DNA from: Bacteroidota bacterium
GTDB lineage: Bacteria; Bacteroidota; Ignavibacteria; UBA10030
Assembly: GCA_025454835.1 (NCBI GenBank)
Contig: JALONQ010000001.1
Span: forward strand, 62,001 to 126,000
DNA: 64,000 nt
Direction of reading: 5' to 3'
Shown: positions 1-64,000 of the stretch, in pieces
Layout: the number at the start of each line of letters is the position of its first letter
How positions within the stretch are numbered: position 1 is the stretch's first letter
The notes under the pieces: generated by a model
The model's database searches: none
What the model saw: the letters and a program-made list of their open reading frames with translations, nothing else
Told to the model about the DNA's origin: nothing
Made by a program: the position numbers and the translations under genes

Positions 1-1005
1 CAGACCGCGTTCCTTGGAGACGTCATCCTGACGACACCCCTGTTCGATGCGTTGGCAAGGGCGGGTGCGACCGTCGATGTGGTGGCGGCGCCGGCGGGGT
101 CGCAAGTCCTTCACGGACATCGGTCGTTGAGCAGTGCGATCGTGTATGACAAGAAGGGAAACGATCGGGGCCTGAGGGCTTTCTTGCGATTGTCGGCGAC
201 CGTGCGGTTCCGGTCGTACGACGTGGCGCTGGTCCCGCACCGGTCCGTGCGCAGTGCGCTGCTGGCGCGTCTCGCGATGATCCCAAGGCGCATCGGATTC
301 GACCGAAGCGCTGGAGCGTGGTCGTTCACGGACGTCGTGCGCTATCGACCGCATGCGCATGAGATCGAGAGGAACTTGGACCTGCTCGCACCGCTTGGCA
401 TAGGGAGGCCTGAGGGGCAACGGCCATCGCTCTCCCTATCGGGCGCCGATACGACCTACGCAAAGGATCTCCTGACGTCGGCGGGTTTGCTCGACGGCCC
501 TTTCGTAGCCATAGCTCCCGGGTCCGTCTGGAATACGAAGCGTTGGCCCGAAGACCGGTTCGCACGACTCGTCGCAGACCTCAGCCGTCAAGGAGTCCGG
601 TCGGTGCTGATCGGGGGCCGGGACGATGCGGCGCTGTGCGATCGGATCGCTGCGGCGGCGAAGGGTGCGGGGGTCCTGAATGCGGCCGGCGGGTCGAGTG
701 TGCTTGCCTCGGCGGCGCTCATCGAGGCGGCCAGCGTCCTTGTGACGAACGATTCGGCGCCCTTGCACCTTGCATCGGCGGTGGGAACGCCGATCGTGGC
801 CTTGTTCGGGGCGACAAGCCCATCGTTCGGGTTCGGGCCTCGCGGACCGCATGACTTCGTCGTGGAGACTGACGGACTTCCGTGCCGGCCGTGCGCGATC
901 CATGGTGGCGACCGTTGTCCGATCGGCACATTCGACTGCATGCTGCGAATCGAACCTGAACGGGTGAGTGCCATCGTGCTGGATCTCGTGCGGCGTCTTC
1001 GTTGA
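1..1005 (+). CDS. Glycosyltransferase family 9 (heptosyltransferase-like), 5' end cut by window edge
   Basis: The reading frame is open from base 1 and begins inside the family's N-terminal motif (QTAFLGDVILTTPLF), so only a few residues are missing; the track's start at 52 is an internal TTG. The second domain carries IAPGSVWNTKRWP (nucleotide-sugar binding) and TNDSAPLHLASAVGTPIVALFG, typical of GT9/ADP-heptose:LPS heptosyltransferases. A cysteine cluster near the C-terminus (CRPC...CP...DCM) resembles WaaF-type enzymes. Expected role is adding heptose or a similar sugar to LPS core at the inner face of the cytoplasmic membrane. Two more GT9 genes lie at 14.1-16.4 kb. The exact acceptor cannot be told from sequence. 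Confidence 0.9.
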   Translation, partial: QTAFLGDVILTTPLFDALARAGATVDVVAAPAGSQVLHGHRSLSSAIVYDKKGNDRGLRAFLRLSATVRFRSYDVALVPHRSVRSALLARLAMIPRRIGFDRSAGAWSFTDVVRYRPHAHEIERNLDLLAPLGIGRPEGQRPSLSLSGADTTYAKDLLTSAGLLDGPFVAIAPGSVWNTKRWPEDRFARLVADLSRQGVRSVLIGGRDDAALCDRIAAAAKGAGVLNAAGGSSVLASAALIEAASVLVTNDSAPLHLASAVGTPIVALFGATSPSFGFGPRGPHDFVVETDGLPCRPCAIHGGDRCPIGTFDCMLRIEPERVSAIVLDLVRRLR

Positions 1006-1031
1006 AAATCCAGTGGATTCTTCGTATCATA
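1002..1031 (+). promoter_or_regulatory. Putative Bacteroidota-type promoter for tRNA-Arg
   Basis: TTG at 1002 and TATCATA at 1025 are separated by the 23-nt start-to-start distance shared by most such sites in this window. The tRNA begins 15 nt after the first T of the downstream box, so transcription would start 1-3 nt before the mature 5' end. It overlaps the stop codon of the preceding gene. Confidence 0.6.
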
Positions 1032-1039
1032 GACGTCGC

Positions 1040-1113
1040 GCGCCCGTAGCTCAGCTGGATAGAGCGACAGCCTCCGGAGCTGTAGGTCAGGCGTTCGAAT
1101 CGCCTCGGGCGCA
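1040..1113 (+). tRNA. tRNA-Arg (anticodon CCG)
   Basis: A full cloverleaf can be drawn: acceptor GCGCCCG/CGGGCGC, anticodon stem ACAGC/GCTGT around loop CTCCGGA (anticodon CCG, codon CGG), T-arm AGGCG-TTCGAAT-CGCCT, discriminator A. The 3' CCA is not encoded. A TPR gene starts 30 nt downstream with no terminator between, so the two are probably co-transcribed. Confidence 0.96.
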
Positions 1114-1142
1114 CACCATCCGCACTACGATCGAAGGACACT

Positions 1143-1832
1143 ATGCTGCAGCCGAAGAAGAAGATCTCCAGACGCGAGATCAAGCAAGACCAACTTGTCA
1201 CCCGTGCCATGCAGGTGGAGGCGTGGGCGCTCGAAAACAAGAAGTACATCACGTACGTGGGCGTCGGGCTCGTGGCGCTCATCGCGATCGCGTTCGTCTG
1301 GAGCGATCGGAGCGCCGCGGCCGAGACAGAGGCGATGACGCGTTTGGCCAAGGTCGTTCCGATCTACGACCGGGGAAGCTTCCAACAGGCGATCGACGGC
1401 GCTCCCGCTGAAGGGACATTCGGCCTGCGGTCGATCGTCGATGAATACGGAAGCACCTCAGCTGGCATGATGGCCAGGGTCTATCTTGCCAATGCGTATG
1501 TTCAACAGGGCAAGTACACGGAGGCTCTCGAGCAGTACGAAGATGTCTCCGTCGGCGATCGGGTGGTCGCATCCGGTGCGCTCGCGGGCGCGGCGAAGTG
1601 CCATGAGCACCTCGGTTCGTACAACGATGCCGCTGCCAGCTACGAGCGAGCCGCATCGCTCGACCCCAAGAACCCGCTGGCGCCAGACCGGCTCCTCGCG
1701 GCCGCCGCGAACTTCAAGCGCGCCGGCAAACCGGCAGAAGCCGCTTCGGCGATCGCCACGCTGCGGAAGCAATATCCGAACTCCTCGTATGCGCGCGACC
1801 TCGACCGATTTGAGGCCGAATTCGCATCCTGA
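1143..1832 (+). CDS. Membrane-anchored tetratricopeptide repeat protein
   Basis: The 229-residue protein has a basic N-terminus, one transmembrane segment (about residues 37-53, YVGVGLVALIAIAFVW) and then TPR-like helical pairs (LANAYVQQGKYTEALEQYEDV; HLGSYNDAAASYERAASLDP). This layout resembles YfgM/Tol-Pal-type periplasmic TPR scaffolds. Start is ATG with upstream GAAGGA. It follows tRNA-Arg directly and is closed by a strong terminator, so it forms a small unit with the tRNA. A scaffold role in envelope protein assembly is inference; the partner is unknown. Confidence 0.8.
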   Translation: MLQPKKKISRREIKQDQLVTRAMQVEAWALENKKYITYVGVGLVALIAIAFVWSDRSAAAETEAMTRLAKVVPIYDRGSFQQAIDGAPAEGTFGLRSIVDEYGSTSAGMMARVYLANAYVQQGKYTEALEQYEDVSVGDRVVASGALAGAAKCHEHLGSYNDAAASYERAASLDPKNPLAPDRLLAAAANFKRAGKPAEAASAIATLRKQYPNSSYARDLDRFEAEFAS

Positions 1833-1851
1833 ACTGCCTCTGACCGTTGAG

Positions 1852-1890
1852 GGCCTGGAGCCGGTGTTTACACCGGCCCAGGCCTTTTTT
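1852..1890 (+). terminator. Strong intrinsic terminator after the TPR gene
   Basis: GGCCTGG, a one-base A bulge, GCCGGTG, loop ttta, CACCGGC and CCAGGCC form a 14-bp stem followed by six T. It separates the tRNA-Arg/TPR unit from the phosphatase module. Confidence 0.93.
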
Positions 1891-1952
1891 GTTCGCGCAA
1901 CTTTTCCCCCCGGAAACACGAACACTCTCCGACCCTTCTTGCGCACGCTCGG

Positions 1953-4067
1953 ATGACCCGCCTACGGACGACATTGTTGCTGGGGGCGATGGTGCTCGCC
2001 ATTGTCATGGTCTTCGTCTACGACACGGTGCGTGCCGTGGTCGACCTGGACCTGATGGGCCTTCTGATCCTTCGCGAACTCCTGATCGTCGCGGTCGTTC
2101 TTGCCGGCTATTGGCTTCTTGGCCTTGCGTTGCGCGGCGAACGAAAGAGTATCGCCAAGGAGATCGGACGACTCACGATCGGGTCAGCCGGAGCGATCTT
2201 TCTTCTGGGAGCGATGCTCTTCTTCGGTCCCGCGAAGGGGACACGAACAGCCGACCTGCTGCCGCAGGATTCCGTCTTCGGTGTCCTGCGAGGCGTGACG
2301 CTCGGCGTCATCCTCGGTGGAGCCGCGCTGTGGACGATCCAGTCATTGCGTCAGATCGTGCTGTTCAAGCGACGCAAGGAATCGCAGCGCAACGTCATCA
2401 TCTATCTTTCTCTCCTCGGTACAACGGCAGCCGCTTCTTCTCCCGTGCTGCCGCTGGAAGGGAGCTTCGTCCTTCCGCTGTTCGTGCCGCTGACCATCCT
2501 TGCGGCTATTGTCCTCTCGTTTCGTCAGAACTGGATCGTCTATCTGTCACGCCGGGAGAAGTTGTATACGCTTCTGTATGCCTTCCTATCGTTCCTTTTC
2601 GGGTTGCTGACCGTCGTCCTGATCGCGCAGGACCATCCCGTCATCATCGAATTCCAACAGTTCAGCCGCTCGATCTACATCCTTGTGCAGCAGACGGCCG
2701 TCTTGTCGACGATCTATTTCGGCATGGCCTTCATCTCGACGCTGTTTCACATGCCGACGGCCGAGGTCTTCGAGCGGAAACAATCGGAATTGAGCTCGTT
2801 GCATAATCTCACCCGTCTCACAAGCCAGCTGCTCGACTTCGACACGCTCGTTCAGACCGTGACCCAAATGGCCCAGGAGGTGTGCGGCGCCAAGGCGGTC
2901 TGGCTCGAACTGCTCGCCAAGGCTCCCGACGGTTCCTGGTCGACGCAGGTCGTCGCGCACCGCGACATCTCGCTGGCCGAAGTGGACGAGGTCCGGGTCG
3001 CGCTCGGATCCAGCTATCGTGACCTCGTCGTCGAGGCACGTAGCGTCGTACTCGTCGACGATACCTGGAACGACCGGCGCACCAAGGGACTGCGTGACAT
3101 CGGCCGCCTTCGAGGGTCGCTGATCAGCGTTCCCCTGACAGCACGGAAGGAACTCATTGGGATCCTCCACGCCGCCCGGGAAATGACGCAAGGCTTCGAT
3201 CAGGATGATATCGACGTCCTGTCGTCGTTTGGCGATCACGTGACGATCGCCATCGAGAATGCTCGGCTGATCTCCCGCTCGATCGAGCGGGAGCGCCTGC
3301 AGCAAGAGCTTCTCGTGGCTCGTCGAATGCAACGCCAGCTCTTGCCGTCGAGTGTGCCGCAGCTCGAGCGGGCCTCCTTCTCGGCGTCGTCGGAGTCCTC
3401 AACGGAGGTCGGCGGTGACTACTATGACCTGGTCGAACTCGGCCGCGATCGATGGGGCATCGCCGTGGGCGACGTGTCGGGGAAGGGCGTCTCGGCCGCG
3501 TTCTACATGGCAGAAGTGAAGGGCATTGTGCTGTCGTTGAGCAGGGTCTGCTCATCCCCAAAAGAACTTCTCGTTCGAGCGAATGAAGCCCTTCACGGGA
3601 GTCTGGAACGGAAGGCCTTTGTCAGCCTTGTGTATGCCGTCCTGAATGAACGGACGGGCGACCTCATCCTCGCGAGGGCTGGTCATTGCCCCGTCATACA
3701 CGGCCGTGGTTCTTCCGGCCGTCTGATCCGGCCGAACGGCCTCGGCCTCGGAATGGCGGCGACCGATGTCTTCGAAGGGGCGACCGAAGAACAGGTCATT
3801 CGGCTCGAACCCGGCGACCGCTGCCTCTTCTACACTGACGGGATCACGGAGGCCAGGGATCGGAATGGGGAGGAATTCGGCTACGACCGGCTGATGGAGA
3901 TCGTCGGACGGTCTGAGGACCTCTCGGCAGATGACCTAAAAAGTCGTATTTTAGCGGCGGTCCGAACCTTTGCCGACGGGGCCGCGTATACGGACGACAT
4001 GACCCTCGTCGTCCTGCAGTGGCGCGCACCGTCCGCAGGTCCATCGGCATCGGTGCCGCGACCATAG
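1953..4067 (+). CDS. Membrane GAF-PP2C (SpoIIE/RsbU-type) serine phosphatase
   Basis: The 704-residue protein has about eight hydrophobic segments in the first 270 residues, a GAF-like domain (about 290-440), a short coiled linker and a C-terminal PP2C/SpoIIE phosphatase domain. Metal-site signatures are clear: VGGDYYDLVE, GDVSGKG, LFYTDGITEA, YTDDMTLVV. The family dephosphorylates STAS anti-anti-sigma proteins. The next two genes encode a STAS protein and an RsbW-like kinase, so this is likely the membrane signal input of a partner-switching cascade. The ligand sensed by the membrane or GAF region is not evident. Confidence 0.93.
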   Translation: MTRLRTTLLLGAMVLAIVMVFVYDTVRAVVDLDLMGLLILRELLIVAVVLAGYWLLGLALRGERKSIAKEIGRLTIGSAGAIFLLGAMLFFGPAKGTRTADLLPQDSVFGVLRGVTLGVILGGAALWTIQSLRQIVLFKRRKESQRNVIIYLSLLGTTAAASSPVLPLEGSFVLPLFVPLTILAAIVLSFRQNWIVYLSRREKLYTLLYAFLSFLFGLLTVVLIAQDHPVIIEFQQFSRSIYILVQQTAVLSTIYFGMAFISTLFHMPTAEVFERKQSELSSLHNLTRLTSQLLDFDTLVQTVTQMAQEVCGAKAVWLELLAKAPDGSWSTQVVAHRDISLAEVDEVRVALGSSYRDLVVEARSVVLVDDTWNDRRTKGLRDIGRLRGSLISVPLTARKELIGILHAAREMTQGFDQDDIDVLSSFGDHVTIAIENARLISRSIERERLQQELLVARRMQRQLLPSSVPQLERASFSASSESSTEVGGDYYDLVELGRDRWGIAVGDVSGKGVSAAFYMAEVKGIVLSLSRVCSSPKELLVRANEALHGSLERKAFVSLVYAVLNERTGDLILARAGHCPVIHGRGSSGRLIRPNGLGLGMAATDVFEGATEEQVIRLEPGDRCLFYTDGITEARDRNGEEFGYDRLMEIVGRSEDLSADDLKSRILAAVRTFADGAAYTDDMTLVVLQWRAPSAGPSASVPRP

Positions 4068-4076
4068 GAGAATGGT

Positions 4077-4439
4077 ATGAGTGATTTCAAGGTCAACCAC
4101 CGGGAAGGCGCTGGCATCCATGTCATTGAATTGAAGGGCTACCTGGATGCGCACACGGCGACCGATCTGGAGAGCGCATTCCAGCGTCTCATCAATGACC
4201 AGAAGTTCCGGATCGTCGTCAACTGCCGCGACCTGACCTACATCAGCAGCGCCGGCCTCGGCGTGTTCATGGCGTACATCGAGGACGTCCGAAAGAACCA
4301 GGGCGACATCAAGCTCACGAACATGAGCTCCAAGGTGTACAACGTGTTCGACCTGCTTGGATTCCCGATCCTGTACGAGATCTACAAGGACGAGCAGGAA
4401 GCGATACGAAAGTTCGGCGAAAGCTCAACAGGCCGCTGA
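4077..4439 (+). CDS. STAS-domain anti-anti-sigma factor (RsbV/SpoIIAA-like)
   Basis: The 120-residue protein is a single STAS domain. The phosphorylation loop (DLTYISSAGLGVF) retains the serine that RsbW-type kinases phosphorylate and RsbU-type phosphatases restore. Unphosphorylated STAS protein sequesters the kinase. It sits between the phosphatase and kinase genes, with an AGGAGA ribosome site before ATG. Confidence 0.93.
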   Translation: MSDFKVNHREGAGIHVIELKGYLDAHTATDLESAFQRLINDQKFRIVVNCRDLTYISSAGLGVFMAYIEDVRKNQGDIKLTNMSSKVYNVFDLLGFPILYEIYKDEQEAIRKFGESSTGR

Positions 4440-4448
4440 CACCGCGCC

Positions 4449-4901
4449 ATGTCGCGATTCCCCCGTTCCATAACGACCACGGTCCGGAGCTCGACCGACC
4501 ACTTGCGCGAGGTGCGCCATTTCGTCGAGGCTGCCGCGCGGCAATTCGGATTCGTCGACGAGGACGTCTCGAACATCGTCCTGGCCGTCGATGAGGCGTG
4601 CACGAACATCATCAAACATGCCTATGGCGGATCCTCGACAGGTGAGATCCGCGTGACCGTCATTCGTGAGGGGACATCGTTCGAAGTGCAGATCCACGAC
4701 CAGGGGCGGCCCTTCGATCCAGAATCGATCCACCCGCCCAACCTCAAACAACACCTCTCAGAGTACCGTCGTGGCGGGCTCGGAGTGTATCTCATGCGTC
4801 GGCTGATGGACCAGGTGGAGTTTTCCATCCATCCCGGTCGTCCCAACGAAGTTCGCCTCGTGAAATACCTGGGCTCGCCTTCGGCCCATACCGGCACCTG
4901 A
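4449..4901 (+). CDS. RsbW-like serine kinase / anti-sigma factor (HATPase_c)
   Basis: The 150-residue protein has the GHKL ATPase fold of anti-sigma kinases: the N-box AVDEACTNIIKHAY, a DQGRPFDP segment and the G-box GGLGVYLMRRLMD. It is expected to bind and inhibit a target (a sigma factor or other effector) and to phosphorylate the adjacent STAS protein. No sigma factor gene is nearby, so the output target is unknown. It lies 9 nt after the STAS gene and 14 nt before a second phosphatase. Confidence 0.92.
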   Translation: MSRFPRSITTTVRSSTDHLREVRHFVEAAARQFGFVDEDVSNIVLAVDEACTNIIKHAYGGSSTGEIRVTVIREGTSFEVQIHDQGRPFDPESIHPPNLKQHLSEYRRGGLGVYLMRRLMDQVEFSIHPGRPNEVRLVKYLGSPSAHTGT

Positions 4902-4915
4902 GCGGCCGCATCCCC

Positions 4916-6625
4916 GTGTCCTCCCGTCGCGTCACGTTGGAGCTGCAACCCCTCTTCGAATTCAGCAAGGTCGTCAACTCGTCGCTCGACCTCGAGTTCA
5001 TCCTCGCCACCGTCCTCAGGACGATCATGGGGAAGATGCTCGTCGGGAAAGGGATGGTCTTGAGTCGCGGAGACGGTACGCAGTTCCGTGTCCGTTTTGT
5101 GCGCGGTATCTCCGATGGTCTCGTCGGCACCACCCTTCGACTGGCGCGTCCGCCTCGGACGTTCGTCCACCTTCGGCGTCGGAAGGACGATTGGGCCACG
5201 CTCCTCGTTTCCTCCGAGCTGGACCTGCTCATCCCTATCCTCTCCCGGAACGCGATCGTCGGCTATCTTGGGCTCGGCCGCCGCTTGAACGGCGCCCGAT
5301 ACTCCGCGAATGATCGCGCTCTGCTTCGATCGCTGGTCGACCTCTCCGGTTCGGCCATTGAGAAGGCGCTGATCCTCGGCCAGGTGCACGATGCGAACCG
5401 GAACCTGGACCGGAAGGTGCAGGAATTGAACACGCTGTTCGACCTGAGCAGGGAGCTGAACTCCGGTCTTGACCTCGACAAGGTGCTGCGTCTCCTGTCG
5501 TTCTCGCTGATGGGCCAGGTCGGCGTGCGCCAGTACGCCGTTGCGCTCGAACGTGACGGAAAACTCGAGATCGCCGCCAGCCGCATGGAGGATCCCGAGG
5601 CCCTCCGGGCGGTGTTCCCCGATCTGTGCACCCTGAAACGGGCATCGACCACACAGGAGCTGCTGAAACATCGCGATTGCCGGAGGCCCGCCGGTGAGCT
5701 CATACGGCTCGGTTTTGAGGCCGTCGTACCGATGCATGTGCAACAGAAGACAAAGGGCTTGATCATCATCGGACCGCGGATCCGCACCGTGCCGTATGGA
5801 CAAGCCGACCTTGAGTACCTCTATGCGTTGGGGAACATGGCGATCGTCTCTATCGAGAATGCCCGTCTCTTCCGCGACGCGATCGAGATGCAAAAACTCG
5901 AGGATGAGCTCATGATCGCTCAGGAGATCCAGCGCGACCTTCTCCCCGAGCGATTGCCTGAGATCCCCGGCTTCGATATCGCCGCCTCCAACATCCCTTC
6001 AAAACAGGTGGGTGGCGACTACTATGACGTGCTAGCGCGGAAAGGGAACGAGTTCGTCATCGCGATCGGCGATGTCTCTGGGAAAGGCGTCCCCGCCGCA
6101 CTTTTGATGGCGAATGCGCAAGCTGCGTTGCGCGCCCTTTCGCCGTCGGCCGACTCGCTCAGCGAGATCACCGGACGCATGAACGACCTGGCGGCGGCGA
6201 ACACGAGGGGTGGAAACAAGTTCATCACCTTCTTCTGGGGTGTTCTGGACGCCTCGAGCCGAACACTGCAGTATGTCAATGCCGGCCATAACCCTCCGAT
6301 CGTCCTGCGAACCTCCGGCGCCGTCGAGTATCTCGACAAGGGAGGATTGATCCTGGGGGTCCTGCCCACGCGGACCCCCTATGAACAAGGGACGGTCCGT
6401 TTGGAGCGCGGCGACATTCTCGTGCTCTATACCGACGGCGTGAGTGAAGCGATGAATGCCGGCGGAGAGGATTTTTCCGAGGAGCGTATGCTGGAGGTCC
6501 TCCGTCACCTGCGCACGGAGAGTGCGTCGGGCCTCCTGAACGGTCTCTTGTCCGCGGTGGATCAGCACGCAGCGTCGACGCCTCAGTCAGACGATATCAC
6601 TGTCCTCATTCTCCGCGCCACCTAG
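4916..6625 (+). CDS. Soluble GAF-GAF-PP2C (SpoIIE/RsbU-type) serine phosphatase
   Basis: This 569-residue protein starts with GTG and has no membrane segment. Two GAF-like regions (about 8-165 and 175-330) precede a coiled linker and a PP2C domain with [32 protein letters not shown] and SDDITVLIL. It is the second phosphatase of the cluster, so the same STAS/RsbW pair may integrate a membrane signal and a cytoplasmic one. Confidence 0.92.
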
Positions 6626-6634
6626 GCGCACGCG

Positions 6635-6664
6635 TTGCTATTCCTGCCATTGCACCGTAACTTC
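6635..6664 (+). promoter_or_regulatory. Putative Bacteroidota-type promoter for leuS
   Basis: TTG at 6635 and TAACTTC at 6658 have the standard 23-nt start-to-start spacing. Transcription would begin near 6670-6672, leaving a leader of about 75 nt before the leuS ATG. Confidence 0.5.
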
Positions 6665-6672
6665 ACCTGATT

Positions 6673-6714
6673 GCAGGCCTGCGAATTTCGAAGGGACCCC
6701 CTTCCAGGCACTGC
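6673..6714 (+). promoter_or_regulatory. Structured 5' leader hairpin upstream of leuS
   Basis: Three stacked stems can be drawn: GCAG/CTGC, GCCTG/CAGGC, then after an 8-nt bulge GAAGGG/CCCTTC closing a 3-nt loop. The structure would start at the predicted 5' end of the transcript. No T-run follows, so it is not a simple terminator. It may affect mRNA stability or translation of leuS; no known riboswitch class is recognised. Confidence 0.45.
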
Positions 6715-6746
6715 TCGTCTTTGCGCCAACCCTCCGATCCGCCAGC

Positions 6747-9329
6747 ATGCGCTACGATTTTCGCTCTATCGAACCGAAATGGCAGGCCTATTGGGAAAGT
6801 CATGGGACCTTCCGTACGTCCGATGACGCACCGGGTCCCCGTACGTATATCCTCGACATGTTTCCGTACCCCTCCGGCGCAGGACTCCACGTCGGACATC
6901 CCGAGGGCTACACGGCCACTGATATTGTCTGCCGCTATCTGAGGATGAAAGGTCATCATGTCCTTCATCCGATGGGGTGGGATGCCTTCGGCCTTCCGGC
7001 TGAACGATATGCGATGCAAACAAACATCCATCCCCGCGTCACGACGGAAGAGAACATCAACACGTTCCGGCGCCAGATCAAGATGCTCGGCCTGAGCTAC
7101 GACTGGAGCCGCGAAGTCAACACGACGGATCCCTCGTACTACCGATGGACGCAGTGGATCTTCCTGCAGCTGTACGGGTCTTGGTTCGATCCTCTCGCCA
7201 AGAAGGCCCGCCCGATCGCCGACCTCGAAAGAGAACTGGAGCAGGCTGGAAGCACGCGTCTGACCGGAAGCCGACGCCTGACCCCTTCCGAATGGAAGGC
7301 CATGGGTCGCCAGGAACGTCAGCAGTACCTCGCCGGCTTTCGCCTTGCGTATGTCGCCGAAGTGCCCGTGAACTGGTGCGAAGCGCTGGGGACCGTCCTG
7401 GCGAATGAAGAGGTCGCCGAGTGGACGGAAAAGGGCTACACGGTCGAGCGCAAGCCGATGCGCCAGTGGATGATGCGCATCACAGCATACGCCGAGCGGT
7501 TGCTTGAGGACGGAGCGAGGCTCGACTGGCCATCGTCGACGATGGAACAGCAGAAGAATTGGATCGGGCGGTCGGAGGGGGCCGAGATACGGTTCTCCGT
7601 CGAAGGGCGACCCGACCTTGCGGTCACGGTGTTCACGACCCGGCCGGACACGCTCTTCGGCGCCACATACATGGTGCTGGCGCCGGAACATCCCTTGATC
7701 CCCGCTCTGATCTCCGATCCACAACGTGACGCCGTCGAACAGTATCGGAAGCAAGCGGCTCTCAAGTCGGACATCGAACGGGGGGCCGAGAAGGAGAAGA
7801 CAGGCGTGCCGCTCGGCTCGTCGGTCATCAATCCGGCAACGGGAAACCCGATCCCGATCTGGATCGCCGACTATGTGCTCGCGAGCTATGGCACCGGGGC
7901 GATCATGGCCGTCCCCGCCCACGACGAGCGCGACCATGCCTTTGCGACCGCCTTTCACCTGCCCATCGTCGAGGTGGTGCAGGGCGGGGGCGGGGCCGAC
8001 GTGTGTTTCACCGGGGAAGGCGTGGCCATCGCTTCGACCGGTCCGGAGCTCTCCCTCGACGGTCTAGAGACCCCTCAAGCGATCACGGCCGTTACGACCT
8101 GGCTGGAAAAGACAGGGCGTGGAAGGGGAACGGTGCAATGTAAGTTGCGCGATTGGTTGTTCTCACGGCAGCGCTATTGGGGCGAACCGATCCCGATCGT
8201 CCATCTCGCCGACGGGACGATGGAGGCGTGGGAGGCGCTTCCGCTCACCCTTCCGGAGCTTGCGACGTTTCAGCCGAGCGGCACGACGGAGTCGCCGCTG
8301 GCCCTCGCGACCGACTGGGTGAACATCCTTGAGCCGAAAACGGGTCAGAAAGGCGTGCGCGAAACGAACACGATGCCGCAGTGGGCGGGTTCGTGCTGGT
8401 ACTATCTACGCTATATCGACCCTCATAACGACGCGGCATTCTGCGATCCCGCCAAAGAGCGGCAATGGATGCCCGTGACGCTCTACGTCGGAGGCTCGGA
8501 ACACGCGGTCCTGCACCTGATGTACGCGCGCTTCTGGCACAAAGTGCTTTATGACCTTGGCCACGTGAGCACTCCCGAGCCATTCCCGCGGTTGCGGCAT
8601 CAAGGCATCATTCTCGGTGAGGATTCACGGAAGATGTCGAAGTCGCGCGGGAACGTCGTGAATCCCGATGACGTCGTACGGGAGTACGGGGCCGATGCGC
8701 TCCGCATGTTCGAAATGTTCATGGGCCCCTTGGAAGAGATGAAGCCATGGAGCACCAAGGGAGTCGACGGCGTCTTCCGGTTTCTGAACCGCGTGTGGCG
8801 TTTGTTCGTGGATGAGGACGGATCCACCGTCCGCTTTTCGGACGAACCGACGCGCGAGGCGCATTTGGAGAGGACCTTCCACTTCACCCTTAAGAAGGTC
8901 GGGGAGGACATCGAAAGTTTGCGCTTCAACACGGCGATCTCACAAATGATGATCTTCGTGAACGAAGCCATGAAGGCGGAGCGTCTCCCCAAGGGTATGA
9001 TGGAATCGTTCCTCCTCGTCCTCGCGCCGTTCGCTCCGCATCTCGCCGAAGAGCTGTGGGAACGCCTGGGTCATGGGCAGACGCTCGCTCGCGAACCGTG
9101 GCCCGTGTACGACCCCGGCAAACTGGCTTCAGGTTCAGTCGAGATCGTACTGCAGGTCAACGGAAAGGTCCGGTCGAAGACCACACTTCCGGTGGAAGCC
9201 TCGGAGGCTGACATGGAGAACGCGGCCTTGGGGGATGCGCACGTCCAGCGCTACGTCGCGGGCAAGACGATCGTCAAGAAGATCATCGTACGTCACAAAC
9301 TCGTGAACATCGTCGTCAGGGAAGGATAA
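6747..9329 (+). CDS. leuS: Leucyl-tRNA synthetase
   Basis: The 860-residue class I synthetase charges tRNA-Leu. The HIGH-type motif is HVGH in [16 protein letters not shown] and the KMSKS motif is present ([12 protein letters not shown]). The editing domain contains [20 protein letters not shown] short insertion ([20 protein letters not shown]) lies before the editing domain. Length matches bacterial LeuRS. GT2 and nadK genes follow closely, so it probably heads their operon. Confidence 0.98.
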
Positions 9330-9333
9330 GCGC

Positions 9334-10098
9334 GTGCTGTCCGTCGCCGTGATCACGTACAACGAAGAACGGAACATTGAACGCTGTCTTGCATCAGTGG
9401 TAGCTCTGGCGGACGACATCGTCGTTGTCGATTCAGGATCGACCGACCGCACGGTCGAACTGGCAACAGCGGCTGGGGCCCGAGTGCTCATGCACCGTTT
9501 CGAAGGCCATATCCAGCAGAAGAATCATGCGATCGAGCACTGCCGGCACGACTGGGTCTTGTCGCTCGATGCCGATGAGGCGCTCAGCGCGGAGCTCGCT
9601 GCGTCCATTCGAGCTGTCCTGACGGCACCGCGCCATGACGGCTACGCCATGAACCGCCTCACGCAGTATTGCGGTAGCTGGATCCGTCACGGGGGCTGGT
9701 ACCCGGATCGCAAGGTTCGGCTCTTCCGCCGGGGCAGAGGCGCCTGGGCCGGCGTGAATCCACACGACCGCTATGAACTGACCGATCGTCATGCCACCGT
9801 CGGCCGTTTGAGCGGCGACCTGTTGCACTACAGCTATGCTTCGATCAGCGATCACCTTCGTCAGATCGATTACTTCACCGGCATTACTGCGTCGGAACTG
9901 CATCGTTCCGGCAAGACCGCGCCGTTGTGGCGTATCGTGCTGGCTCCGCCGTTCCGCCTGTTCAGGGACTACATCCTCAAAGGCGGTTGGATGGATGGGT
10001 TCCACGGATTCGTGATAGCCATCCTCTCATCGACAGCCGTCTTGATCAAGTACGCGAAACTTCGCCACCTCCGTCGAGAGGGCCAACGCCATGGATGA
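9334..10098 (+). CDS. Family 2 glycosyltransferase, WaaE/KdtX-like LPS core transferase
   Basis: The 254-residue GT2 begins with GTG (MLSVAVITYNEERNIERCL). The nucleotide-sugar motifs VVDSGSTDRT and LSLDADEAL are intact. The C-terminal region (FRDYILKGGWMDGFHGF plus a hydrophobic helix) matches WaaE-type LPS-core beta-1,4-glucosyltransferases, which act at the inner membrane. It lies 4 nt after leuS and overlaps the next gene by 8 nt. The sugar transferred is inferred only from family resemblance. Confidence 0.86.
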   Translation: MLSVAVITYNEERNIERCLASVVALADDIVVVDSGSTDRTVELATAAGARVLMHRFEGHIQQKNHAIEHCRHDWVLSLDADEALSAELAASIRAVLTAPRHDGYAMNRLTQYCGSWIRHGGWYPDRKVRLFRRGRGAWAGVNPHDRYELTDRHATVGRLSGDLLHYSYASISDHLRQIDYFTGITASELHRSGKTAPLWRIVLAPPFRLFRDYILKGGWMDGFHGFVIAILSSTAVLIKYAKLRHLRREGQRHG

Positions 10099-10363
10099 CC
10101 AACGCCGACAAGCGCTCTTTGCAAGCCTCGTAATCTCCCTGCATGCGGCGGCGATGCAACATCTGGGGAAGGTGAAGGACCCTGCGACCGATACGGTCCG
10201 CCGGGACCTTGAGCAGGCCCAGATGGTGATCGATCTGCTCGACATGCTCACGGAGAACACCAAGAACAACCTCTCAGCGAACGAATCAACGTTCCTGTCC
10301 CGTACCGTCCAGGAACTCAAGCTCAACTACGTCGATGAGGTTGTAAAAGATCAGAAAGCGTGA
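10091..10363 (+). CDS. DUF1844 family protein
   Basis: The 90-residue protein is almost entirely helical (LFASLVISLHAAAMQHLGKV; DLEQAQMVIDLLDMLTENTK) and matches the small DUF1844 family, whose function is unknown. It overlaps the upstream GT2 by 8 nt and precedes nadK by 4 nt, so it is translated within the same operon. Confidence 0.85.
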   Translation: MDDQRRQALFASLVISLHAAAMQHLGKVKDPATDTVRRDLEQAQMVIDLLDMLTENTKNNLSANESTFLSRTVQELKLNYVDEVVKDQKA

Positions 10364-10367
10364 GACC

Positions 10368-11258
10368 ATGACCATCGGGATCGTCGGCAACATCGAGAAA
10401 GGGAACCTCCCTGGCGTGCTCCGAGCCCTTCTCAAGACGTTGGCGGAGCGGAAGATCCCTGCGGTGCTTCAGTCGGACCTGGCGAAGATCGTGAGGACGT
10501 CCGGCCGACGTCCGGGTTACGCGAACGTGAGCGTCGTCCGTGATGCAGAACTCGTCAGGCGCTCAGATGTGCTCATCTCGCTTGGAGGTGACGGCACAAT
10601 GCTACGGAGCGCCCGCCTCGTGGCCCCTCGCGAGATCCCGATGTTGGGGGTGAATCTGGGCAAGCTTGGCTTCCTGGCCGAGGTGTCCGTCGACGAGGTC
10701 GAGTCTGCGATCGACGACCTGTTGGAGGGGCGCACCCGCACCGAAGCACGGATGATGCTCCTCGCTCACGGGAAGGGCTTGAAGCGTGGATACAGCGCGT
10801 TGAATGATATCGTCGTGAATATGCCCGGCATGGCTCGCGTCGTACACGTTGAGACGTTCGTCGACGGAGAATACGTCGCAACGTTCACGGGCGACGGCAT
10901 CATGGTCTCAACGCCGACCGGTTCCACGGGGTACGCGTTGTCGAACGGGGGCCCCATCATCACGCCCGACCAGTCGGTGATGATGATCAGTCCGATCTGT
11001 CCTCACAATCTGACCGCACGCCCCATCGTGGTGCCCGACAACGTCACGGTCGACCTGCGCGTGGCCCACGCACCTGGACGCATCCACGTGACCGCTGACG
11101 GACAACCGGCGACCTCCATGCGCGGTCCCATGCGAGTGCAGATCAAGAAAGCGCCGCATCGTACGATCCTTATCCGACGGAGCGGGAGGGACTACTTCGA
11201 TGTGCTGCGGAACAAGCTTGGGTGGGGAAAGGACCTGCGGACCGAGCCGGCCAGCTGA
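10368..11258 (+). CDS. nadK: NAD kinase
   Basis: The 296-residue protein phosphorylates NAD to NADP. The family signature LISLGGDGTMLRSAR, the following GVNLGKLGFLAEV and the NAD-binding PTGSTGYALSNGGP loop are all present. Length is typical of the soluble bacterial enzyme. It is the last gene of the leuS unit and converges with the cytochrome-like gene with only 4 nt between stops. Confidence 0.97.
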   Translation: MTIGIVGNIEKGNLPGVLRALLKTLAERKIPAVLQSDLAKIVRTSGRRPGYANVSVVRDAELVRRSDVLISLGGDGTMLRSARLVAPREIPMLGVNLGKLGFLAEVSVDEVESAIDDLLEGRTRTEARMMLLAHGKGLKRGYSALNDIVVNMPGMARVVHVETFVDGEYVATFTGDGIMVSTPTGSTGYALSNGGPIITPDQSVMMISPICPHNLTARPIVVPDNVTVDLRVAHAPGRIHVTADGQPATSMRGPMRVQIKKAPHRTILIRRSGRDYFDVLRNKLGWGKDLRTEPAS

Positions 11259-11262
11259 CACC

Positions 11263-11721
11263 TTAGTTGTTGATCGCCCCCTCGTCGATCCATCGACGGA
11301 TCCCCGCGATCTGGTTCTCGTTCAACGGCCTCAGACGCAAGGGCATGCGCTCACCCACGCTCCCCGTCAAGCGAAGCACCAGCAAGCTGTTCGGACCGTC
11401 TCCCGAAAGCACGAGACGCGGCCGGTGGTCGACAAGCGCCCGATACGACGGGGCCTCGAGATTCAGGTCTGCGGCGGGTGCGCTGCCCCCATGGCATTGC
11501 GAGGATGCGCACGACTGTTGAAAAAGGGCGTCCACGTGCTGAGAGAAGCTGACGGCCGAATCGGGGAAGACCACATTGGAGGGCTGAAGCCCGATCAGCT
11601 CATCCTCGCACGAGGCGCAGATGATGCCCGAGACGCCGATGGCAAACACGAGCACGAGCGGAAGGTATCGGCGGAGGTTCTGACGTAGCTCCGGGGAGGT
11701 TGCCGGCGGTGATTGTTTCAT
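11263..11721 (-). CDS. Small cytochrome-c-like membrane or lipoprotein (CX4CH)
   Basis: The 152-residue protein has an N-terminal hydrophobic stretch ending in cysteines (VSGIICASCEDE), consistent with a lipoprotein or membrane anchor. A QQSCASSQCHGG motif follows: CX4CH rather than the usual CXXCH, as seen in some planctomycete/Bacteroidota cytochrome-c domains. A methionine near the end (GERMPLRLRPL) could be the distal haem ligand. It is a stand-alone gene diverging from tRNA-Ala. Redox partner unknown; haem binding is inference. Confidence 0.72.
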   Translation of the reverse strand: MKQSPPATSPELRQNLRRYLPLVLVFAIGVSGIICASCEDELIGLQPSNVVFPDSAVSFSQHVDALFQQSCASSQCHGGSAPAADLNLEAPSYRALVDHRPRLVLSGDGPNSLLVLRLTGSVGERMPLRLRPLNENQIAGIRRWIDEGAINN

Positions 11722-11725
11722 ACGA

Positions 11726-11755
11726 GAGTATACGGAGGAGAGTCCGGCGAATCAA
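11726..11755 (-). promoter_or_regulatory. Putative Bacteroidota-type promoter for the cytochrome-like gene
   Basis: On the minus strand TTG starts at 11755 and TATACTC at 11732, a 23-nt distance. The ATG lies only 11 nt beyond the first T of the downstream box, so the mRNA would be leaderless or nearly so. Confidence 0.55.
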
Positions 11756-11759
11756 TCCG

Positions 11760-11789
11760 TTGACTTTCGGCGCTATCCTCGCTATCTTG
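11760..11789 (+). promoter_or_regulatory. Putative Bacteroidota-type promoter for tRNA-Ala
   Basis: TTG at 11760 and TATCTTG at 11783 (23-nt spacing) match the TTG/TANNTTTG consensus closely. The tRNA starts 16 nt after the first T of the downstream box. It sits back to back with the minus-strand promoter at 11726-11755. Confidence 0.65.
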
Positions 11790-11798
11790 TGCAGGAGC

Positions 11799-11875
11799 GG
11801 GCCGTTAGCTCAGCATGGGAGAGCGCCACAATGGCATTGTGGAGGTCACCGGTTCGATCCCGGTACGGTCCACCA
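11799..11875 (+). tRNA. tRNA-Ala (anticodon GGC)
   Basis: The acceptor GGGCCGT/ACGGTCC contains the G3:U70 pair that defines alanine tRNAs. The anticodon stem CCACA/TGTGG encloses ATGGCAT, giving anticodon GGC (codon GCC). CCA is encoded at the 3' end, unlike in tRNA-Arg. Confidence 0.97.
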
Positions 11876-11889
11876 GCGATTCGACCACG

Positions 11890-11918
11890 AAAGGACAATC
11901 CTCGGATTGTCCTTTTTT
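11890..11918 (+). terminator. Intrinsic terminator after tRNA-Ala
   Basis: AAAGGACAATC and GATTGTCCTTT form an 11-bp stem around loop ctcg and run into six T. It ends 17 nt before the ATG of the DUF971 gene, so that gene depends on read-through or an unseen promoter. Confidence 0.9.
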
Positions 11919-11935
11919 GATTTCGACGGAGCCAT

Positions 11936-12253
11936 ATGATCGTCATCCATCTCAGCTTGGCCGATTCCGAGACCGTCCTCATCAAGTGGGACGACGGACA
12001 CGAGAGCCGGATCCCGCTACGGACCCTCCGCGACGCATGCCCATGCGCTGGCTGCAAGGGAGAGACGGTCCTCCTGCACTCGTATGCGCCCGTCGACCAT
12101 CCAACAGCCCCGGGTGCGTATACACTCTCAGGTGCGCATCCGGTCGGCTCATATGCCTTGCAGCTTCGGTGGGGCGACGGCCACGAAACCGGCATCTATA
12201 CCTGGGACCACCTGCGATCGGTTTGTCCCTGTGCGGATTGCCAACGCCGCTGA
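11936..12253 (+). CDS. DUF971 (GBBH-like N-terminal domain) protein
   Basis: The 105-residue protein has two copies of the DUF971 core: WDDGHESRIPLRTLRDACPCAGC and a weaker WGDGHETGIYTWDHLRSVCPCADC. CPCxxC clusters suggest zinc or iron-sulfur binding. The domain is found alone, fused to Mrp/ApbC-type proteins, or at the N-terminus of gamma-butyrobetaine hydroxylase; its biochemical role is unsettled. ATG follows an ACGGAG ribosome site. The msbA promoter starts right at its stop codon. Confidence 0.88.
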   Translation: MIVIHLSLADSETVLIKWDDGHESRIPLRTLRDACPCAGCKGETVLLHSYAPVDHPTAPGAYTLSGAHPVGSYALQLRWGDGHETGIYTWDHLRSVCPCADCQRR

Positions 12254-12283
12254 TTGCACTTCCGCGCAATTTCGGCTACGTTG
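12254..12283 (+). promoter_or_regulatory. Putative Bacteroidota-type promoter for the msbA/LPS operon
   Basis: TTG at 12254 and TACGTTG at 12277 show the exact 23-nt distance. The msbA ATG (12291) is 14 nt after the first T of the downstream box. No Shine-Dalgarno sequence is visible, consistent with leaderless initiation. Confidence 0.55.
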
Positions 12284-12290
12284 AGCCCGC

Positions 12291-14123
12291 ATGAGCCCCT
12301 CGGCCACCTTTCTTCGGCTGCTCCGCACCTTTCTGCAGTACCGCTGGCGGATCTTCGGCGGCCTCGTGGCCGTTGCCATGATGAGCCTTGCCGAGGCCGC
12401 CAACGCCTTCCTGATCGCCCGCCTGTTCGACGTCCTTCAGACCATCAGCACCCAGGTACGGGCCGGTCAAGAGATCTTCGTGCAGATCCCGTTCCAGGCG
12501 TTGGATCGGATGATCGCCTCCTTCGAGGTCCGTGGACAGGAGGGGAGTTTCCGAATGATCTTCGCCTTCGCCGCCGCTGTGCTGGGCATCATCCTCGTGA
12601 AGGCCGTCTTCGTGTACGTCCGCGAAATGTTGATGAGCAGCGTTCAGCAGAAGCTGCTCCGCCGGATCCGCGTCGAACTGTTCGACACGGTGGTGGCCCT
12701 GCCCGTGCGGTATTTCGACGCGCATCGGACGGGCCATATCATGTCGCGCATCACCAACGATGTGAACAACCTCGAGCAGTCGCTGTATCTGATGGTCGAG
12801 ATCGCCCAGAACATCGTCTATGCGCTGATCTTCGCGTCGGCCTTGTTCTTCGCCAGCTGGGAGCTGACGCTCGTGACCATCGCCATCTTTACACTCTCCG
12901 GGTTCATCTCGCGCAGCTTCGGAGAACGGATCCGGCGTTTCAGCCGTGAATTGACCAATACGCTGGCTGAGATCTCGTCCTTCCTGCAAGAAAAGATCTC
13001 CGCCGTGCGCGTCGTGAAGTCGTTCACGCGGGAGGAGCACGAGCGCGCTGCGTTCCGCACGAGGGTGGATTCGAACTATCACTTCTCGATGAAGATCGTC
13101 CGGACCATCGCCCTCCTCAGCCCGACCAACGAGGTTTTCAATACGGCCGCAGCATCATTGTTGGTCGTGTTCGCCGGCTACTTGTTCATTCAGGGCACGA
13201 TGACGATCGAGACCATGATCTTCTTCCTGATCCTGATGGTCAACCTTGCCAAACCCGTCAAGGCCCTGGGCGAGAGCATCGCGCGCATCCAGAAGACCCT
13301 TGTCTCGGCTGGGTTCATCTTCGAGGTGATCGACCAGGAGCGCGAAGCGGATGGCGCGACCGCCGATGCGTCGGTCGTGAAGCAGGGGGATGTCGAGTTC
13401 CGGAACGTGACGTTTGCCTATCAGGAAGGCGTCTTCGCGCTGCAGAACGTCTCCTTCAAGGTCCGGCGCGGTGAGAAGATCGCGCTGGTGGGTCCATCTG
13501 GGGCGGGGAAGAGCACGATCATCAACCTCGTTCCCCGGTTCTACGCCGCGACGAGCGGCGCCGTTCTCGTGGACGGCATCGACGTGTCGTCGTTGTCGCT
13601 GAAGGCGTTGCGTGGCTCCATCGCCGTCGTGCCGCAGGACACGATCCTGTTCAGCGGGACGGTCCTGGAGAATATCCGGTACGGCCGCCTTGACGCGACC
13701 GACCAAGAGGTCGAGGCCGCGGCCGGGGCGGCGAATGTCGATCAGTTCGTGCGCCAACTGGACAAGGGCTATGCGACCGAGGTCGGTGAGCGCGGAGCCC
13801 AACTCTCCGGCGGGCAGCGTCAACGCATCGCGATCGCGCGGGCGATCCTCCGGGACCCCCGTATCCTGCTGCTCGACGAGGCAACCTCAGCCCTCGACAG
13901 TGAATCCGAGCTAATGGTCCAGGAGGCCCTGGATCGTTTGATGGAAGGCCGCACCTCGTTCATCATCGCGCATCGGCTGTCGACCGTCCGCCATTGCGAC
14001 CGCATCTTCGTCCTGGACGGCGGACAGATCGTCGAGTCGGGAACGCACGCACAGCTCCTCCGGCGATCGAAGGGTGTCTACCGGCGCCTGCATGCGCTGC
14101 AATTCTCGGAGGGTTCGGCGTGA
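12291..14123 (+). CDS. msbA: MsbA-type lipid A/LPS exporter, ABC transmembrane-ATPase half-transporter
   Basis: The 610-residue protein has an N-terminal ABC exporter membrane domain (about six helices, residues 15-330) and a nucleotide-binding domain with Walker A GPSGAGKST, signature LSGGQRQRIAIAR and Walker B ILLLDEATSALD. Half-transporters of this size act as dimers. The following GT9, GT9 and O-antigen-ligase genes support flipping of lipid A-core across the inner membrane. A drug exporter of the same fold cannot be excluded from sequence alone. Confidence 0.85.
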   Translation: MSPSATFLRLLRTFLQYRWRIFGGLVAVAMMSLAEAANAFLIARLFDVLQTISTQVRAGQEIFVQIPFQALDRMIASFEVRGQEGSFRMIFAFAAAVLGIILVKAVFVYVREMLMSSVQQKLLRRIRVELFDTVVALPVRYFDAHRTGHIMSRITNDVNNLEQSLYLMVEIAQNIVYALIFASALFFASWELTLVTIAIFTLSGFISRSFGERIRRFSRELTNTLAEISSFLQEKISAVRVVKSFTREEHERAAFRTRVDSNYHFSMKIVRTIALLSPTNEVFNTAAASLLVVFAGYLFIQGTMTIETMIFFLILMVNLAKPVKALGESIARIQKTLVSAGFIFEVIDQEREADGATADASVVKQGDVEFRNVTFAYQEGVFALQNVSFKVRRGEKIALVGPSGAGKSTIINLVPRFYAATSGAVLVDGIDVSSLSLKALRGSIAVVPQDTILFSGTVLENIRYGRLDATDQEVEAAAGAANVDQFVRQLDKGYATEVGERGAQLSGGQRQRIAIARAILRDPRILLLDEATSALDSESELMVQEALDRLMEGRTSFIIAHRLSTVRHCDRIFVLDGGQIVESGTHAQLLRRSKGVYRRLHALQFSEGSA

Positions 14124-15256
14124 GGCCCGGGCCGAACGACCCGTGGTTGAAGCGCTCAGAACTGTGGGTCCGCCGTCGTGTCGTCCGTATCTTCGGCGCG
14201 CTGGTGCATCGCCGGTCGGCGCCGCCACCGCCCCACGAACTGTCGGCGGCACGCGTCCTCCTCATCCGGCAGGACCGCATCGGTGATGTTCTCGTTTCCA
14301 CACCGCTTATCACTGCGCTTCGCCGGGCTCATCCGGCGATGGTGATCGACATCTTGTTGAGCACGAACAACGTCGCAGCCCTGCCCGGCTTGCCCGGGAT
14401 CGGCCGGGCATGGATATACGAGCGCACGTTCCTTTCGATGGTCCGGGTGCTGCGTGAGATCCGTCGGCAATGTTACGATGTGGCTGTCGACCTCATGGAC
14501 AATCCGAGCGCGACGTCGACAGCATTCTGCGTCCTCTCCGGGGCCCGCTGGACCGTCGGACTTGAGAAGGAGAACGATTACAGCTACGATGTGCGCGTTC
14601 CACTGCGCTCTCGTCGGGACCACCACATCATCGAGCGCTTGTCCCCCTTGGCTGAGGTGTTCGGCGTGCCGTCTTCCGCCGCCGAAATGCCCGTTCAGTA
14701 CGAACCACGGGGCACCTCACGAGCGTTCGCCGCGTCGGTCTACCGAGAGCTCGGTATCACCGACAGATGCAAGATCGCGCTGAACATCTCGGCTGGAAGC
14801 GAACGCCGATTCTGGGGGACCGAACGCTACCGGTCGATCATCCGACACCTCGTCGCGGCACATCCCGCAGCCGCCGTCCTGGTTTTGTGCAAACCCGGTG
14901 ATGAACTCCGCGCGAAGGAGGTCTCACAAGGGATCGATGGCATGTATTCCGTTCCTTCAAGTCCATCCTTCGACGGTTTTGCCGCCCTCGTGGCCCATCT
15001 GGATGCGCTCATCACGCCCGATACGTCGGTCGTCCACCTTGCGTCCGCTTTCGGTGTACCGTCGGTCGTCATGTATATCCAGTCCAACCCGGATCTTAGG
15101 ATCTGGGAACCGTACCGCACACCACATGTGTCGGTCGTGACCGATCGTGACGACCTTGCCACGATCTCGACCGAAGCCGTTCGAGACGCCTGGTCAGAGC
15201 TTATCGAGCGTCAGCCGCTCTCCCAACCGCGTTCGCGCTCCTTGGTGGAGCCGTGA
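14120..15256 (+). CDS. Glycosyltransferase family 9 (heptosyltransferase-like)
   Basis: I start this gene at GTG 14120, which overlaps the msbA stop (GTGA) and has GGAGGG upstream; the track start at 13994 lies inside msbA. The 378-residue protein contains the GT9 N-terminal motif VLLIRQDRIGDVLVSTPLI, a nucleotide-binding region LNISAGSERRFWG and the ITPDTSVVHLASAFGVPSV signature. It is probably an LPS core glycosyltransferase. The sugar is unknown. Confidence 0.9.
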   Translation: MRPGPNDPWLKRSELWVRRRVVRIFGALVHRRSAPPPPHELSAARVLLIRQDRIGDVLVSTPLITALRRAHPAMVIDILLSTNNVAALPGLPGIGRAWIYERTFLSMVRVLREIRRQCYDVAVDLMDNPSATSTAFCVLSGARWTVGLEKENDYSYDVRVPLRSRRDHHIIERLSPLAEVFGVPSSAAEMPVQYEPRGTSRAFAASVYRELGITDRCKIALNISAGSERRFWGTERYRSIIRHLVAAHPAAAVLVLCKPGDELRAKEVSQGIDGMYSVPSSPSFDGFAALVAHLDALITPDTSVVHLASAFGVPSVVMYIQSNPDLRIWEPYRTPHVSVVTDRDDLATISTEAVRDAWSELIERQPLSQPRSRSLVEP

Positions 15257-16353
15257 ACGATCCGATCAAGCGGGTCGAACGCGCCTTCCGGCATGCCATC
15301 GTCTATCCGTCGCTGCGCGCGATCTTCAGGAACCGGGCGGTCGACCTTCCGATCGACCTCGGGAGCATCCGTCGATTGCTCCTGCTGCGCACTGACCGGC
15401 TCGGCGACATGGTTGTCACATCGTCGATCATCCGGCGCATCCGGGATCGAGCTCCCGGTGTCGACATGGGAATGGTCGTCAGTCACAAGAACGTGGCGGC
15501 GGCCGAGCTGGTCGACGGGATCGACCGACTGCATGTCATTGGACGCTCGACGAGTGAGACCCTGCGAGCCCTGCGGGATGCGCGGCGGCACGGGTATGAC
15601 GTCGTGCTGAACCTCGTCTTCAATCGGACGACGCTGGGCGGAGTGCTGGCGAATGTCATTGCGCCTCACGGCGTCAAAGTGGGGCAAGGAGCGGAGAAGT
15701 ATCGCTTCTATTTCAACGCGATGGTGACGTTGGAGCGCGCGACCAAACACATGTCCGAGATCCTCGAGTCCTTCGGGGTTCAGACGTTCGGCCCCGAATT
15801 CGGGGGAACGGAACTTCCGTACGCCCTTCACGACAACCGTGCCGCTGCTCGGCGGATCGAGGACCGACTTTCGTCGCTGGCGGGACGTCCCGTGCTCGTC
15901 AATCTCTCGGCCGGGGAACCGCACCGGGCGCCGCACCCTGCACAGATGATCGAGCTGATCCGCGCCATCCTGGTGAGACTCCCCGACCCCATCCTCGTCA
16001 GCTCTGCGCCCGGCGAAGAAGGCATCCGGAAGATGGTCGTCGAATGTGTGGCGGATCCGAGGGTTGCGCCATTCCCAGCGAAGGGGAGGGCCAGTTTTGC
16101 GGAGATGGTCGCCCTCGTCCGACGCTGCCGCATGCTCGTCACTCCAGATACGTCGTTGATCCACGTTGCAGACGCTACGTCGACCCCCTTGTTGGGTTTT
16201 TTCTCCACGGCGTATTCACTGGCTGAATGGGGTCCCCGCCATACGCTCGCTGAGGTTGTGCTGTCTGAAGGGGACCGGCCACTCTCGGAAATGCCGGTGG
16301 CCCGAATGGCCGCCGGCCTGGAGTGCTTGTTGGCCAGGATGGGAGCGTCATGA
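15253..16353 (+). CDS. Glycosyltransferase family 9 (heptosyltransferase-like)
   Basis: The 366-residue protein starts with GTG overlapping the previous stop (GTGA). Motifs are LLLLRTDRLGDMVVTSSII, LVNLSAGEPHRAPHP and VTPDTSLIHVADATSTPLLG, all in GT9 positions. It is a diverged paralogue of its upstream neighbour; the pair may add consecutive core sugars. It overlaps the ligase gene by 4 nt. Confidence 0.9.
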   Translation: MNDPIKRVERAFRHAIVYPSLRAIFRNRAVDLPIDLGSIRRLLLLRTDRLGDMVVTSSIIRRIRDRAPGVDMGMVVSHKNVAAAELVDGIDRLHVIGRSTSETLRALRDARRHGYDVVLNLVFNRTTLGGVLANVIAPHGVKVGQGAEKYRFYFNAMVTLERATKHMSEILESFGVQTFGPEFGGTELPYALHDNRAAARRIEDRLSSLAGRPVLVNLSAGEPHRAPHPAQMIELIRAILVRLPDPILVSSAPGEEGIRKMVVECVADPRVAPFPAKGRASFAEMVALVRRCRMLVTPDTSLIHVADATSTPLLGFFSTAYSLAEWGPRHTLAEVVLSEGDRPLSEMPVARMAAGLECLLARMGAS

Positions 16354-17591
16354 ATACCGCCCCGGCAAACCAACAGGGGGAATCGTGGCGCAAATGGACG
16401 GTCGCCTGCCTGACCGCCTCTGCAACCTCGTTGCCGTTCTCGCATGTGCCGGCTCAAATAGCTCTGGCGATGGCCTTCATCGGCTGGATAGGCTGGTCGA
16501 TCGTTTCTCGCAGAGCGCACTTTGAACGCGATCCCTTCTTGTGGGCGGCCGCAGTCTACTGGGCTTGGAATGGCCTTGCGTCCGCACTCTCAATTCGGCC
16601 TGGTCACAGTCTCGGCGCCCTCGTCGACAATGAATGGCCTGCCTTGCTCGGGTTATTGGTGTGGTGGTCCATCCGGTCGACGCAGGAGATCGAACGTCTC
16701 GTGAAGTTCTATGTCGGCGCTGCCGGCGTGGCGTTCGCCTACGGGATCGTTCAAACCTTCACCGGCGTGGAATGGATCAAGGGAGCCCCTCTCCATCAGG
16801 CTCTCGGGGGATTCTATCGAGCGGTGGGTTTCTCCGGATTCTATCTGACGTTCGCAGGGTTTGCGATGTCGGTCTTCTACTTGGCGGCGGCGTATTCCAT
16901 GCAGAAGCCGTCGGAACACAGTCGGTGGATCGTGCCACTGCTGGCGCTCGGCGCAATCCTCGGGACTTTTGCCAGGAGCGTCTGGCTCTCGATGGCCCTC
17001 CTGGTGCCCCTCACTGCCATCGTTGCCACGACGGGGCGAAAACGATTCTGGGCCCTGGGCGTTGCCGCCATCATTGCGTTGACGGTTCTGACCGTCGAGC
17101 CACTTCGGGAACGGGCCGTATCGATCTTCGACCTGACACAACACGAGACTAGGCTGAATCTCTGGAAGACCTCCATTGCCATCGCCCAGGATCACCCCTG
17201 GATCGGCATCGGACAGGACAATTTCACCAGCGTTTTCGAGGAGTACCGCGTTCCGGGGTTCTACGACACCTTCGTCCATCCCCACAACGACTACCTCTCA
17301 ACGCTTGTACATGGCGGAATTCCTGCCCTGATGGCCTTTCTTGCCATGTGGGCACTGGTTCTGTGCAAAGGCTGGAACACTTGGAAGAAAGGGCGGGAGG
17401 GGGTGGAAACGTGGTTGGGACTTGGAGGTACGGTTGCTGTGGCGAGCTTCCTGCTATCGTCCCTGTTCCAGAACTACTACGGAACCTTCGTCAACTGTTT
17501 CAATTGGTGGCTAGTAACTGGCGTTGTTCTAACGTCTTATAGCCTTGCAACGCAACTCAGTTCGATGCGTACAGCAAGTCCTACCGAATGA
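16350..17591 (+). CDS. O-antigen ligase/polymerase-like (WaaL/Wzy_C) membrane protein
   Basis: ATG 16350 overlaps the previous stop (ATGA), giving 413 residues; the track's 16323 start is further upstream inside the GT9 gene. About ten hydrophobic segments are visible. A large loop contains the Wzy_C-type region LNLWKTSIAIAQDHPWIGIG and FVHPHNDYLSTLVHGG, whose histidine motif is characteristic of O-antigen ligases. Position at the end of the msbA-GT9-GT9 operon fits ligation of O-antigen to lipid A-core at the periplasmic face. The 3' end overlaps the convergent GT2 gene by 11 bp. Confidence 0.87.
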   Translation: MNTAPANQQGESWRKWTVACLTASATSLPFSHVPAQIALAMAFIGWIGWSIVSRRAHFERDPFLWAAAVYWAWNGLASALSIRPGHSLGALVDNEWPALLGLLVWWSIRSTQEIERLVKFYVGAAGVAFAYGIVQTFTGVEWIKGAPLHQALGGFYRAVGFSGFYLTFAGFAMSVFYLAAAYSMQKPSEHSRWIVPLLALGAILGTFARSVWLSMALLVPLTAIVATTGRKRFWALGVAAIIALTVLTVEPLRERAVSIFDLTQHETRLNLWKTSIAIAQDHPWIGIGQDNFTSVFEEYRVPGFYDTFVHPHNDYLSTLVHGGIPALMAFLAMWALVLCKGWNTWKKGREGVETWLGLGGTVAVASFLLSSLFQNYYGTFVNCFNWWLVTGVVLTSYSLATQLSSMRTASPTE

Positions 17592-18447
17592 TATTGTAGT
17601 TCTTGTACTCCCCGATGCGGTGCCCAGTGGCATCCTCAATGCTATCGAGAAGCCGATTCTTCATCGAAGAACGGGCCCGTTTTGGGTCGTAGTCGAAGAC
17701 CCAGTCTCTCTTCCGTATCCGCTCCGCCATAACGAGGGGATGGGTTCCCTGGAAGGGGCGCAGCCTTCCTCCATCCGCATACGAGTAAACTTCCTGATCT
17801 CCCACCGTCCGTCTGACCCATTCGTCGGGGTGCCAGAAGCGGTGAAAACTCTTCTGCTTCTCCTGCTGAGCTCGCGGCGGTTTGACCCAGCCGTAGTGGA
17901 ACACACGCGCATTCGATTTGAGGACGTTCAGCTTCTTTCCGTCTCGTCGAAATCCCTGCGCGTCCCCCCACGACCTGATGCCGATGTTGTTCCTTATGAG
18001 CCGGATCTCCCGACGATACCACTTCCTGGAATGCCCCGCCCAGTCATAGCTTCCGTAGAAGTGAACGTAGTCGAACAGGATGCCTTCAATGCTTGACAGA
18101 GGGTGGGCTAAGTGCAATGAAGACCGGATAATTGCAGTGTCGTCCTCATGCAGCACCTCGTCCCCCTGAAGGTAAAACGCCCAGTCTCCGTTGACGTGAT
18201 CCAACGCCAAGTTGGTCTGCTGGGCCAGAATGGCACCTCCTTGGCGCAAGCCGTCATCCCAAACCGTATCGAAGACTCTGATCTTTGGAGAGTTGAGCGA
18301 AAGGACGGCTTGACGCGTTTCATCGGCCGAGTCGCCCACGGCAACGATGAGTTCGTCGACGAGAGGCAGGAGGGAGAGGATAGATTCCCGGAACGGATAG
18401 TCGAATTTGATCCCGTTCCGAATGAAGGTGAAACCGCTGACGGTCAT
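17581..18447 (-). CDS. Family 2 glycosyltransferase
   Basis: The 288-residue GT2 starts MTVSGFTFIRNGIKFDYP and carries DELIVAVGDSADETRQ and FYLQGDEVLHEDD in place of the standard DxD region (GDE). There is no membrane helix. Base composition looks lower in GC than its neighbours, hinting at transfer. It overlaps the thioredoxin-like gene start-to-stop (ATGA) and is the last gene of a seven-gene operon. It may decorate LPS, since the LPS operon ends against it, or a surface protein. Confidence 0.85.
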   Translation of the reverse strand: MTVSGFTFIRNGIKFDYPFRESILSLLPLVDELIVAVGDSADETRQAVLSLNSPKIRVFDTVWDDGLRQGGAILAQQTNLALDHVNGDWAFYLQGDEVLHEDDTAIIRSSLHLAHPLSSIEGILFDYVHFYGSYDWAGHSRKWYRREIRLIRNNIGIRSWGDAQGFRRDGKKLNVLKSNARVFHYGWVKPPRAQQEKQKSFHRFWHPDEWVRRTVGDQEVYSYADGGRLRPFQGTHPLVMAERIRKRDWVFDYDPKRARSSMKNRLLDSIEDATGHRIGEYKNYNIIR

Positions 18448-18968
18448 CCGCCCGATTGGTTCAAGTAGCTTCGGAAATCCGTGACCTTGTAGTGGTTTCC
18501 CGAGAAGAACGTCAGGATCTTGACGAAACGCTCCGGAGGGGCGTATCCAGGGACCACCGTGATCGGCTGTAGATCCTCATCGATGAACAGCGTCGACGGA
18601 TACCCCGTCACGCCAACGGCCTTCGCGAACTCCGCCGATGTCATGGTCTGCCCGTTGAAGGTCACAGGGTCGGACGATTCTGCGTTCAACTTAATGGCGA
18701 TATAGTTCCCCTTAAGCTCGCTTGAAACCATGGGGTTGGGATAGGTGTCCGCATCCATCTTCTTACACCACGTGCACCAGTCCGTGTAGAGGTCGACAAG
18801 GATCTTCTTGTTCTGTTCCTTTGCCAACTTCATGCCCTCGTCGAAAGGCGTCCAGCCAACCTCGGTTGTAGCAATTCCAGCAGCGGGATCATCGCTCAGG
18901 AACCAGCCGAACGCGATGAAGACCAATAGACCGGCAATACCCAGGGGAACGGCGAACTTGCTGCGCAT
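18444..18968 (-). CDS. Membrane-anchored thioredoxin-like protein (CTWC)
   Basis: I start at ATG 18968, preceded by AGAGAG, giving 174 residues; the track start adds 12 residues with no support. An N-terminal anchor (IAGLLVFIAFGWFL) precedes a thioredoxin fold with VDLYTDWCTWCKKMD (CXXC) and GYPSTLFIDED (cis-Pro). Such proteins act in the periplasm as disulfide reductants or in cytochrome/surface-protein maturation. It sits downstream of two PorV-like genes and a type IX cargo gene, which suggests a role in envelope protein folding. Confidence 0.88.
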   Translation of the reverse strand: MRSKFAVPLGIAGLLVFIAFGWFLSDDPAAGIATTEVGWTPFDEGMKLAKEQNKKILVDLYTDWCTWCKKMDADTYPNPMVSSELKGNYIAIKLNAESSDPVTFNGQTMTSAEFAKAVGVTGYPSTLFIDEDLQPITVVPGYAPPERFVKILTFFSGNHYKVTDFRSYLNQSGG

Positions 18969-18987
18969 CGTCCAACTCTCTCTGTTG

Positions 18988-19881
18988 TTAGAATGACAAT
19001 CCAAAGGTCACGACCTGGGCCGTTCCCAGTCCTGACGAGAAGGGTACCAGGGCGTATTCGAAGCCGATTCCACGATAGAGCGCCGTGAGACCGAAAGAGA
19101 GATTTCGGGCCGTGTCGCCCGACCTCCACGAGGCACGCAACCCCGCAAGTTGCTGGAACATGATCGTCCCGCCCACGGTCAGGCCCGACTCGTCGTGGTT
19201 CAATCCTGTCCGGAACGCCAGAGCGGGTCGAAGTTCGAAATGCCCCATCGTGACTTTGTAGCCGGCGCCGAGCCGGACCGTGGAAGGAAGCTCCACGGCC
19301 TCCGTCCTGAAGGCCGACATGGCGCCGAGATTGACAGCCGAAAGGCCCAGAACAAGGTCCTGAACAGGCGTTTCAGCCATCACGCCGGCATCGACCGAGA
19401 ATCCAGTGCTCTCGTTCAGATAGAGCTTCTCATACAGATACGATGCAGACAAGCCAGCAACGATTCCTTCGATGACCTCATTGGCCCAACCCGCTTGGAA
19501 GGCAGCGGTCTGAGCGTCAAAGGTGCCGATTGCAGGGCCGGGTGATTCACGCACTTCGATGCCCGGAATGCGCGTGATCGCAACAGCCGCCGAAAATCGC
19601 CCGACCGCAGTAGGAAAGGAAAGCCCCAGACGTTGCCCAGAGATTTCCTGGACCCAGGAAGTGTGAGTGAAGGCGATCGCTGTTGTCGGATCCGACGAGA
19701 ACATCGAAGCCGGATTGACGCCCGCAGCCTCCAAGCGGCCCGGCTCAACGACCGAAAGGTCGGTCAACGAAGCGGTCAGCGCGTGTTGCGGCAGCTTGAG
19801 GACCGAGGCGCCTGTGGAGTTCCCTTGCGCTGACAGAAGGGCCGGCAAGAGCAGAGGTAGGATAGAGTGCTTGATCTTCAT
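18988..19881 (-). CDS. PorV/UPF0164-like outer-membrane beta-barrel protein
   Basis: The start is set at ATG 19881 (MKIKHSILPLLLPALLSAQG), which gives a proper signal peptide and a 4-nt overlap with the upstream stop. The mature part has alternating amphipathic strands and the family landmark AAGVNPASMF. The last residues (QVVTFGLSF) end in F, as in outer-membrane barrels. Related PorV/PorQ proteins take part in type IX secretion and attachment. Confidence 0.78.
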   Translation of the reverse strand: MKIKHSILPLLLPALLSAQGNSTGASVLKLPQHALTASLTDLSVVEPGRLEAAGVNPASMFSSDPTTAIAFTHTSWVQEISGQRLGLSFPTAVGRFSAAVAITRIPGIEVRESPGPAIGTFDAQTAAFQAGWANEVIEGIVAGLSASYLYEKLYLNESTGFSVDAGVMAETPVQDLVLGLSAVNLGAMSAFRTEAVELPSTVRLGAGYKVTMGHFELRPALAFRTGLNHDESGLTVGGTIMFQQLAGLRASWRSGDTARNLSFGLTALYRGIGFEYALVPFSSGLGTAQVVTFGLSF

Positions 19882-20825
19882 TCGCGGATGTGCAGTCCGA
19901 TCGTCAGAATGTGAGCGCCGCCCGGTGAATACGGTTCGAGCACGAAGGCATAGTGAAATGATGGATTCCACGTGATCCCGGTGTTCTCGACGGCCGCCCC
20001 CGCCGACCAGCGGAGCCCATACGCTCCACTGGGGTCGAGGGCATCCACGCCTGTGCGGACTCGGACCATCGGGTGAACGATCGCATCCAGGCCGCCCCGG
20101 AACAACCAGCCACCCGCGGAAGACTCAGCTTCGACCGCCAAGGAGAACGGCGCCTCCCTCGGGGCGTAGGCGACGGCGAAAACGGACCGAACAGGGAAGA
20201 TATCCGTGGTTTGGCGCCCTTGTCGGCCATAGACCGGCGATGAATCCCATCGGTATTTCGAATTCAGGTCGCGAAAGACGGCTGCCACGAGCCAATCAGT
20301 GTTCAGAAGATACGCAGCCCCGACGTCAAGTCCAACGGTCGTGCTCGTGAGTCCTTCGACCATTTGTGCATACAACAGTTTTGCCGTGATCCCGAACGTG
20401 AACGTCGGTGCTGTCCGCAACCCAAACGAAAGCGATACCAGGTTCTCTGCGACGCTTAGGTCTCCCGAGGGGATCCCGTTTCGATCTCGTCCGTCGATCC
20501 CGGTCACAGAAATCCGATGAAGGGTGAAGGCGACACCCGCCGCCGGCGGAAGAGGAGTGCCATAGGAGATCGTCTGGATGGAACGGTCAAGCGGGAACAT
20601 CCCGGCCCCGAGCGAAACGGTTGGCGCCCTCTGGAATGGGGCCAGCGCAGGATTCATGAAGACATCGGGGTCGTTCAAGGGAAGGGCGGCCCGGGCGTTC
20701 CCGAGCGAGGCGCTCTCAGCCGTCTGACCAAGTCGAAAAGCCGCGCCGGCACGCCCGCCAAGCGAGGGTTGTGCTGCAAGGGCAATGGGAAGTGCGAGCG
20801 CGAGAGTGAGCACAAGGCGTCTCAT
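19878..20825 (-). CDS. PorV/UPF0164-like outer-membrane protein
   Basis: Start chosen at ATG 20825 (MRRLVLTLALALPIALAAQP), a clean signal peptide overlapping the upstream stop by 4 nt. The 315-residue protein has the family motif AESASLGNARAALPLNDPDV followed by FMNPA and many predicted beta strands. It pairs with the next gene. Together with the upstream type IX-sorted protein it may form an outer-membrane receptor or shuttle, which is inference. Confidence 0.8.
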   Translation of the reverse strand: MRRLVLTLALALPIALAAQPSLGGRAGAAFRLGQTAESASLGNARAALPLNDPDVFMNPALAPFQRAPTVSLGAGMFPLDRSIQTISYGTPLPPAAGVAFTLHRISVTGIDGRDRNGIPSGDLSVAENLVSLSFGLRTAPTFTFGITAKLLYAQMVEGLTSTTVGLDVGAAYLLNTDWLVAAVFRDLNSKYRWDSSPVYGRQGRQTTDIFPVRSVFAVAYAPREAPFSLAVEAESSAGGWLFRGGLDAIVHPMVRVRTGVDALDPSGAYGLRWSAGAAVENTGITWNPSFHYAFVLEPYSPGGAHILTIGLHIRE

Positions 20826-22354
20826 TGGAGCACGACCACCTTTCCCCACACTGATTCGGCGGACCCGATCGAGACCCGAACAAAGTAGACGCCATTCGCC
20901 ACGAGTGATCCTGCATCCGTTTTGCCGTCCCACACCTCGTCGTGTTGCCCTTCAGGCCGCTGTGCACCTCGCACCAGATCGCGCACCGGCTGCATCGCGA
21001 TGTCGAAGATCCTGATCGTCACCGTTGCGCCTCCCGTTGGAACGGCAAAATGGACGCGCGAAGGCTCGATCGCAGGTGAAAAAGGATTTGGATAGACGTA
21101 CATCTCACGCGCAACTGCCACGGGCTGGAAGGCCCTGAGAACCGACCACGTGGTCCCGAAGGGGGCGCCCGATACGTCGGGGGTGAGTGCAAGTCCATCG
21201 GGGCCGCCCAGCCAAACGGTGTCGCGACGGATGTCGACCGTGATCGCTTCAGCTGAGACGATGCGCTGATACGTGGCAGCGTCAACCATGGAACCGCTCA
21301 GTCTCCACGTCGCTCCTCCGTCAGAGGTGCGATAAAGCCCGGCATCGGTTGGGACGTACACAATAGAATCGCGGACTGCGATGTTGTGGGCAAATTCGCC
21401 AAGCAAACCGGTTCGCCATGAACCACCGTCATCAGAGCTCCAGCTGATCCCTCGCTGTTCCTCGCCCGACTCGGCATTCACCGTGGCCGCCCAGATCGTC
21501 TTCACACCGGCCCAACGTTGCTCCCGAAGCGCGACGACGAAATTTCCCGAGATGGGACGCGCCTGGTTGGTGCGTGAGAATTTCACCCAAGAAGATCCCC
21601 CGTCGGTCGATCGGTTGATGCCGCCGGCCGTTCCGACCCACACATATCCGTTCCCGTCCACCATCACGGAGAAGACGCGATGATTCAGGTTGCCGCGCAG
21701 TCCTAGCCTTCCGCCGGTGGGGGCGAGGTCAAAGTCCAGCGTATCGGTGGGGGCGATGGAAGAGCGGCCGTCGGGCGGCAGGATGATCCGTGGCCACGTG
21801 ACGCCATCATCCGTGGAACGGCGCAGCATGCCCGCGAAGTTCGCCGTCCAGACGCCACCGGCGCCGATGGCGATATCGTAGGTGATATTGTTGATCGGCG
21901 TCGTGATGTTCAACGCTGCGATCCGGTTGACTCCGTACGTCAGTGTGTCAACCGACCCCACATCCACGGGCTGGACCTGACGTACCCACGTGGATCCCCG
22001 ATCCGTCGATCGATAGAGGCCGTCACCGGTCGGCAGGGACTCGTTGTCCTGCTTCGTCGACGTGGCCGCCGAAACCCATAAGAGATCGCCTCGCACGGCG
22101 ATGCCTGAAATACCTGTGCCGCCGAACGGCGCCACGCCCGACCAATTAGTCCATCGCACGGGCGACCCGATCGCTGCGGAAAGCCCCCGCGACGTCCCCA
22201 CCCACACCGTGTCGCCCGACACGACGATCTCGTTGATCGAATTGGCCGTTAGTCGATCGCTCTCGGGAGGCATGGCGTCGATTCGGAAGGTGCGAAGCGG
22301 CTGCGAAACGGCGCCGGACGTCGCTGCAACGACGAGGATGATCATCCACCTCAT
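20822..22354 (-). CDS. Secreted BNR/beta-propeller protein with type IX (FlgD-like) sorting domain
   Basis: The 510-residue protein has an N-terminal signal peptide (MRWMIILVVAATSGAVSQP), repeated BNR/Asp-box units (STDRGSTWVRQVQ, STDGGSSWVKFS, TSDGGATWRLSG) expected to fold as a beta-propeller, and a C-terminal FlgD-like domain starting YPNPFSP and ending GVYFVRVSIG...KVVVLQ. That C-terminal domain is the type A sorting signal of the type IX secretion system. Expected location is the cell surface or medium. The ligand is unknown. Confidence 0.88.
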   Translation of the reverse strand: MRWMIILVVAATSGAVSQPLRTFRIDAMPPESDRLTANSINEIVVSGDTVWVGTSRGLSAAIGSPVRWTNWSGVAPFGGTGISGIAVRGDLLWVSAATSTKQDNESLPTGDGLYRSTDRGSTWVRQVQPVDVGSVDTLTYGVNRIAALNITTPINNITYDIAIGAGGVWTANFAGMLRRSTDDGVTWPRIILPPDGRSSIAPTDTLDFDLAPTGGRLGLRGNLNHRVFSVMVDGNGYVWVGTAGGINRSTDGGSSWVKFSRTNQARPISGNFVVALREQRWAGVKTIWAATVNAESGEEQRGISWSSDDGGSWRTGLLGEFAHNIAVRDSIVYVPTDAGLYRTSDGGATWRLSGSMVDAATYQRIVSAEAITVDIRRDTVWLGGPDGLALTPDVSGAPFGTTWSVLRAFQPVAVAREMYVYPNPFSPAIEPSRVHFAVPTGGATVTIRIFDIAMQPVRDLVRGAQRPEGQHDEVWDGKTDAGSLVANGVYFVRVSIGSAESVWGKVVVLQ

Positions 22355-23190
22355 GGGAGGACCTCGACGCGATGGATGACGATGTTGCTCGAGTCCGAAG
22401 ACCGATCGATCGCGCGAAATTCGAATCGATAGGTTCCCGTCGGTGCGCCGCCGAATTGCACGCGCAGGCTGTAGACACTGTCGCGGGCCAGGGCATCGCC
22501 GCTGATCCCAGCCGAATTGCCGTCGTCGAACATCAGGAACGGATTACCGCTGGCCGGAAGTCCATTCGGTCGGTAAGAGTTGAAGTAGACGCGCAGAATG
22601 TCCGAGGGGCCGTCGGGGTCCACAGCCTTGATCTGGAGGAGCATCAGCGGCTGCGGGTCTGACGCTGAGATCGTGGCATCGGCGACGAGCGACGACATGA
22701 TCGGCGGGCGGTTGTTGCGAACGACCGTCAGCGGAATGACCGCAATGGTGCTGCGCATGCCGTTGACGCCCGTAGCGGCCACTCGGGCCGACCAGCTTCC
22801 GATCTCGACGCGGGTGATCGACAATCGCACATAGCCGCTGAACGTCCCATCGCCCGACAAGAGATCTGGAGCCACGCCGCCGTCATTGAAGGGGGTCGGT
22901 CCGCTCACGACGAGGCCCCGGTCGTCGACGATCCACCCCGTGACCTGTCCGACCGGCGACGATCCACCGGCCGATTGCACCACCGCGGAGAACGCGATCG
23001 GGATGCTGAGCCGATCAGTTGGCTGGCGCGTGCTGCCGACGTTGATCGTATCGCTGTCCACCGTCACGGCGGTTGGGGTCAACGATACGACCGCTGGTGC
23101 CGCGGCGAGCGCATCGAGCGGTCCCTCCGGCTCGGGCGAACAGGACAATCCCGCGAGCAACAATGACAAGCTGAGAAAGGAATGGCGCAT
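22351..23190 (-). CDS. Surface lipoprotein with Ig-like domains
   Basis: The 279-residue protein starts with a signal peptide ending in a lipobox-like LLAGLSC followed by SPEPEG. The rest is beta-rich with choice-of-anchor/Ig-like features (SGDGTFSGYVRLSITRVEIG; LLQIKAVDPDGPSDI). No catalytic motif is seen. It is 6 nt from the M50 protease gene and overlaps the type IX cargo gene by 4 nt. It is probably a cell-surface adhesin-like or structural lipoprotein. Confidence 0.7.
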   Translation of the reverse strand: MRHSFLSLSLLLAGLSCSPEPEGPLDALAAAPAVVSLTPTAVTVDSDTINVGSTRQPTDRLSIPIAFSAVVQSAGGSSPVGQVTGWIVDDRGLVVSGPTPFNDGGVAPDLLSGDGTFSGYVRLSITRVEIGSWSARVAATGVNGMRSTIAVIPLTVVRNNRPPIMSSLVADATISASDPQPLMLLQIKAVDPDGPSDILRVYFNSYRPNGLPASGNPFLMFDDGNSAGISGDALARDSVYSLRVQFGGAPTGTYRFEFRAIDRSSDSSNIVIHRVEVLP

Positions 23191-23196
23191 CCGCCC

Positions 23197-24258
23197 TCAG
23201 GGGAGAGAAACGATGATCGGATTCGGGGAGAACGTCAGCACGAAGATCCCGAAGGTGGCCCACCCGACCCACTTCCTGCGCTCATCCAAAGGTGATTCAT
23301 CAGGAACGGGAGGGTGGTACAGCTTGACGATGACCAGCGCGATGATGGCCCAGACGAACCATGCCGACCAGCTGTGCTCCGCGAACGGAACGATCTGAGG
23401 CTGTTCCTCGCCTGTGGCCCACGTCAAGAGCAGACGCAAGATCGCATCGGACATGGCCGGGGCCGAAAGACCCAGAAGGGCGTAGAACGTCGCTCGCGCG
23501 ATCGGCTTGTGGCGCTCTCCGAACATGGCATAGATAACATGGCCGCCGTCGAACTGCCCCAACGGGATCAGGTTCAAGGCCGTGACGAAGAGACCGAACC
23601 ATCCGGCACAAAGGAAAGGATAATGATAGATCTCGCTCATCGGTGGAACAAAATCCCCCGGCTGCGTCAGAATGCCTCTCAGGATCGCCAGCAGCAGCGT
23701 ATCGCCAAAGGCCAGCCCCATCCCCTCTGAGTTCCGAATGGAATTGGTCGTGAAATCGTAGTCAGGATGGATCGACAGCAAATAGTCCGCCGGCGGAAGA
23801 TTCACATACCCATACACCAGAACGCCAATGCTCGCAATGAAACCGGCGATCGGACCGGCAACGCCGATATCGAAGATGGCTTTCCGCGAGGGAACGATCG
23901 AACGCGTGCGGATGATGGCGCCAAAGGTCCCGAAATTCAAGAAGAGGTACGAAAGTGGAGGGATGGTCGGGAAAGGAATATAGTAGGGGAGCGATGTGTC
24001 GACGCCATGAGCACGGGCGGCGAAGTAGTGGCCGAACTCATGCGCCGTCAGGATGAACATCACAGAGAAGGCGTAGGGAAACCCGACCGACAGGTACTCA
24101 AGGTCGAAGGCGACTTCGGGATAGATCCAGATGATCCCTGAAACCGTGGTCGTCAGAAAGGTGATGACGAAGAGGAACGCATGGAGCCACAAGCGGCGTG
24201 GAGCGGCTATCTCCCGCCGCCAGGAAGAGTCAACAGGTGGCTCGAACGGTTCATTCAT
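23197..24258 (-). CDS. Site-2-protease-family (M50B) membrane metalloprotease
   Basis: I place the start at ATG 24258, 12 nt after the -7 box; the track start at 24309 precedes the promoter. The 353-residue protein has several membrane segments, the zinc motif HEFGHYFAAR and the second M50 motif LNLIPLGQFDGGHVIYA. These proteases cleave substrates within the membrane, often anti-sigma factors. First gene of the seven-gene minus-strand operon. Its substrate is unknown. Confidence 0.92.
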   Translation of the reverse strand: MNEPFEPPVDSSWRREIAAPRRLWLHAFLFVITFLTTTVSGIIWIYPEVAFDLEYLSVGFPYAFSVMFILTAHEFGHYFAARAHGVDTSLPYYIPFPTIPPLSYLFLNFGTFGAIIRTRSIVPSRKAIFDIGVAGPIAGFIASIGVLVYGYVNLPPADYLLSIHPDYDFTTNSIRNSEGMGLAFGDTLLLAILRGILTQPGDFVPPMSEIYHYPFLCAGWFGLFVTALNLIPLGQFDGGHVIYAMFGERHKPIARATFYALLGLSAPAMSDAILRLLLTWATGEEQPQIVPFAEHSWSAWFVWAIIALVIVKLYHPPVPDESPLDERRKWVGWATFGIFVLTFSPNPIIVSLP

Positions 24259-24263
24259 TCCGT

Positions 24264-24293
24264 GAAAATACCAAATTGTGTCTGCCCGTCCAA
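24264..24293 (-). promoter_or_regulatory. Putative Bacteroidota-type promoter for the M50-type IX operon
   Basis: On the minus strand TTG begins at 24293 and TATTTTC at 24270 (23 nt). The ATG of the protease gene lies 12 nt further, so the transcript should be leaderless. Confidence 0.55.
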
Positions 24294-24324
24294 GCGGATG
24301 GAGTGGCAAGGCGCGAGACCGGGG

Positions 24325-25917
24325 CTAGGCGTTGAACCAGACCGGGCTCGTGAGGCAGTGATGGGGTCGTTGGTCGCGATGGCCGGGGTGCGTGGCGATC
24401 TCGAGTCGAAGATAATGTGGACGGTGGTCCGTCACATCGTATCGCCACGCCCAATACATCTCGCCCGGCGACTCCCAGACCTGCAACGTCTCTTCGGCCG
24501 CGGACCCGATGATCCCCCTTTTCAATTCGATCCTGTGAAGGCGGCCGAACTCATCCGAGGTGCGCGCGATCAGCCGCAACGTCGTCGGGGCCTTCAGCGT
24601 GGACCCGATCACTTGACGGCCGTCGATGTCCGAGACCATGGCGACGGGACCATCGGTCGCGATCGAGCGATGGAGTCGTATCGCTTCGAGCAGTGCCGGT
24701 AGAGCGCTCGATTCCGCAAAGAGGCCCGTTCGTACGCGTCCGAACAGTTGATGATCGGCCTCACGAAGGCGAACGAACGGGATCGACAGCTGCCGGAAAC
24801 GGTTGAAGTTGCCATGCGCATCGTTCCCGGCAAGGACCGCGATCCGTCGGCCACGAAGGAGTTGTTGCGCCCATGCATCCCGCCCCGCCTTGCATCGCTC
24901 GTCGAAGGACCCGTTCCAGAATTGGAGGGCATGAAGTCCCGGCTGCCCCTCGTCTTTCTGGGACCAAGAGCCTCGGCGCAACAACCATCGCTGGATCAAC
25001 GGGACATGCTCCCGCGGATGCGCACCCGCCACGATCGCGGATGGATCGACCCGGTCCAGCAGCTCTCGAAGAGACAATTCGCTCCTGGTGCGAAGCCATC
25101 GTTCGGCGCTATCGCCCGACCCCGGATGGAACTGGCGGTCGCCGAGGACCAGACAATGGATGTTCTGTCCTGCTTCGTTGCGACAGGAGACCTCTTCTCC
25201 CGGGATGAGCGAAAATCCCGGCTGCCGATTCAACTCGGCGATCTCCCGCTGCAGCGCATGCCATTTTGGCAAATCGGGATCGTTCACGAGATAGGACGAG
25301 GCAGCATCGTCCAGATCGTACGAGTGATCGGTCATGGTCGCGAACTGCAGGCCCATGCGTCGTGCCAGGCCGCGAGCGGCGCCGGGCGGTACGCCAAATT
25401 CGACCTGGTCCTCGGTCGCCGTCGAATGCGCATGGCCTTCGCCGAGCATCAGTTGAGGGAGCGAGGGAAGCGGTTCCGGGCTGACATACACGCGCAACGG
25501 CGCGTGTGAACTCGTGCGATAGTTGTCGCTGAACGCCCGCCGCGCCCCCCGGCCCGCATCGTAGTCGAACTGGACGATGCACGAGATCCATCCGCTCAGA
25601 TCATCGATCGGCACGTCGACGATCGTCCACCACCAATGCTCCGCGATCTTCACGGAGGATCGGAGCAAGGAGACCTCGCGCGTCGACACGCCGTCCGAAA
25701 CGCGGGCCGTGACGCCGTGGAGCATGACGGGATGACGATCTGCGTCCTTGACCAGCACGAGAACCGGCAGAGGCTCGCCGGGTTCGAGGCGGTGAGGCGC
25801 ATCAGCCAGGATCTCGGGTTCCGGCGCGTTCAGGAGGCTGAAGAAATACCTGAAGCGATAATGGACCTCCGCGTAGAACGGCGCCAGCGGCGGAACAACG
25901 AAGGGCAGGACGATCAT
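24325..25917 (-). CDS. Membrane-anchored PHP-domain metal-dependent hydrolase
   Basis: ATG 25917 overlaps the upstream stop (TGATG); an alternative ATG at 25938 adds seven residues. The 530-residue protein starts with a hydrophobic segment, continues with a beta-sandwich region (to about 165) and then a PHP phosphoesterase domain: GEGHAHSTAT, MTDHSYDL, IPGEEVSC, AGAHPREH and AGNDAHGNF give a full set of metal ligands. PHP enzymes hydrolyse phosphoesters. It ends an operon of membrane glycosyltransferases, so a phosphate-containing glycolipid or polysaccharide substrate is possible. Confidence 0.82.
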   Translation of the reverse strand: MIVLPFVVPPLAPFYAEVHYRFRYFFSLLNAPEPEILADAPHRLEPGEPLPVLVLVKDADRHPVMLHGVTARVSDGVSTREVSLLRSSVKIAEHWWWTIVDVPIDDLSGWISCIVQFDYDAGRGARRAFSDNYRTSSHAPLRVYVSPEPLPSLPQLMLGEGHAHSTATEDQVEFGVPPGAARGLARRMGLQFATMTDHSYDLDDAASSYLVNDPDLPKWHALQREIAELNRQPGFSLIPGEEVSCRNEAGQNIHCLVLGDRQFHPGSGDSAERWLRTRSELSLRELLDRVDPSAIVAGAHPREHVPLIQRWLLRRGSWSQKDEGQPGLHALQFWNGSFDERCKAGRDAWAQQLLRGRRIAVLAGNDAHGNFNRFRQLSIPFVRLREADHQLFGRVRTGLFAESSALPALLEAIRLHRSIATDGPVAMVSDIDGRQVIGSTLKAPTTLRLIARTSDEFGRLHRIELKRGIIGSAAEETLQVWESPGEMYWAWRYDVTDHRPHYLRLEIATHPGHRDQRPHHCLTSPVWFNA

Positions 25918-27011
25918 CAGTACTGCCGTCCTTTCCATCGCACCGGACCGCCCAACAGCACGACGACGGGAAGCGCGACGACGTAGAGTGCGAAGTACAG
26001 CTCGAACCAGAAGAAGTGCCGAAGGTCATCGAGGCGACCGAGCCGCTTCAGGACCTGGGCGAGAAGAACGTAGTCAGCCGTCGCTTTTACGAACAAGACG
26101 GTGAGCGTGTGCCACCACGCGCCCCAGACCAGCGTGTGAATGAGCGGGAGGAAATGAACGCTCCAACCGATCGCCATGATCACGAAGCCGATGAACGGCA
26201 CGTCGAGCCCCCCACGACCCCAACGAAGCTTCTGATGGAAGAGAGCGCGAACATCGGGACAGGGATCGCTCTCGACGAGAAGCCGCGCGTCGATGGGATA
26301 GCGTTGCTGCCATCGGCCCGACGAACGGATCGCATGCACCAGCGTGTAGTCTTCCGTGACGCTGAACGGAAGCGAATCGTATCCGCCCACCTCGTCGTAG
26401 GCCCTCTTCCGGAACGAGAGGTTGTTCCCGATGCTTCCGAACGAGCGCCCGAGCGCGACGCTGGCAGCCGCGACGCCCAACAGGTAGGCCCAGTCAAGCG
26501 ATTGCATCCCTCCGAACGACGTATGGGCCCGCTGAAGCGTGATGCCCCCGACCAGCCCGACGTCAGGCTCGTACTGACCCGCCGTCGCTTCGACCCAAGT
26601 GGGGGGAACACGACAGTCCGCGTCGGTAATCAGGATGACCTCACCGCGCGCTTGAGCGATGCCCGCCGACAGCGGTCGCGCTTTTCCCTTCAGGCGGCTC
26701 AGCGGCGATGAATGCACGAGTCGCAACTGCACGTGGTCCGGCATGCGGCCCCTCACGACCTCGGCAGTCAGGTCCGTAGAATCGTCGTCGACGACGATGA
26801 CCTCATAGCGATCCGCAGGAAAGGTCTGCCGACAGAGAGCGTCGACGCACGCACCGATCGAGGCCTCCTCGTTGCGTGCGGCAACGACGATCGACACGGT
26901 CGGTCGCGCGCCTGTCGTGATCGGCGGGATGCGGGTCAGTCCAACGACGACGATCGCCGTCTGCAGGAGATACAGGGCGAGGACGATCAGGATGAAGGTC
27001 GCGAGGTCCAT
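25917..27011 (-). CDS. Membrane family 2 glycosyltransferase
   Basis: The 364-residue protein has an N-terminal membrane helix, a GT2 domain (VSIVVAARNEEASIGACVDAL; VVDDDSTDLT; LITDADCRVPP), the processive-type region QKLRWGRGGLD, and about three C-terminal helices. This architecture (GT2 with terminal membrane helices) occurs in enzymes making membrane-bound glycans or glycolipids. It is separated from the preceding GT2 by 3 nt. Sugar and acceptor are unknown. Confidence 0.9.
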   Translation of the reverse strand: MDLATFILIVLALYLLQTAIVVVGLTRIPPITTGARPTVSIVVAARNEEASIGACVDALCRQTFPADRYEVIVVDDDSTDLTAEVVRGRMPDHVQLRLVHSSPLSRLKGKARPLSAGIAQARGEVILITDADCRVPPTWVEATAGQYEPDVGLVGGITLQRAHTSFGGMQSLDWAYLLGVAAASVALGRSFGSIGNNLSFRKRAYDEVGGYDSLPFSVTEDYTLVHAIRSSGRWQQRYPIDARLLVESDPCPDVRALFHQKLRWGRGGLDVPFIGFVIMAIGWSVHFLPLIHTLVWGAWWHTLTVLFVKATADYVLLAQVLKRLGRLDDLRHFFWFELYFALYVVALPVVVLLGGPVRWKGRQY

Positions 27012-27014
27012 AGG

Positions 27015-28136
27015 TCAGCGTCGAAGGGTGCGGTCCTTCCATCGGAATGGCACGACAAGGCTCAGCACGGTGGCGATCACGATCGAGAAAGGATGAAAGA
27101 GCTCGGCCAACGCCACCTCGGACCATCGCCGCTCGATCCCCCAAGCGCGCATGACCGTGAGCAACGGGAGCAGGTCAACCGCGATCTTGATGCACCAAGC
27201 ATTCACGACCGCCGGTATCAGCTCAGGGATCCAGAACGAGATCACGGTCGCTCCTATCAGTGTCGCGAAGAACACGAACAACAGCACCAGCTCCAGATAG
27301 ATCGTCGGGTCAAGAAATCGGCCTGCGACGGCCGCCCAGCGGCGCCTCTGCCGGAAGAACGCTCGCAGAGAACCCTGAGCCGGGGTCGTGACCATGGCGC
27401 CGAGGTCGTAGGCGAACGCCACCGAACCCAGCGACCTCGTGACGATGCGGCTCATGAGCGTTCCGTCGTCATTCGACGATCGTTGAACGTTCTCCTGTGC
27501 TCGAAGATACGCGTCGCGACGGTAGGCCAGATTGGCGCCGTTGCAGATGATCGGTCGTCCAGATCCGATCGACCCGGCTCCAGAAACGACCAAGCCGAGG
27601 AAATCGAGTCGCTCCACGCGTCCGAAGAGGCCTCCCCCGGCCTTGAGGACGACGGGACCCGCCACCAGCGCCGTACCGGGGGAAAAATACGAAACCATCG
27701 TGTTGACCCATGTCGGCGGATGTTCGCAATCGGCGTCGGTCGTGATGACGATCTCAGCGGCGGACTGCTCAACGCCGGCCCGGATGGCCTCCGGTTTGCC
27801 GCCAACACCCGTCTCAGGGCGGGGTGGCAGTGAAACGAGCGTGATGCGGGGTTGTTCGGCGCTGACCCGTCTGACGATCTCCGCCGTCGCGTCGGTCGAG
27901 GCGTCGTCCACCACGATGATCTGCAGCGCATGCGCGGGAAGATCCTGTGCCAAGACCGATCGGAGGCATGCCTCGATGGAGGATGCCTCATTCCGGGCGG
28001 CGATGACCACGGCAGCGCGCAGGGGAGAACCGCCCCGAGGCTGATGCCGCAGGCGCGACACCCCGACATACACCCGAAGCACGAAGAAGACGTAGAACCC
28101 GGTCAGGACGACAAGGGCGCCGCCGAAGATCGTCAT
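27015..28136 (-). CDS. Membrane family 2 glycosyltransferase
   Basis: Start ATG 28136 (MTIFGGALVVLTGFYVFFVL) overlaps the upstream stop by 4 nt; the track start at 28178 is spurious. GT2 motifs are AAVVIAARNEASSIEACLRS, IIVVDDASTDATAE and ITTDADCEHPP, with a downstream FFRQRRRWAAVAG (QRRRW-like) motif and C-terminal helices. It is a paralogue of its two operon neighbours. Confidence 0.9.
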   Translation of the reverse strand: MTIFGGALVVLTGFYVFFVLRVYVGVSRLRHQPRGGSPLRAAVVIAARNEASSIEACLRSVLAQDLPAHALQIIVVDDASTDATAEIVRRVSAEQPRITLVSLPPRPETGVGGKPEAIRAGVEQSAAEIVITTDADCEHPPTWVNTMVSYFSPGTALVAGPVVLKAGGGLFGRVERLDFLGLVVSGAGSIGSGRPIICNGANLAYRRDAYLRAQENVQRSSNDDGTLMSRIVTRSLGSVAFAYDLGAMVTTPAQGSLRAFFRQRRRWAAVAGRFLDPTIYLELVLLFVFFATLIGATVISFWIPELIPAVVNAWCIKIAVDLLPLLTVMRAWGIERRWSEVALAELFHPFSIVIATVLSLVVPFRWKDRTLRR

Positions 28137-29065
28137 CTCTGCACCCTGCGATCGGCGAGGAAGACGGCGAGGCCGCACATCGTCGGCAGCAGCACGTTGA
28201 CGGCGAACATGAGGAGCGACACCGCCAGCGCTGGCGCCGCGCCGATGCCGTAGTAGCCGAAGAACGCTATGTGCGAAGCCTCACGGATCCCCAGGTCCAT
28301 GATGAAAACCGGAGCCAGTGTGCGCAGACCGATGCCCGCCCAGAAACCGTTCCACGTCTCGACGATCCCGAGACTCGCCACGGCGTTCAACAAGACATAC
28401 TCCTGGACGACATACACCAGAAGAATGCATGCCGTCCAGCCCATGGCTTGCAGCAGACCCCTGCGCGGGATGGCACTGAATGCCTGCAACGCTGTGTCGA
28501 CCCTTCGTAACCGTTGCCATCGGCCAGCCAGTTGCAGACGCGCGAACCGATGATGACCGAACGCCAGACCGACCACGATCGATATCATGACGACGAGAGA
28601 AAGAACAGACCACCACGCATGGTGCGTGACCATGAGGACTAGCGCGGGCACACCGGGAACCAACGCCAGGAGACTGTGCGTCAACTTCTCGAGGACGACC
28701 ACCCCGGCCACGCGTTCGCTCGACAGTTCATAGTGGCGGTGCATGCGGTACGCAACGTCGCCGACCTCCGCCGGAGTGACGACGGCGAAGGCGTATCCGG
28801 CCATGATCGTCTTTGCCACGCGCACCATGGAGGCGTCAGAGCCCGCATGACGCAAGAGGTGTTGCCATCGGAGCATGCGGAAACCGATCTGAAAGGGGAG
28901 CAGAAGCAACGCCGCTCCTACCGCCGTCCAACTCACCGACTGCCAGGCTCCCAGGAGGTCGCGCCATGAGATCGACATGAAGACCGCCGCCAGAACAAGC
29001 AGGCTCAGCGCCCACTTGATCAGCGTCCCTTTCCAACGGCTCCAGAACGTGATCCGGTCGCTCAT
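28133..29065 (-). CDS. Flippase-like membrane protein (LPG_synthase_TM/UPF0104 family)
   Basis: The start is ATG 29065 (MSDRITFWSRWKGTLIKWALS), overlapping the upstream stop by 4 nt; the track ORF begins far upstream inside the GT2 gene. The 310-residue protein has about eight membrane helices and the family region LLPFQIGFRMLRWQHLL, TPAEVGDVAYRMHRHY. Relatives are the membrane domain of MprF and AglD-type proteins, thought to flip lipids or lipid-linked sugars. Between membrane GT2 genes it may translocate their product. Confidence 0.83.
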   Translation of the reverse strand: MSDRITFWSRWKGTLIKWALSLLVLAAVFMSISWRDLLGAWQSVSWTAVGAALLLLPFQIGFRMLRWQHLLRHAGSDASMVRVAKTIMAGYAFAVVTPAEVGDVAYRMHRHYELSSERVAGVVVLEKLTHSLLALVPGVPALVLMVTHHAWWSVLSLVVMISIVVGLAFGHHRFARLQLAGRWQRLRRVDTALQAFSAIPRRGLLQAMGWTACILLVYVVQEYVLLNAVASLGIVETWNGFWAGIGLRTLAPVFIMDLGIREASHIAFFGYYGIGAAPALAVSLLMFAVNVLLPTMCGLAVFLADRRVQR

Positions 29066-30207
29066 CGCGCGAAGGTCGATCCTTTCCATTGGATCCGCGA
29101 GAGCCATCCAAGGGGCCCCACGATGATGACATACGCAACGTTCACGATCTCGAGCGGCAGGAACCAGGTCCACGCTCGTGCACGGCCAAAGCGAAGGTCG
29201 CCCAAAGCACAGAGGAACAGATCGGCGCACATCTTGATCACATACGCCGTCAGGAATCCATGTCCCGGCAAGGCGACAGCGGCGAGCAGGGCGCACGTCG
29301 CGAAAGCGTTCGTCCCATGATACACGGCGAGCCACGACTGGCTCCAAAGGTCGTACCATCGGCCGGCGGACAGATGACGCGTTCGCTGGCGATAGAGTTC
29401 CCGCCATGTTTCTGGAACCTCGGTGACCACGGTGGCTTCCGGAGACGGCATGGAGATGATCCGCCACGACGTCTGTCTGCGGATGCGCTGGACGAAGAGG
29501 TCGTCGTCGCCGCTGATCGATTCGTGTTGACCGGCGAAGCCTCCGACCCCGTCATACACGCTCCTTCGATAGGCAAGGTTGGAACCACTTGCCGTCCAAG
29601 CGAATCCAAGCCCGATCGAACCCGCCGAGAGGACCCCCGTTTTGTACTTCTCGTACTCGATGAAGCGGCGAAGGACCGATCCCAGCAGCGTTGTCGCGGT
29701 TCCGTCAGCGAAGGGAGTGTAGAATCCCACGGCCACGCCCACGTCAGGGCCCATCGCACGTTCGAGCGACTGAAGCCATGCAGGAGGGGGCGCCGTGTCG
29801 GCATCCGTGAAGCAGAGGATCGATCCGGTACTCGACGTGATACCGCATTCCAAGGCATGCTTCTTTGGGGCCGTGCCACTCGGGAGACGGTCGACCCGCA
29901 CGCATCGCAGCATCGGAAGCCGCTGTCGGTAACTGGCTACGACGTCCGCCGTCCCGTCGTCAGAACGGTCGTCGACCACGACGATCTCGTCGGGACGACG
30001 AACCTGTCGGGTCAGAGATTCGAGCGCCAAGCCGATGCGTTTCGCTTCATTGCGCGCGGCGATGATCACGCTCATACGCTCCGTTCCGCCGGGGCTCGTG
30101 GACGTCCGGCGAAAGAGGCCGGCGAGCACCACCAGATGGAGCGCCGCATAGACGGTGGCGGCCCCGATGGCGATCGACGCAAGAAGGGGAAGGTGGTCCG
30201 AGAACAT
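29062..30207 (-). CDS. Membrane family 2 glycosyltransferase
   Basis: The 381-residue protein has an N-terminal helix, GT2 motifs MSVIIAARNEAKRIGLALES, IVVVDDRSDDGTADVVAS and LCFTDADTAPP, a QRTRHLSAGRW region (QxxRW-like) and C-terminal membrane helices. It is the first gene of the five-gene minus-strand operon and diverges from udk. No promoter of the shared type is clear in the 99-nt divergent spacer. Confidence 0.9.
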   Translation of the reverse strand: MFSDHLPLLASIAIGAATVYAALHLVVLAGLFRRTSTSPGGTERMSVIIAARNEAKRIGLALESLTRQVRRPDEIVVVDDRSDDGTADVVASYRQRLPMLRCVRVDRLPSGTAPKKHALECGITSSTGSILCFTDADTAPPPAWLQSLERAMGPDVGVAVGFYTPFADGTATTLLGSVLRRFIEYEKYKTGVLSAGSIGLGFAWTASGSNLAYRRSVYDGVGGFAGQHESISGDDDLFVQRIRRQTSWRIISMPSPEATVVTEVPETWRELYRQRTRHLSAGRWYDLWSQSWLAVYHGTNAFATCALLAAVALPGHGFLTAYVIKMCADLFLCALGDLRFGRARAWTWFLPLEIVNVAYVIIVGPLGWLSRIQWKGSTFAR

Positions 30208-30306
30208 ACGCTTTCAGGCCATGATAGCGAGTCTTTTCCTGTGAAGCATCTTTCACGCGAGCACATGTTCTTCTATATTCTCGGAACGACCTCTCCAACC
30301 TCTCAC

Positions 30307-30924
30307 ATGAAACCCCTCGTTATCGGCGTCGCCGGAGGCAGCGGTTCCGGCAAGACCTCCGTCACCAACAAGATCCTCGAGCAGCTCGACGCTTCGCGCG
30401 TCCTGATCATTCAACATGATTCATACTACCGGGACCTCTCGACGTACGGTGGAGCCACTCCCGGTGAGATCAACTTCGACCATCCCGATTCGCTCGAGAC
30501 CTCACTCCTCGTAGAACACATCGGGACACTGCGAAAAGGGCAGAGGGTCGAGGTGCCCATGTACAACTTCGCGACCCACCGACGAATGGCCGAGACCCAA
30601 AGCAAGGCCCCTCATGACATTATCATCATCGACGGGATCCTGCTCTTCGTCGACGAAGCCTTGCGCGAACTGCTGGACATCCGCATCTATGTCGACACCG
30701 ACGCAGATGAGCGCCTGATCCGGCGCATCAAGCGGGACATCCTGGAGCGCGGCAGGTCTTTGGAATCTGTCATGCACCAGTATCTGGACACCGTGAAGCC
30801 GATGCACCTGCAGTTCGTCGAGCCGAGCAAGCATTGGGCAGATGTCATTATCCCGCGAGGTGCGGAGAATGCCGTTGCCATCGACATGGTCGTGACCAAG
30901 ATCAACGCCTTGTTGAATCGATGA
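30307..30924 (+). CDS. udk: Uridine kinase
   Basis: ATG 30307 gives 205 residues, the family length; the 611-residue track ORF is an open extension antisense to the GT2 gene. The P-loop VAGGSGSGKTSVTNKI, the uridine-binding QHDSYYRDLS and NFDHPDSLETSLL, and the lid region VDTDADERLIRRIKRD are intact. It phosphorylates uridine/cytidine in pyrimidine salvage. A weak TTT/TATATTC box pair lies about 33 nt upstream of ATG. It is followed by a terminator. Confidence 0.96.
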   Translation: MKPLVIGVAGGSGSGKTSVTNKILEQLDASRVLIIQHDSYYRDLSTYGGATPGEINFDHPDSLETSLLVEHIGTLRKGQRVEVPMYNFATHRRMAETQSKAPHDIIIIDGILLFVDEALRELLDIRIYVDTDADERLIRRIKRDILERGRSLESVMHQYLDTVKPMHLQFVEPSKHWADVIIPRGAENAVAIDMVVTKINALLNR

Positions 30925-30931
30925 CCGGGCA

Positions 30932-30962
30932 CCCGGAAGTTGGCAGTGAACCGGGCTTTTTG
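30932..30962 (+). terminator. Probable intrinsic terminator after udk
   Basis: CCCGG and CCGGG form a short 5-bp GC stem around a 14-nt loop and are followed by C and six T. Modest stem, but well placed between udk and the next promoter. Confidence 0.6.
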
Positions 30963-30963
30963 T

Positions 30964-30993
30964 TGCGAATACGTCAAATTTCGGTTATGTTTT
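30964..30993 (+). promoter_or_regulatory. Putative Bacteroidota-type promoter for the M16 peptidase/nuo operon
   Basis: TTG at 30964 and TATGTTT at 30987 have the 23-nt spacing. The region is clearly AT-rich compared with its surroundings. Confidence 0.6.
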
Positions 30994-31072
30994 AATAAGT
31001 TCCTTCAAACCACGACGGTATCTGTCCGTGGCTTCGTCTCATGTCGGCCTTCAACGAACACCCACAGCGCCC

Positions 31073-32365
31073 ATGCAGTATCGGAACCGCACGGCAACAG
31101 CGGATCGTGTCACCTCGAATTACCGAAAGACCGTTCTTTCGAATGGGGTCCGGATCGTGTCCGAGGAGATCCCCTTTGTACGCTCGGTCTCTGTGGGTCT
31201 CTGGGTCGATTCGGGCTCGCGCGACGAACCCGCAGCCCTGAACGGCATTTCGCATTTTCTTGAGCACATGGTGTTCAAGGGGACCGATCGCCGAAGCATC
31301 ACGGATATCGCGCGGAGCCTCGAGTCGGTCGGCGGCTATCTCAACGCGTTCACGGGCAAGGAACACACGTGCTACTATGCCCGCGCCCTCGACGAGCACC
31401 TGCCGCTCGCGCTTGACGTCACTGCCGACCTGTTGCTACACGCCACATTCCCGGCCAAAGAGCTTGAGAAGGAAAAGGGCGTGGTGATCGAGGAGTTACG
31501 GAACGTCGAGGACGATCCGGACGACCTCATCCACGACATCACCGAGCGCGAGGTCTTTGGACGGCATCCTCTTGGCATGCCGGTGATCGGCACCGAGCGG
31601 ACGGTCCGCGCGTTCTCCCGCAACGATCTGACGGCGCATCGCGAGCAGATCTACACCCCGGACCGGATCGTCGTGGCTGCCGCTGGCCGGTTGAAACACG
31701 ACGAGCTTGTTCGGCTCGTGGAAAGATCGCTCGGTGGACTCAAGGCGTCTCGCCGACCGGCCCGTCGTGCCAAGCCGCAGCGTCAGCGCGGCAGAGAGGT
31801 CCGGCAATCGAAGCCGATCCAACAGGCCCATCTGTGCTTGGGCACCGTCGGATACAGCGTGCATCAACGACAACGCTTTCCGATGCTCGTGATGAACACG
31901 TTGCTGGGTGACGGCATGAGTTCGCGCCTCTTCCAGTCCATTCGGGAACGGCGCGGGTTCGCCTATACGGTCTACAGCTACGCGAACACCATGACGGATA
32001 CAGGAACATTCGGCGTCTATGCCGGGCTCGATGCGACGAATGTTGAGCGCGTTCGCGATCTGGTCTGGAGCGAATTCACCTCCTTGCGAACCAAACCGGT
32101 GCCTGCGGCCGAACTTCGTCGCACGAAGGACCAGCTCAAGGGGAGCATGATGCTCAACCTCGAGAGCATACCGAATCGAATGATGCGTCTCGGCGGGTCG
32201 GAGCTTTCCCTCGGGAGACTCCCGTCGCTCGAAGCGGTGCTCGAGTCGATCGATGCCGTTACCGCGGCCGACATCCAACGGGTCGCCGAGTCCCTGTTCC
32301 GACCCGAGCGGTTCGCTACGGTGATCCTCGAACCGTCGGGCAGCGCCCCGAAAGAAAGACCATGA
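31073..32365 (+). CDS. M16 family zinc peptidase (processing-peptidase/pitrilysin-like)
   Basis: ATG 31073 gives 430 residues and places YRKTVLSNGVRIVSEEIP near the N-terminus as in the family; GTG 31028 is an alternative. The inverted zinc motif HFLEHMVFKGT and the downstream EELRNVEDDPDDL glutamate are present, so this is the catalytic half. The C-terminal half contains RRGFAYTVYSYANTMTDTG, a substrate-binding landmark. Similar to bacterial PqqL/mitochondrial processing peptidase-like proteins. It overlaps the aminotransferase by 4 nt. Confidence 0.93.
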   Translation: MQYRNRTATADRVTSNYRKTVLSNGVRIVSEEIPFVRSVSVGLWVDSGSRDEPAALNGISHFLEHMVFKGTDRRSITDIARSLESVGGYLNAFTGKEHTCYYARALDEHLPLALDVTADLLLHATFPAKELEKEKGVVIEELRNVEDDPDDLIHDITEREVFGRHPLGMPVIGTERTVRAFSRNDLTAHREQIYTPDRIVVAAAGRLKHDELVRLVERSLGGLKASRRPARRAKPQRQRGREVRQSKPIQQAHLCLGTVGYSVHQRQRFPMLVMNTLLGDGMSSRLFQSIRERRGFAYTVYSYANTMTDTGTFGVYAGLDATNVERVRDLVWSEFTSLRTKPVPAAELRRTKDQLKGSMMLNLESIPNRMMRLGGSELSLGRLPSLEAVLESIDAVTAADIQRVAESLFRPERFATVILEPSGSAPKERP

Positions 32366-33591
32366 ACGAAATGCAGGCGCAGGAAACGCGTACCATTGTC
32401 GGGCTTTCCGAGCGAGCTCGCGTCATGCAGGCGTCGCCGCTCCGGAAACTCGCTGCCCTTGCCGAGCAACGCAAGAAAACCGGCATCAAGGTCTTTCATC
32501 TCAATATCGGGCAACCCGACCTGCCGACGGCCCCCGCCGTGTTCGAGGCGATGCGAGGCTTCGACCAGAAGACCCTTGCCTACGCGCCATCCAACGGCCT
32601 ACCCGTCGCGATCAACGCCTGGAAGAACTACCTGGGCCACCACGGCATCCACTTCGAGGAATCCGAGCTGATCGTGACAGCCGGCGGCTCCGAAGCGCTC
32701 ATCTTCGCCATGTGCGCCGTCGCCGACGCGGGTGAAGAGGTCGTCGTGTTCGAACCCTTCTACACCAACTACAACGGCTTCGCCACGATCGCAAACGTCC
32801 GACTCGTTCCCGTGCCGCTGTCGATCGAGAACGGGTTCCATCTTCCGCCGGAAGACATCATCGAGAGGGCGATCACGTCACGAACGAGGGCGATCCTCTT
32901 CTGCAATCCGTCCAACCCGACGGGAACGATCTACGGCCGCGACGAGGTCGAACGGCTGGTGCGCCTGGCCCTCAAGCACAACCTCTACATCATCTCGGAC
33001 GAGGTGTACCGCGAGTTCGCTTACGATGCCGATGCGATCAGCATCATGGGTTTCCCCGAGGTGGCCGACCGGGCGATCCTCTGCGACAGCTCCTCGAAAC
33101 GATTTAACGTGTGCGGCGCCCGTATCGGAGTGCTCGCCAGTCACCACAAGGGGGTCGTCGAGACGGCGCTGAAGTTCGGCATGGCCCGCCTTTCTGTCGC
33201 CACGGTGGAGCAGGTGGCGATCGCGCCGTTGCTCAACGATCCCGAGCCGTATGTGCGGCCGATCGTCGAGGAGTTTCGGCATCGGCGCGACGTCGTGGTC
33301 GAGGGACTGAGGACGATCCCGGGCGTCACGTCGTACAAACCGGAGGGGGCGTTCTACATCGTCATCGGACTTCCCGTCAAGGATGCCGAGCACTTCGCCC
33401 GGTGGCTCATCAACGATTTCGAGCTGAACGGGGAGACCGTATTGCTCGCCCCCGCAGCAGGATTCTACGCAACGCCCGGACAAGGGGCGAACGAGGCCCG
33501 CCTCGCTTTCATGCTGAAGGCTTCCGAGTTGAAGCGCTCAATCGACATTGTTCACGCAGCCCTGGGATCGTATGCCAAAGGTCACCATTGA
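32362..33591 (+). CDS. Class I/II PLP-dependent aminotransferase (aspartate aminotransferase-like)
   Basis: The 409-residue protein starts ATG in an ATGA overlap. Fold-type I features are NIGQPDLPTAP (substrate), LFCNPSNPTGTIY, IISDEVYREFAYD (PLP ring) and the Schiff-base lysine in DSSSKRFNVCGARIG. Closest in style to AspC/AspB 1-beta class enzymes. The substrate is probably an acidic or aromatic amino acid; this cannot be resolved here. It sits between a peptidase and nuo genes, a placement with no clear functional logic. Confidence 0.9.
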   Translation: MNEMQAQETRTIVGLSERARVMQASPLRKLAALAEQRKKTGIKVFHLNIGQPDLPTAPAVFEAMRGFDQKTLAYAPSNGLPVAINAWKNYLGHHGIHFEESELIVTAGGSEALIFAMCAVADAGEEVVVFEPFYTNYNGFATIANVRLVPVPLSIENGFHLPPEDIIERAITSRTRAILFCNPSNPTGTIYGRDEVERLVRLALKHNLYIISDEVYREFAYDADAISIMGFPEVADRAILCDSSSKRFNVCGARIGVLASHHKGVVETALKFGMARLSVATVEQVAIAPLLNDPEPYVRPIVEEFRHRRDVVVEGLRTIPGVTSYKPEGAFYIVIGLPVKDAEHFARWLINDFELNGETVLLAPAAGFYATPGQGANEARLAFMLKASELKRSIDIVHAALGSYAKGHH

Positions 33592-35257
33592 CGGACGCAC
33601 GTTCGACGCCCCGGCGGGTCGGACGATCATCGATATCGCGGCGCAGAATGGGATCGAGATCCCGCACTTCTGCTGGCACCCAAAACTGACGCCCGCCGGC
33701 AACTGCCGGATGTGCCTCGTCGAGGTCGAGAAAATGCCCAAGCTGGCCATCGCCTGCATGACGACGGTGGCCGACGGGATGGTCGTCCAAACGGCGAGCG
33801 AAAAGGTCCTGAACGCCCGGCACGCGGTGATGGAGTTCCTGCTCATCAACCACCCGCTCGATTGTCCGATCTGCGACGAAGCGGGGGAGTGCAAGTTGCA
33901 GGACTACGCCTACAAGTACAGCATCGGCGAGAGCCGGTTCGAAGAGGACAAGGTCCACAAGCCAAAGCGCGTAGAACTCGGGCCGAACGTCCTGCTCGAC
34001 GTCGAGCGCTGCATCATGTGCTCTCGATGCGTGCGCTTTTCGGACGAGATCGCGCACCAGCCGGTGCTCACATTCACGCAGCGAGGCACGCATGTCGTGC
34101 TCACGACCTTCCCCGACACCCAGCTCGATAATCGCTATTCGATGAATGTCATCGAGCTCTGCCCGGTCGGCGCACTCACGAGCCGCGATTTCCGCTTCAA
34201 GGCGCGCGTATGGGAGATGTCGTCGACGGACAGCGTGTGCACCGGTTGCGCTCGCGGCTGCAACACGAACGTGTGGGTCCGCAACAATGAGATCCTCCGC
34301 CTCACGCCACGGCACAACGAGGAGGTCAACTCGTACTGGATGTGTGATGACGGCCGCCTGAAGACGTTCAAACATGTGAACGCGGCCGAGCGGCTCTCTG
34401 CACCCCTCGTGCGCAAAGAGGGACAGCTGATGGAGACCGGCTGGGACGAAGCGATCGCGAAGGCTGTCTCTGAGCTTCGTCTCTTTCGGAAGAATGAGAT
34501 CGCCGCGCTCGGATCCGGTTTTTCGTCGAACGAAGACAACTATCTCCTCCAGAAATTCTTCCGCGAGACGGTGGGCACCCGCCTGGTCGACCTGGTCGAA
34601 CATGTCGTGGAAGGAGACCAGGATGATCTGCTCATCCGAGCCGACAAGACCCCCAACACCACGGGAGCGCGCGAGGTCGGAGTGCGTCCCGGCCCGGCCG
34701 GCGAAGACCTGGCATCGATCCTCCAGGGCGTCCGCGATGGATCGATCAAGGCGCTCTATGTGCTTGAGGACGATATTGCCGCAGACCCCGCCGTCCGAGA
34801 GGTGCTGGGAAACCTCGAACTCCTCATCGTGCACGCCCATCAGCGGAATGCCACGACCGAGTTCGCTGACATCGTTTTCGCGGCTTCGACCTTCGCGGAG
34901 CGGAATGGGACCTTCGTCAACTTCCAGCGACATGTGCAGCGGTTCCGTCCCGCGGTCGCTACACAGGAACAGGATCGCGCTCTCGACGGGTTCAACATGA
35001 GTCGATGGGACAAGTTCGCGGCACACAACGACCGGTGGGGAAGGGGCTCCCGCCGGGATGCGAGGCCCTCCTGGCGCATCCTCGCGGCGCTGGCGGTGGT
35101 GTATGGCGTCAAGTACAGGTATCAGACCGCTGAGGACGTTTTCCGAGAGATCACGGAGCGTGTTCCAACATTCAAGGGGATGTCGTACCTCGCCGTCGGC
35201 AGCCGTGGCAGAACTTTGGCCGCGGCCGGTACCACAGCACCCGCACCCGTTGCTTGA
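33572..35257 (+). CDS. nuoG: NADH-quinone oxidoreductase subunit G (NuoG)
   Basis: ATG 33572 (MPKVTIDGRTFDAPAG) gives 561 residues, shorter than the roughly 900 of E. coli. In order it has a 2Fe-2S ferredoxin domain (PHFCWHPKLTPAGNCRMC), the HxxxCxxC.....C N5 site (HPLDCPICDEAGEC), the CIMCSRCVRF N4 site, and CTGCARGCNTNVW with a later WMC (N7-type four-cysteine site) at the start of a reduced molybdopterin-oxidoreductase-like domain. It is part of the peripheral arm of complex I. It overlaps the aminotransferase by 20 nt and precedes nuoH. Confidence 0.93.
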   Translation: MPKVTIDGRTFDAPAGRTIIDIAAQNGIEIPHFCWHPKLTPAGNCRMCLVEVEKMPKLAIACMTTVADGMVVQTASEKVLNARHAVMEFLLINHPLDCPICDEAGECKLQDYAYKYSIGESRFEEDKVHKPKRVELGPNVLLDVERCIMCSRCVRFSDEIAHQPVLTFTQRGTHVVLTTFPDTQLDNRYSMNVIELCPVGALTSRDFRFKARVWEMSSTDSVCTGCARGCNTNVWVRNNEILRLTPRHNEEVNSYWMCDDGRLKTFKHVNAAERLSAPLVRKEGQLMETGWDEAIAKAVSELRLFRKNEIAALGSGFSSNEDNYLLQKFFRETVGTRLVDLVEHVVEGDQDDLLIRADKTPNTTGAREVGVRPGPAGEDLASILQGVRDGSIKALYVLEDDIAADPAVREVLGNLELLIVHAHQRNATTEFADIVFAASTFAERNGTFVNFQRHVQRFRPAVATQEQDRALDGFNMSRWDKFAAHNDRWGRGSRRDARPSWRILAALAVVYGVKYRYQTAEDVFREITERVPTFKGMSYLAVGSRGRTLAAAGTTAPAPVA

Positions 35258-35260
35258 GCC

Positions 35261-36298
35261 ATGGACCTTCTCGAACCCATCATTAAGATCGCCGTCGTCC
35301 TCGGTGCGCTCCTGACCGCGTCTGCGATCGTCGTTCTGTTCGATCGCAAGTTCAGCGCCTATATCCAGAATCGGTACGGGCCGAATCGTGTCGGCCCCGG
35401 TGGATGGATGCAATCGATCGCCGACGTCGTGAAGCTGGTGATGAAAGAGGATATCGTGCCCAAAGCCGCGAATCGGTTTGTGCATGACCTTGCGCCCATG
35501 ATCTCGATCACCGTCGCTCTCACAACGTTCGCGGTCATCCCGTTCGGCGACACGATCCCGCTCTTCGGCAAGGAGTACAACCTCATCATCGCAGACGTCA
35601 ACGTCGGCATCTTGTACATCCTCGCCATGACGGGCATGGGTGTCTACGGATTGACGTTGGCCGGCTGGTCCTCGAACAACAAGTATTCCCTCTTCGGCGG
35701 GTTGCGTTCGTCGGCGCAGCTCATCAGCTACGAGCTTTCAATGGGCCTGTCGCTCATCGGCGTGATCATGATCGCCGGCACCCTGCAGATCGACGACATC
35801 GTGCGCAGCCAGACCGGATATTGGTTTGGCTGGATACCGCAGTGGAACGTCATCTCGCAGCCGATCGGCTTCATCACCTTCTTCGTGGCGTCGTTCGCCG
35901 AGACCAACCGCCTCCCCTTTGACCTGCCCGAAGCCGAGCCGGAACTCGTCGGAGGATATCACACGGAGTACTCGGGAATGAAGTTCGGATTGTTCTTCCT
36001 GTCAGAGTACGCCAATATGATCGTGTCAAGCGCGCTCATCACGGCGCTCTTCCTCGGCGGCTGGCACCTCCCGTTCGCGGAGACCTGGGGCCTCGATCCC
36101 CTCGTCCTCGCGCTGCTGAAGATCGGCGCTTTCATGTTCAAGATGTTCATCATCATCAGCTTTTACGTCGTCATCCGCTGGACGCTTCCCCGTTTTCGTT
36201 ACGACCAGTTGATGAATCTTGGCTGGAAAGTGATGCTGCCCGTGTCCATCGCAAACGTCCTCGCCACCGGCGTGGTTATGCTCTGGCTTACGAGGTAA
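35261..36298 (+). CDS. nuoH: NADH-quinone oxidoreductase subunit H
   Basis: The 345-residue protein has about eight membrane helices and the conserved NuoH segments QNRYGPNRVGPGGWMQSIAD, FVASFAETNRLPFDLPEAE and EPELVGGYHTEYSGMKF. NuoH forms the quinone-binding chamber at the junction of the membrane and peripheral arms of complex I. It lies 3 nt after nuoG and 8 nt before nuoI. Confidence 0.97.
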   Translation: MDLLEPIIKIAVVLGALLTASAIVVLFDRKFSAYIQNRYGPNRVGPGGWMQSIADVVKLVMKEDIVPKAANRFVHDLAPMISITVALTTFAVIPFGDTIPLFGKEYNLIIADVNVGILYILAMTGMGVYGLTLAGWSSNNKYSLFGGLRSSAQLISYELSMGLSLIGVIMIAGTLQIDDIVRSQTGYWFGWIPQWNVISQPIGFITFFVASFAETNRLPFDLPEAEPELVGGYHTEYSGMKFGLFFLSEYANMIVSSALITALFLGGWHLPFAETWGLDPLVLALLKIGAFMFKMFIIISFYVVIRWTLPRFRYDQLMNLGWKVMLPVSIANVLATGVVMLWLTR

Positions 36299-36306
36299 GG
36301 TGACGC

Positions 36307-36807
36307 ATGTCCTCGAATGACAAGATGATCCGCACCAAAGACCTGACGTTCCTCGAGAAGATCTATCTTCCGGAGATCGTGAAGGGTCTTTTCCTCACCG
36401 TCCGGCAGATGTTCAAGCCGAAGGTCACCGTGCAATACCCGGAGGAGCGCTTTGAGCCGCCGGCACAATTCCGCGGTCGACCGGTTCTCGTGCATGAGAA
36501 CGGAGTGGAGCGGTGCGTCGCATGCGGCCTCTGCTCCCGCGTGTGCCCAGCGCTCGCCATCGAGGTCCAGGCGGCCGAAACGCCGCTCGACAAGGAACGA
36601 TACCCGGAAAAGTTCGAGATCAACATGATCCGCTGTATCTTCTGTGGCTTCTGCGAAGAGGTCTGTCCGGAAGAGGCGATCATCATGAGCAACGAATACC
36701 TGCTCGTCTTCCAGAGCCAGGAGGAAGCTGTATTCGGCAAGGACAAGTTGCTCAAGTCGGCCGAGGAGATGCGACCGAGACTGGAGTTTCTGAGGGATCA
36801 TCGATAA
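36307..36807 (+). CDS. nuoI: NADH-quinone oxidoreductase subunit I (two 4Fe-4S)
   Basis: The 166-residue ferredoxin-like subunit carries two complete CxxCxxCxxxCP motifs: CVACGLCSRVCPALAIEV and CIFCGFCEEVCPEEAI. These hold the N6a and N6b clusters passing electrons towards NuoB and quinone. It is the last nuo gene here: nuoJ-N and nuoA-F are not in the window. Confidence 0.97.
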   Translation: MSSNDKMIRTKDLTFLEKIYLPEIVKGLFLTVRQMFKPKVTVQYPEERFEPPAQFRGRPVLVHENGVERCVACGLCSRVCPALAIEVQAAETPLDKERYPEKFEINMIRCIFCGFCEEVCPEEAIIMSNEYLLVFQSQEEAVFGKDKLLKSAEEMRPRLEFLRDHR

Positions 36808-36892
36808 GCGAACGACCGCGAAGAACACGAAGGCGAATTGAGATCCAACGGCACGAAGGTCTGATCTGGAGCTTTGACGCGAGGAGGGAAGA

Positions 36893-37321
36893 ATGAAGAA
36901 CCGTTTCCAGGCTCTCCGCATCATCGTCACCGCCCTCACTGCGGGACAGCTGGCCTTCTTGGCCGTCGTCTTCGCCCTCCAGCGCTCTGTCGCACCCCCC
37001 GAATCATTCGATCCGACGATCCTCCCGATCGTTGCCACCATCGTCCTTCTGTCTTCGGCCACGGCGAGCATCATGCTGGGGCGCATGCTTCGCGACAAGG
37101 CGGCGACGTTCCCGGACGAGGCGTCCCGCTGGTCCGCGTACCAAACCTCCGTAATCATCCGCCTCGCCCTGCCAGAGGGCGCATCGTTCCTGGTCATCGT
37201 TTTCTACCTCCTGACGGGGGAGTGGTTGTTCCTCCTGTTCTTCATTGCCTCATTTGGGGCGTTCCTGTTCCAGAAGCCTTCAGAAGACGAATGGGAACGC
37301 GTGAGGTCAGGCTCGGCGTAG
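36893..37321 (+). CDS. Hypothetical four-helix membrane protein
   Basis: The 142-residue protein has four hydrophobic segments (about 8-28, 44-62, 86-106, 108-126) and short loops; no family is recognised. A strong ribosome site (GAGGAGGGAAGA) precedes ATG. It follows nuoI by 85 nt with no terminator between, so it may be co-transcribed. No conserved catalytic residue stands out. Confidence 0.75.
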   Translation: MKNRFQALRIIVTALTAGQLAFLAVVFALQRSVAPPESFDPTILPIVATIVLLSSATASIMLGRMLRDKAATFPDEASRWSAYQTSVIIRLALPEGASFLVIVFYLLTGEWLFLLFFIASFGAFLFQKPSEDEWERVRSGSA

Positions 37322-37562
37322 CGCCCGACTCCGTCAGGAGCGGAGCCACACGGGCCCGCGAAGCGCCGGGCAAGCGGTCGTAGTCCGAATCAACACGAGA
37401 GGCCTGTAGCACGGGTCCAGGTTCCATCGGTCCGTCCCATCGCCTTCTGCGTGTTACGGTCCTCCGTCAGAAACTTCGTGCTCTTCATGGTGACGTCGTT
37501 GCTCTTGTGGCTCTGAAGTAACCCTGGTTCTCCAGGCACACCAACCATCTGAGGGGTGGTTC
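37322..37562. other. 240-nt intergenic spacer before comM
   Basis: No gene, tRNA or convincing promoter of the shared type is seen. A small CTCCG/CGGAG hairpin occurs near 37330. Just before comM, AACCA/TGGTT flank the ribosome site GAGGGG, so the site would lie in a hairpin loop. Confidence 0.5.
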
Positions 37563-39140
37563 ATGTTCGCTACCGTGGTCAGCGCGGCCACCGTGGGCGT
37601 CGAGGCGTACCTCGTGCGCATCGAATGCACTGCGGCCAGCGGCCTGCTCAAATTCTCCATCGTCGGGCTCCCCGACAATGCGGTGCGCGAAAGCGTCTTT
37701 CGCATCTCGTCGGCGTTGGAAACGACGGGTTTCCGCCTTCCCAAACACCACTACACCGTCAACCTTGCTCCGGCCGACGTGAGAAAGGAGGGCTCCTCCT
37801 TCGATCTCCCGATGGCCATGGCACTGCTGGGTTCAACTGACCGGATCCAGCTGTCGCACGCCCCATCCTTTCTGGTCGTCGGCGAGCTGGCGCTGGACGG
37901 CTTGCTACGACCCGTGCGTGGCGCGCTCGTGCTCGCCCTCGAAGCCAGACGCCAGGGGATTCCCAAGATGATCGTTCCGCGGCAGAACGCCCCCGAAGCG
38001 GCTCTGGTGGAAGGCTTGGAGGTGTATCAGGCCGGAGATCTTCAGGAAGCGGTCGGGATCATCTCCTCCGGCGCTCAGGGGTCTCTGCCATTGTGTCTCG
38101 ATCGAAGCGCTTTGTTCCGGCCCGATGTGCGTCGAGGGGCCGACCTGCAAGACGTTCGAGGTCAGGAAAGCGTTAAGAGAGCGCTTGAAGTCGCAGCTGC
38201 CGGAGGCCATAATCTGTTGATGATAGGGCCGCCGGGCTCAGGTAAAACAATGCTGGCCAAACGCCTCCCCAGTATCTTGCCTCCCTTGCAGTTCGACGAA
38301 GCACTGGAAACGACAAAGGTCCATTCGGTCGCAGGACTGTTGCCTCGCAGCGGCTCCTTGGTCGTCCGGAGGCCGTTTCGTTCTCCACACCACACGATCT
38401 CTGACTCTGCGCTGGTCGGAGGTGGCAGCATCCCTCGGCCCGGTGAGATCTCCTTGGCCCATCACGGGGTGCTGTTCCTCGACGAATTGCCGGAGTTCGC
38501 GAGAAACGTGCTGGAAGTCCTACGCCAACCGCTCGAAGAGGGGCAGGTCAGCATCAGTCGCTCGCGACTCAGCGTGGTCTATCCAGCCCGTTTCATGCTC
38601 GTCTCGGCCATGAACCCATGTCCATGCGGCCAATACGGCAACCCGATGGCCAGATGCCAGTGCTCGCCGATGCAGATCCAGAAATACCTCGGCCGCGTCT
38701 CCGGCCCGCTACTAGATCGGATCGATCTCCACGTGGAAGTGCCGCCCGTCAAATACGCAGAATTGATGTCGAAACGGGGAGGGGAGGATTCTGCTACCGT
38801 ACGGGAACGCGTTTTGCAGGCCCGTGAACGCCAGCGGAACCGGTTGGCCGGCCTGACCGGCAAGCACTGCAATGCAGATATGGAATCTCAGGAGATCCAG
38901 AGGTTCTGTAGGCTCGACGAGCGGAGTTCAACGGTCCTGCGTCGGGCCATGGAGACGCTAGGTCTTTCGGCGCGAGCCTACGACCGAATACTGAAGGTAG
39001 CCAGAACGATCGCAGATCTGGCGGGAGCAACTGATATCTCGGTGGAGCATGTCAGCGAAGCTGTCCAATACAGAAGCCTTGACAGGTCGTTTGGACAAAC
39101 CACGCAACTCCTTGTCGCCGGGTTGTCTCACACTCAATAA
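37563..39140 (+). CDS. comM: YifB/ComM-family Mg-chelatase-like AAA+ ATPase
   Basis: The 525-residue protein has an N-terminal Lon-protease-S16-like region (GLPDNAVRESVFRISSALE), then an AAA+ Mg-chelatase domain with Walker A GPPGSGKTMLAK, Walker B VLFLDELPEF, the family zinc-like motif MNPCPCGQYGNP...CQC and a C-terminal helical domain (LSARAYDRILKVARTIADL). ComM acts as a DNA helicase/branch-migration factor in natural transformation. Here it stands alone between spacer and pseudogene. Confidence 0.95.
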   Translation: MFATVVSAATVGVEAYLVRIECTAASGLLKFSIVGLPDNAVRESVFRISSALETTGFRLPKHHYTVNLAPADVRKEGSSFDLPMAMALLGSTDRIQLSHAPSFLVVGELALDGLLRPVRGALVLALEARRQGIPKMIVPRQNAPEAALVEGLEVYQAGDLQEAVGIISSGAQGSLPLCLDRSALFRPDVRRGADLQDVRGQESVKRALEVAAAGGHNLLMIGPPGSGKTMLAKRLPSILPPLQFDEALETTKVHSVAGLLPRSGSLVVRRPFRSPHHTISDSALVGGGSIPRPGEISLAHHGVLFLDELPEFARNVLEVLRQPLEEGQVSISRSRLSVVYPARFMLVSAMNPCPCGQYGNPMARCQCSPMQIQKYLGRVSGPLLDRIDLHVEVPPVKYAELMSKRGGEDSATVRERVLQARERQRNRLAGLTGKHCNADMESQEIQRFCRLDERSSTVLRRAMETLGLSARAYDRILKVARTIADLAGATDISVEHVSEAVQYRSLDRSFGQTTQLLVAGLSHTQ

Positions 39141-39216
39141 TTGAGGATATTTAAGGAATGAAGTGCTCTGGACAAGTTACTTAGGCGTGAGGACTTAGGC
39201 CCGTTCCAATGATGTA

Positions 39217-39766
39217 ATGAAACGGATAGCCTGATGCATCTCCCTGCTCCTTGGCGACGGGATCGGCCCGGACATCACCGATGCGACACTCAAGGCCTTG
39301 ACACCAACGGCATCGCTTCCGACAGGGACAGGCAAATGACGGGGCTTGAGGCGATCGAAAGCTACGAGGATCCATTGCCGCAGCACGTTTTCGACTCCAT
39401 GCCGAATCAGTTCGACGTGGTCGTGTCGACGAATTTATTCGGGGATACTCGCTTCGACCTTTGTTCGGGCCTTGTCGGAGGACTCGGTCTCGCTCGGGGC
39501 GCCAACATCGGCGCGGACGTTGCGATCTTCGATCCGTCCATGGCGGCGCACCGGACATTGCCGGGAAGAACATCGCCGATCCTTCGGTCATGATCCTGGC
39601 CGGCGCCATGATGCTCGACTTCCGGGGCGAGACGACAGACGCCGCCAGCATGCGTCACGCCGTGGCCGTCGTCATTAACGAAGGTAAGCACCTCACGCGC
39701 AACACGCGTCCTGGCTTGACCGTCATCACGACCGAGATGGCCGACGCGATCGTCGCCGCGATGTGA
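39217..39766 (+). pseudogene. Decayed NAD-dependent isocitrate/3-isopropylmalate dehydrogenase
   Basis: From ATG 39217 the frame reads MKRIA, a TGA stop at 39232, then [19 protein letters not shown] (N-terminal motif of the family) and another stop. A second frame gives [20 protein letters not shown], then jumps to [20 protein letters not shown] and [14 protein letters not shown]. Near 39538 a further frameshift moves [17 protein letters not shown] into a third frame, which reads to the TGA at 39764. Roughly 150 central residues including substrate-binding parts are missing. Three or more independent lesions show a long-dead gene. Confidence 0.9.
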
Positions 39767-39824
39767 GAGAATTCTCGCAGAACTCCTTCACGCCATTACT
39801 CCTCATCAAGACCTTTATAGAGTC

Positions 39825-40829
39825 ATGTCGTTCTCCATTGGCCCATATACATTCGATCGTCCCATCTTGCTCGCTCCAATGGAGGATGTCACCGACATGC
39901 CCTTCCGGCTTGTCTGCAAGCGCCTCGGAGCCGATATCGTCTACACGGAGTTCGTGAATGCCGAAGGACTGATCCGCGAATCGAAGAAGACCCGCAAGAA
40001 ACTGGTCTTCACGGAAGAGGAGCGCCCTTTCGGCATTCAGATCTACGGCGGGGTGGAGGAGTCGATGGAGCAGGCGGCACGGTTGTCGGAAGAGGTCCAG
40101 CCCGATCTGATCGACATCAATTGCGGATGCTGGGTCAAGGACATCGCAATGCGCGGTGCGGGAGCGGGTCTGCTCCGAGACGTCCCGAAAATGGGACGCC
40201 TCGTCGACCGCGTGATCAAGGCCGTGAAACTCCCGGTGACGGTCAAGACCCGCCTCGGATGGGATGCTGAGAGCATCAAGATCGTCGAGGTCTCGCAGAT
40301 GCTCGAGGATCTCGGCGTGAAGGCGCTGACCGTGCATTGTCGCACGCGAGCACAAGGTCACAAAGGTGACGCCGACTACTCCTGGATACCGAAGGTCAAG
40401 GCGGTCGTAAAGATGCCGATCATCGTGAACGGTGGGATCAATACGGCGGAGGATGCCGAACGCCTCTTCCGCGAGACCGGTGCCGACGGCGTCATGATCG
40501 CACGCGCGGCCATCACGAATCCCTGGGTGTTCCGCGAGATCAAGCACTATCTCTCGACGGGCCTGCACGTGTCGGGTCCTACGACGGACGAACGGTTCGA
40601 ACAGATCCTCAGCCACATGAAGATGGCCGTCGAGTTCAAGGGTGAGCGCAAGGCGGTTCTCGAGTACCGCAAGCACTACAGCGGTTACCTCCACGGACTC
40701 CCGCACGCGGCGAAGGTGCGGCAAGAGCTCATGGTGCCCGAGACGTACGCCGGGGTCGAAGAGATCCTCGTGCGCTATCGTGGCTTCCTCCACAGTCTGC
40801 CGATGGAACCGGAGAGCGCGACGCCATGA
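39825..40829 (+). CDS. dusB: tRNA-dihydrouridine synthase
   Basis: The 334-residue FMN enzyme reduces uridines in the tRNA D-loop. TIM-barrel landmarks are LLAPMEDVTDMPFRLVCKRL, ALTVHCRTRAQGHKG, IIVNGGINTAEDAERLF and GVMIARAAITNPWVF. The catalytic cysteine is in INCGCWVKD, where the usual proline of GCP is tryptophan. It overlaps polX by 4 nt (ATGA). Confidence 0.95.
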   Translation: MSFSIGPYTFDRPILLAPMEDVTDMPFRLVCKRLGADIVYTEFVNAEGLIRESKKTRKKLVFTEEERPFGIQIYGGVEESMEQAARLSEEVQPDLIDINCGCWVKDIAMRGAGAGLLRDVPKMGRLVDRVIKAVKLPVTVKTRLGWDAESIKIVEVSQMLEDLGVKALTVHCRTRAQGHKGDADYSWIPKVKAVVKMPIIVNGGINTAEDAERLFRETGADGVMIARAAITNPWVFREIKHYLSTGLHVSGPTTDERFEQILSHMKMAVEFKGERKAVLEYRKHYSGYLHGLPHAAKVRQELMVPETYAGVEEILVRYRGFLHSLPMEPESATP

Positions 40830-42571
40830 ACATGGGCGTCGAACAGATCGCCGCCGTCCTCGAGGAGATGGGCACGCTCCTTGAGCTTCAGGGGGCCAAT
40901 CCGTTCAAGAGCCGCGCCTTTCATGCCGCCGCCCGAACGATCGAAGGGGTCACGGACGACCTGGCTCAACGCGCACGCGATGGAACGCTTCGGGAGATCA
41001 AGGGGATCGGCGAGGGACTGGCGAAGGTGATCGCCGACCTTACGCTGACGGGGCGCTCGAAGGAGCACGACGAGCTGAGGAAGGGCGTGCCAGTAGGCGT
41101 GCTGGAAATGACGCGCCTCCAGGGACTGGGCCCCAAGCGTGTTCGCACCCTTTGGATGCACCTCAAGCTCGCTTCCGTGGAGGCCTTGGCGAAGGCGTGT
41201 GCCGAGCATCGCGTAGCCTCGCTGGAGGGATTCGGAGAGAAAACTGAGGAGAACATTCTGCGGGCGATAGAATCGCAGAGACAATTCGCCAGCCGCTGGC
41301 TCTACGCTGTCGCTGAAGAGGCCGCCGAACCGCTGCTTTCTGCTCTGCGCGCGATCAAAGGAGTCGAACTCTGCGAGGCCGCAGGGAGCCTTCGGAGACG
41401 CCGCGAAACGATCGGCGACATTGATATCCTGGTGGCGGCACGACCGAAGGCCGCCCCCGAGATACGAAAGACGTTCACGACGCATCCGCTCGTCACACGC
41501 GTTGTGAACGACGGCGAGACGAAATGCACCGTTCAACTGGGCCCCGGCATGTTATGCGACATGCGGATCGTTGCGCCGAACGAGTTCCCATTTGCGCTGA
41601 ACTACTTCACCGGCAGCAAAGAGCACAACGTCGAGATGCGGGTAAGGGCGCGAAAGCTCGGACTCAGCCTTAACGAGTATGCATTCACACGGCTACCCGA
41701 CGGTCCGAAGCGTCTCCCGAGGGTCAAAGAGGAATCAGACATCTATCAAGCGCTCGGACTCTCGTTCGTTCCGCCCGAGATGCGCGAGAACCAGATCGAA
41801 TTCAACCTCGCGCAACGGAAAGCGATCCCGGAGCTCGTCCGGATCGAGGACATTCGTGGCACGGTACATTGCCACACGACGTACAGCGACGGACGGAACA
41901 CGTTGGCCGAGATGGTTGAAGCATCCCAAGCGCTGGGCTGGAGCTACTGGGGCGTCGCTGACCACAGCGCCGCCGCGGCGTATGCAGGAGGCTTGCAGCC
42001 GAAGCGCGTGAAGCAGCAACATCGGGAGATCGATCAGATCCAGGCCGGCTTGAAGGGATTCCGCATCTTCAGAGGAACAGAGTGCGACATCATGCCGGAT
42101 GGATCGCTCGACTATCCAGCACGAGTGCTTGCCGGCTTCGACTACGTCGTCGTGTCTATCCACAACAAGTTCAACATGACCGAAGCCGAGGCAACCAAGC
42201 GGCTCGTGAAGGCGGTCACGAACAAGTACACCACGATCTTGGGCCATCCGACGGGACGCTTGCTTCTGGGCCGCGAAGGATACCCCGTCAACATGCGTGA
42301 GGTCTTGAAGGCGGCAGCGGACCATGGCAAGGCGATCGAGATCAATTCGCATCCGCTGCGCCTGGACCTGGATTGGAGATGGCTGTCCCTGGCCAAAGAA
42401 CTTGGCGTTCGCATCTTTATCAACCCCGATGCTCATACGGCTGCCGATCTGACGCACGTGCGGTATGGGGTTGGGATCGCGCGAAAGGGAGGCTTGGAGC
42501 CTTCCGATATCGTCAACACATGGACGACGTCTCGCGTCGAGAAGTTCTTCCGACAGTCCCGTGGCGATTAA
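40826..42571 (+). CDS. polX: Family X DNA polymerase with C-terminal PHP domain (PolX)
   Basis: The 581-residue protein has N-terminal helix-hairpin-helix DNA-binding repeats (IKGIGEGLAKVIADL; LQGLGPKRVRTLWM), the nucleotidyltransferase site AGSLRRRRETIGDIDILVA, and a PHP exonuclease/phosphoesterase domain (TVHCHTTYSDGRNTLAEM, GVADHSAAAAYAG, HPTGRLLLGREG, NPDAH). This is the standard bacterial PolX layout, used in base-excision gap filling and end processing. It is coupled to dusB. Confidence 0.95.
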   Translation: MNMGVEQIAAVLEEMGTLLELQGANPFKSRAFHAAARTIEGVTDDLAQRARDGTLREIKGIGEGLAKVIADLTLTGRSKEHDELRKGVPVGVLEMTRLQGLGPKRVRTLWMHLKLASVEALAKACAEHRVASLEGFGEKTEENILRAIESQRQFASRWLYAVAEEAAEPLLSALRAIKGVELCEAAGSLRRRRETIGDIDILVAARPKAAPEIRKTFTTHPLVTRVVNDGETKCTVQLGPGMLCDMRIVAPNEFPFALNYFTGSKEHNVEMRVRARKLGLSLNEYAFTRLPDGPKRLPRVKEESDIYQALGLSFVPPEMRENQIEFNLAQRKAIPELVRIEDIRGTVHCHTTYSDGRNTLAEMVEASQALGWSYWGVADHSAAAAYAGGLQPKRVKQQHREIDQIQAGLKGFRIFRGTECDIMPDGSLDYPARVLAGFDYVVVSIHNKFNMTEAEATKRLVKAVTNKYTTILGHPTGRLLLGREGYPVNMREVLKAAADHGKAIEINSHPLRLDLDWRWLSLAKELGVRIFINPDAHTAADLTHVRYGVGIARKGGLEPSDIVNTWTTSRVEKFFRQSRGD

Positions 42572-42662
42572 TGATAAGAAGGAACGGCAGGTCGCCGCGA
42601 CATCCCGCAGATCGAGTGGACGGTGCCGTGAACATCGTATGCCTCGTTGGCACATGCCTCTG

Positions 42663-42691
42663 TTGACCTCTCGCCACCACCGAATATCATT
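42663..42691 (+). promoter_or_regulatory. Putative Bacteroidota-type promoter for the orphan gene at 42706
   Basis: TTG at 42663 and TATCATT at 42685 are separated by 22 nt, one short of the usual value. The ATG is 21 nt after the downstream box, giving a leader of about 8 nt. Confidence 0.45.
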
Positions 42692-42705
42692 CTCGACGGA
42701 TCCCC

Positions 42706-43635
42706 ATGAGCCTCTACCGAGCACTCGATCTTGAACGCCTGCCGATCCAGTACTCCGTCGTGCATCAGCCCGCACCAGGGGTGCAGATCAAGGAATACCA
42801 GCAGAACCTCCAGGAGATGCACCGATCGGTCCGTGCGGAAGCCCAGGCCGTCACAGCGCGATGGAACGAATATCGTCGGGACTCCGCCGAACGCGCGGTA
42901 CAGGCGATCCGGGGCAATTTGCTTCAGTTTCTGACCACACCCCTGCAGTCGGATGTGGGGGAGATCAAGCGAGTGGTCACCGAACAGATCGACTCGACCA
43001 TCTCGACGATCGTACCGCACTCGACATTAGGTCCTCTATGGTCTACCGAAGGCAAGTACGACGTCGACCCGCTCAAGACGGGGCCTCTGAAGAACGCTAC
43101 GGCGGGCGCCAAGCGGTTGTTGTCCGACCTCGGCTTCAAGTTCACCAAAACGGCCCCGCCAGTCTACGAATCGACATTCCTGCTTGACGGTGGTCTCAAC
43201 CTCGACATCATCGAGCATATCGTCCGCGATCGCGTGGGAATCTACGCCTCCCTTCACGGGAGGCACATTCGGGAAGCCTCCGCCATGGTCTTCGCCGCCC
43301 ACAATATGGTCCATCGACGCGGTGAAACAGGTGAACCGAAAGGGATGGAAGCCGTCCTGCTCTTCTCAAAAGGCCCGATCCCGTATGACCAATTCCGGCG
43401 GGGACTCATCGAGGCTCTCGATGCGGCATGGGAGGGCAAGCCGCCGGCTCAGGTCGCCGTCATGCAACGGAAACTTGGATTGGGCAGAGGGCTCGAGTTC
43501 CAGCTTCGGATCTGCGCAAGCAGCAGGGGCGGTGCAACCGACTTCATGGATCGACTTCTCCGAGCCAGTGCCGGCAGTGAGATCGGGGACATCCTCAAAT
43601 CGAGCGCCCTCCTCATGCGCGAGATCCTTATTTAG
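42706..43635 (+). CDS. Unrecognised 309-residue protein
   Basis: I do not recognise this family. The first 110 residues are helical and charged (IKEYQQNLQEMHRSVRAEAQ; ERAVQAIRGNLLQFLTTPLQ), probably coiled coil. The C-terminal half is mixed alpha/beta, with LLDGGLNLDIIEHIVRDRVG, ASLHGRHIREASAMVFAAHN and KLGLGRGLEFQLRICASSRG. There is no signal peptide or membrane segment and no known catalytic motif. It is monocistronic, between polX and nth, with its own promoter-like site. Codon use is like its neighbours, and a TTTAGCT/AGCTAAA hairpin overlaps its end, so it is a real gene. Confidence 0.75.
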   Translation: MSLYRALDLERLPIQYSVVHQPAPGVQIKEYQQNLQEMHRSVRAEAQAVTARWNEYRRDSAERAVQAIRGNLLQFLTTPLQSDVGEIKRVVTEQIDSTISTIVPHSTLGPLWSTEGKYDVDPLKTGPLKNATAGAKRLLSDLGFKFTKTAPPVYESTFLLDGGLNLDIIEHIVRDRVGIYASLHGRHIREASAMVFAAHNMVHRRGETGEPKGMEAVLLFSKGPIPYDQFRRGLIEALDAAWEGKPPAQVAVMQRKLGLGRGLEFQLRICASSRGGATDFMDRLLRASAGSEIGDILKSSALLMREILI

Positions 43636-43649
43636 CTGATTAAGCTAAA
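43631..43649 (+). terminator. Small AT hairpin at the end of the orphan gene
   Basis: TTTAGCT and AGCTAAA form a perfect 7-bp stem with loop gatta, containing the stop codon. No T-run follows, so its terminator role is uncertain. Confidence 0.35.
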
Positions 43650-43701
43650 TGATGATCGGGTTGCCCATTGTCCAATCTAGCCAATGCATATTCGAATACA
43701 A

Positions 43702-44400
43702 ATGAAGAAACTGGATCCGTCAGGCGCAAAGGCCCAAGCCCGAAAAGTCATCGGATTGCTCCGAAAGGAATTCCCCGGGGCAAGCACGGCTCTCGAATTC
43801 CGCAGTCCCTACGAACTCCTGGTCGCAACGATCCTGTCCGCCCAATGCACGGATGAACGAGTCAACAAGGTCACCCCGGGGCTGTTCAAGAAGTACCCTG
43901 ACGCTCGAAGAATGGCGGCGGCGGATCTTCCGGAGCTTGAACAAGAGGTTCGCTCAACCGGTTTCTTTCGCATGAAAGCCAAAAACATACGTGCCTGCAG
44001 CGCAACCATCGTCGAGCGCCATGGCGGACAGGTGCCCAGGTCGTTCGACGAGCTGGTGGCCTTGCCCGGCGTGGGAAGGAAGACCGCCAATTGTGTCATG
44101 GGTGCGGCCTACGGCGTCAATTCGGGCGTCGTCGTGGATACGCACGTGCACCGGATCTCCCGTTTGCTGGGCCTGACGCAGAATGACGATCCCGTCAATA
44201 TCGAACAGGATCTGATGCCGATCTTGCCTCAGAATGACTGGTACGACTTCAGCAACTTGATCATCCTGCACGGCCGAAGGACCTGCATCGCCCGACGCCC
44301 GAAATGCGCTGAGTGTGTCCTCAGCCGGATCTGCCCCTCAGCGACCCATGTCCCTTCGCCGAAGATCGCACCCAAGACAAATGGTCGAATGCGTTCCTAG
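43702..44400 (+). CDS. nth: Endonuclease III
   Basis: The 232-residue DNA glycosylase/AP lyase removes oxidised pyrimidines. The HhH catalytic region LPGVGRKTANCVMGAAYG, the lysine of that loop, the catalytic aspartate in VVVDTHVHRISRLLGL and the C-terminal Cx6CxxCx5C iron-sulfur loop (CIARRPKCAECVLSRIC) are intact. ATG 43702 is favoured because a TATTCGA box lies 13 nt upstream; ATG 43684 is the alternative. The stop codon lies inside the left arm of the palindromic element that follows. Confidence 0.95.
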   Translation: MKKLDPSGAKAQARKVIGLLRKEFPGASTALEFRSPYELLVATILSAQCTDERVNKVTPGLFKKYPDARRMAAADLPELEQEVRSTGFFRMKAKNIRACSATIVERHGGQVPRSFDELVALPGVGRKTANCVMGAAYGVNSGVVVDTHVHRISRLLGLTQNDDPVNIEQDLMPILPQNDWYDFSNLIILHGRRTCIARRPKCAECVLSRICPSATHVPSPKIAPKTNGRMRS

Positions 44401-44504
44401 TGCCGCTTCTCGAAAGAAATCTTGTGTGAGAAGCGAGCATTAGTGCGCGTTTCCAATGCTTCTCTCACATGCCGCACAATAAGAATTATGAGAAACGGCA
44501 CTAG
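44397..44504. repeat. 108-nt palindromic (MITE/REP-like) element after nth
   Basis: The ends are inverted copies: CTAGTGCCGCTTCTC at the left and GAGAAACGGCACTAG at the right (14 of 15 pair). A nested pair, TGTGAGAAGC and GCTTCTCTCACA, flanks the centre. The whole element could fold into a long imperfect hairpin. It is lower in GC than its flanks, contains the nth stop codon in its left arm and encodes nothing. Confidence 0.6.
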
Positions 44505-44569
44505 CCAGGCGGATGCTTCATTGGTTTTGTGCATTTTACCCTCACTCACTTCGACTCTATTCTCTGGCC

Positions 44570-45124
44570 ATGCCAACCTACGCTGAAGCCGATGCGCTCA
44601 TGAAGGAGTTCACCCAGAGCGACGCCCTCCGGAAACACATGTATGGTGTCGAGGCAGCGATGCGCGCCTACGCCAAGAAACTTGGCCTGGACGAAGAGAC
44701 CTGGGCCATCACGGCTGTCCTTCACGATTTTGACTATGAGCGATACCCGATCCCCCCTGAGCATCCGTTGAAGGGTTCTGAGGTACTGGCGGAAAGGGGA
44801 TATCCCGAGGAGATCCGAGTAGCTATCCTTGGGCATGCCAGTTACACGGGCGTTCCGCGCGAGTCGTTGATGGCGAAGGCCCTCTTTGCGTGCGACGAGC
44901 TGAGCGGATTCATCGCAGCGGCCGCCGTCGTGCGTCCCAACAAGATCATGGACCTCGAGGTGTCGTCCGTCAAGAAGAAGCTAAAGGACAAAGCGTTCGC
45001 TCGAAACGTCAGCCGTGAGGATATCGCACAGGGAGCCATCGAGCTGGGAGTCCCGCTGGATGATCACATCGGCTTCGTGATCGATGCGATGAGGAACGAC
45101 GCCGAGCGATTGGAACTGAAGTAG
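44570..45124 (+). CDS. HD-domain metal-dependent phosphohydrolase
   Basis: ATG 44570 gives 184 residues; the 44513 track start is upstream of the likely promoter. The HD motif lies in ITAVLHDFDYERYP, with an upstream histidine (KHMYGVEAAMRAYAKKLG) and downstream GHASYTGVPR and ACDELSGF ligands, a typical HDIG hydrolase set. Substrate unknown; relatives act on nucleotides or phosphoesters. A weak TTTTACC/TATTCTC pair places the ATG 12 nt after the box. Confidence 0.85.
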   Translation: MPTYAEADALMKEFTQSDALRKHMYGVEAAMRAYAKKLGLDEETWAITAVLHDFDYERYPIPPEHPLKGSEVLAERGYPEEIRVAILGHASYTGVPRESLMAKALFACDELSGFIAAAAVVRPNKIMDLEVSSVKKKLKDKAFARNVSREDIAQGAIELGVPLDDHIGFVIDAMRNDAERLELK

Positions 45125-45185
45125 AAAAGGGACAACCCTCCGGCGTGTCGATATCACCGTGATGACGACTCTTCGGCGGCTTTCG

Positions 45186-45215
45186 TTGATACTGCCTGCG
45201 TTTTCGCCTATCTTG
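45186..45215 (+). promoter_or_regulatory. Putative Bacteroidota-type promoter for glcD
   Basis: TTG at 45186 and TATCTTG at 45209 have the 23-nt distance and match the consensus closely. The glcD ATG lies 15 nt after the downstream box and lacks a clear Shine-Dalgarno. Confidence 0.62.
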
Positions 45216-45223
45216 CCCTTGCC

Positions 45224-46681
45224 ATGCTTTCCTCCCGAGCCCTTCAACAGCTGAGCGCGCTACTGGGAACCGAGAACGTTCTCACCTCGGAGGAGGACCG
45301 CATCACGCACGCCTACGATGGTACGCCCCTTCTGCATCAACTTCCGTTGGCGGTTCTTCGTCCCCGGTCCGCCGAACAGATCTCTGCGATCCTGCGACTG
45401 GCCCACGAAGAAAGGTTCTCCGTTGTTCCGCGAGGCTCCGGTTCCGGTCTGAGCGGTGGGTCCGTGCCGGTCGAGGGATCCATCGTGCTGCTCACGAATC
45501 ACTGGACCCGCATCCTCGAGGTTGATGAGCGCAACCTGACGGCATGGGTCGAGCCCGGTGTCATCACCGCGAAGCTCCAGGCGGAGGTCGAGGCTCGAGG
45601 CCTTTTCTACCCTCCTGACCCGGGCAGTGCCGCGATATCGACCATCGGCGGAAACGTCGCTGAGAATGCCGGAGGACTGCGCGGCTTAAAATACGGCGTC
45701 ACGAAGAACTACGTCCTTGGGATCGAGGTCGTGCTTCCGTCCGGCGAAGCCATGTTGTTGGGCGGGAAGTCCGTCAAAGATGTGGCCGGATACAACTTGA
45801 AGGATGTTCTCATCGGTTCGGAGGGGACCCTGGGAGTTTTCACGAAGATCCTCCTCAAGTTGGTCCCCAAGCCGGAAGCTTCTCGTACGATGCTGGCCTT
45901 CTTCAATTCGATGTCAGATGCGGGGGAGACCGTCTCCGCGATCATCGCTGCTCGGATCTTGCCTGCGGCGCTCGAATTCCTCGACCAGACGACTGTTCGT
46001 TGCGTCGAAGAGTTTGCTCACTTGGGTCTGCCAACTTCCATCGATGCGCTGCTCCTTATCGAGGTTGACGGCCGTCCCGCTGTCGTCGAGGAGGACCTGG
46101 CGACCATCGAAGCGATCTGCCGGCGTCATCGTGCCATCGAGATCCGGGTGGCCCGGGATGCGGGTGAAGCAGCGCGGCTTCGAAGCGCGCGCAAGGTGGC
46201 CTTCTCGGCACTCGCCCGCATCAAGCCCACGACCATCCTGGAGGATGTCACGGTGCCGCGCAGTGATGTCGCGCCGATGTTGGAACGGATCCAGGCGATC
46301 GCACGGGCGCATGGATTGCTGTTCGGAAATTTTGGCCACGCCGGCGACGGGAACCTGCATCCGACCTGCCTGACCGACGAACGCGACAAGGCGGAGATCC
46401 ACCGGGCCGAAGCGGCTTTCGAAGAGATCTTCAATGAAGCGATCCGATTCGGCGGAACGATCACCGGCGAACATGGGACCGGCCTCGCGAAGCGAAAGTT
46501 CCTCGAACGGTTGACCGATCCTCCTGCCCTTGGCATGATGCGTGCCCTGAAGCAGGTCATCGACCCGGACGGTGTCCTCAACCCGGGAAAGGTCTTGACG
46601 CTCAAGCCCCGCTGTGAAGGACCGCTTCCACGGGACCGACAGCAGGTGGAGCGATTCCTTGCGTTGGGAGCCTTCACCTGA
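45224..46681 (+). CDS. glcD: FAD-linked 2-hydroxy acid oxidase (glycolate oxidase GlcD subunit)
   Basis: The 485-residue flavoprotein has a PCMH FAD-binding domain (VPRGSGSGLSGGSVPVEGS; STIGGNVAENAGGLRGLKYG) and a C-terminal FAD-oxidase domain with GNFGHAGDGNLHPTCLTDE and TITGEHGTGLAKRKFL. GlcD oxidises glycolate or D-lactate and passes electrons to the iron-sulfur protein GlcF, encoded two genes downstream. It is first gene of the operon. Confidence 0.93.
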   Translation: MLSSRALQQLSALLGTENVLTSEEDRITHAYDGTPLLHQLPLAVLRPRSAEQISAILRLAHEERFSVVPRGSGSGLSGGSVPVEGSIVLLTNHWTRILEVDERNLTAWVEPGVITAKLQAEVEARGLFYPPDPGSAAISTIGGNVAENAGGLRGLKYGVTKNYVLGIEVVLPSGEAMLLGGKSVKDVAGYNLKDVLIGSEGTLGVFTKILLKLVPKPEASRTMLAFFNSMSDAGETVSAIIAARILPAALEFLDQTTVRCVEEFAHLGLPTSIDALLLIEVDGRPAVVEEDLATIEAICRRHRAIEIRVARDAGEAARLRSARKVAFSALARIKPTTILEDVTVPRSDVAPMLERIQAIARAHGLLFGNFGHAGDGNLHPTCLTDERDKAEIHRAEAAFEEIFNEAIRFGGTITGEHGTGLAKRKFLERLTDPPALGMMRALKQVIDPDGVLNPGKVLTLKPRCEGPLPRDRQQVERFLALGAFT

Positions 46682-47349
46682 TCCCGCTCAAGGACCGAAA
46701 TCCGACCCGGCGGTTCCCGTTCGTGACGATTATCCTCATTGCCACGAACATCCTTGCCTGGTTCTATCAGTTGTCGCTCGGCGACCGCCTCGACGGCTTT
46801 TTCGCGACCTACGGACTAATCCCGGCCCAATGGACGCTGGCATGGTCGGGCAGGGGAGACCTGTTCGTCGCAATGGTCCCGCTGTTCGCATCGTTGTTCC
46901 TGCACGGCGGCTGGATGCACCTCATCGGCAACATGCTCTACCTCTGGGTCTTCGGCGACAATGTCGAGGACAAGCTTGGCCCGACCCGATTTACGGTGTT
47001 CTACCTCCTCTGCGGGATCATTGCCTCGCTCGTGCACGTTGCGATCGATCCCGTGTCGCCAGTGCCGACGGTTGGCGCCAGCGGCGCCATCTCCGGCGTG
47101 CTGGGCGCATATGTGGTGCTCTTCCCAAAGGCCAGGGTGCTCACCCTCATTCCGATCATCGTCTTTCTGCATGTCGTGGAGCTTCCGGCACTCATCGTGC
47201 TTGGTCTTTGGTTCGCGCTGCAGTTCGTTAACGGAATGGTCTCCATCGGCCTGGACACGGCCGGAATGGGTGGCGTTGCGTGGTGGGCGCACATCGGCGG
47301 GTTTGTGGCTGGCATGCTGATGGTCATTCCGATGCGGAGGTTTCGGTGA
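46678..47349 (+). CDS. Rhomboid-family intramembrane serine protease (apparent CTG start)
   Basis: The track begins at GTG 46723, but the conserved rhomboid N-terminus (IPLKDRNPTRRFPFV) lies just upstream in frame. The only start-like codon before it is CTG 46678, in a CTGA overlap with the glcD stop and 7 nt after GGGAG. The 223-residue protein has about six helices, LHGGWMHLIGNMLYLWVFG, the serine motif GASGAISGVLGAY and the catalytic histidine in AHIGGFVAGM. It cleaves substrates within the membrane; the substrate is unknown. Its placement between glcD and glcF is notable. Confidence 0.87.
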   Translation: MIPLKDRNPTRRFPFVTIILIATNILAWFYQLSLGDRLDGFFATYGLIPAQWTLAWSGRGDLFVAMVPLFASLFLHGGWMHLIGNMLYLWVFGDNVEDKLGPTRFTVFYLLCGIIASLVHVAIDPVSPVPTVGASGAISGVLGAYVVLFPKARVLTLIPIIVFLHVVELPALIVLGLWFALQFVNGMVSIGLDTAGMGGVAWWAHIGGFVAGMLMVIPMRRFR

Positions 47350-48665
47350 CCTCCTCCGGACCCAAGGCGTTCGCCGGCGTGGACATCCCGAGCGATGACA
47401 TCATCACCAATTGCATGCATTGCGGTCTCTGCCTCCCGACGTGTCCCACGTTTCAGCTCACAGGTCTGGAGAAGTCGTCCCCGCGTGGCCGCATTCAACT
47501 CATTAAGGCGGTCGCCGAAGGGAAGTTGGGCTTGACGGAGGGGTTCGTCGAAGAGATGAACTTCTGCCTCGACTGCCAGGCCTGCGAGACGGCCTGTCCG
47601 GCGGGCGTGAGGTACGGCTCGCTGGTCGAAGCTGCCAGGGCGCAGATCTTCATCCAAGGGGCGGAGTCGTGGACCTCGCGGCGTCTTAAGCGGTTCCTGC
47701 TGGGGTGGGTGTTCGCGGACCAGTCGCGGCTGAAGATCCTGGCGATCCTCCTTCGCTGGTACCAACGGTCAGGCCTCGCGTGGTTTGTCCAGAAGAGCGG
47801 CTTCCTGAACCTGATCTCACGAAGACTGGCCGCCACGCAAGGACTGGCGCCGCAGATCAGGCTGGAATTCAGCTCTGAGACCCTTGCCGAGGTCCTTCCC
47901 GCCTACGGCGAGCGACGATTTCGGGTGGGAATGCTCACGGGTTGTATCATGGATGTGGCCTACAGTGACGTCAACTTGGCCACCGTGGAGTTGCTCCGCC
48001 AGCATGGATGTGATGTGGTCACTCCCCGCGGCCAGGCCTGCTGCGGCTCGCTGACGGCCCACAACGGAGACATGGATGCGGCTCGAGCCATGGCCAAGAA
48101 CCTCCTCGACGCCTTCTCCGGACAACAGGTCGACCACATTGTGCTCAATTCGGCAGGCTGTGGCGCATTCATGAAGGAATACGGCCATCTCTTTGCCGAG
48201 GATCCGCAGCGAAAGGAAAATGCAGCGGCCTTGTCGGCCAAATGCCTCGATCTGACTCAATTCCTGGCTCGGCACGGCTACCGCCCGACAACCACGCCGA
48301 AGGGAGCTTCGCATGGTCGAGCCCTTCGTGTCACTTATCATGACGCTTGCCATCTGGCCCACACGCAACGAGTGACCGTCGAACCTCGGACTTTGCTTGC
48401 CATGATACCCGGGATCGAGTTCGTCGAGCTTCCAGAAGCATCATGGTGTTGTGGAAGTGCAGGCATCTATAATGTTGTTCGATATGATGATGCCCATCAT
48501 ATTCTCGAGCGTAAGCTGAACAATATCATGAGCATCAAGCCCGACGTGATCGTCACCGGTAATCCTGGTTGCATGCTTCAGATCGAGCATGGCCTTCGAC
48601 AAGAGGGGCTCAACATCCGGATCGTCCATACCGCTGCATTCCTTCATGAAGCCTGCCAAATCTAG
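47346..48665 (+). CDS. glcF: Glycolate oxidase iron-sulfur subunit GlcF
   Basis: GTG 47346 overlaps the rhomboid stop (GTGA) with GGAGG upstream, giving 439 residues. Two 4Fe-4S motifs are at the N-terminus (CMHCGLCLPTCP; CLDCQACETACPAGV). Two CCG domains follow (QACCGSLTAHNGD; ASWCCGSAGIYN). The protein accepts electrons from GlcD and passes them to the quinone pool. It overlaps the following gene by 20 nt. Confidence 0.93.
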   Translation: MTSSGPKAFAGVDIPSDDIITNCMHCGLCLPTCPTFQLTGLEKSSPRGRIQLIKAVAEGKLGLTEGFVEEMNFCLDCQACETACPAGVRYGSLVEAARAQIFIQGAESWTSRRLKRFLLGWVFADQSRLKILAILLRWYQRSGLAWFVQKSGFLNLISRRLAATQGLAPQIRLEFSSETLAEVLPAYGERRFRVGMLTGCIMDVAYSDVNLATVELLRQHGCDVVTPRGQACCGSLTAHNGDMDAARAMAKNLLDAFSGQQVDHIVLNSAGCGAFMKEYGHLFAEDPQRKENAAALSAKCLDLTQFLARHGYRPTTTPKGASHGRALRVTYHDACHLAHTQRVTVEPRTLLAMIPGIEFVELPEASWCCGSAGIYNVVRYDDAHHILERKLNNIMSIKPDVIVTGNPGCMLQIEHGLRQEGLNIRIVHTAAFLHEACQI

Positions 48666-49152
48666 ACTCACCGCATACCTTTCAGGCGGCATGCAATACG
48701 CTCCCCGGCGTGGCGCTGAATGGCGTGAAGAACTCGCTCTGTGGCTCAAAGTGCACCTCGGGCATGCAGCGATCGACCCGGTGCGCAGCTCCAGGCGACT
48801 GATGGCTCGCATGAGGGCGTCTGGGGCGAAACTGCACGGAAAGCGGCGCAGGGGTGGCGACTGGCCGGCCTTCTTTCGGGCTGTCGTCGATATCGATACA
48901 GGCCTCGTCGCCAATCGGTCTGACTATGTCATTTGCTTGTGGAACACGAGCGCCCGTCGAGGCGCTGGCACCCAAGGCGAACTGACCGTGGCAAGGCGGG
49001 TCCGAATGCCCGTCTACCTCGTCAGCCGCGCACCGATTGAACGACTGCCCGGTTGGATCCAAGGTTGCACCACCCGTCATTTTGGCAATTGGACTGACCT
49101 TCAAGTCTTTTTGCTGAAACGCTATGCAAGCCATAGAACCAAAAGAGGATAG
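48646..49152 (+). CDS. Nucleoside 2-deoxyribosyltransferase-like protein (tentative)
   Basis: ATG 48646 gives 168 residues. The pattern YLSGGMQYAPRRGAEWREEL, AAIDPVRSS, then DIDTGLVANRSDYVICLWNT and AGTQGELTVARRVRMPVYLV matches nucleoside 2-deoxyribosyltransferase/DUF4406-type proteins, which have a Rossmann-like fold and bind nucleosides; the glutamate in QGE corresponds to the usual nucleophile position. Identity is tentative. It overlaps glcF and lies 4 nt before the asparaginase. Confidence 0.6.
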   Translation: MKPAKSRLTAYLSGGMQYAPRRGAEWREELALWLKVHLGHAAIDPVRSSRRLMARMRASGAKLHGKRRRGGDWPAFFRAVVDIDTGLVANRSDYVICLWNTSARRGAGTQGELTVARRVRMPVYLVSRAPIERLPGWIQGCTTRHFGNWTDLQVFLLKRYASHRTKRG

Positions 49153-49156
49153 CCCC

Positions 49157-50224
49157 ATGACGCTCAAGCGACGTGATTTCCTTCGTTCGGCCACTCTGGC
49201 AGGTGCCGCGGCAGCTCTTCCGAGCACGCTCCAAGGCGCAATCGCCACAGCCCGACCCAGCTCGGCGTCCCGGGCAGTGGTCATTGCCAGCGCCAATGGC
49301 CTGAAGGCAACGTCAGAAGCCATGCAGATGATCAAGAACGGATCCGATGCCCTTGATGCCGTCATTGCTGGCGTCAACATTGTCGAAGATGACCCGAACG
49401 ACAATTCCGTGGGATATGGCGGACTTCCGAACGAAGAGGGGGACGTGGAATTGGATTCATCCGTCATGCATGGACCATCCGGACGTGGCGGGGCGGTCGC
49501 TTCTCTGCGCAATATCAAGAACCCATCGAAGGTCGCCAGATTGGTCATGGAAAGGACCGATCACGTCTTGCTGGTCGGTGACGGCGCCCTACGGTTCGCC
49601 AAGGCGCACGGTTTCAAGGAAGAAGATCTTCTCACGGAGGAGTCGCGCAAGATCTGGCTGAAGTGGAAGGAGAACTTGAGCCGCGAAGATGACTGGCTGC
49701 CGCCGCACGACATCGATGCCGCCGACGTCGGCGAAACGATGCCGCGATGGGAACGCACAACGGGGACCATCAACTGCAATGCGGTCGACCTCAAGGGAAA
49801 CGTCTCTGGATGCACGACCACCAGCGGACTTGCCTTCAAGATCCCGGGGAGGGTGGGGGACTCGCCGATCCTTGGAGCGGGACTCTACGTTGACAACGAG
49901 GTCGGCGCCGCCGGCTCCACGGGCCGGGGTGAGGCCAACCTGCTTTCCTGCAGCAGCGTTATGATCGTGGAGTTCATGCGTCAGGGCCGATCTCCTCAGG
50001 ATGCATGTCTCATGGCCTGCGAACGGATCGCCGGACGGACGAGGGAGAAGCGACTGCTTGATGCCAAAGGGCGTCCGCGCTTCAACGTCAACTTCTACGC
50101 GATCAACAAGGCGGGAGACTTCGGGGGAGCGGCGATCTGGAGCGGCGCTCGGTTTGCCGTGAACACGGGTGAGCCGGAGAGCCGTCTTGTCGAGATGGCC
50201 CACCTTTATCAGCGGGAGCGCTAG
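49157..50224 (+). CDS. Tat-exported Ntn-hydrolase, N4-(beta-GlcNAc)-L-asparaginase/isoaspartyl peptidase family
   Basis: ATG 49157, after AGAGGAT, begins MTLKRRDFLRSATLAGAAAAL, a twin-arginine signal. The mature part follows the asparaginase-2 layout: GSDALDAVIAGVNIVEDDP, SVGYGGLPNEEG, VELDSSVMHGP, and the autocleavage region ERTTGTINCNAVDLKGNVSG with the nucleophile threonine, plus GAAGSTGRGEAN. It should act in the periplasm on glycosylasparagine or isoaspartyl substrates. 355 residues. Confidence 0.92.
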   Translation: MTLKRRDFLRSATLAGAAAALPSTLQGAIATARPSSASRAVVIASANGLKATSEAMQMIKNGSDALDAVIAGVNIVEDDPNDNSVGYGGLPNEEGDVELDSSVMHGPSGRGGAVASLRNIKNPSKVARLVMERTDHVLLVGDGALRFAKAHGFKEEDLLTEESRKIWLKWKENLSREDDWLPPHDIDAADVGETMPRWERTTGTINCNAVDLKGNVSGCTTTSGLAFKIPGRVGDSPILGAGLYVDNEVGAAGSTGRGEANLLSCSSVMIVEFMRQGRSPQDACLMACERIAGRTREKRLLDAKGRPRFNVNFYAINKAGDFGGAAIWSGARFAVNTGEPESRLVEMAHLYQRER

Positions 50225-50229
50225 GGACT

Positions 50230-51453
50230 ATGCCTTGGATAGTGATGGTGCAGCTGACAGTCTTCCTTCCCCTGGTCCTCCTGAATATCTACGCCGGGGG
50301 AAAGTTGGCGCGTGCCCTCGAAGCGTTCGCCCGCTGGCCGTTGTCGAGGGCTCGACGGATCGTGTATGCGGTCCTGGCCGTGCTGAACGCACTTCCTCTG
50401 GTAGCCTTCCTGGTCTATTGGTTGCAGGGGCGTCGTGCCATGCTCTGGTTCTCCGGCGAGAGCCTGTGGGTTGACGCGGTCTTGGTCTATCCCTTCTGGA
50501 CCATCCTCGTCATTCTCGTGCAGCTCGCCATTGTCTTCCTGGCGTGGGACTTCGTGGGACTCGTGTTGCGCCTGATCGGGAAACCGGACCGTGACGCTTG
50601 GCGGCGACGGACGCATGCTTTTTCCGTCTGGGCCTGGATCGTTGTTTCGGTCTACTCCATCGCCACGATCATCGCCGACACCTCGCAGGCGCGTGTCGAT
50701 CGTCTCGACGTGGTTCTGCCGGTCGAAGCGGCTTCGCTTGACGGCTTTCGGATCCTGCAGATCTCCGATGTGCAAGGGGACGGCCGGACGACCGAACGCA
50801 AGATCAGCCGATTCATCGAACAAGCGCTCGCGCTCGAGCCCGACCTGGTGCTCAACGGAGGCGACATCGTCACCGGCGGCACCGACTACATCGCGTCGAC
50901 AGCCCGTTTGCTGGGCAAACTGACCGCTCCGTACGGCCACATTTGCGCCGTCGGCGATCATGATATCTTCTCCGACAAGTCGATGGTCGTCACCGAACTC
51001 CGACGCAACGGCATCGTCGTCGCTGACGATACGAGCTTCGTGATCGACACCGATCGGGGCAGCATCGGACTGACCCTCGTGACGTACACCTATCGCCAAC
51101 GTCCCGATCCAGCGACCGTCGATAGCCTTCTGAATGAAAATGGTGTGCCGTTCCGGATCCTCCTGCTGCATCAGCCCAACAAAGAGATCGTCGAGAACGC
51201 TTCCGCAGATTCGATCGACCTTGTCCTCGCGGGTCACACCCACGGCGGCGGAGTAGCCTTCGGGATCCCGGGAATCGCTTTGCTCGCTCCGGCGTCGTTC
51301 GAATCGCCCTACGTCAGCGGCGCCTACCGCGTCGGCCACACCGTGGTGAACGTCACGAACGGACTCGGGTTCACACTCGCGCCGATCCGGTTCCATGCCC
51401 CGCTGGAAATGACGCTGATCACTCTGCGGGCGCCCGGGACAAACCAACGATGA
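50230..51453 (+). CDS. Membrane calcineurin-like metallophosphoesterase with altered metal motif
   Basis: The 407-residue protein has about four N-terminal membrane helices and a C-terminal phosphoesterase domain. Motifs are ILQISDVQGDG (usual DxH is DxQ), VLNGGDIVTG, VGDHDIF (usual GNHD is GDHD), LLLHQPN and LAGHTHGGG. The loss of two conserved ligand/catalytic residues suggests altered metal binding or specificity. Relatives (YkoQ/YaeI/LpxG-like) hydrolyse lipid phosphates. It overlaps ygfZ by 4 nt. Confidence 0.87.
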   Translation: MPWIVMVQLTVFLPLVLLNIYAGGKLARALEAFARWPLSRARRIVYAVLAVLNALPLVAFLVYWLQGRRAMLWFSGESLWVDAVLVYPFWTILVILVQLAIVFLAWDFVGLVLRLIGKPDRDAWRRRTHAFSVWAWIVVSVYSIATIIADTSQARVDRLDVVLPVEAASLDGFRILQISDVQGDGRTTERKISRFIEQALALEPDLVLNGGDIVTGGTDYIASTARLLGKLTAPYGHICAVGDHDIFSDKSMVVTELRRNGIVVADDTSFVIDTDRGSIGLTLVTYTYRQRPDPATVDSLLNENGVPFRILLLHQPNKEIVENASADSIDLVLAGHTHGGGVAFGIPGIALLAPASFESPYVSGAYRVGHTVVNVTNGLGFTLAPIRFHAPLEMTLITLRAPGTNQR

Positions 51454-52349
51454 CCACTTACGTGAGCCACCACCGACTGGAAGGACGGCGGGTCTACCGG
51501 CTCACCGGCTCGGAGAGCCGGGACCTCCTCCAGCGCATCTCGACCGCCGACCTCACTTCGCTGTCCGTCGACCGTCCTGTCGCGACGCTCCTGACAGATG
51601 AGAAAGGGAGGGTTGTCGACCTCGTCGGGGTGATTCTGGAGGCCAGCGGGTCCATTCTCGTCGCCTGCATTGGAGACCACGACGGCCGTGTTCGCAGTTG
51701 GCTCGAGCGGTTCATTATCATGGAAGACGTGAGCGTCGCCGATGTCTCCGAGCAGTTGACCTCGATCGTCGTGTACGCCGGTGGGGGAGACGGTGACTGG
51801 ACATTGCCGAACGTCCCTCAGGCTCCGCTGGTGCCCATCCCGCTCGTTCGCCACACGTGTGGTTTGGCCCTGACCGCCGTGAGCAGCGCAGACGACGCCG
51901 GGACGGTCTTGTCCGGGCTCGGGACGTCCGTCGATTCGCAAAGGTTCCATCACGACCGGGTGGCTGCCGGCGTGCCCTGGATGGGAACGGAGATCGGCGA
52001 GCAACGTCATCCGCTTGAAGCTCGCCTGCGCCGCCTGATCAGTTTCACAAAGGGCTGTTACATCGGTCAAGAAGTGATCGCTCGACTCGACGCCTACCGT
52101 AAGGTGCAGATGGCGCTGACCCGCTTCACGGGCTCGATCGCATCAGGCGAGCGACTTCCGATCGCGCTGACATCGTCCGACGGTGCCAGTGCCGGCCTCG
52201 TCACGTCGGCGGGTGGAACGGACACGAGCGTTTGCGGATTGGGGTTTGTGAGGGTGAACATGCTCAAGGGAGATCTGACGTTGCGGTCTCCGAACGGCAC
52301 GGCGGTCATTCCGCTCGACACTGATGCATCAGAGCATATCTATTCGTAA
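51450..52349 (+). CDS. ygfZ: YgfZ/GcvT-like folate-binding iron-sulfur protein
   Basis: The 299-residue protein has the YgfZ signature KGCYIGQEVIARLDAY with its conserved cysteine. The N-terminal part resembles the GcvT tetrahydrofolate-binding fold (SRDLLQRISTADLTSLSVDR). YgfZ uses folate to help repair or assemble iron-sulfur enzymes. Start ATG overlaps the previous stop (ATGA). Confidence 0.92.
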   Translation: MTTYVSHHRLEGRRVYRLTGSESRDLLQRISTADLTSLSVDRPVATLLTDEKGRVVDLVGVILEASGSILVACIGDHDGRVRSWLERFIIMEDVSVADVSEQLTSIVVYAGGGDGDWTLPNVPQAPLVPIPLVRHTCGLALTAVSSADDAGTVLSGLGTSVDSQRFHHDRVAAGVPWMGTEIGEQRHPLEARLRRLISFTKGCYIGQEVIARLDAYRKVQMALTRFTGSIASGERLPIALTSSDGASAGLVTSAGGTDTSVCGLGFVRVNMLKGDLTLRSPNGTAVIPLDTDASEHIYS

Positions 52350-52383
52350 CCATCGCTATCCCTCTTTCTCCAACACGTCTGCC

Positions 52384-53232
52384 ATGGCAAAGAAACCCCT
52401 TCAGCGCGCCGCCAAGTCCTACAAAGACCTGGAATTTCTCAACAGCCCCGATGCGCGATCACTGCGGATCATGTCGGAATTCCTCCATCCGCTGTCGCAG
52501 TTTCGCCGGAAAGGCATCAGAGACACGGTCGTCTTCTTCGGAAGCGCGCGCCTGCCGTCACCCGTCGACGCGCGCAAAGCCCTGACGAAAGCCGAACGTT
52601 CTGCACGCCGCGCTCCAAGCAAGAAGCAGCTTCAGACGCTGGCCGCAGCCCGTGTCGACCTAGAGATGTCTCGCTATTATGAAGAAGCCGTTCAGCTCGC
52701 TCGCCTGATGACCGATTGGTCGAAGCGGCTGTTTCAACTGAATCGGTTCGTCGTATGCTCTGGTGGCGGGCCCGGGATCATGGAAGCGGCGAATCGGGGA
52801 GCGCAGTTGGCGAAAGGACGATCCGTCGGGTTGAACATCAGTCTCCCGTTCGAACAAAATCCGAATCGGTACATCTCCCCGGACCTGAACTTCGAGTTCC
52901 ACTACTTCTTCATGCGGAAGTTCTGGTTCGTTTACCTGGCCAAAGCCTTCGTGATGTTTCCGGGCGGGTTCGGCACGTTCGACGAACTCATGGAAGTACT
53001 TACCCTCCTCCAGACCAAGAAGATCAAGAAGCCCGTCGTCGTGGTCCTGTACGGAAGAGAGTTCTGGAATAGCGTCATTCATTTCGAGGAGTTCGTCAAG
53101 CGCCGCCTCGTCAGTCCGGAGGACCTCGACCTTTTCGAGTACGCCGACACACCCGAGGAGGCCTACCGGATCCTCACAAAGCGGCTGAAGGCCCTGTATC
53201 CCAAGGAAACGGAAGAGCAGACGAATACTTAG
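52384..53232 (+). CDS. LOG-family protein (lysine decarboxylase-like Rossmann)
   Basis: ATG 52384 gives 282 residues; the 52324 start lies inside ygfZ. The LOG motifs SGGGPGIMEAANRGA and FPGGFGTFDELMEVLTLLQ are intact. Related proteins hydrolyse cytokinin ribotides or nucleotide 5'-monophosphates. The N-terminal helical extension (about 90 residues) is longer than in minimal LOG proteins. Substrate unknown. Confidence 0.9.
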   Translation: MAKKPLQRAAKSYKDLEFLNSPDARSLRIMSEFLHPLSQFRRKGIRDTVVFFGSARLPSPVDARKALTKAERSARRAPSKKQLQTLAAARVDLEMSRYYEEAVQLARLMTDWSKRLFQLNRFVVCSGGGPGIMEAANRGAQLAKGRSVGLNISLPFEQNPNRYISPDLNFEFHYFFMRKFWFVYLAKAFVMFPGGFGTFDELMEVLTLLQTKKIKKPVVVVLYGREFWNSVIHFEEFVKRRLVSPEDLDLFEYADTPEEAYRILTKRLKALYPKETEEQTNT

Positions 53233-53244
53233 CAATTTGTTCAT

Positions 53245-53274
53245 TTGATTCTGCCTGACGAAGCCCGTACCTTG
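53245..53274 (+). promoter_or_regulatory. Putative Bacteroidota-type promoter for ssrA
   Basis: TTTG with its TTG at 53245 and TACCTTG at 53268 gives the 23-nt spacing. The mature tmRNA starts 23 nt after the downstream box, leaving about 10 nt of precursor leader. Confidence 0.65.
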
Positions 53275-53290
53275 TGTGGTGGACCTCATT

Positions 53291-53657
53291 GGGGGTGACC
53301 TGGCTTCGACGGGGAATGAGGGGTTCAGAACTGCATACCGTGGGGGTGCCGAACCACGATAATCCTTGGTACAAACTGCATAAGTGCCAATAACACTTAC
53401 GCTCTGGCTGCTTAATATTAAGTAGCCCGTTTCCCGCGTGCCCGCCTGTCGGCGCGTGACGAAACGCCGCAATGACAGGCTAGCGACCCACCGTGCGACG
53501 GGGTGGGAAGTGAAGCCCCGAAAGGGCACCACCGTCGCTGGCACATGGGGCATCCTGTCGACCGGAGTTCCCAAGTGCGAGATCCAAAGGTCGGCTACGT
53601 ATGGAGACGTTCTGCGCACCTTTTCTTCGGACCGGGGTTCGACTCCCCGCACCTCCA
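53291..53657 (+). ncRNA. ssrA: tmRNA (ssrA)
   Basis: The 5' GGGGGTG and 3' CACCTCC pair as an acceptor stem with the alanine G3:U70 pair, and the T-arm CGGGG-TTCGACT-CCCCG is present, with discriminator A at 53657. CCA is not encoded. The tag frame runs GCC at 53386 to TAA at 53415 and encodes ANNTYALAA. About 367 nt, a normal length. It rescues stalled ribosomes with SmpB. Confidence 0.96.
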
Positions 53658-53698
53658 CGCTTTCATTCCAGTGACCGAGAGATCACTCCTCATCTCCC

Positions 53699-54391
53699 AT
53701 GGCGGCCACCATCCTGGTTGTCGACGACGAGAAGGACATCGTCGACCTCCTGAAATACAACCTTGAGAAGGAGGGCTATGCCGTTCTGACGGCCCGCAAC
53801 GGCACATCCGCCCTCGCCGCCGCCGCACATCGGCCGGACCTCTGCATCCTCGACGTCATGATGCCCGAGATGGACGGTTGGGAGGTCTGCAAGGCACTCC
53901 GCCGCGATCCCGCCACGGCCAATGTGCCGGTCATCTTCCTCACCGCCCGTGATTCTGAAATGGACGAGGTCCTGGGCTTGGAACTCGGTGCCGATGACTA
54001 CCTGACCAAACCGGTCCGCATGCGTACACTTGTCGCGCGCGTCAAGAAGGTTCTCTCTCGGCCGCTTCGCGATGTCCCGCAGGACTCCCCGGCCACCCTC
54101 GACGTGGGCCCCCTCCGCATACACGTCTCCAACTACACCGTCGAGATCGCGGGGAAGGAAATGGACTTCCCGAAGAAGGAGTTTGAGGTGCTGTTGTTCC
54201 TTGCCCGTCATCCAGACCGCGTGATCACCCGGGAGACGCTGCTCAACGAGATCTGGGGGCGTAACGTCTACGTCGTCGATCGCACCGTGGACGTCCACAT
54301 CCGCAAGATCCGCGAAAAGCTCGGCCGGCACACCGACCTCATCGAAACCGTCAAGGGGGTCGGCTACCGATTCGTGAAAGACGCTGGATGA
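53699..54391 (+). CDS. OmpR/PhoB-family response regulator
   Basis: The 230-residue protein has a receiver domain with acidic pocket (VVDDEKDIVDLL), phosphoacceptor aspartate in LCILDVMMPEMDGWEV, conserved threonine and lysine in FLTARDSEM and DDYLTKPV, and a C-terminal winged helix (FEVLLFLARHPDRVITRETL; TVDVHIRKIREKLG). It is paired with the histidine kinase that overlaps its stop. Resembles PhoB. The gene follows ssrA by 41 nt with a small AGTGA/TCACT hairpin between. Confidence 0.95.
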   Translation: MAATILVVDDEKDIVDLLKYNLEKEGYAVLTARNGTSALAAAAHRPDLCILDVMMPEMDGWEVCKALRRDPATANVPVIFLTARDSEMDEVLGLELGADDYLTKPVRMRTLVARVKKVLSRPLRDVPQDSPATLDVGPLRIHVSNYTVEIAGKEMDFPKKEFEVLLFLARHPDRVITRETLLNEIWGRNVYVVDRTVDVHIRKIREKLGRHTDLIETVKGVGYRFVKDAG

Positions 54392-55752
54392 GTTCGCTGC
54401 GCTTGCGGCTGACCATCCCGATCGCGCTGACGGCGGTCGCCGCGGCCATTGTTGTCAACCTGCTCGTCCTCGCGTCACTTCGGCAACAGCTGGCAGACGA
54501 CCTCCGACTTCGCCTCGAACGTCAGGCCTCCCTTCTGTCCTCTCTTCGCTTGACGGCAGGGGAGAGCCTCCAGCTTCGGGGCATGGCCATCGTTGGCCTG
54601 CGTTCGGACGGCACACACCGGCTTCTGTTTCGCCCGGAGGGACCTTCGGATTGGGCAGTCTTCGACGCCAATCATCAGATCCAGCCTCCTGAAGCTTTCC
54701 TTGATGCTCCCGCGGTGGGCATCCGCCTTCCCGCAAACCCCGACTTGTGGCAGAACATCCTGCGGCCCGATGAGACGGCAGCGATCCTCGTTTCCACACG
54801 CTCTACGGTCATCCTTTACGAGGAGCTCCGGATACGGGTCATTCTGCTCACCGTAGCCGGATACCTCGCCGTCGTCCTGACGGCCCTCGTTGTCGGAAGC
54901 TTGCTTGGGACGAGGATCCGGAGACTGACCCGGCGGATCACGGCTCTGTCCGATGACGATTCGGGAGTGCTTGCGCGCGAGAGAACGGCTGATGAGCTCG
55001 AAGCGCTCTCTAATCAACTTGAGCACGCCAACACAACTCTCGTCAGGACAAACACAAGCATCGAGCGACTTCAAAAGATGCGGAGCGAGTTCCTGGCCAA
55101 CGTCTCGCACGAAGTCCGCACTCCGCTCTTCGCCATGAAGGGATACCTCGAGACGTTGCTGGACGGAGGGATCGATGACCCCAAGGTCAACCGGATCTTC
55201 GTTGAGAAGGCCCAGAAGCACGTTCAAAGGCTCGATCTGCTCCTGAGAGACCTGATCGAGATCTCCCGGATCGAATCGGGCGATATGAGGATGAGTTTTC
55301 GCTACTTTCGATTGGCCGACCTTTTTCAGGCGGCCTACGATGCTCAATTTGAGGTTGCACAGGCAAAAGGGCAGATCATCGAGGTACACAGCCTGGAGAG
55401 ATCGGTGCTCGGCGACCGAGATCGGCTTCTGCAGGTTCTGAACAACCTGCTGGAAAACGCCACCGCGTATTCACCCAGGGGCGCGAAGATCACTCTGGGC
55501 GCCGCTGAATCCGGAGCCAGAGTGACTGTGGCCGTCACTGACAACGGACCAGGGATAGCACCCGAACACCAGGATAGGGTCTTCGAGCGGTTCTATCGAG
55601 TTGATCCGGACCGCTCTCGCGAGGCTGGAGGAACCGGCTTGGGTCTCGCTATCGTTAAGCACATTGTTGAAGCGCACGGGTCTAAAGTGTTTATGAAGAG
55701 TAATTTGGGTTCTGGCGCAAGTTTCTATTTCGAACTTCAGAAGGAGCCATGA
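54388..55752 (+). CDS. Membrane sensor histidine kinase (PhoR-like)
   Basis: The 454-residue protein has two membrane helices (about 10-28 and 147-170), an intervening periplasmic part, a HAMP-like segment (GTRIRRLTRRITALSDDD), a HisKA domain with EFLANVSHEVRTPLFAMKGY and an HATPase domain (LLENATAY, DNGPGIAPEHQDRVFERFYR, GTGLGLAIVKHI). It should phosphorylate the upstream regulator. It overlaps both neighbours by 4 nt, tying the two-component system to dapF. The signal is unknown; PhoB/PhoR-like architecture suggests phosphate. Confidence 0.95.
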   Translation: MSSLRLRLTIPIALTAVAAAIVVNLLVLASLRQQLADDLRLRLERQASLLSSLRLTAGESLQLRGMAIVGLRSDGTHRLLFRPEGPSDWAVFDANHQIQPPEAFLDAPAVGIRLPANPDLWQNILRPDETAAILVSTRSTVILYEELRIRVILLTVAGYLAVVLTALVVGSLLGTRIRRLTRRITALSDDDSGVLARERTADELEALSNQLEHANTTLVRTNTSIERLQKMRSEFLANVSHEVRTPLFAMKGYLETLLDGGIDDPKVNRIFVEKAQKHVQRLDLLLRDLIEISRIESGDMRMSFRYFRLADLFQAAYDAQFEVAQAKGQIIEVHSLERSVLGDRDRLLQVLNNLLENATAYSPRGAKITLGAAESGARVTVAVTDNGPGIAPEHQDRVFERFYRVDPDRSREAGGTGLGLAIVKHIVEAHGSKVFMKSNLGSGASFYFELQKEP

Positions 55753-56561
55753 AGATACTGTTCGAAAAGCTCCATGGCGCCGGTAATGACTTCATCGTCA
55801 TTGACAATCGGAGGCGCATAGTCCGAAATGCCTCGCGGCTGGCGAAACGCCTGTGCGACCGCCACCTGAGCATAGGAGCCGATGGATTGCTGCTGGTGGA
55901 GCACTCCGCCAGAGCCGATTACCGAATGATGTACTACAATGCGGATGGCAGCTATGGGGGGATGTGCGGAAATGGTGGCCGTTCGATCGCGCTGTTTGCG
56001 TACGTGAACGGTATTGCCGATCGTGTGCATCGATTTTCAGCTCTGGGGCACATTTACCAAGTATCCGTTGGTGCCAATGGCCGTGTTAGCTTGTCGATGA
56101 AGGACCCTTTAGCTGTCAAGAGCGGCTTGAAACTTCGCGGGCCTCTGGGGAACTTCCTCGCAACCTTCGTTGACACGGGATCGCCGCACGTTGTTATCAA
56201 GGTTCAGAAGGGAACTCTGCGCGGGCTCGACCTGAAGACCTTGGGGCCATGGATCAGACACCATCGCGCTTTCTCTCCCCATGGCGCAAATGTGAACTTC
56301 ATGGAAGTATTGGGGCCTAAGTTGTTGCAAATGAGGACATATGAACGCGGGGTCGAAGCTGAAACTTTAGCCTGTGGAACTGGCTCCGTTGCATGTTCGA
56401 TCATTGCCTCGCAATTGTTCGGAGTGCGTTCGCCTGTCACGATCGTTGCGTCATCGGGAGACCGGCTCAGGGTCTCATTCCGCGAATCGCCGGAAGGTTA
56501 TCGTGAGGTCATCCTTGATGGCCCCGCCCGCAGAGCATTCAAGGGGACCATTGATGTTTAG
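55749..56561 (+). CDS. dapF: Diaminopimelate epimerase
   Basis: The 270-residue enzyme converts LL- to meso-diaminopimelate for lysine and peptidoglycan. Both catalytic cysteines are visible, in MCGNGGRSIALF and LACGTGSVACSI, and the N-terminal LHGAGNDFIVIDN motif is standard. Base composition is more AT-rich than the upstream kinase gene. It overlaps the kinase by 4 nt and the next gene by 8 nt. Confidence 0.97.
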   Translation: MKILFEKLHGAGNDFIVIDNRRRIVRNASRLAKRLCDRHLSIGADGLLLVEHSARADYRMMYYNADGSYGGMCGNGGRSIALFAYVNGIADRVHRFSALGHIYQVSVGANGRVSLSMKDPLAVKSGLKLRGPLGNFLATFVDTGSPHVVIKVQKGTLRGLDLKTLGPWIRHHRAFSPHGANVNFMEVLGPKLLQMRTYERGVEAETLACGTGSVACSIIASQLFGVRSPVTIVASSGDRLRVSFRESPEGYREVILDGPARRAFKGTIDV

Positions 56562-57486
56562 GCCTCGCAGCATCGGGTTCATACTGAACCCAATGGCAGG
56601 ACGACGGCAGGTTGACCATTGGGAAATGGACATCCGACGCTCCCTCGAGTCTATCGATCAACCGCATGAGCTCGTTCGCACATCGAAGCGCGCGGAAGCC
56701 GGGGAAATCGCCGGAGATCTCGGCCAGAAGCACGACCTCGTAACGGCCGTTGGCGGTGACGGAACGGTCCACGAGGTAGCCCAAGGCATCGCCGGCACAG
56801 CGTCGATCTTGGGGCTCGTGCCGCGTGGTTCCGGGAACGATTTCAATCGCTTCTTGGGGATGCCGAAGGATGCGCCCACCGCCGCGCGCACCCTCGCGAG
56901 ATCTTCACACGTTATTTCAGCCGACGCGGCCTATGTGACTGTGCGATCACAGGTTAGCGGAATCGAAGTTCAACGATGGATGATCAATACTCTCGGGATC
57001 GGGTATGACGCGGCCGTCGCCTTCAGGAGAGAACGGGTCCCTGTTTTGAAGGGTTTGCCGCTGTATCTGACAAGTGCCCTTTGGACGCTGGTCCACGCAA
57101 GGCCCCAGTTGTTCAAAGTCTCGCTGGACGACGCACCGCAGCGGGACCTGGACGGATTCATGGTGTGCCTCGGAATCGGCAAGTTCGAGGGCGGAGGGTT
57201 CAAAGTCTTGCCGAACGCACAGCAGGACGATGGCTTGCTTGACGTCTGTGAGGTCGACGGAATGGCCAAGCATCGATTATTGCCTTTGCTCATTCGGGCG
57301 ATTGGAGGAAAGCACGCGTCCAGTGTAGGTGTCAGAATGAGCTTGGCCCGCAGAGCTACGATCAGTTCCAGGATCCCATTTCCCGTGCATGCAGACGGTG
57401 AGCTCCTGTGCCCGAACGCAACCGAAGTTGAAATCGAAGTGAAGTTCGGAGCACTCCGCGTTGCTCGTCCTTCTCGTGTCGCATAA
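56554..57486 (+). CDS. Diacylglycerol/lipid kinase family protein (YegS-like)
   Basis: The start is ATG 56554 (MFRPRSIGFILNPMAG), 310 residues, with AAGGGG upstream; the track start at 56374 lies in dapF. The DAGK catalytic motifs FILNPMAGRRQVDHW, TAVGGDGTVHEVAQGI and GLVPRGSGNDFNRFLG are intact, as is DGLLDVCEV near the C-terminus. It phosphorylates a lipid alcohol, probably diacylglycerol or a related membrane lipid. It converges with purL. Confidence 0.93.
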   Translation: MFRPRSIGFILNPMAGRRQVDHWEMDIRRSLESIDQPHELVRTSKRAEAGEIAGDLGQKHDLVTAVGGDGTVHEVAQGIAGTASILGLVPRGSGNDFNRFLGMPKDAPTAARTLARSSHVISADAAYVTVRSQVSGIEVQRWMINTLGIGYDAAVAFRRERVPVLKGLPLYLTSALWTLVHARPQLFKVSLDDAPQRDLDGFMVCLGIGKFEGGGFKVLPNAQQDDGLLDVCEVDGMAKHRLLPLLIRAIGGKHASSVGVRMSLARRATISSRIPFPVHADGELLCPNATEVEIEVKFGALRVARPSRVA

Positions 57487-57522
57487 TCCATATTATGTCA
57501 ACTAACGAGTAAGAAAGGCGCG

Positions 57523-59781
57523 CTACAGCTCGCCCTTCAACATCTCCGGAATCGCCTGCTCATAGATGCCCCTCGCCTCTTCGACGCGTATCCGCAGCAC
57601 GCCTCCGTTCACGCAAATCTCGCCGGTAGCATCAACAGTCCCCATCTTGGTAACTGCGGTCCCCTTCGACTTCGCCAACGCCTTGATCGCCTCGACGTGC
57701 TCTCTTGCGACTGCGATGAGAATGCGCGACTGGGCCTCCCCAAACAGCACACCGTCCATCCGCATCCCAGGGCTCAGATCCAGCGTGATGCTGATCCCAA
57801 GTCCCGGTGCGCTCAGCAGCATCTCCGTCAGGGCCACCGCGAGACCTCCATCAGCGATATCGTGCGCGGCCGCAACGAATCCCGCCCTGATCGCCTCCAG
57901 GACCGTCTGCTGAACCGTTCGTTCGATGTTGAGGTCGAGTAACGGACAATCGCCGACGGGTCTTCCAAGACGATCCGTCAAGTATTGGGAGCCTCCCAGA
58001 TCGTCACTTAGCGGACCCAAGAGGAGAACTTCGAGGCCTTCGTTTGTGATCCGACCCGATACGGCCTTCTCGACATCCTCGAGGATCCCGAGCATGCCGA
58101 TCACAGGGGTTGGATACACAGCAGATTCTGGACTCTCGTTGTAGAAACTGACGTTTCCGCCGGTCACCGGCGTCTCAAAATGTCGGCACGCCTCGCCAAT
58201 GCCGATCACCGCCTCCCTGAATTGCCAGTAAACCTCCGGGTCATACGGATTCCCGAAGTTAAGGCAATTTGTTATAGCCACGGGCGTAGCTCCAACACAG
58301 ACAACATTTCGAGCCGATTCTGCTACGGCGATCTGCGCACCTACACGAGGGTTCAAATAAACGTATCTGCCATTGCAATCCGTCTTCACTGCCAACCCCT
58401 TCCGGCTTCCCTTGATCCGGACGATCGCGGCGTCACCATCCGAGGTCACGACGCTGTTGGTCCGTACCATGCTGTCATACTGCTCGAAGACCCATCGTTT
58501 GCTTGCGATGCTCGGATGCCGCAGGAGTCTTCGCAGCTCTCCGGTCAGATCGTGCGGCATTTTCAAGCTGGCAGTGTCGAACGAACGGGTCTCCTTCAGG
58601 TATTCAGGTTCCTTCGCATCACGCCGATAGACCGGTGCACCGCCGCCCAGGACTAGGGTCTCCGCCGGTATGTTGGCCACGACTTCCCCGTCGACCTTCA
58701 CAATTAGATCTCTGCCATGCTCGACGGTCCCTATGACCTCCGCATGTAAGTCCCATTTATCAAATATCTTGTTCACATCTGATTCATGTCCCTTCTTAAC
58801 AATGAAGAGCATGCGCTCCTGTGACTCCGACAGCATGATCTCATACGCAGTCATGCCCGATTCGCGGAGAGGGACATGAGCGAGGTCAACGATCATCCCC
58901 GACTCCCCCTTAGCGCTCATCTCGGACGTGGAACAAGTAATGCCGGCGGCACCCATGTCCTGAACGCCAACAACGCACCCTGTCTTGATGGCCTCGAGAG
59001 TAGCTTCGAGAAGGAGCTTCTCCGTGAAAGGGTCCCCCACTTGTACCGCAGGCCGCTTTGCTTCCGAAGCTTCAGATATCTCCTCGGAGGCGAACGTGGC
59101 ACCGTGGATTCCATCCCGCCCCGTCGACGAACCAACGATCATGACGCTGTTCCCAGTCCCCTTCGCGAAGGCTTTCGCAACACCTGTATGTTCCACGATT
59201 CCAACCGCCATGGCGTTGACGAGAGGATTTCGGGCGTAGCACTGCTCAAAGTACACTTCACCGGCAACGGTAGGAACGCCGAAACTGTTGCCGTAATCAC
59301 CTATTCCCTTCACAACTCGCTTGAAGAGGTATCGGGTGTGCGGATCCTCAAGCGTGCCGAACCGGAGTGAATTCAGAGCGGCAATGGGACGAGCACCCAT
59401 CGAAAAGATGTCCCTCAGAATACCTCCCACCCCGGTCGCTGCACCCTGATAGGGCTCAACGGCTGATGGGTGGTTGTGGCTTTCGATCTTGAACGCCACG
59501 GCCATACCATCGCCGATGTCAACGAGGCCCGCATTCTCCTCGCCTGCCGCTACGAGCAGCCGCCCACCTTCCCTTGGCAGCGTCTTCAACATCAAGATGG
59601 AGTTCTTGTAACTACAGTGTTCGCTCCACATGACCGAGAATATCCCCAACTCCGTGTACGTCGGCATTCGACCAAGTATCTCGTGGATGCGCTCAAACTC
59701 CTCGGCCGTAAGCCCGTGTTCCTTGGCGAGCTCGGATGTCACCGGAGGATCTTGGCGTAGAATAGGCTTGAACTGATGCAT
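57523..59781 (-). CDS. purL: Phosphoribosylformylglycinamidine synthase subunit PurL
   Basis: The 752-residue small-type PurL carries out the fourth step of purine synthesis with PurS and PurQ, neither of which is in the window. Motifs include [52 protein letters not shown] and the second-half [13 protein letters not shown] and [28 protein letters not shown] pair on the minus strand (24 nt apart) places its ATG about 14 nt after the box. It is downstream of the biotin carboxylase genes. Confidence 0.97.
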
Positions 59782-59831
59782 GATAGGTCAAATCACTGTT
59801 GAAAGATGAATTTATACAATTAAAGTAAAAT

Positions 59832-60383
59832 CTAGCCTAAGAACCTGATCCGAATCAGCGGCTGACCCATTTCTACCGCGCTACCCTCCGCAACCATGAT
59901 CGAATCGACCACTCCGGTTCGGTCGGCTTTCATCTCGTTCTCCATCTTCATGGCCTCAAGAATAAGCAGACCTTCTCCCCTGGGGACTTCCTGGCCGGGT
60001 TGCACCAAGATCTTGATCACAAGACCCGGCATTGGGGCCTTCACGGTCAACGGCGCTGTGTCGGGGCCCTGGGCGTGATCCATGCCCTGACGCAGCAGCG
60101 AGCGCTGATCGTCCAAGGTCCCCGAGGCTCTCCGACCGTTCACGAGAACCGTGCATTCTCTCCCCTTTTGGTCCACCGGGTCGAGCATAATGTGATACCT
60201 TTTTCCGTCGAGTTCCACCGAGCCGTTGCCCATCGCTGAGAGATCCAATATGGCCTGGACCTCCCGGCCGTCCACTTCGATCTTGCCGTTTGGAGGACAG
60301 TAAACCCGCACCTGGACGCCGTTCAGCGTTACCAGGTATTCGTGCGGCCTCAACGATGCGGTCACCGTCGTTGGCTGCCCCAT
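59832..60383 (-). CDS. Biotinyl carrier protein of an acyl-CoA carboxylase
   Basis: The 183-residue protein ends in a biotinyl/lipoyl domain with the biotinylation motif LILEAMKMENEMKADRTG and MPGLVIKILVQPGQEV. The N-terminal part (VTLNGVQVRVYCPPNG) is a beta domain seen in propionyl-/methylcrotonyl-type carriers. Its start overlaps the biotin carboxylase gene by 22 nt. A carboxyltransferase gene is not present. Confidence 0.93.
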   Translation of the reverse strand: MGQPTTVTASLRPHEYLVTLNGVQVRVYCPPNGKIEVDGREVQAILDLSAMGNGSVELDGKRYHIMLDPVDQKGRECTVLVNGRRASGTLDDQRSLLRQGMDHAQGPDTAPLTVKAPMPGLVIKILVQPGQEVPRGEGLLILEAMKMENEMKADRTGVVDSIMVAEGSAVEMGQPLIRIRFLG

Positions 60384-61855
60384 CGTGAGCTAGATGACGT
60401 GATTTCGCGCGTCGGAAGAGGTCCGCCGCTCCCGGACCTGCGATGGAGGGCCACGGCCACTGCCGCAGCCAGCACTTCGCTCTCCTGAAGTCGATCCAGG
60501 TCCGCGGGTCGAAATCGATCAGCCACGAAGTGGGTGTCGAACTCGCCGGCGACGAACTGCTCATCTCTCAACACCGAGCGGCAGAACGGAGCCGTTGTGC
60601 GCACCCCGGCGATGACCAGTTCGCCCAACGCCCGATCCATTCGTTCGATGGCTTCGCTTCGATCTGCTCCCCAGGCAATGACCTTTGCGAGCAGCGGATC
60701 GTAGAAGACGGAGACCTCGTCCCCGGCTTGGACACCGCTGTCGACCCGAATGAACGGTCCTGAGGGCCATTCGACGATCCGGAGTCGGCCCGTCGATGGA
60801 AAGAAGTTGTTGGCCGGGTCTTCTGCGCAGATACGGCATTCGATCGCATGTCCCCGCCGGACCACCTGATCCTGCCCGAAGGAAAGCGGACGGCCTTCCG
60901 CCACCCGGATCTGCTCGCGGACGAGGTCGAGCCCCGTCACCATCTCAGTCACGGGATGCTCCACCTGCAGCCGCGTGTTCATTTCCAGGAAGTAGAACCG
61001 ACGGTCGGCGTCGACGATGAACTCGATCGTCCCAGCGTTCACGTAGCCCGCCGACTTCACGAGAGCTACGGCCGCCTCACCCATGGCTGCGCGCATGTCT
61101 GCCGTTACGATGGGCGATGGCGTCTCTTCCATCACCTTCTGGTGACGGCGTTGGATCGAGCACTCGCGTTCACCCAGAAACACCACATTCCCGTGCCCAT
61201 CGGAGATGATCTGCATCTCAATATGTCGGGGACGCTGGACGTACTTCTCCACGTAGATTCGGTCATCTCCGAATGCCGACTTCGCCTCGGAGCGCGCTCC
61301 GCGCAATGCCGAGGTCAACGCATCGGGACCGTTGACGATCCGCATTCCCTTTCCGCCACCTCCCGCCGCGGCCTTGAGGAGCACCGGATACCCAATGTGC
61401 TCCGCAATCGTTCTCGCCTCGTCGTCCGACAGAAGCGGTTCGATCGTTCCCGGCACCGTGGGGACGCCTGCCGCTTGTGCACGCTTGCGCGCAGCCGTCT
61501 TGTCTCCCATCGCGCGGATAGCTTCCGCTGAGGGGCCGATGAACGTCAGGTCTGCCTCGGTCACCGCCTGCGCAAACGACGGATTCTCCGAAAGAAAGCC
61601 GTAGCCGGGATGGATCGCATCGACGCCCGCGTGTCGCGCCGCCTCGATGATCTTCTCCTGACGAAGGTACGATTCTGCCGGCGTGGCACCACCCAGCGCG
61701 ACCACACGATCGGCCATCTGGACGTGTCGCGAAGCTCGATCGACGTCCGAACATACCGCCACGGATTCGATCCCCATGTCGCGGCAGGTGCGGATCACAC
61801 GACAAGCGATCTCGCCGCGATTGGCCACAAGGAGAGAGTGGATCGACCGTACCAT
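60362..61855 (-). CDS. Biotin carboxylase (acyl-CoA carboxylase subunit)
   Basis: The 497-residue ATP-grasp enzyme carboxylates biotin on the neighbouring carrier. Motifs are LLVANRGEIACRVIRT, IHPGYGFLSENPSFA, KAAAGGGGKGMRIV, ECSIQRRHQKVMEETPSP and EMNTRLQVEHPVTEMVTG. The C-terminal tail beyond the standard AccC length is about 40 residues. It lies 2 nt after mutS2 and overlaps the carrier gene. Its partner transferase (acetyl-, propionyl- or methylcrotonyl-CoA) is elsewhere. Confidence 0.94.
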   Translation of the reverse strand: MVRSIHSLLVANRGEIACRVIRTCRDMGIESVAVCSDVDRASRHVQMADRVVALGGATPAESYLRQEKIIEAARHAGVDAIHPGYGFLSENPSFAQAVTEADLTFIGPSAEAIRAMGDKTAARKRAQAAGVPTVPGTIEPLLSDDEARTIAEHIGYPVLLKAAAGGGGKGMRIVNGPDALTSALRGARSEAKSAFGDDRIYVEKYVQRPRHIEMQIISDGHGNVVFLGERECSIQRRHQKVMEETPSPIVTADMRAAMGEAAVALVKSAGYVNAGTIEFIVDADRRFYFLEMNTRLQVEHPVTEMVTGLDLVREQIRVAEGRPLSFGQDQVVRRGHAIECRICAEDPANNFFPSTGRLRIVEWPSGPFIRVDSGVQAGDEVSVFYDPLLAKVIAWGADRSEAIERMDRALGELVIAGVRTTAPFCRSVLRDEQFVAGEFDTHFVADRFRPADLDRLQESEVLAAAVAVALHRRSGSGGPLPTREITSSSSRWGSQRR

Positions 61856-61857
61856 GG

Positions 61858-64000
61858 CTAGTCCAGCTCGACCACCGTCACGCCCGCGCCACCCTCGTTC
61901 CAGTCGGCAAGACGATGCGCGCGGACATGCGGTGCATTCTTGAGATACTCTGTCACTCGTTTCCGCAACGCTCCGGTCCCTTTTCCGTGAATGATGTCGA
62001 CCCGATGGAGACCCGCGACCACCGCTCGCTCGAGCGCCATCTCGACCTGTACGATGGCTTCGTCGCCCGTGAGGCCGCGCACATCGACTTCGGGCGAGGC
62101 CGTCGGTAGTTCCAAGCCGCCTGTCGATGGAGACCCGGTGGTCGCCGCTCGACTCCCCGACATCCGGACGAGATCGCGCAGTTCCATTCGGACGCGCATA
62201 GAGCCTACAACGACCGTGGCGCGTTCTCCCTCAATATCGACGATCTCTCCCTCCGTGCTTCCCGCCCGCATCCTCACGCGGTCGCCGAGTGCCAGCTCGA
62301 CGCTCTCCTCCGGCATCGGCGGAGCCACTTCCCGTTCCTGCGCCTCCAGGATCGTTTTCTGCGATTCGACCTGGCCCCGCGCCGCCTTGATCTTCGTCAG
62401 GTCACCCGAACTCTCGCGAACGTCGCGAACCGCTTGCTCGATCGTTCGGCTCGCATTCTTGACGATCTCCCGGGCCTCGCGGACCGCTCGCGCCTTTTCG
62501 GCGCGCGATTCCTCGCGCAGAGCCTTCAAGCGTTCCGCGAGATCGACCGTACTGCGGTCGACCGCTTCGGACCGCTGCCGAAGCGATTCCTGCGCTTCGA
62601 GCATCTCCTGCCTCCGACGGTCCAACTCGACCAGCAACGATTCGAGCCGGGTCTTGTCCGACCCGAGCCGTCGACGGGCCCGGTCCAGGATCTCGGACGA
62701 CAGGCCGATCCTCCCTGCTAGCTCAAGCGCGTAGCTGCTTCCCGGAATGCCAGGCCGGAATCGGAACGTTGGACGGAGGGTCTGGGGATCGAATTCCATC
62801 GAACCGTTCGCGATGCCCTCCGTGCTGTGCGCGAATGCCTTGAGCGAACCCTGGTGAGTTGTGGCCACGCACAAGGCACGTCGTATGCGAAGCTCTTCGA
62901 GCACAGCCATGGCCAACGCGCTCCCCTCTTCGGGGTCCGTCCCCGACCCGATCTCATCCACGAGAACGAGCGAGCGTTCGTCGGCGCCGTCGAGGATCGT
63001 TCGGAGAAGAACGAGATGGGAGCTGAACGTGCTCAGGTCGTGTTCGATCGACTGATCGTCGCCGATATCCACGAAGAAACGCTCGAACGGAAAGAGCGCC
63101 GTGGCCGATCCCGCCGGGACGTGCAGCCCGGAGGCTGCGCAGACGCACAGCAGGCCGATCGTTTTCAGCGCAACGGTCTTTCCGCCTGCGTTCGGGCCGG
63201 TGATAACCAATGACGTTTCCGGTCCGCCCAGGTCGACCGAAAGCGCCACCACCTCCGACCGATCATGTCGCTGGAGCAGGACCGGATGCCGGCCGTCCTC
63301 AATGCGTATGATCGGCGCATCGCTGATCTCGGGCGCCACCCCGACGATCTCGATCGAATACCGTGCGCTGGCGAACAGGGCATCGAGATCGACCAGCGTA
63401 TGGTAGGAGGCTTCAAGCGGTCCGCCAACCTCCGCCACCTGCGCCGTGAGCGCTGCCAGGATCCGAAGGATCTCCCGCTGTTCTGCAAGCTGTAACTCCC
63501 GCAAAGAGTTGTTCAACTCCAGCGTCTCGGTCGGTTCGATGAAGACCGTCGCCCCGCTGGCGGACGACGAATGCACGAAACCGGGCACTCGCCCCTTGAA
63601 TTCGGATTTGATCGGTATGACCAGGCGTCCGTCGCGCGTCGTGATGATCTCGTCCTGGGCGAACTCCTGCTCGGAAACACGCCGCAGGATCGACGCGAGA
63701 CGGCGCTGGAGTCCTTCGCGCGTCGAAGCCATGTCGTTGCGCAGCCGGCGCAACTCATGGCTGGCGGCGTCGCGGATCATCCCCTGTTCATCGATGGCCT
63801 GTGTTATGTTGTATTCGACGACCCGGTCCAAGATCAACGTGGGCACGACATGCGCAAGCGCTGGGAAGCGCTCCGTCCGGCGCTTCAGGAAGAGGTGCAT
63901 CTCACGCGACGTGCGCAGAACGAGCGCGATGTCCAGCAACTCGACGGCGGGGAGCCCCTGGTGGGCGACGGCCGCCTTTCGCAGATGCGGCCGAATGTCA
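61858..64000 (-). CDS. mutS2: MutS2 endonuclease/ATPase, N-terminus cut by window edge
   Basis: The frame is open past the track's TTG start to base 64000, so about 713 residues are visible and the first tens are missing. It has the core and clamp regions, Walker A GPNAGGKTVALKT, Walker B LVLVDEIGSGTDPEEG, a long coiled coil (about 430-540 of the visible protein) and a C-terminal Smr domain (VDVRGLTGDEAIVQVEMALE; HRVDIIHGKGTGALR). MutS2 suppresses recombination or rescues collided ribosomes rather than mismatch repair. It leads the biotin carboxylase pair on the minus strand. Confidence 0.95.
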   Translation of the reverse strand, partial: DIRPHLRKAAVAHQGLPAVELLDIALVLRTSREMHLFLKRRTERFPALAHVVPTLILDRVVEYNITQAIDEQGMIRDAASHELRRLRNDMASTREGLQRRLASILRRVSEQEFAQDEIITTRDGRLVIPIKSEFKGRVPGFVHSSSASGATVFIEPTETLELNNSLRELQLAEQREILRILAALTAQVAEVGGPLEASYHTLVDLDALFASARYSIEIVGVAPEISDAPIIRIEDGRHPVLLQRHDRSEVVALSVDLGGPETSLVITGPNAGGKTVALKTIGLLCVCAASGLHVPAGSATALFPFERFFVDIGDDQSIEHDLSTFSSHLVLLRTILDGADERSLVLVDEIGSGTDPEEGSALAMAVLEELRIRRALCVATTHQGSLKAFAHSTEGIANGSMEFDPQTLRPTFRFRPGIPGSSYALELAGRIGLSSEILDRARRRLGSDKTRLESLLVELDRRRQEMLEAQESLRQRSEAVDRSTVDLAERLKALREESRAEKARAVREAREIVKNASRTIEQAVRDVRESSGDLTKIKAARGQVESQKTILEAQEREVAPPMPEESVELALGDRVRMRAGSTEGEIVDIEGERATVVVGSMRVRMELRDLVRMSGSRAATTGSPSTGGLELPTASPEVDVRGLTGDEAIVQVEMALERAVVAGLHRVDIIHGKGTGALRKRVTEYLKNAPHVRAHRLADWNEGGAGVTVVELD

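Follow-up and report, generated by a model that had tools for sequence, protein, structure and literature searches.

Five translationally coupled genes on the minus strand of an uncultured, Ignavibacteria-like Bacteroidota genome encode three membrane glycosyltransferases (GTs), a flippase-family protein and a metallohydrolase. The operon probably assembles an aminosugar membrane glycolipid on the cytoplasmic side and transports the product outward, following the logic of the HexSDF and GpgSDF systems. A role in glycolipid assembly and flipping is well supported by conserved gene neighbourhoods, by the full-length similarity of one glycosyltransferase (GTc) to ceramide glucosyltransferase (UGCG) and by the parallel with HexSDF and GpgSDF, and this part of the sequence-only reading is retained; the trimming step that it added to synthesis and flipping has found no evidence. 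On our best reading, the gene set would be a multi-step relative of the synthase-deacetylase-flippase design, elaborated with extra GTs and a PHP hydrolase.

Layout of the operon

The open reading frames (ORFs) span positions 24325-30207 (minus strand) of the window, by which we mean the whole 64,000-nucleotide stretch of DNA analysed. All five were recovered at the following coordinates:

29062..30207, minus strand: GTa, membrane GT2 glycosyltransferase, 381 aa (PF00535, 79 bits)
28133..29065, minus strand: flippase of the MprF/AglD/YbhN family (LPG_synthase_TM), 310 aa (PF03706, 89.6 bits)
27015..28136, minus strand: GTb, membrane GT2 glycosyltransferase, 373 aa (PF00535, 85 bits)
27012..27014, minus strand: 3-nt gap between GTb and GTc, the site that holds NodB in relatives, with no NodB here (family comparison)
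25917..27011, minus strand: GTc, membrane GT2 resembling ceramide glucosyltransferase, 364 aa (PF00535, 87 bits; UGCG alignment)
24325..25917, minus strand: PHP/CehA-type metallohydrolase, 530 aa, or 537 aa if the start is at 25938 (NF038032, 70.5 bits)

Read from the sequence, the GTa/flippase and flippase/GTb junctions are ATGA overlaps (29062-29065 and 28133-28136, respectively). GTc and PHP meet at a TGATG with an in-frame ATG at 25917, and an alternative ATG lies upstream at 25938. The five coupled genes and all their junctions are as the sequence-only reading had described them. Position 24325 is no sharp end of the set; an M50 peptidase gene and more same-strand genes follow closely downstream.

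These downstream genes (17581-24258, minus strand) encode the M50 peptidase, a choice-of-anchor X protein, a beta-propeller-like protein with a FlgD-like C-terminus, two outer-membrane-like proteins, a thioredoxin and a GT2-like protein, and are mostly syntenic throughout the family. Between PHP and M50, many relatives (L034, L036 and L040 among them) carry an NtrC-like gene on the opposite strand together with a gene for a membrane protein, and both also occur in families f2/f6 (L185, L188). On the other side, a udk-like kinase gene and two M16 peptidase-like genes (30340-33591, plus strand) diverge from the operon and adjoin it throughout the family. Further along, genes for an NADH dehydrogenase subunit (PF00146) and a 4Fe-4S protein (35261-36807, plus strand) are probably part of a nuo operon.

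Glycosyltransferases, flippase and PHP hydrolase

Each GT2 carries helices at both termini by hydropathy, in agreement with the earlier description. The catalytic motifs are intact (TDAD, GDDD and QRxRH in GTa), and in GTb the motif patterns fitted most, not all, of the aligned rows. A GT tree places the enzymes in three position-specific clades, whose sisters are genes from KSB1, Calditrichota and Zixibacteria that lie in PHP clusters: GTa forms a single clade (support 99/97), GTb falls in the orthologous clade b, and clade c groups with PHP-adjacent genes of KSB1 and Calditrichota (100/100). Only GTc has a full-length match in the Protein Data Bank (PDB), its profile positions 9-365 aligning with UGCG (26qf; E 2.8e-18) with the C-terminal membrane part included, whereas GTa and GTb match over the GT core only. 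UGCG belongs to GT21, and GTc differs from it in being bacterial and in sitting in a multi-GT operon. The acceptor of GTc is predicted to be a lipid.

Ceramide was considered as that lipid. A candidate ceramide locus of the window's genome (L194:8376-11917) contains SDR, serine-palmitoyltransferase-like (SPT) and GNAT genes. The best match of the SPT, NF047600, scores 463 bits against an NCBIfam cut-off of 640, and SPT-like genes are present throughout the order, so ceramide is one candidate acceptor only. A hopanoid role was rejected: GTc matches nearly the whole length of the model for HpnI of the bacteriohopanetetrol glucosamine pathway (TIGR03472), but at 92 bits it lies far under the cut-off of 310, and no PF13243 match to squalene-hopene cyclase was found in the window's genome.

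The flippase scores well above the PF03706 cut-off of 33.4 bits and has at least six membrane helices by hydropathy, which bears out its earlier assignment as an LPG_synthase_TM/AglD-like membrane protein; its motifs are conserved in 14 aligned sequences. AglD-type flippases have a predicted role in archaeal glycosylation pathways (PMC5898192), and the AlphaFold model of GTc (mean pLDDT 92.4) has a fold like those of hyaluronan and cellulose synthases. Both observations favour a different product, a lipid-linked oligosaccharide or capsule-like surface glycan, for which the GTs would lengthen a polyprenyl-phosphate-linked sugar, the PF03706 protein would flip it and a Wzi protein would anchor the polymer. 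We regard this as rather unlikely, since the sole full-length PDB match of GTc is to ceramide glucosyltransferase and the recurrent neighbours included no recognisable polymerase or oligosaccharyltransferase.

The nearest named family of the PHP protein is CehA_McbA (NF038032), for which its score falls under the curated cut-off of 80 bits, and a Pfam search matched no family. CehA is a carbaryl hydrolase. Across 17 aligned sequences, the metal ligands HxH (169/171), DH (204/205), H307 and DxH (373/375) never vary. In the AlphaFold model (mean pLDDT 84.7), beta-sandwich-like regions flank the PHP region on both sides; a fold search with this model was uninformative, returning mostly beta-sandwich matches at low TM-scores, and the PHP profile found nothing in the PDB but weak matches to X-family DNA polymerase. 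The protein had earlier been described as membrane-anchored with full metal ligands. The ligands stand, and the anchoring is unsupported because hydropathy gives no membrane helix; the N-terminus is hydrophobic and modelled there with low confidence. PHP probably acts inside the cell, and the proposal that it trims a glycan gained no support.

PHP might instead be a lipid phosphohydrolase that, like PlcP, frees a diacylglycerol or ceramide acceptor for the GTs. This would be compatible with glycolipid assembly and concerns the PHP step only. The complete metal-ligand set fits such an activity, as does the tight coupling of PHP to GTc in the window's family and in some KSB1 and Calditrichota lineages, and PlcP-glycosyltransferase operons offer a precedent (PMC4796936). 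We nevertheless consider it unlikely, because the CehA/McbA family takes its name from hydrolases of another kind and the related families f2, f3 and f6 carry a GTc homologue without PHP.

Conservation, the second locus and distribution across phyla

A PHP orthologue is present in 28 of the 32 family genomes, the window's included, and also in f5, of the same order; none was found in f2, f3, f4 or f6. Conservation of the five genes in other genomes had been suggested as a check, and the GTa-flippase-GTb-GTc-PHP order proved to be complete in 20 of the 28, cut by contig ends yet consistent in six and different in two. The gene set is also modular. Locus L053 has the operon without GTb and NodB, L035 keeps PHP alone without GTs and flippase, and f2, f3 and f6 have their GTc homologue at the same place; the last two observations count against our best reading. 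Orthology of the f2/f6 homologue is based on pairwise scores, by which that of f6 is slightly closer to a GTc paralogue (GTc′) than to GTc. The relatives are mostly fragmented metagenome-assembled genomes, so absences near contig ends carry little weight.

Comparison within the family adds a member to the five-gene set. In 18 of the 20 complete operons, GTb and GTc are separated by a NodB-type deacetylase gene (~205 aa); only the window and G001, of the same genus, lack it at this site. The NodB of the window's genome is at a second locus (G000:C15:12367-12720; L093:8164-8910), and in G000, G001 and G015 alike the gene stands outside the main operon beside Wzi and GTc′; in G015 this locus comprises GTb, NodB and GTc′ next to Wzi. 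Inspection and hydropathy of the NodB N-terminus revealed no signal peptide. The position of Wzi beside NodB and GTc′ in the window's genus and G015 would suit a surface glycan, and this second locus also supports our best reading. Wzi homologues are found in 36 of 41 relatives, mostly away from these genes, which counts against the surface-glycan alternative; in most family genomes Wzi does not adjoin NodB or GTc, an observation against our best reading. Wzi was rejected as an obligate partner, being located elsewhere in most relatives.

Beyond the family, a scan of genome contigs identified 269 PHP relatives. The best 80 of these come from Ignavibacteria-like Bacteroidota, KSB1, Calditrichota, Neomarinimicrobiota, Zixibacteria, Latescibacterota and others, and their recurrent neighbours are GT2, NodB, flippase, GT28, radical SAM, DUF3108 and Wzi genes. 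When the best 80 were divided by hand from record titles, 41 loci fell outside the Bacteroidota-like set, with GT2 in 13, flippase in eight, NodB in four and Wzi (PF14052) in five, the last again agreeing with a surface glycan. In 28 of these 41, no GT2, NodB or flippase gene is in reach (some lie near contig ends), which counts against our best reading. In the PHP tree, GT linkage appears in the Bacteroidota-like clade and several other lineages, so it was either present in the ancestor and lost in places or acquired repeatedly. The PHP clusters L142, L159 and L166 of KSB1 and Zixibacteria also contain radical SAM and DUF3108 genes.

The genes could be unrelated neighbours held together by family-wide synteny, given that flanking genes without an evident lipid connection (udk, M16, M50 and beta-propeller) are equally syntenic in the family. 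We judge this very improbable. GT2-flippase-NodB-PHP linkage persists in KSB1, Calditrichota and Zixibacteria despite different flanks, whereas M50 is linked to PHP in 30 of 39 Bacteroidota-like loci and none of the 41 others (best 80 of 269). M50 was accordingly set aside as a functional partner and is probably a bystander, its linkage being confined to the Bacteroidota-like set. PHP and flippase also covary across 61 related genomes (33 with both, two with PHP only, none with flippase only and 26 with neither; flippase scored at E < 1e-6), in a count that ignores phylogeny and is inflated by shared ancestry. Chance association is excluded by the recurrence of the order throughout the family and of the linkage in different phyla.

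For the glycolipid pathway favoured here, the analysis shows gene content, linkage, orthology and intact catalytic motifs, and a putative order of steps and substrates can be outlined. GTc would add the first sugar, perhaps an N-acetylhexosamine, to a membrane lipid (ceramide or diacylglycerol), and NodB, from its second locus here, would take off the N-acetyl group. GTa and GTb may act as extenders that attach further sugars, and the PF03706 protein would flip the finished glycolipid, which a Wzi-like outer-membrane protein may receive in some lineages. PHP, with neither a signal peptide nor a clear helix, would act intracellularly on a lipid or sugar intermediate that carries a phosphate or ester group. 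If this is true, the aminosugar-lipid design, now including three GTs and a tightly linked hydrolase, reaches Ignavibacteria-like Bacteroidota, KSB1, Calditrichota and Zixibacteria, and provides a concrete gene set to match with as yet unassigned glycolipids from anoxic water and sediment. A bolder and quite doubtful extension is that PHP is a phosphohydrolase dedicated to the lipid acceptor and is coupled to a UGCG-like GT2 in an aminosugar glycolipid pathway found FCB-wide. The pair would then be the PHP-based equivalent of PlcP-Agt, and its product a lipid class to which no genes have so far been assigned in these phyla.

Comparison with known systems

Our search of the open-access literature returned no paper naming the window's gene combination. 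The earlier statement that no characterised pathway is known must be revised all the same, as HexSDF and GpgSDF share its core logic (PMC10128005, PMC12713373). In both systems the production of an N-deacetylated aminosugar lipid by GT and deacetylase has been tested, and the flippase step is unproven.

PlcP supplies acceptor lipid to glycolipid synthases in phosphate-starved marine bacteria, and in PlcP-Agt operons, as in the window, a phosphoesterase gene adjoins lipid glycosyltransferase genes (PMC4796936). PlcP and PHP are different proteins, and the available text describes no deacetylase or flippase in that pairing.

In Pseudomonas aeruginosa, GpgS, GpgD and GpgF are a GT, a deacetylase and an AglD2/YbhN flippase encoded in one operon, and their product is glucosaminyl-PG (PMC12713373). 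GpgS is predicted to be a cytoplasmic GT4 and GpgD belongs to the COG3233 deacetylases, in contrast to the membrane GT2s and NodB-type (PF01522) deacetylase of the window's genome.

HexSDF directs aminohexosyl-hexosyldiradylglycerol synthesis in Clostridioides difficile, where HexS is annotated as an MGDG synthase, HexD as a polysaccharide deacetylase and HexF as an MprF-like flippase (PMC10128005). The window differs in having three GT2s rather than one GT, an extra PHP hydrolase and NodB at a second locus; the part of the S-type enzyme would fall to GTc, a GT2, instead of a GT28, and a search made with no positive control found no GT28 elsewhere in the genome. The likeness, compared by annotation, lies in the combination of GT, polysaccharide deacetylase and MprF-like flippase, which HexSDF unites in one operon, and it is mirrored in the f5 relatives, whose GT28 (PF04101), NodB and PF03706 trio, found with PHP, matches the annotations of HexS, HexD and HexF.
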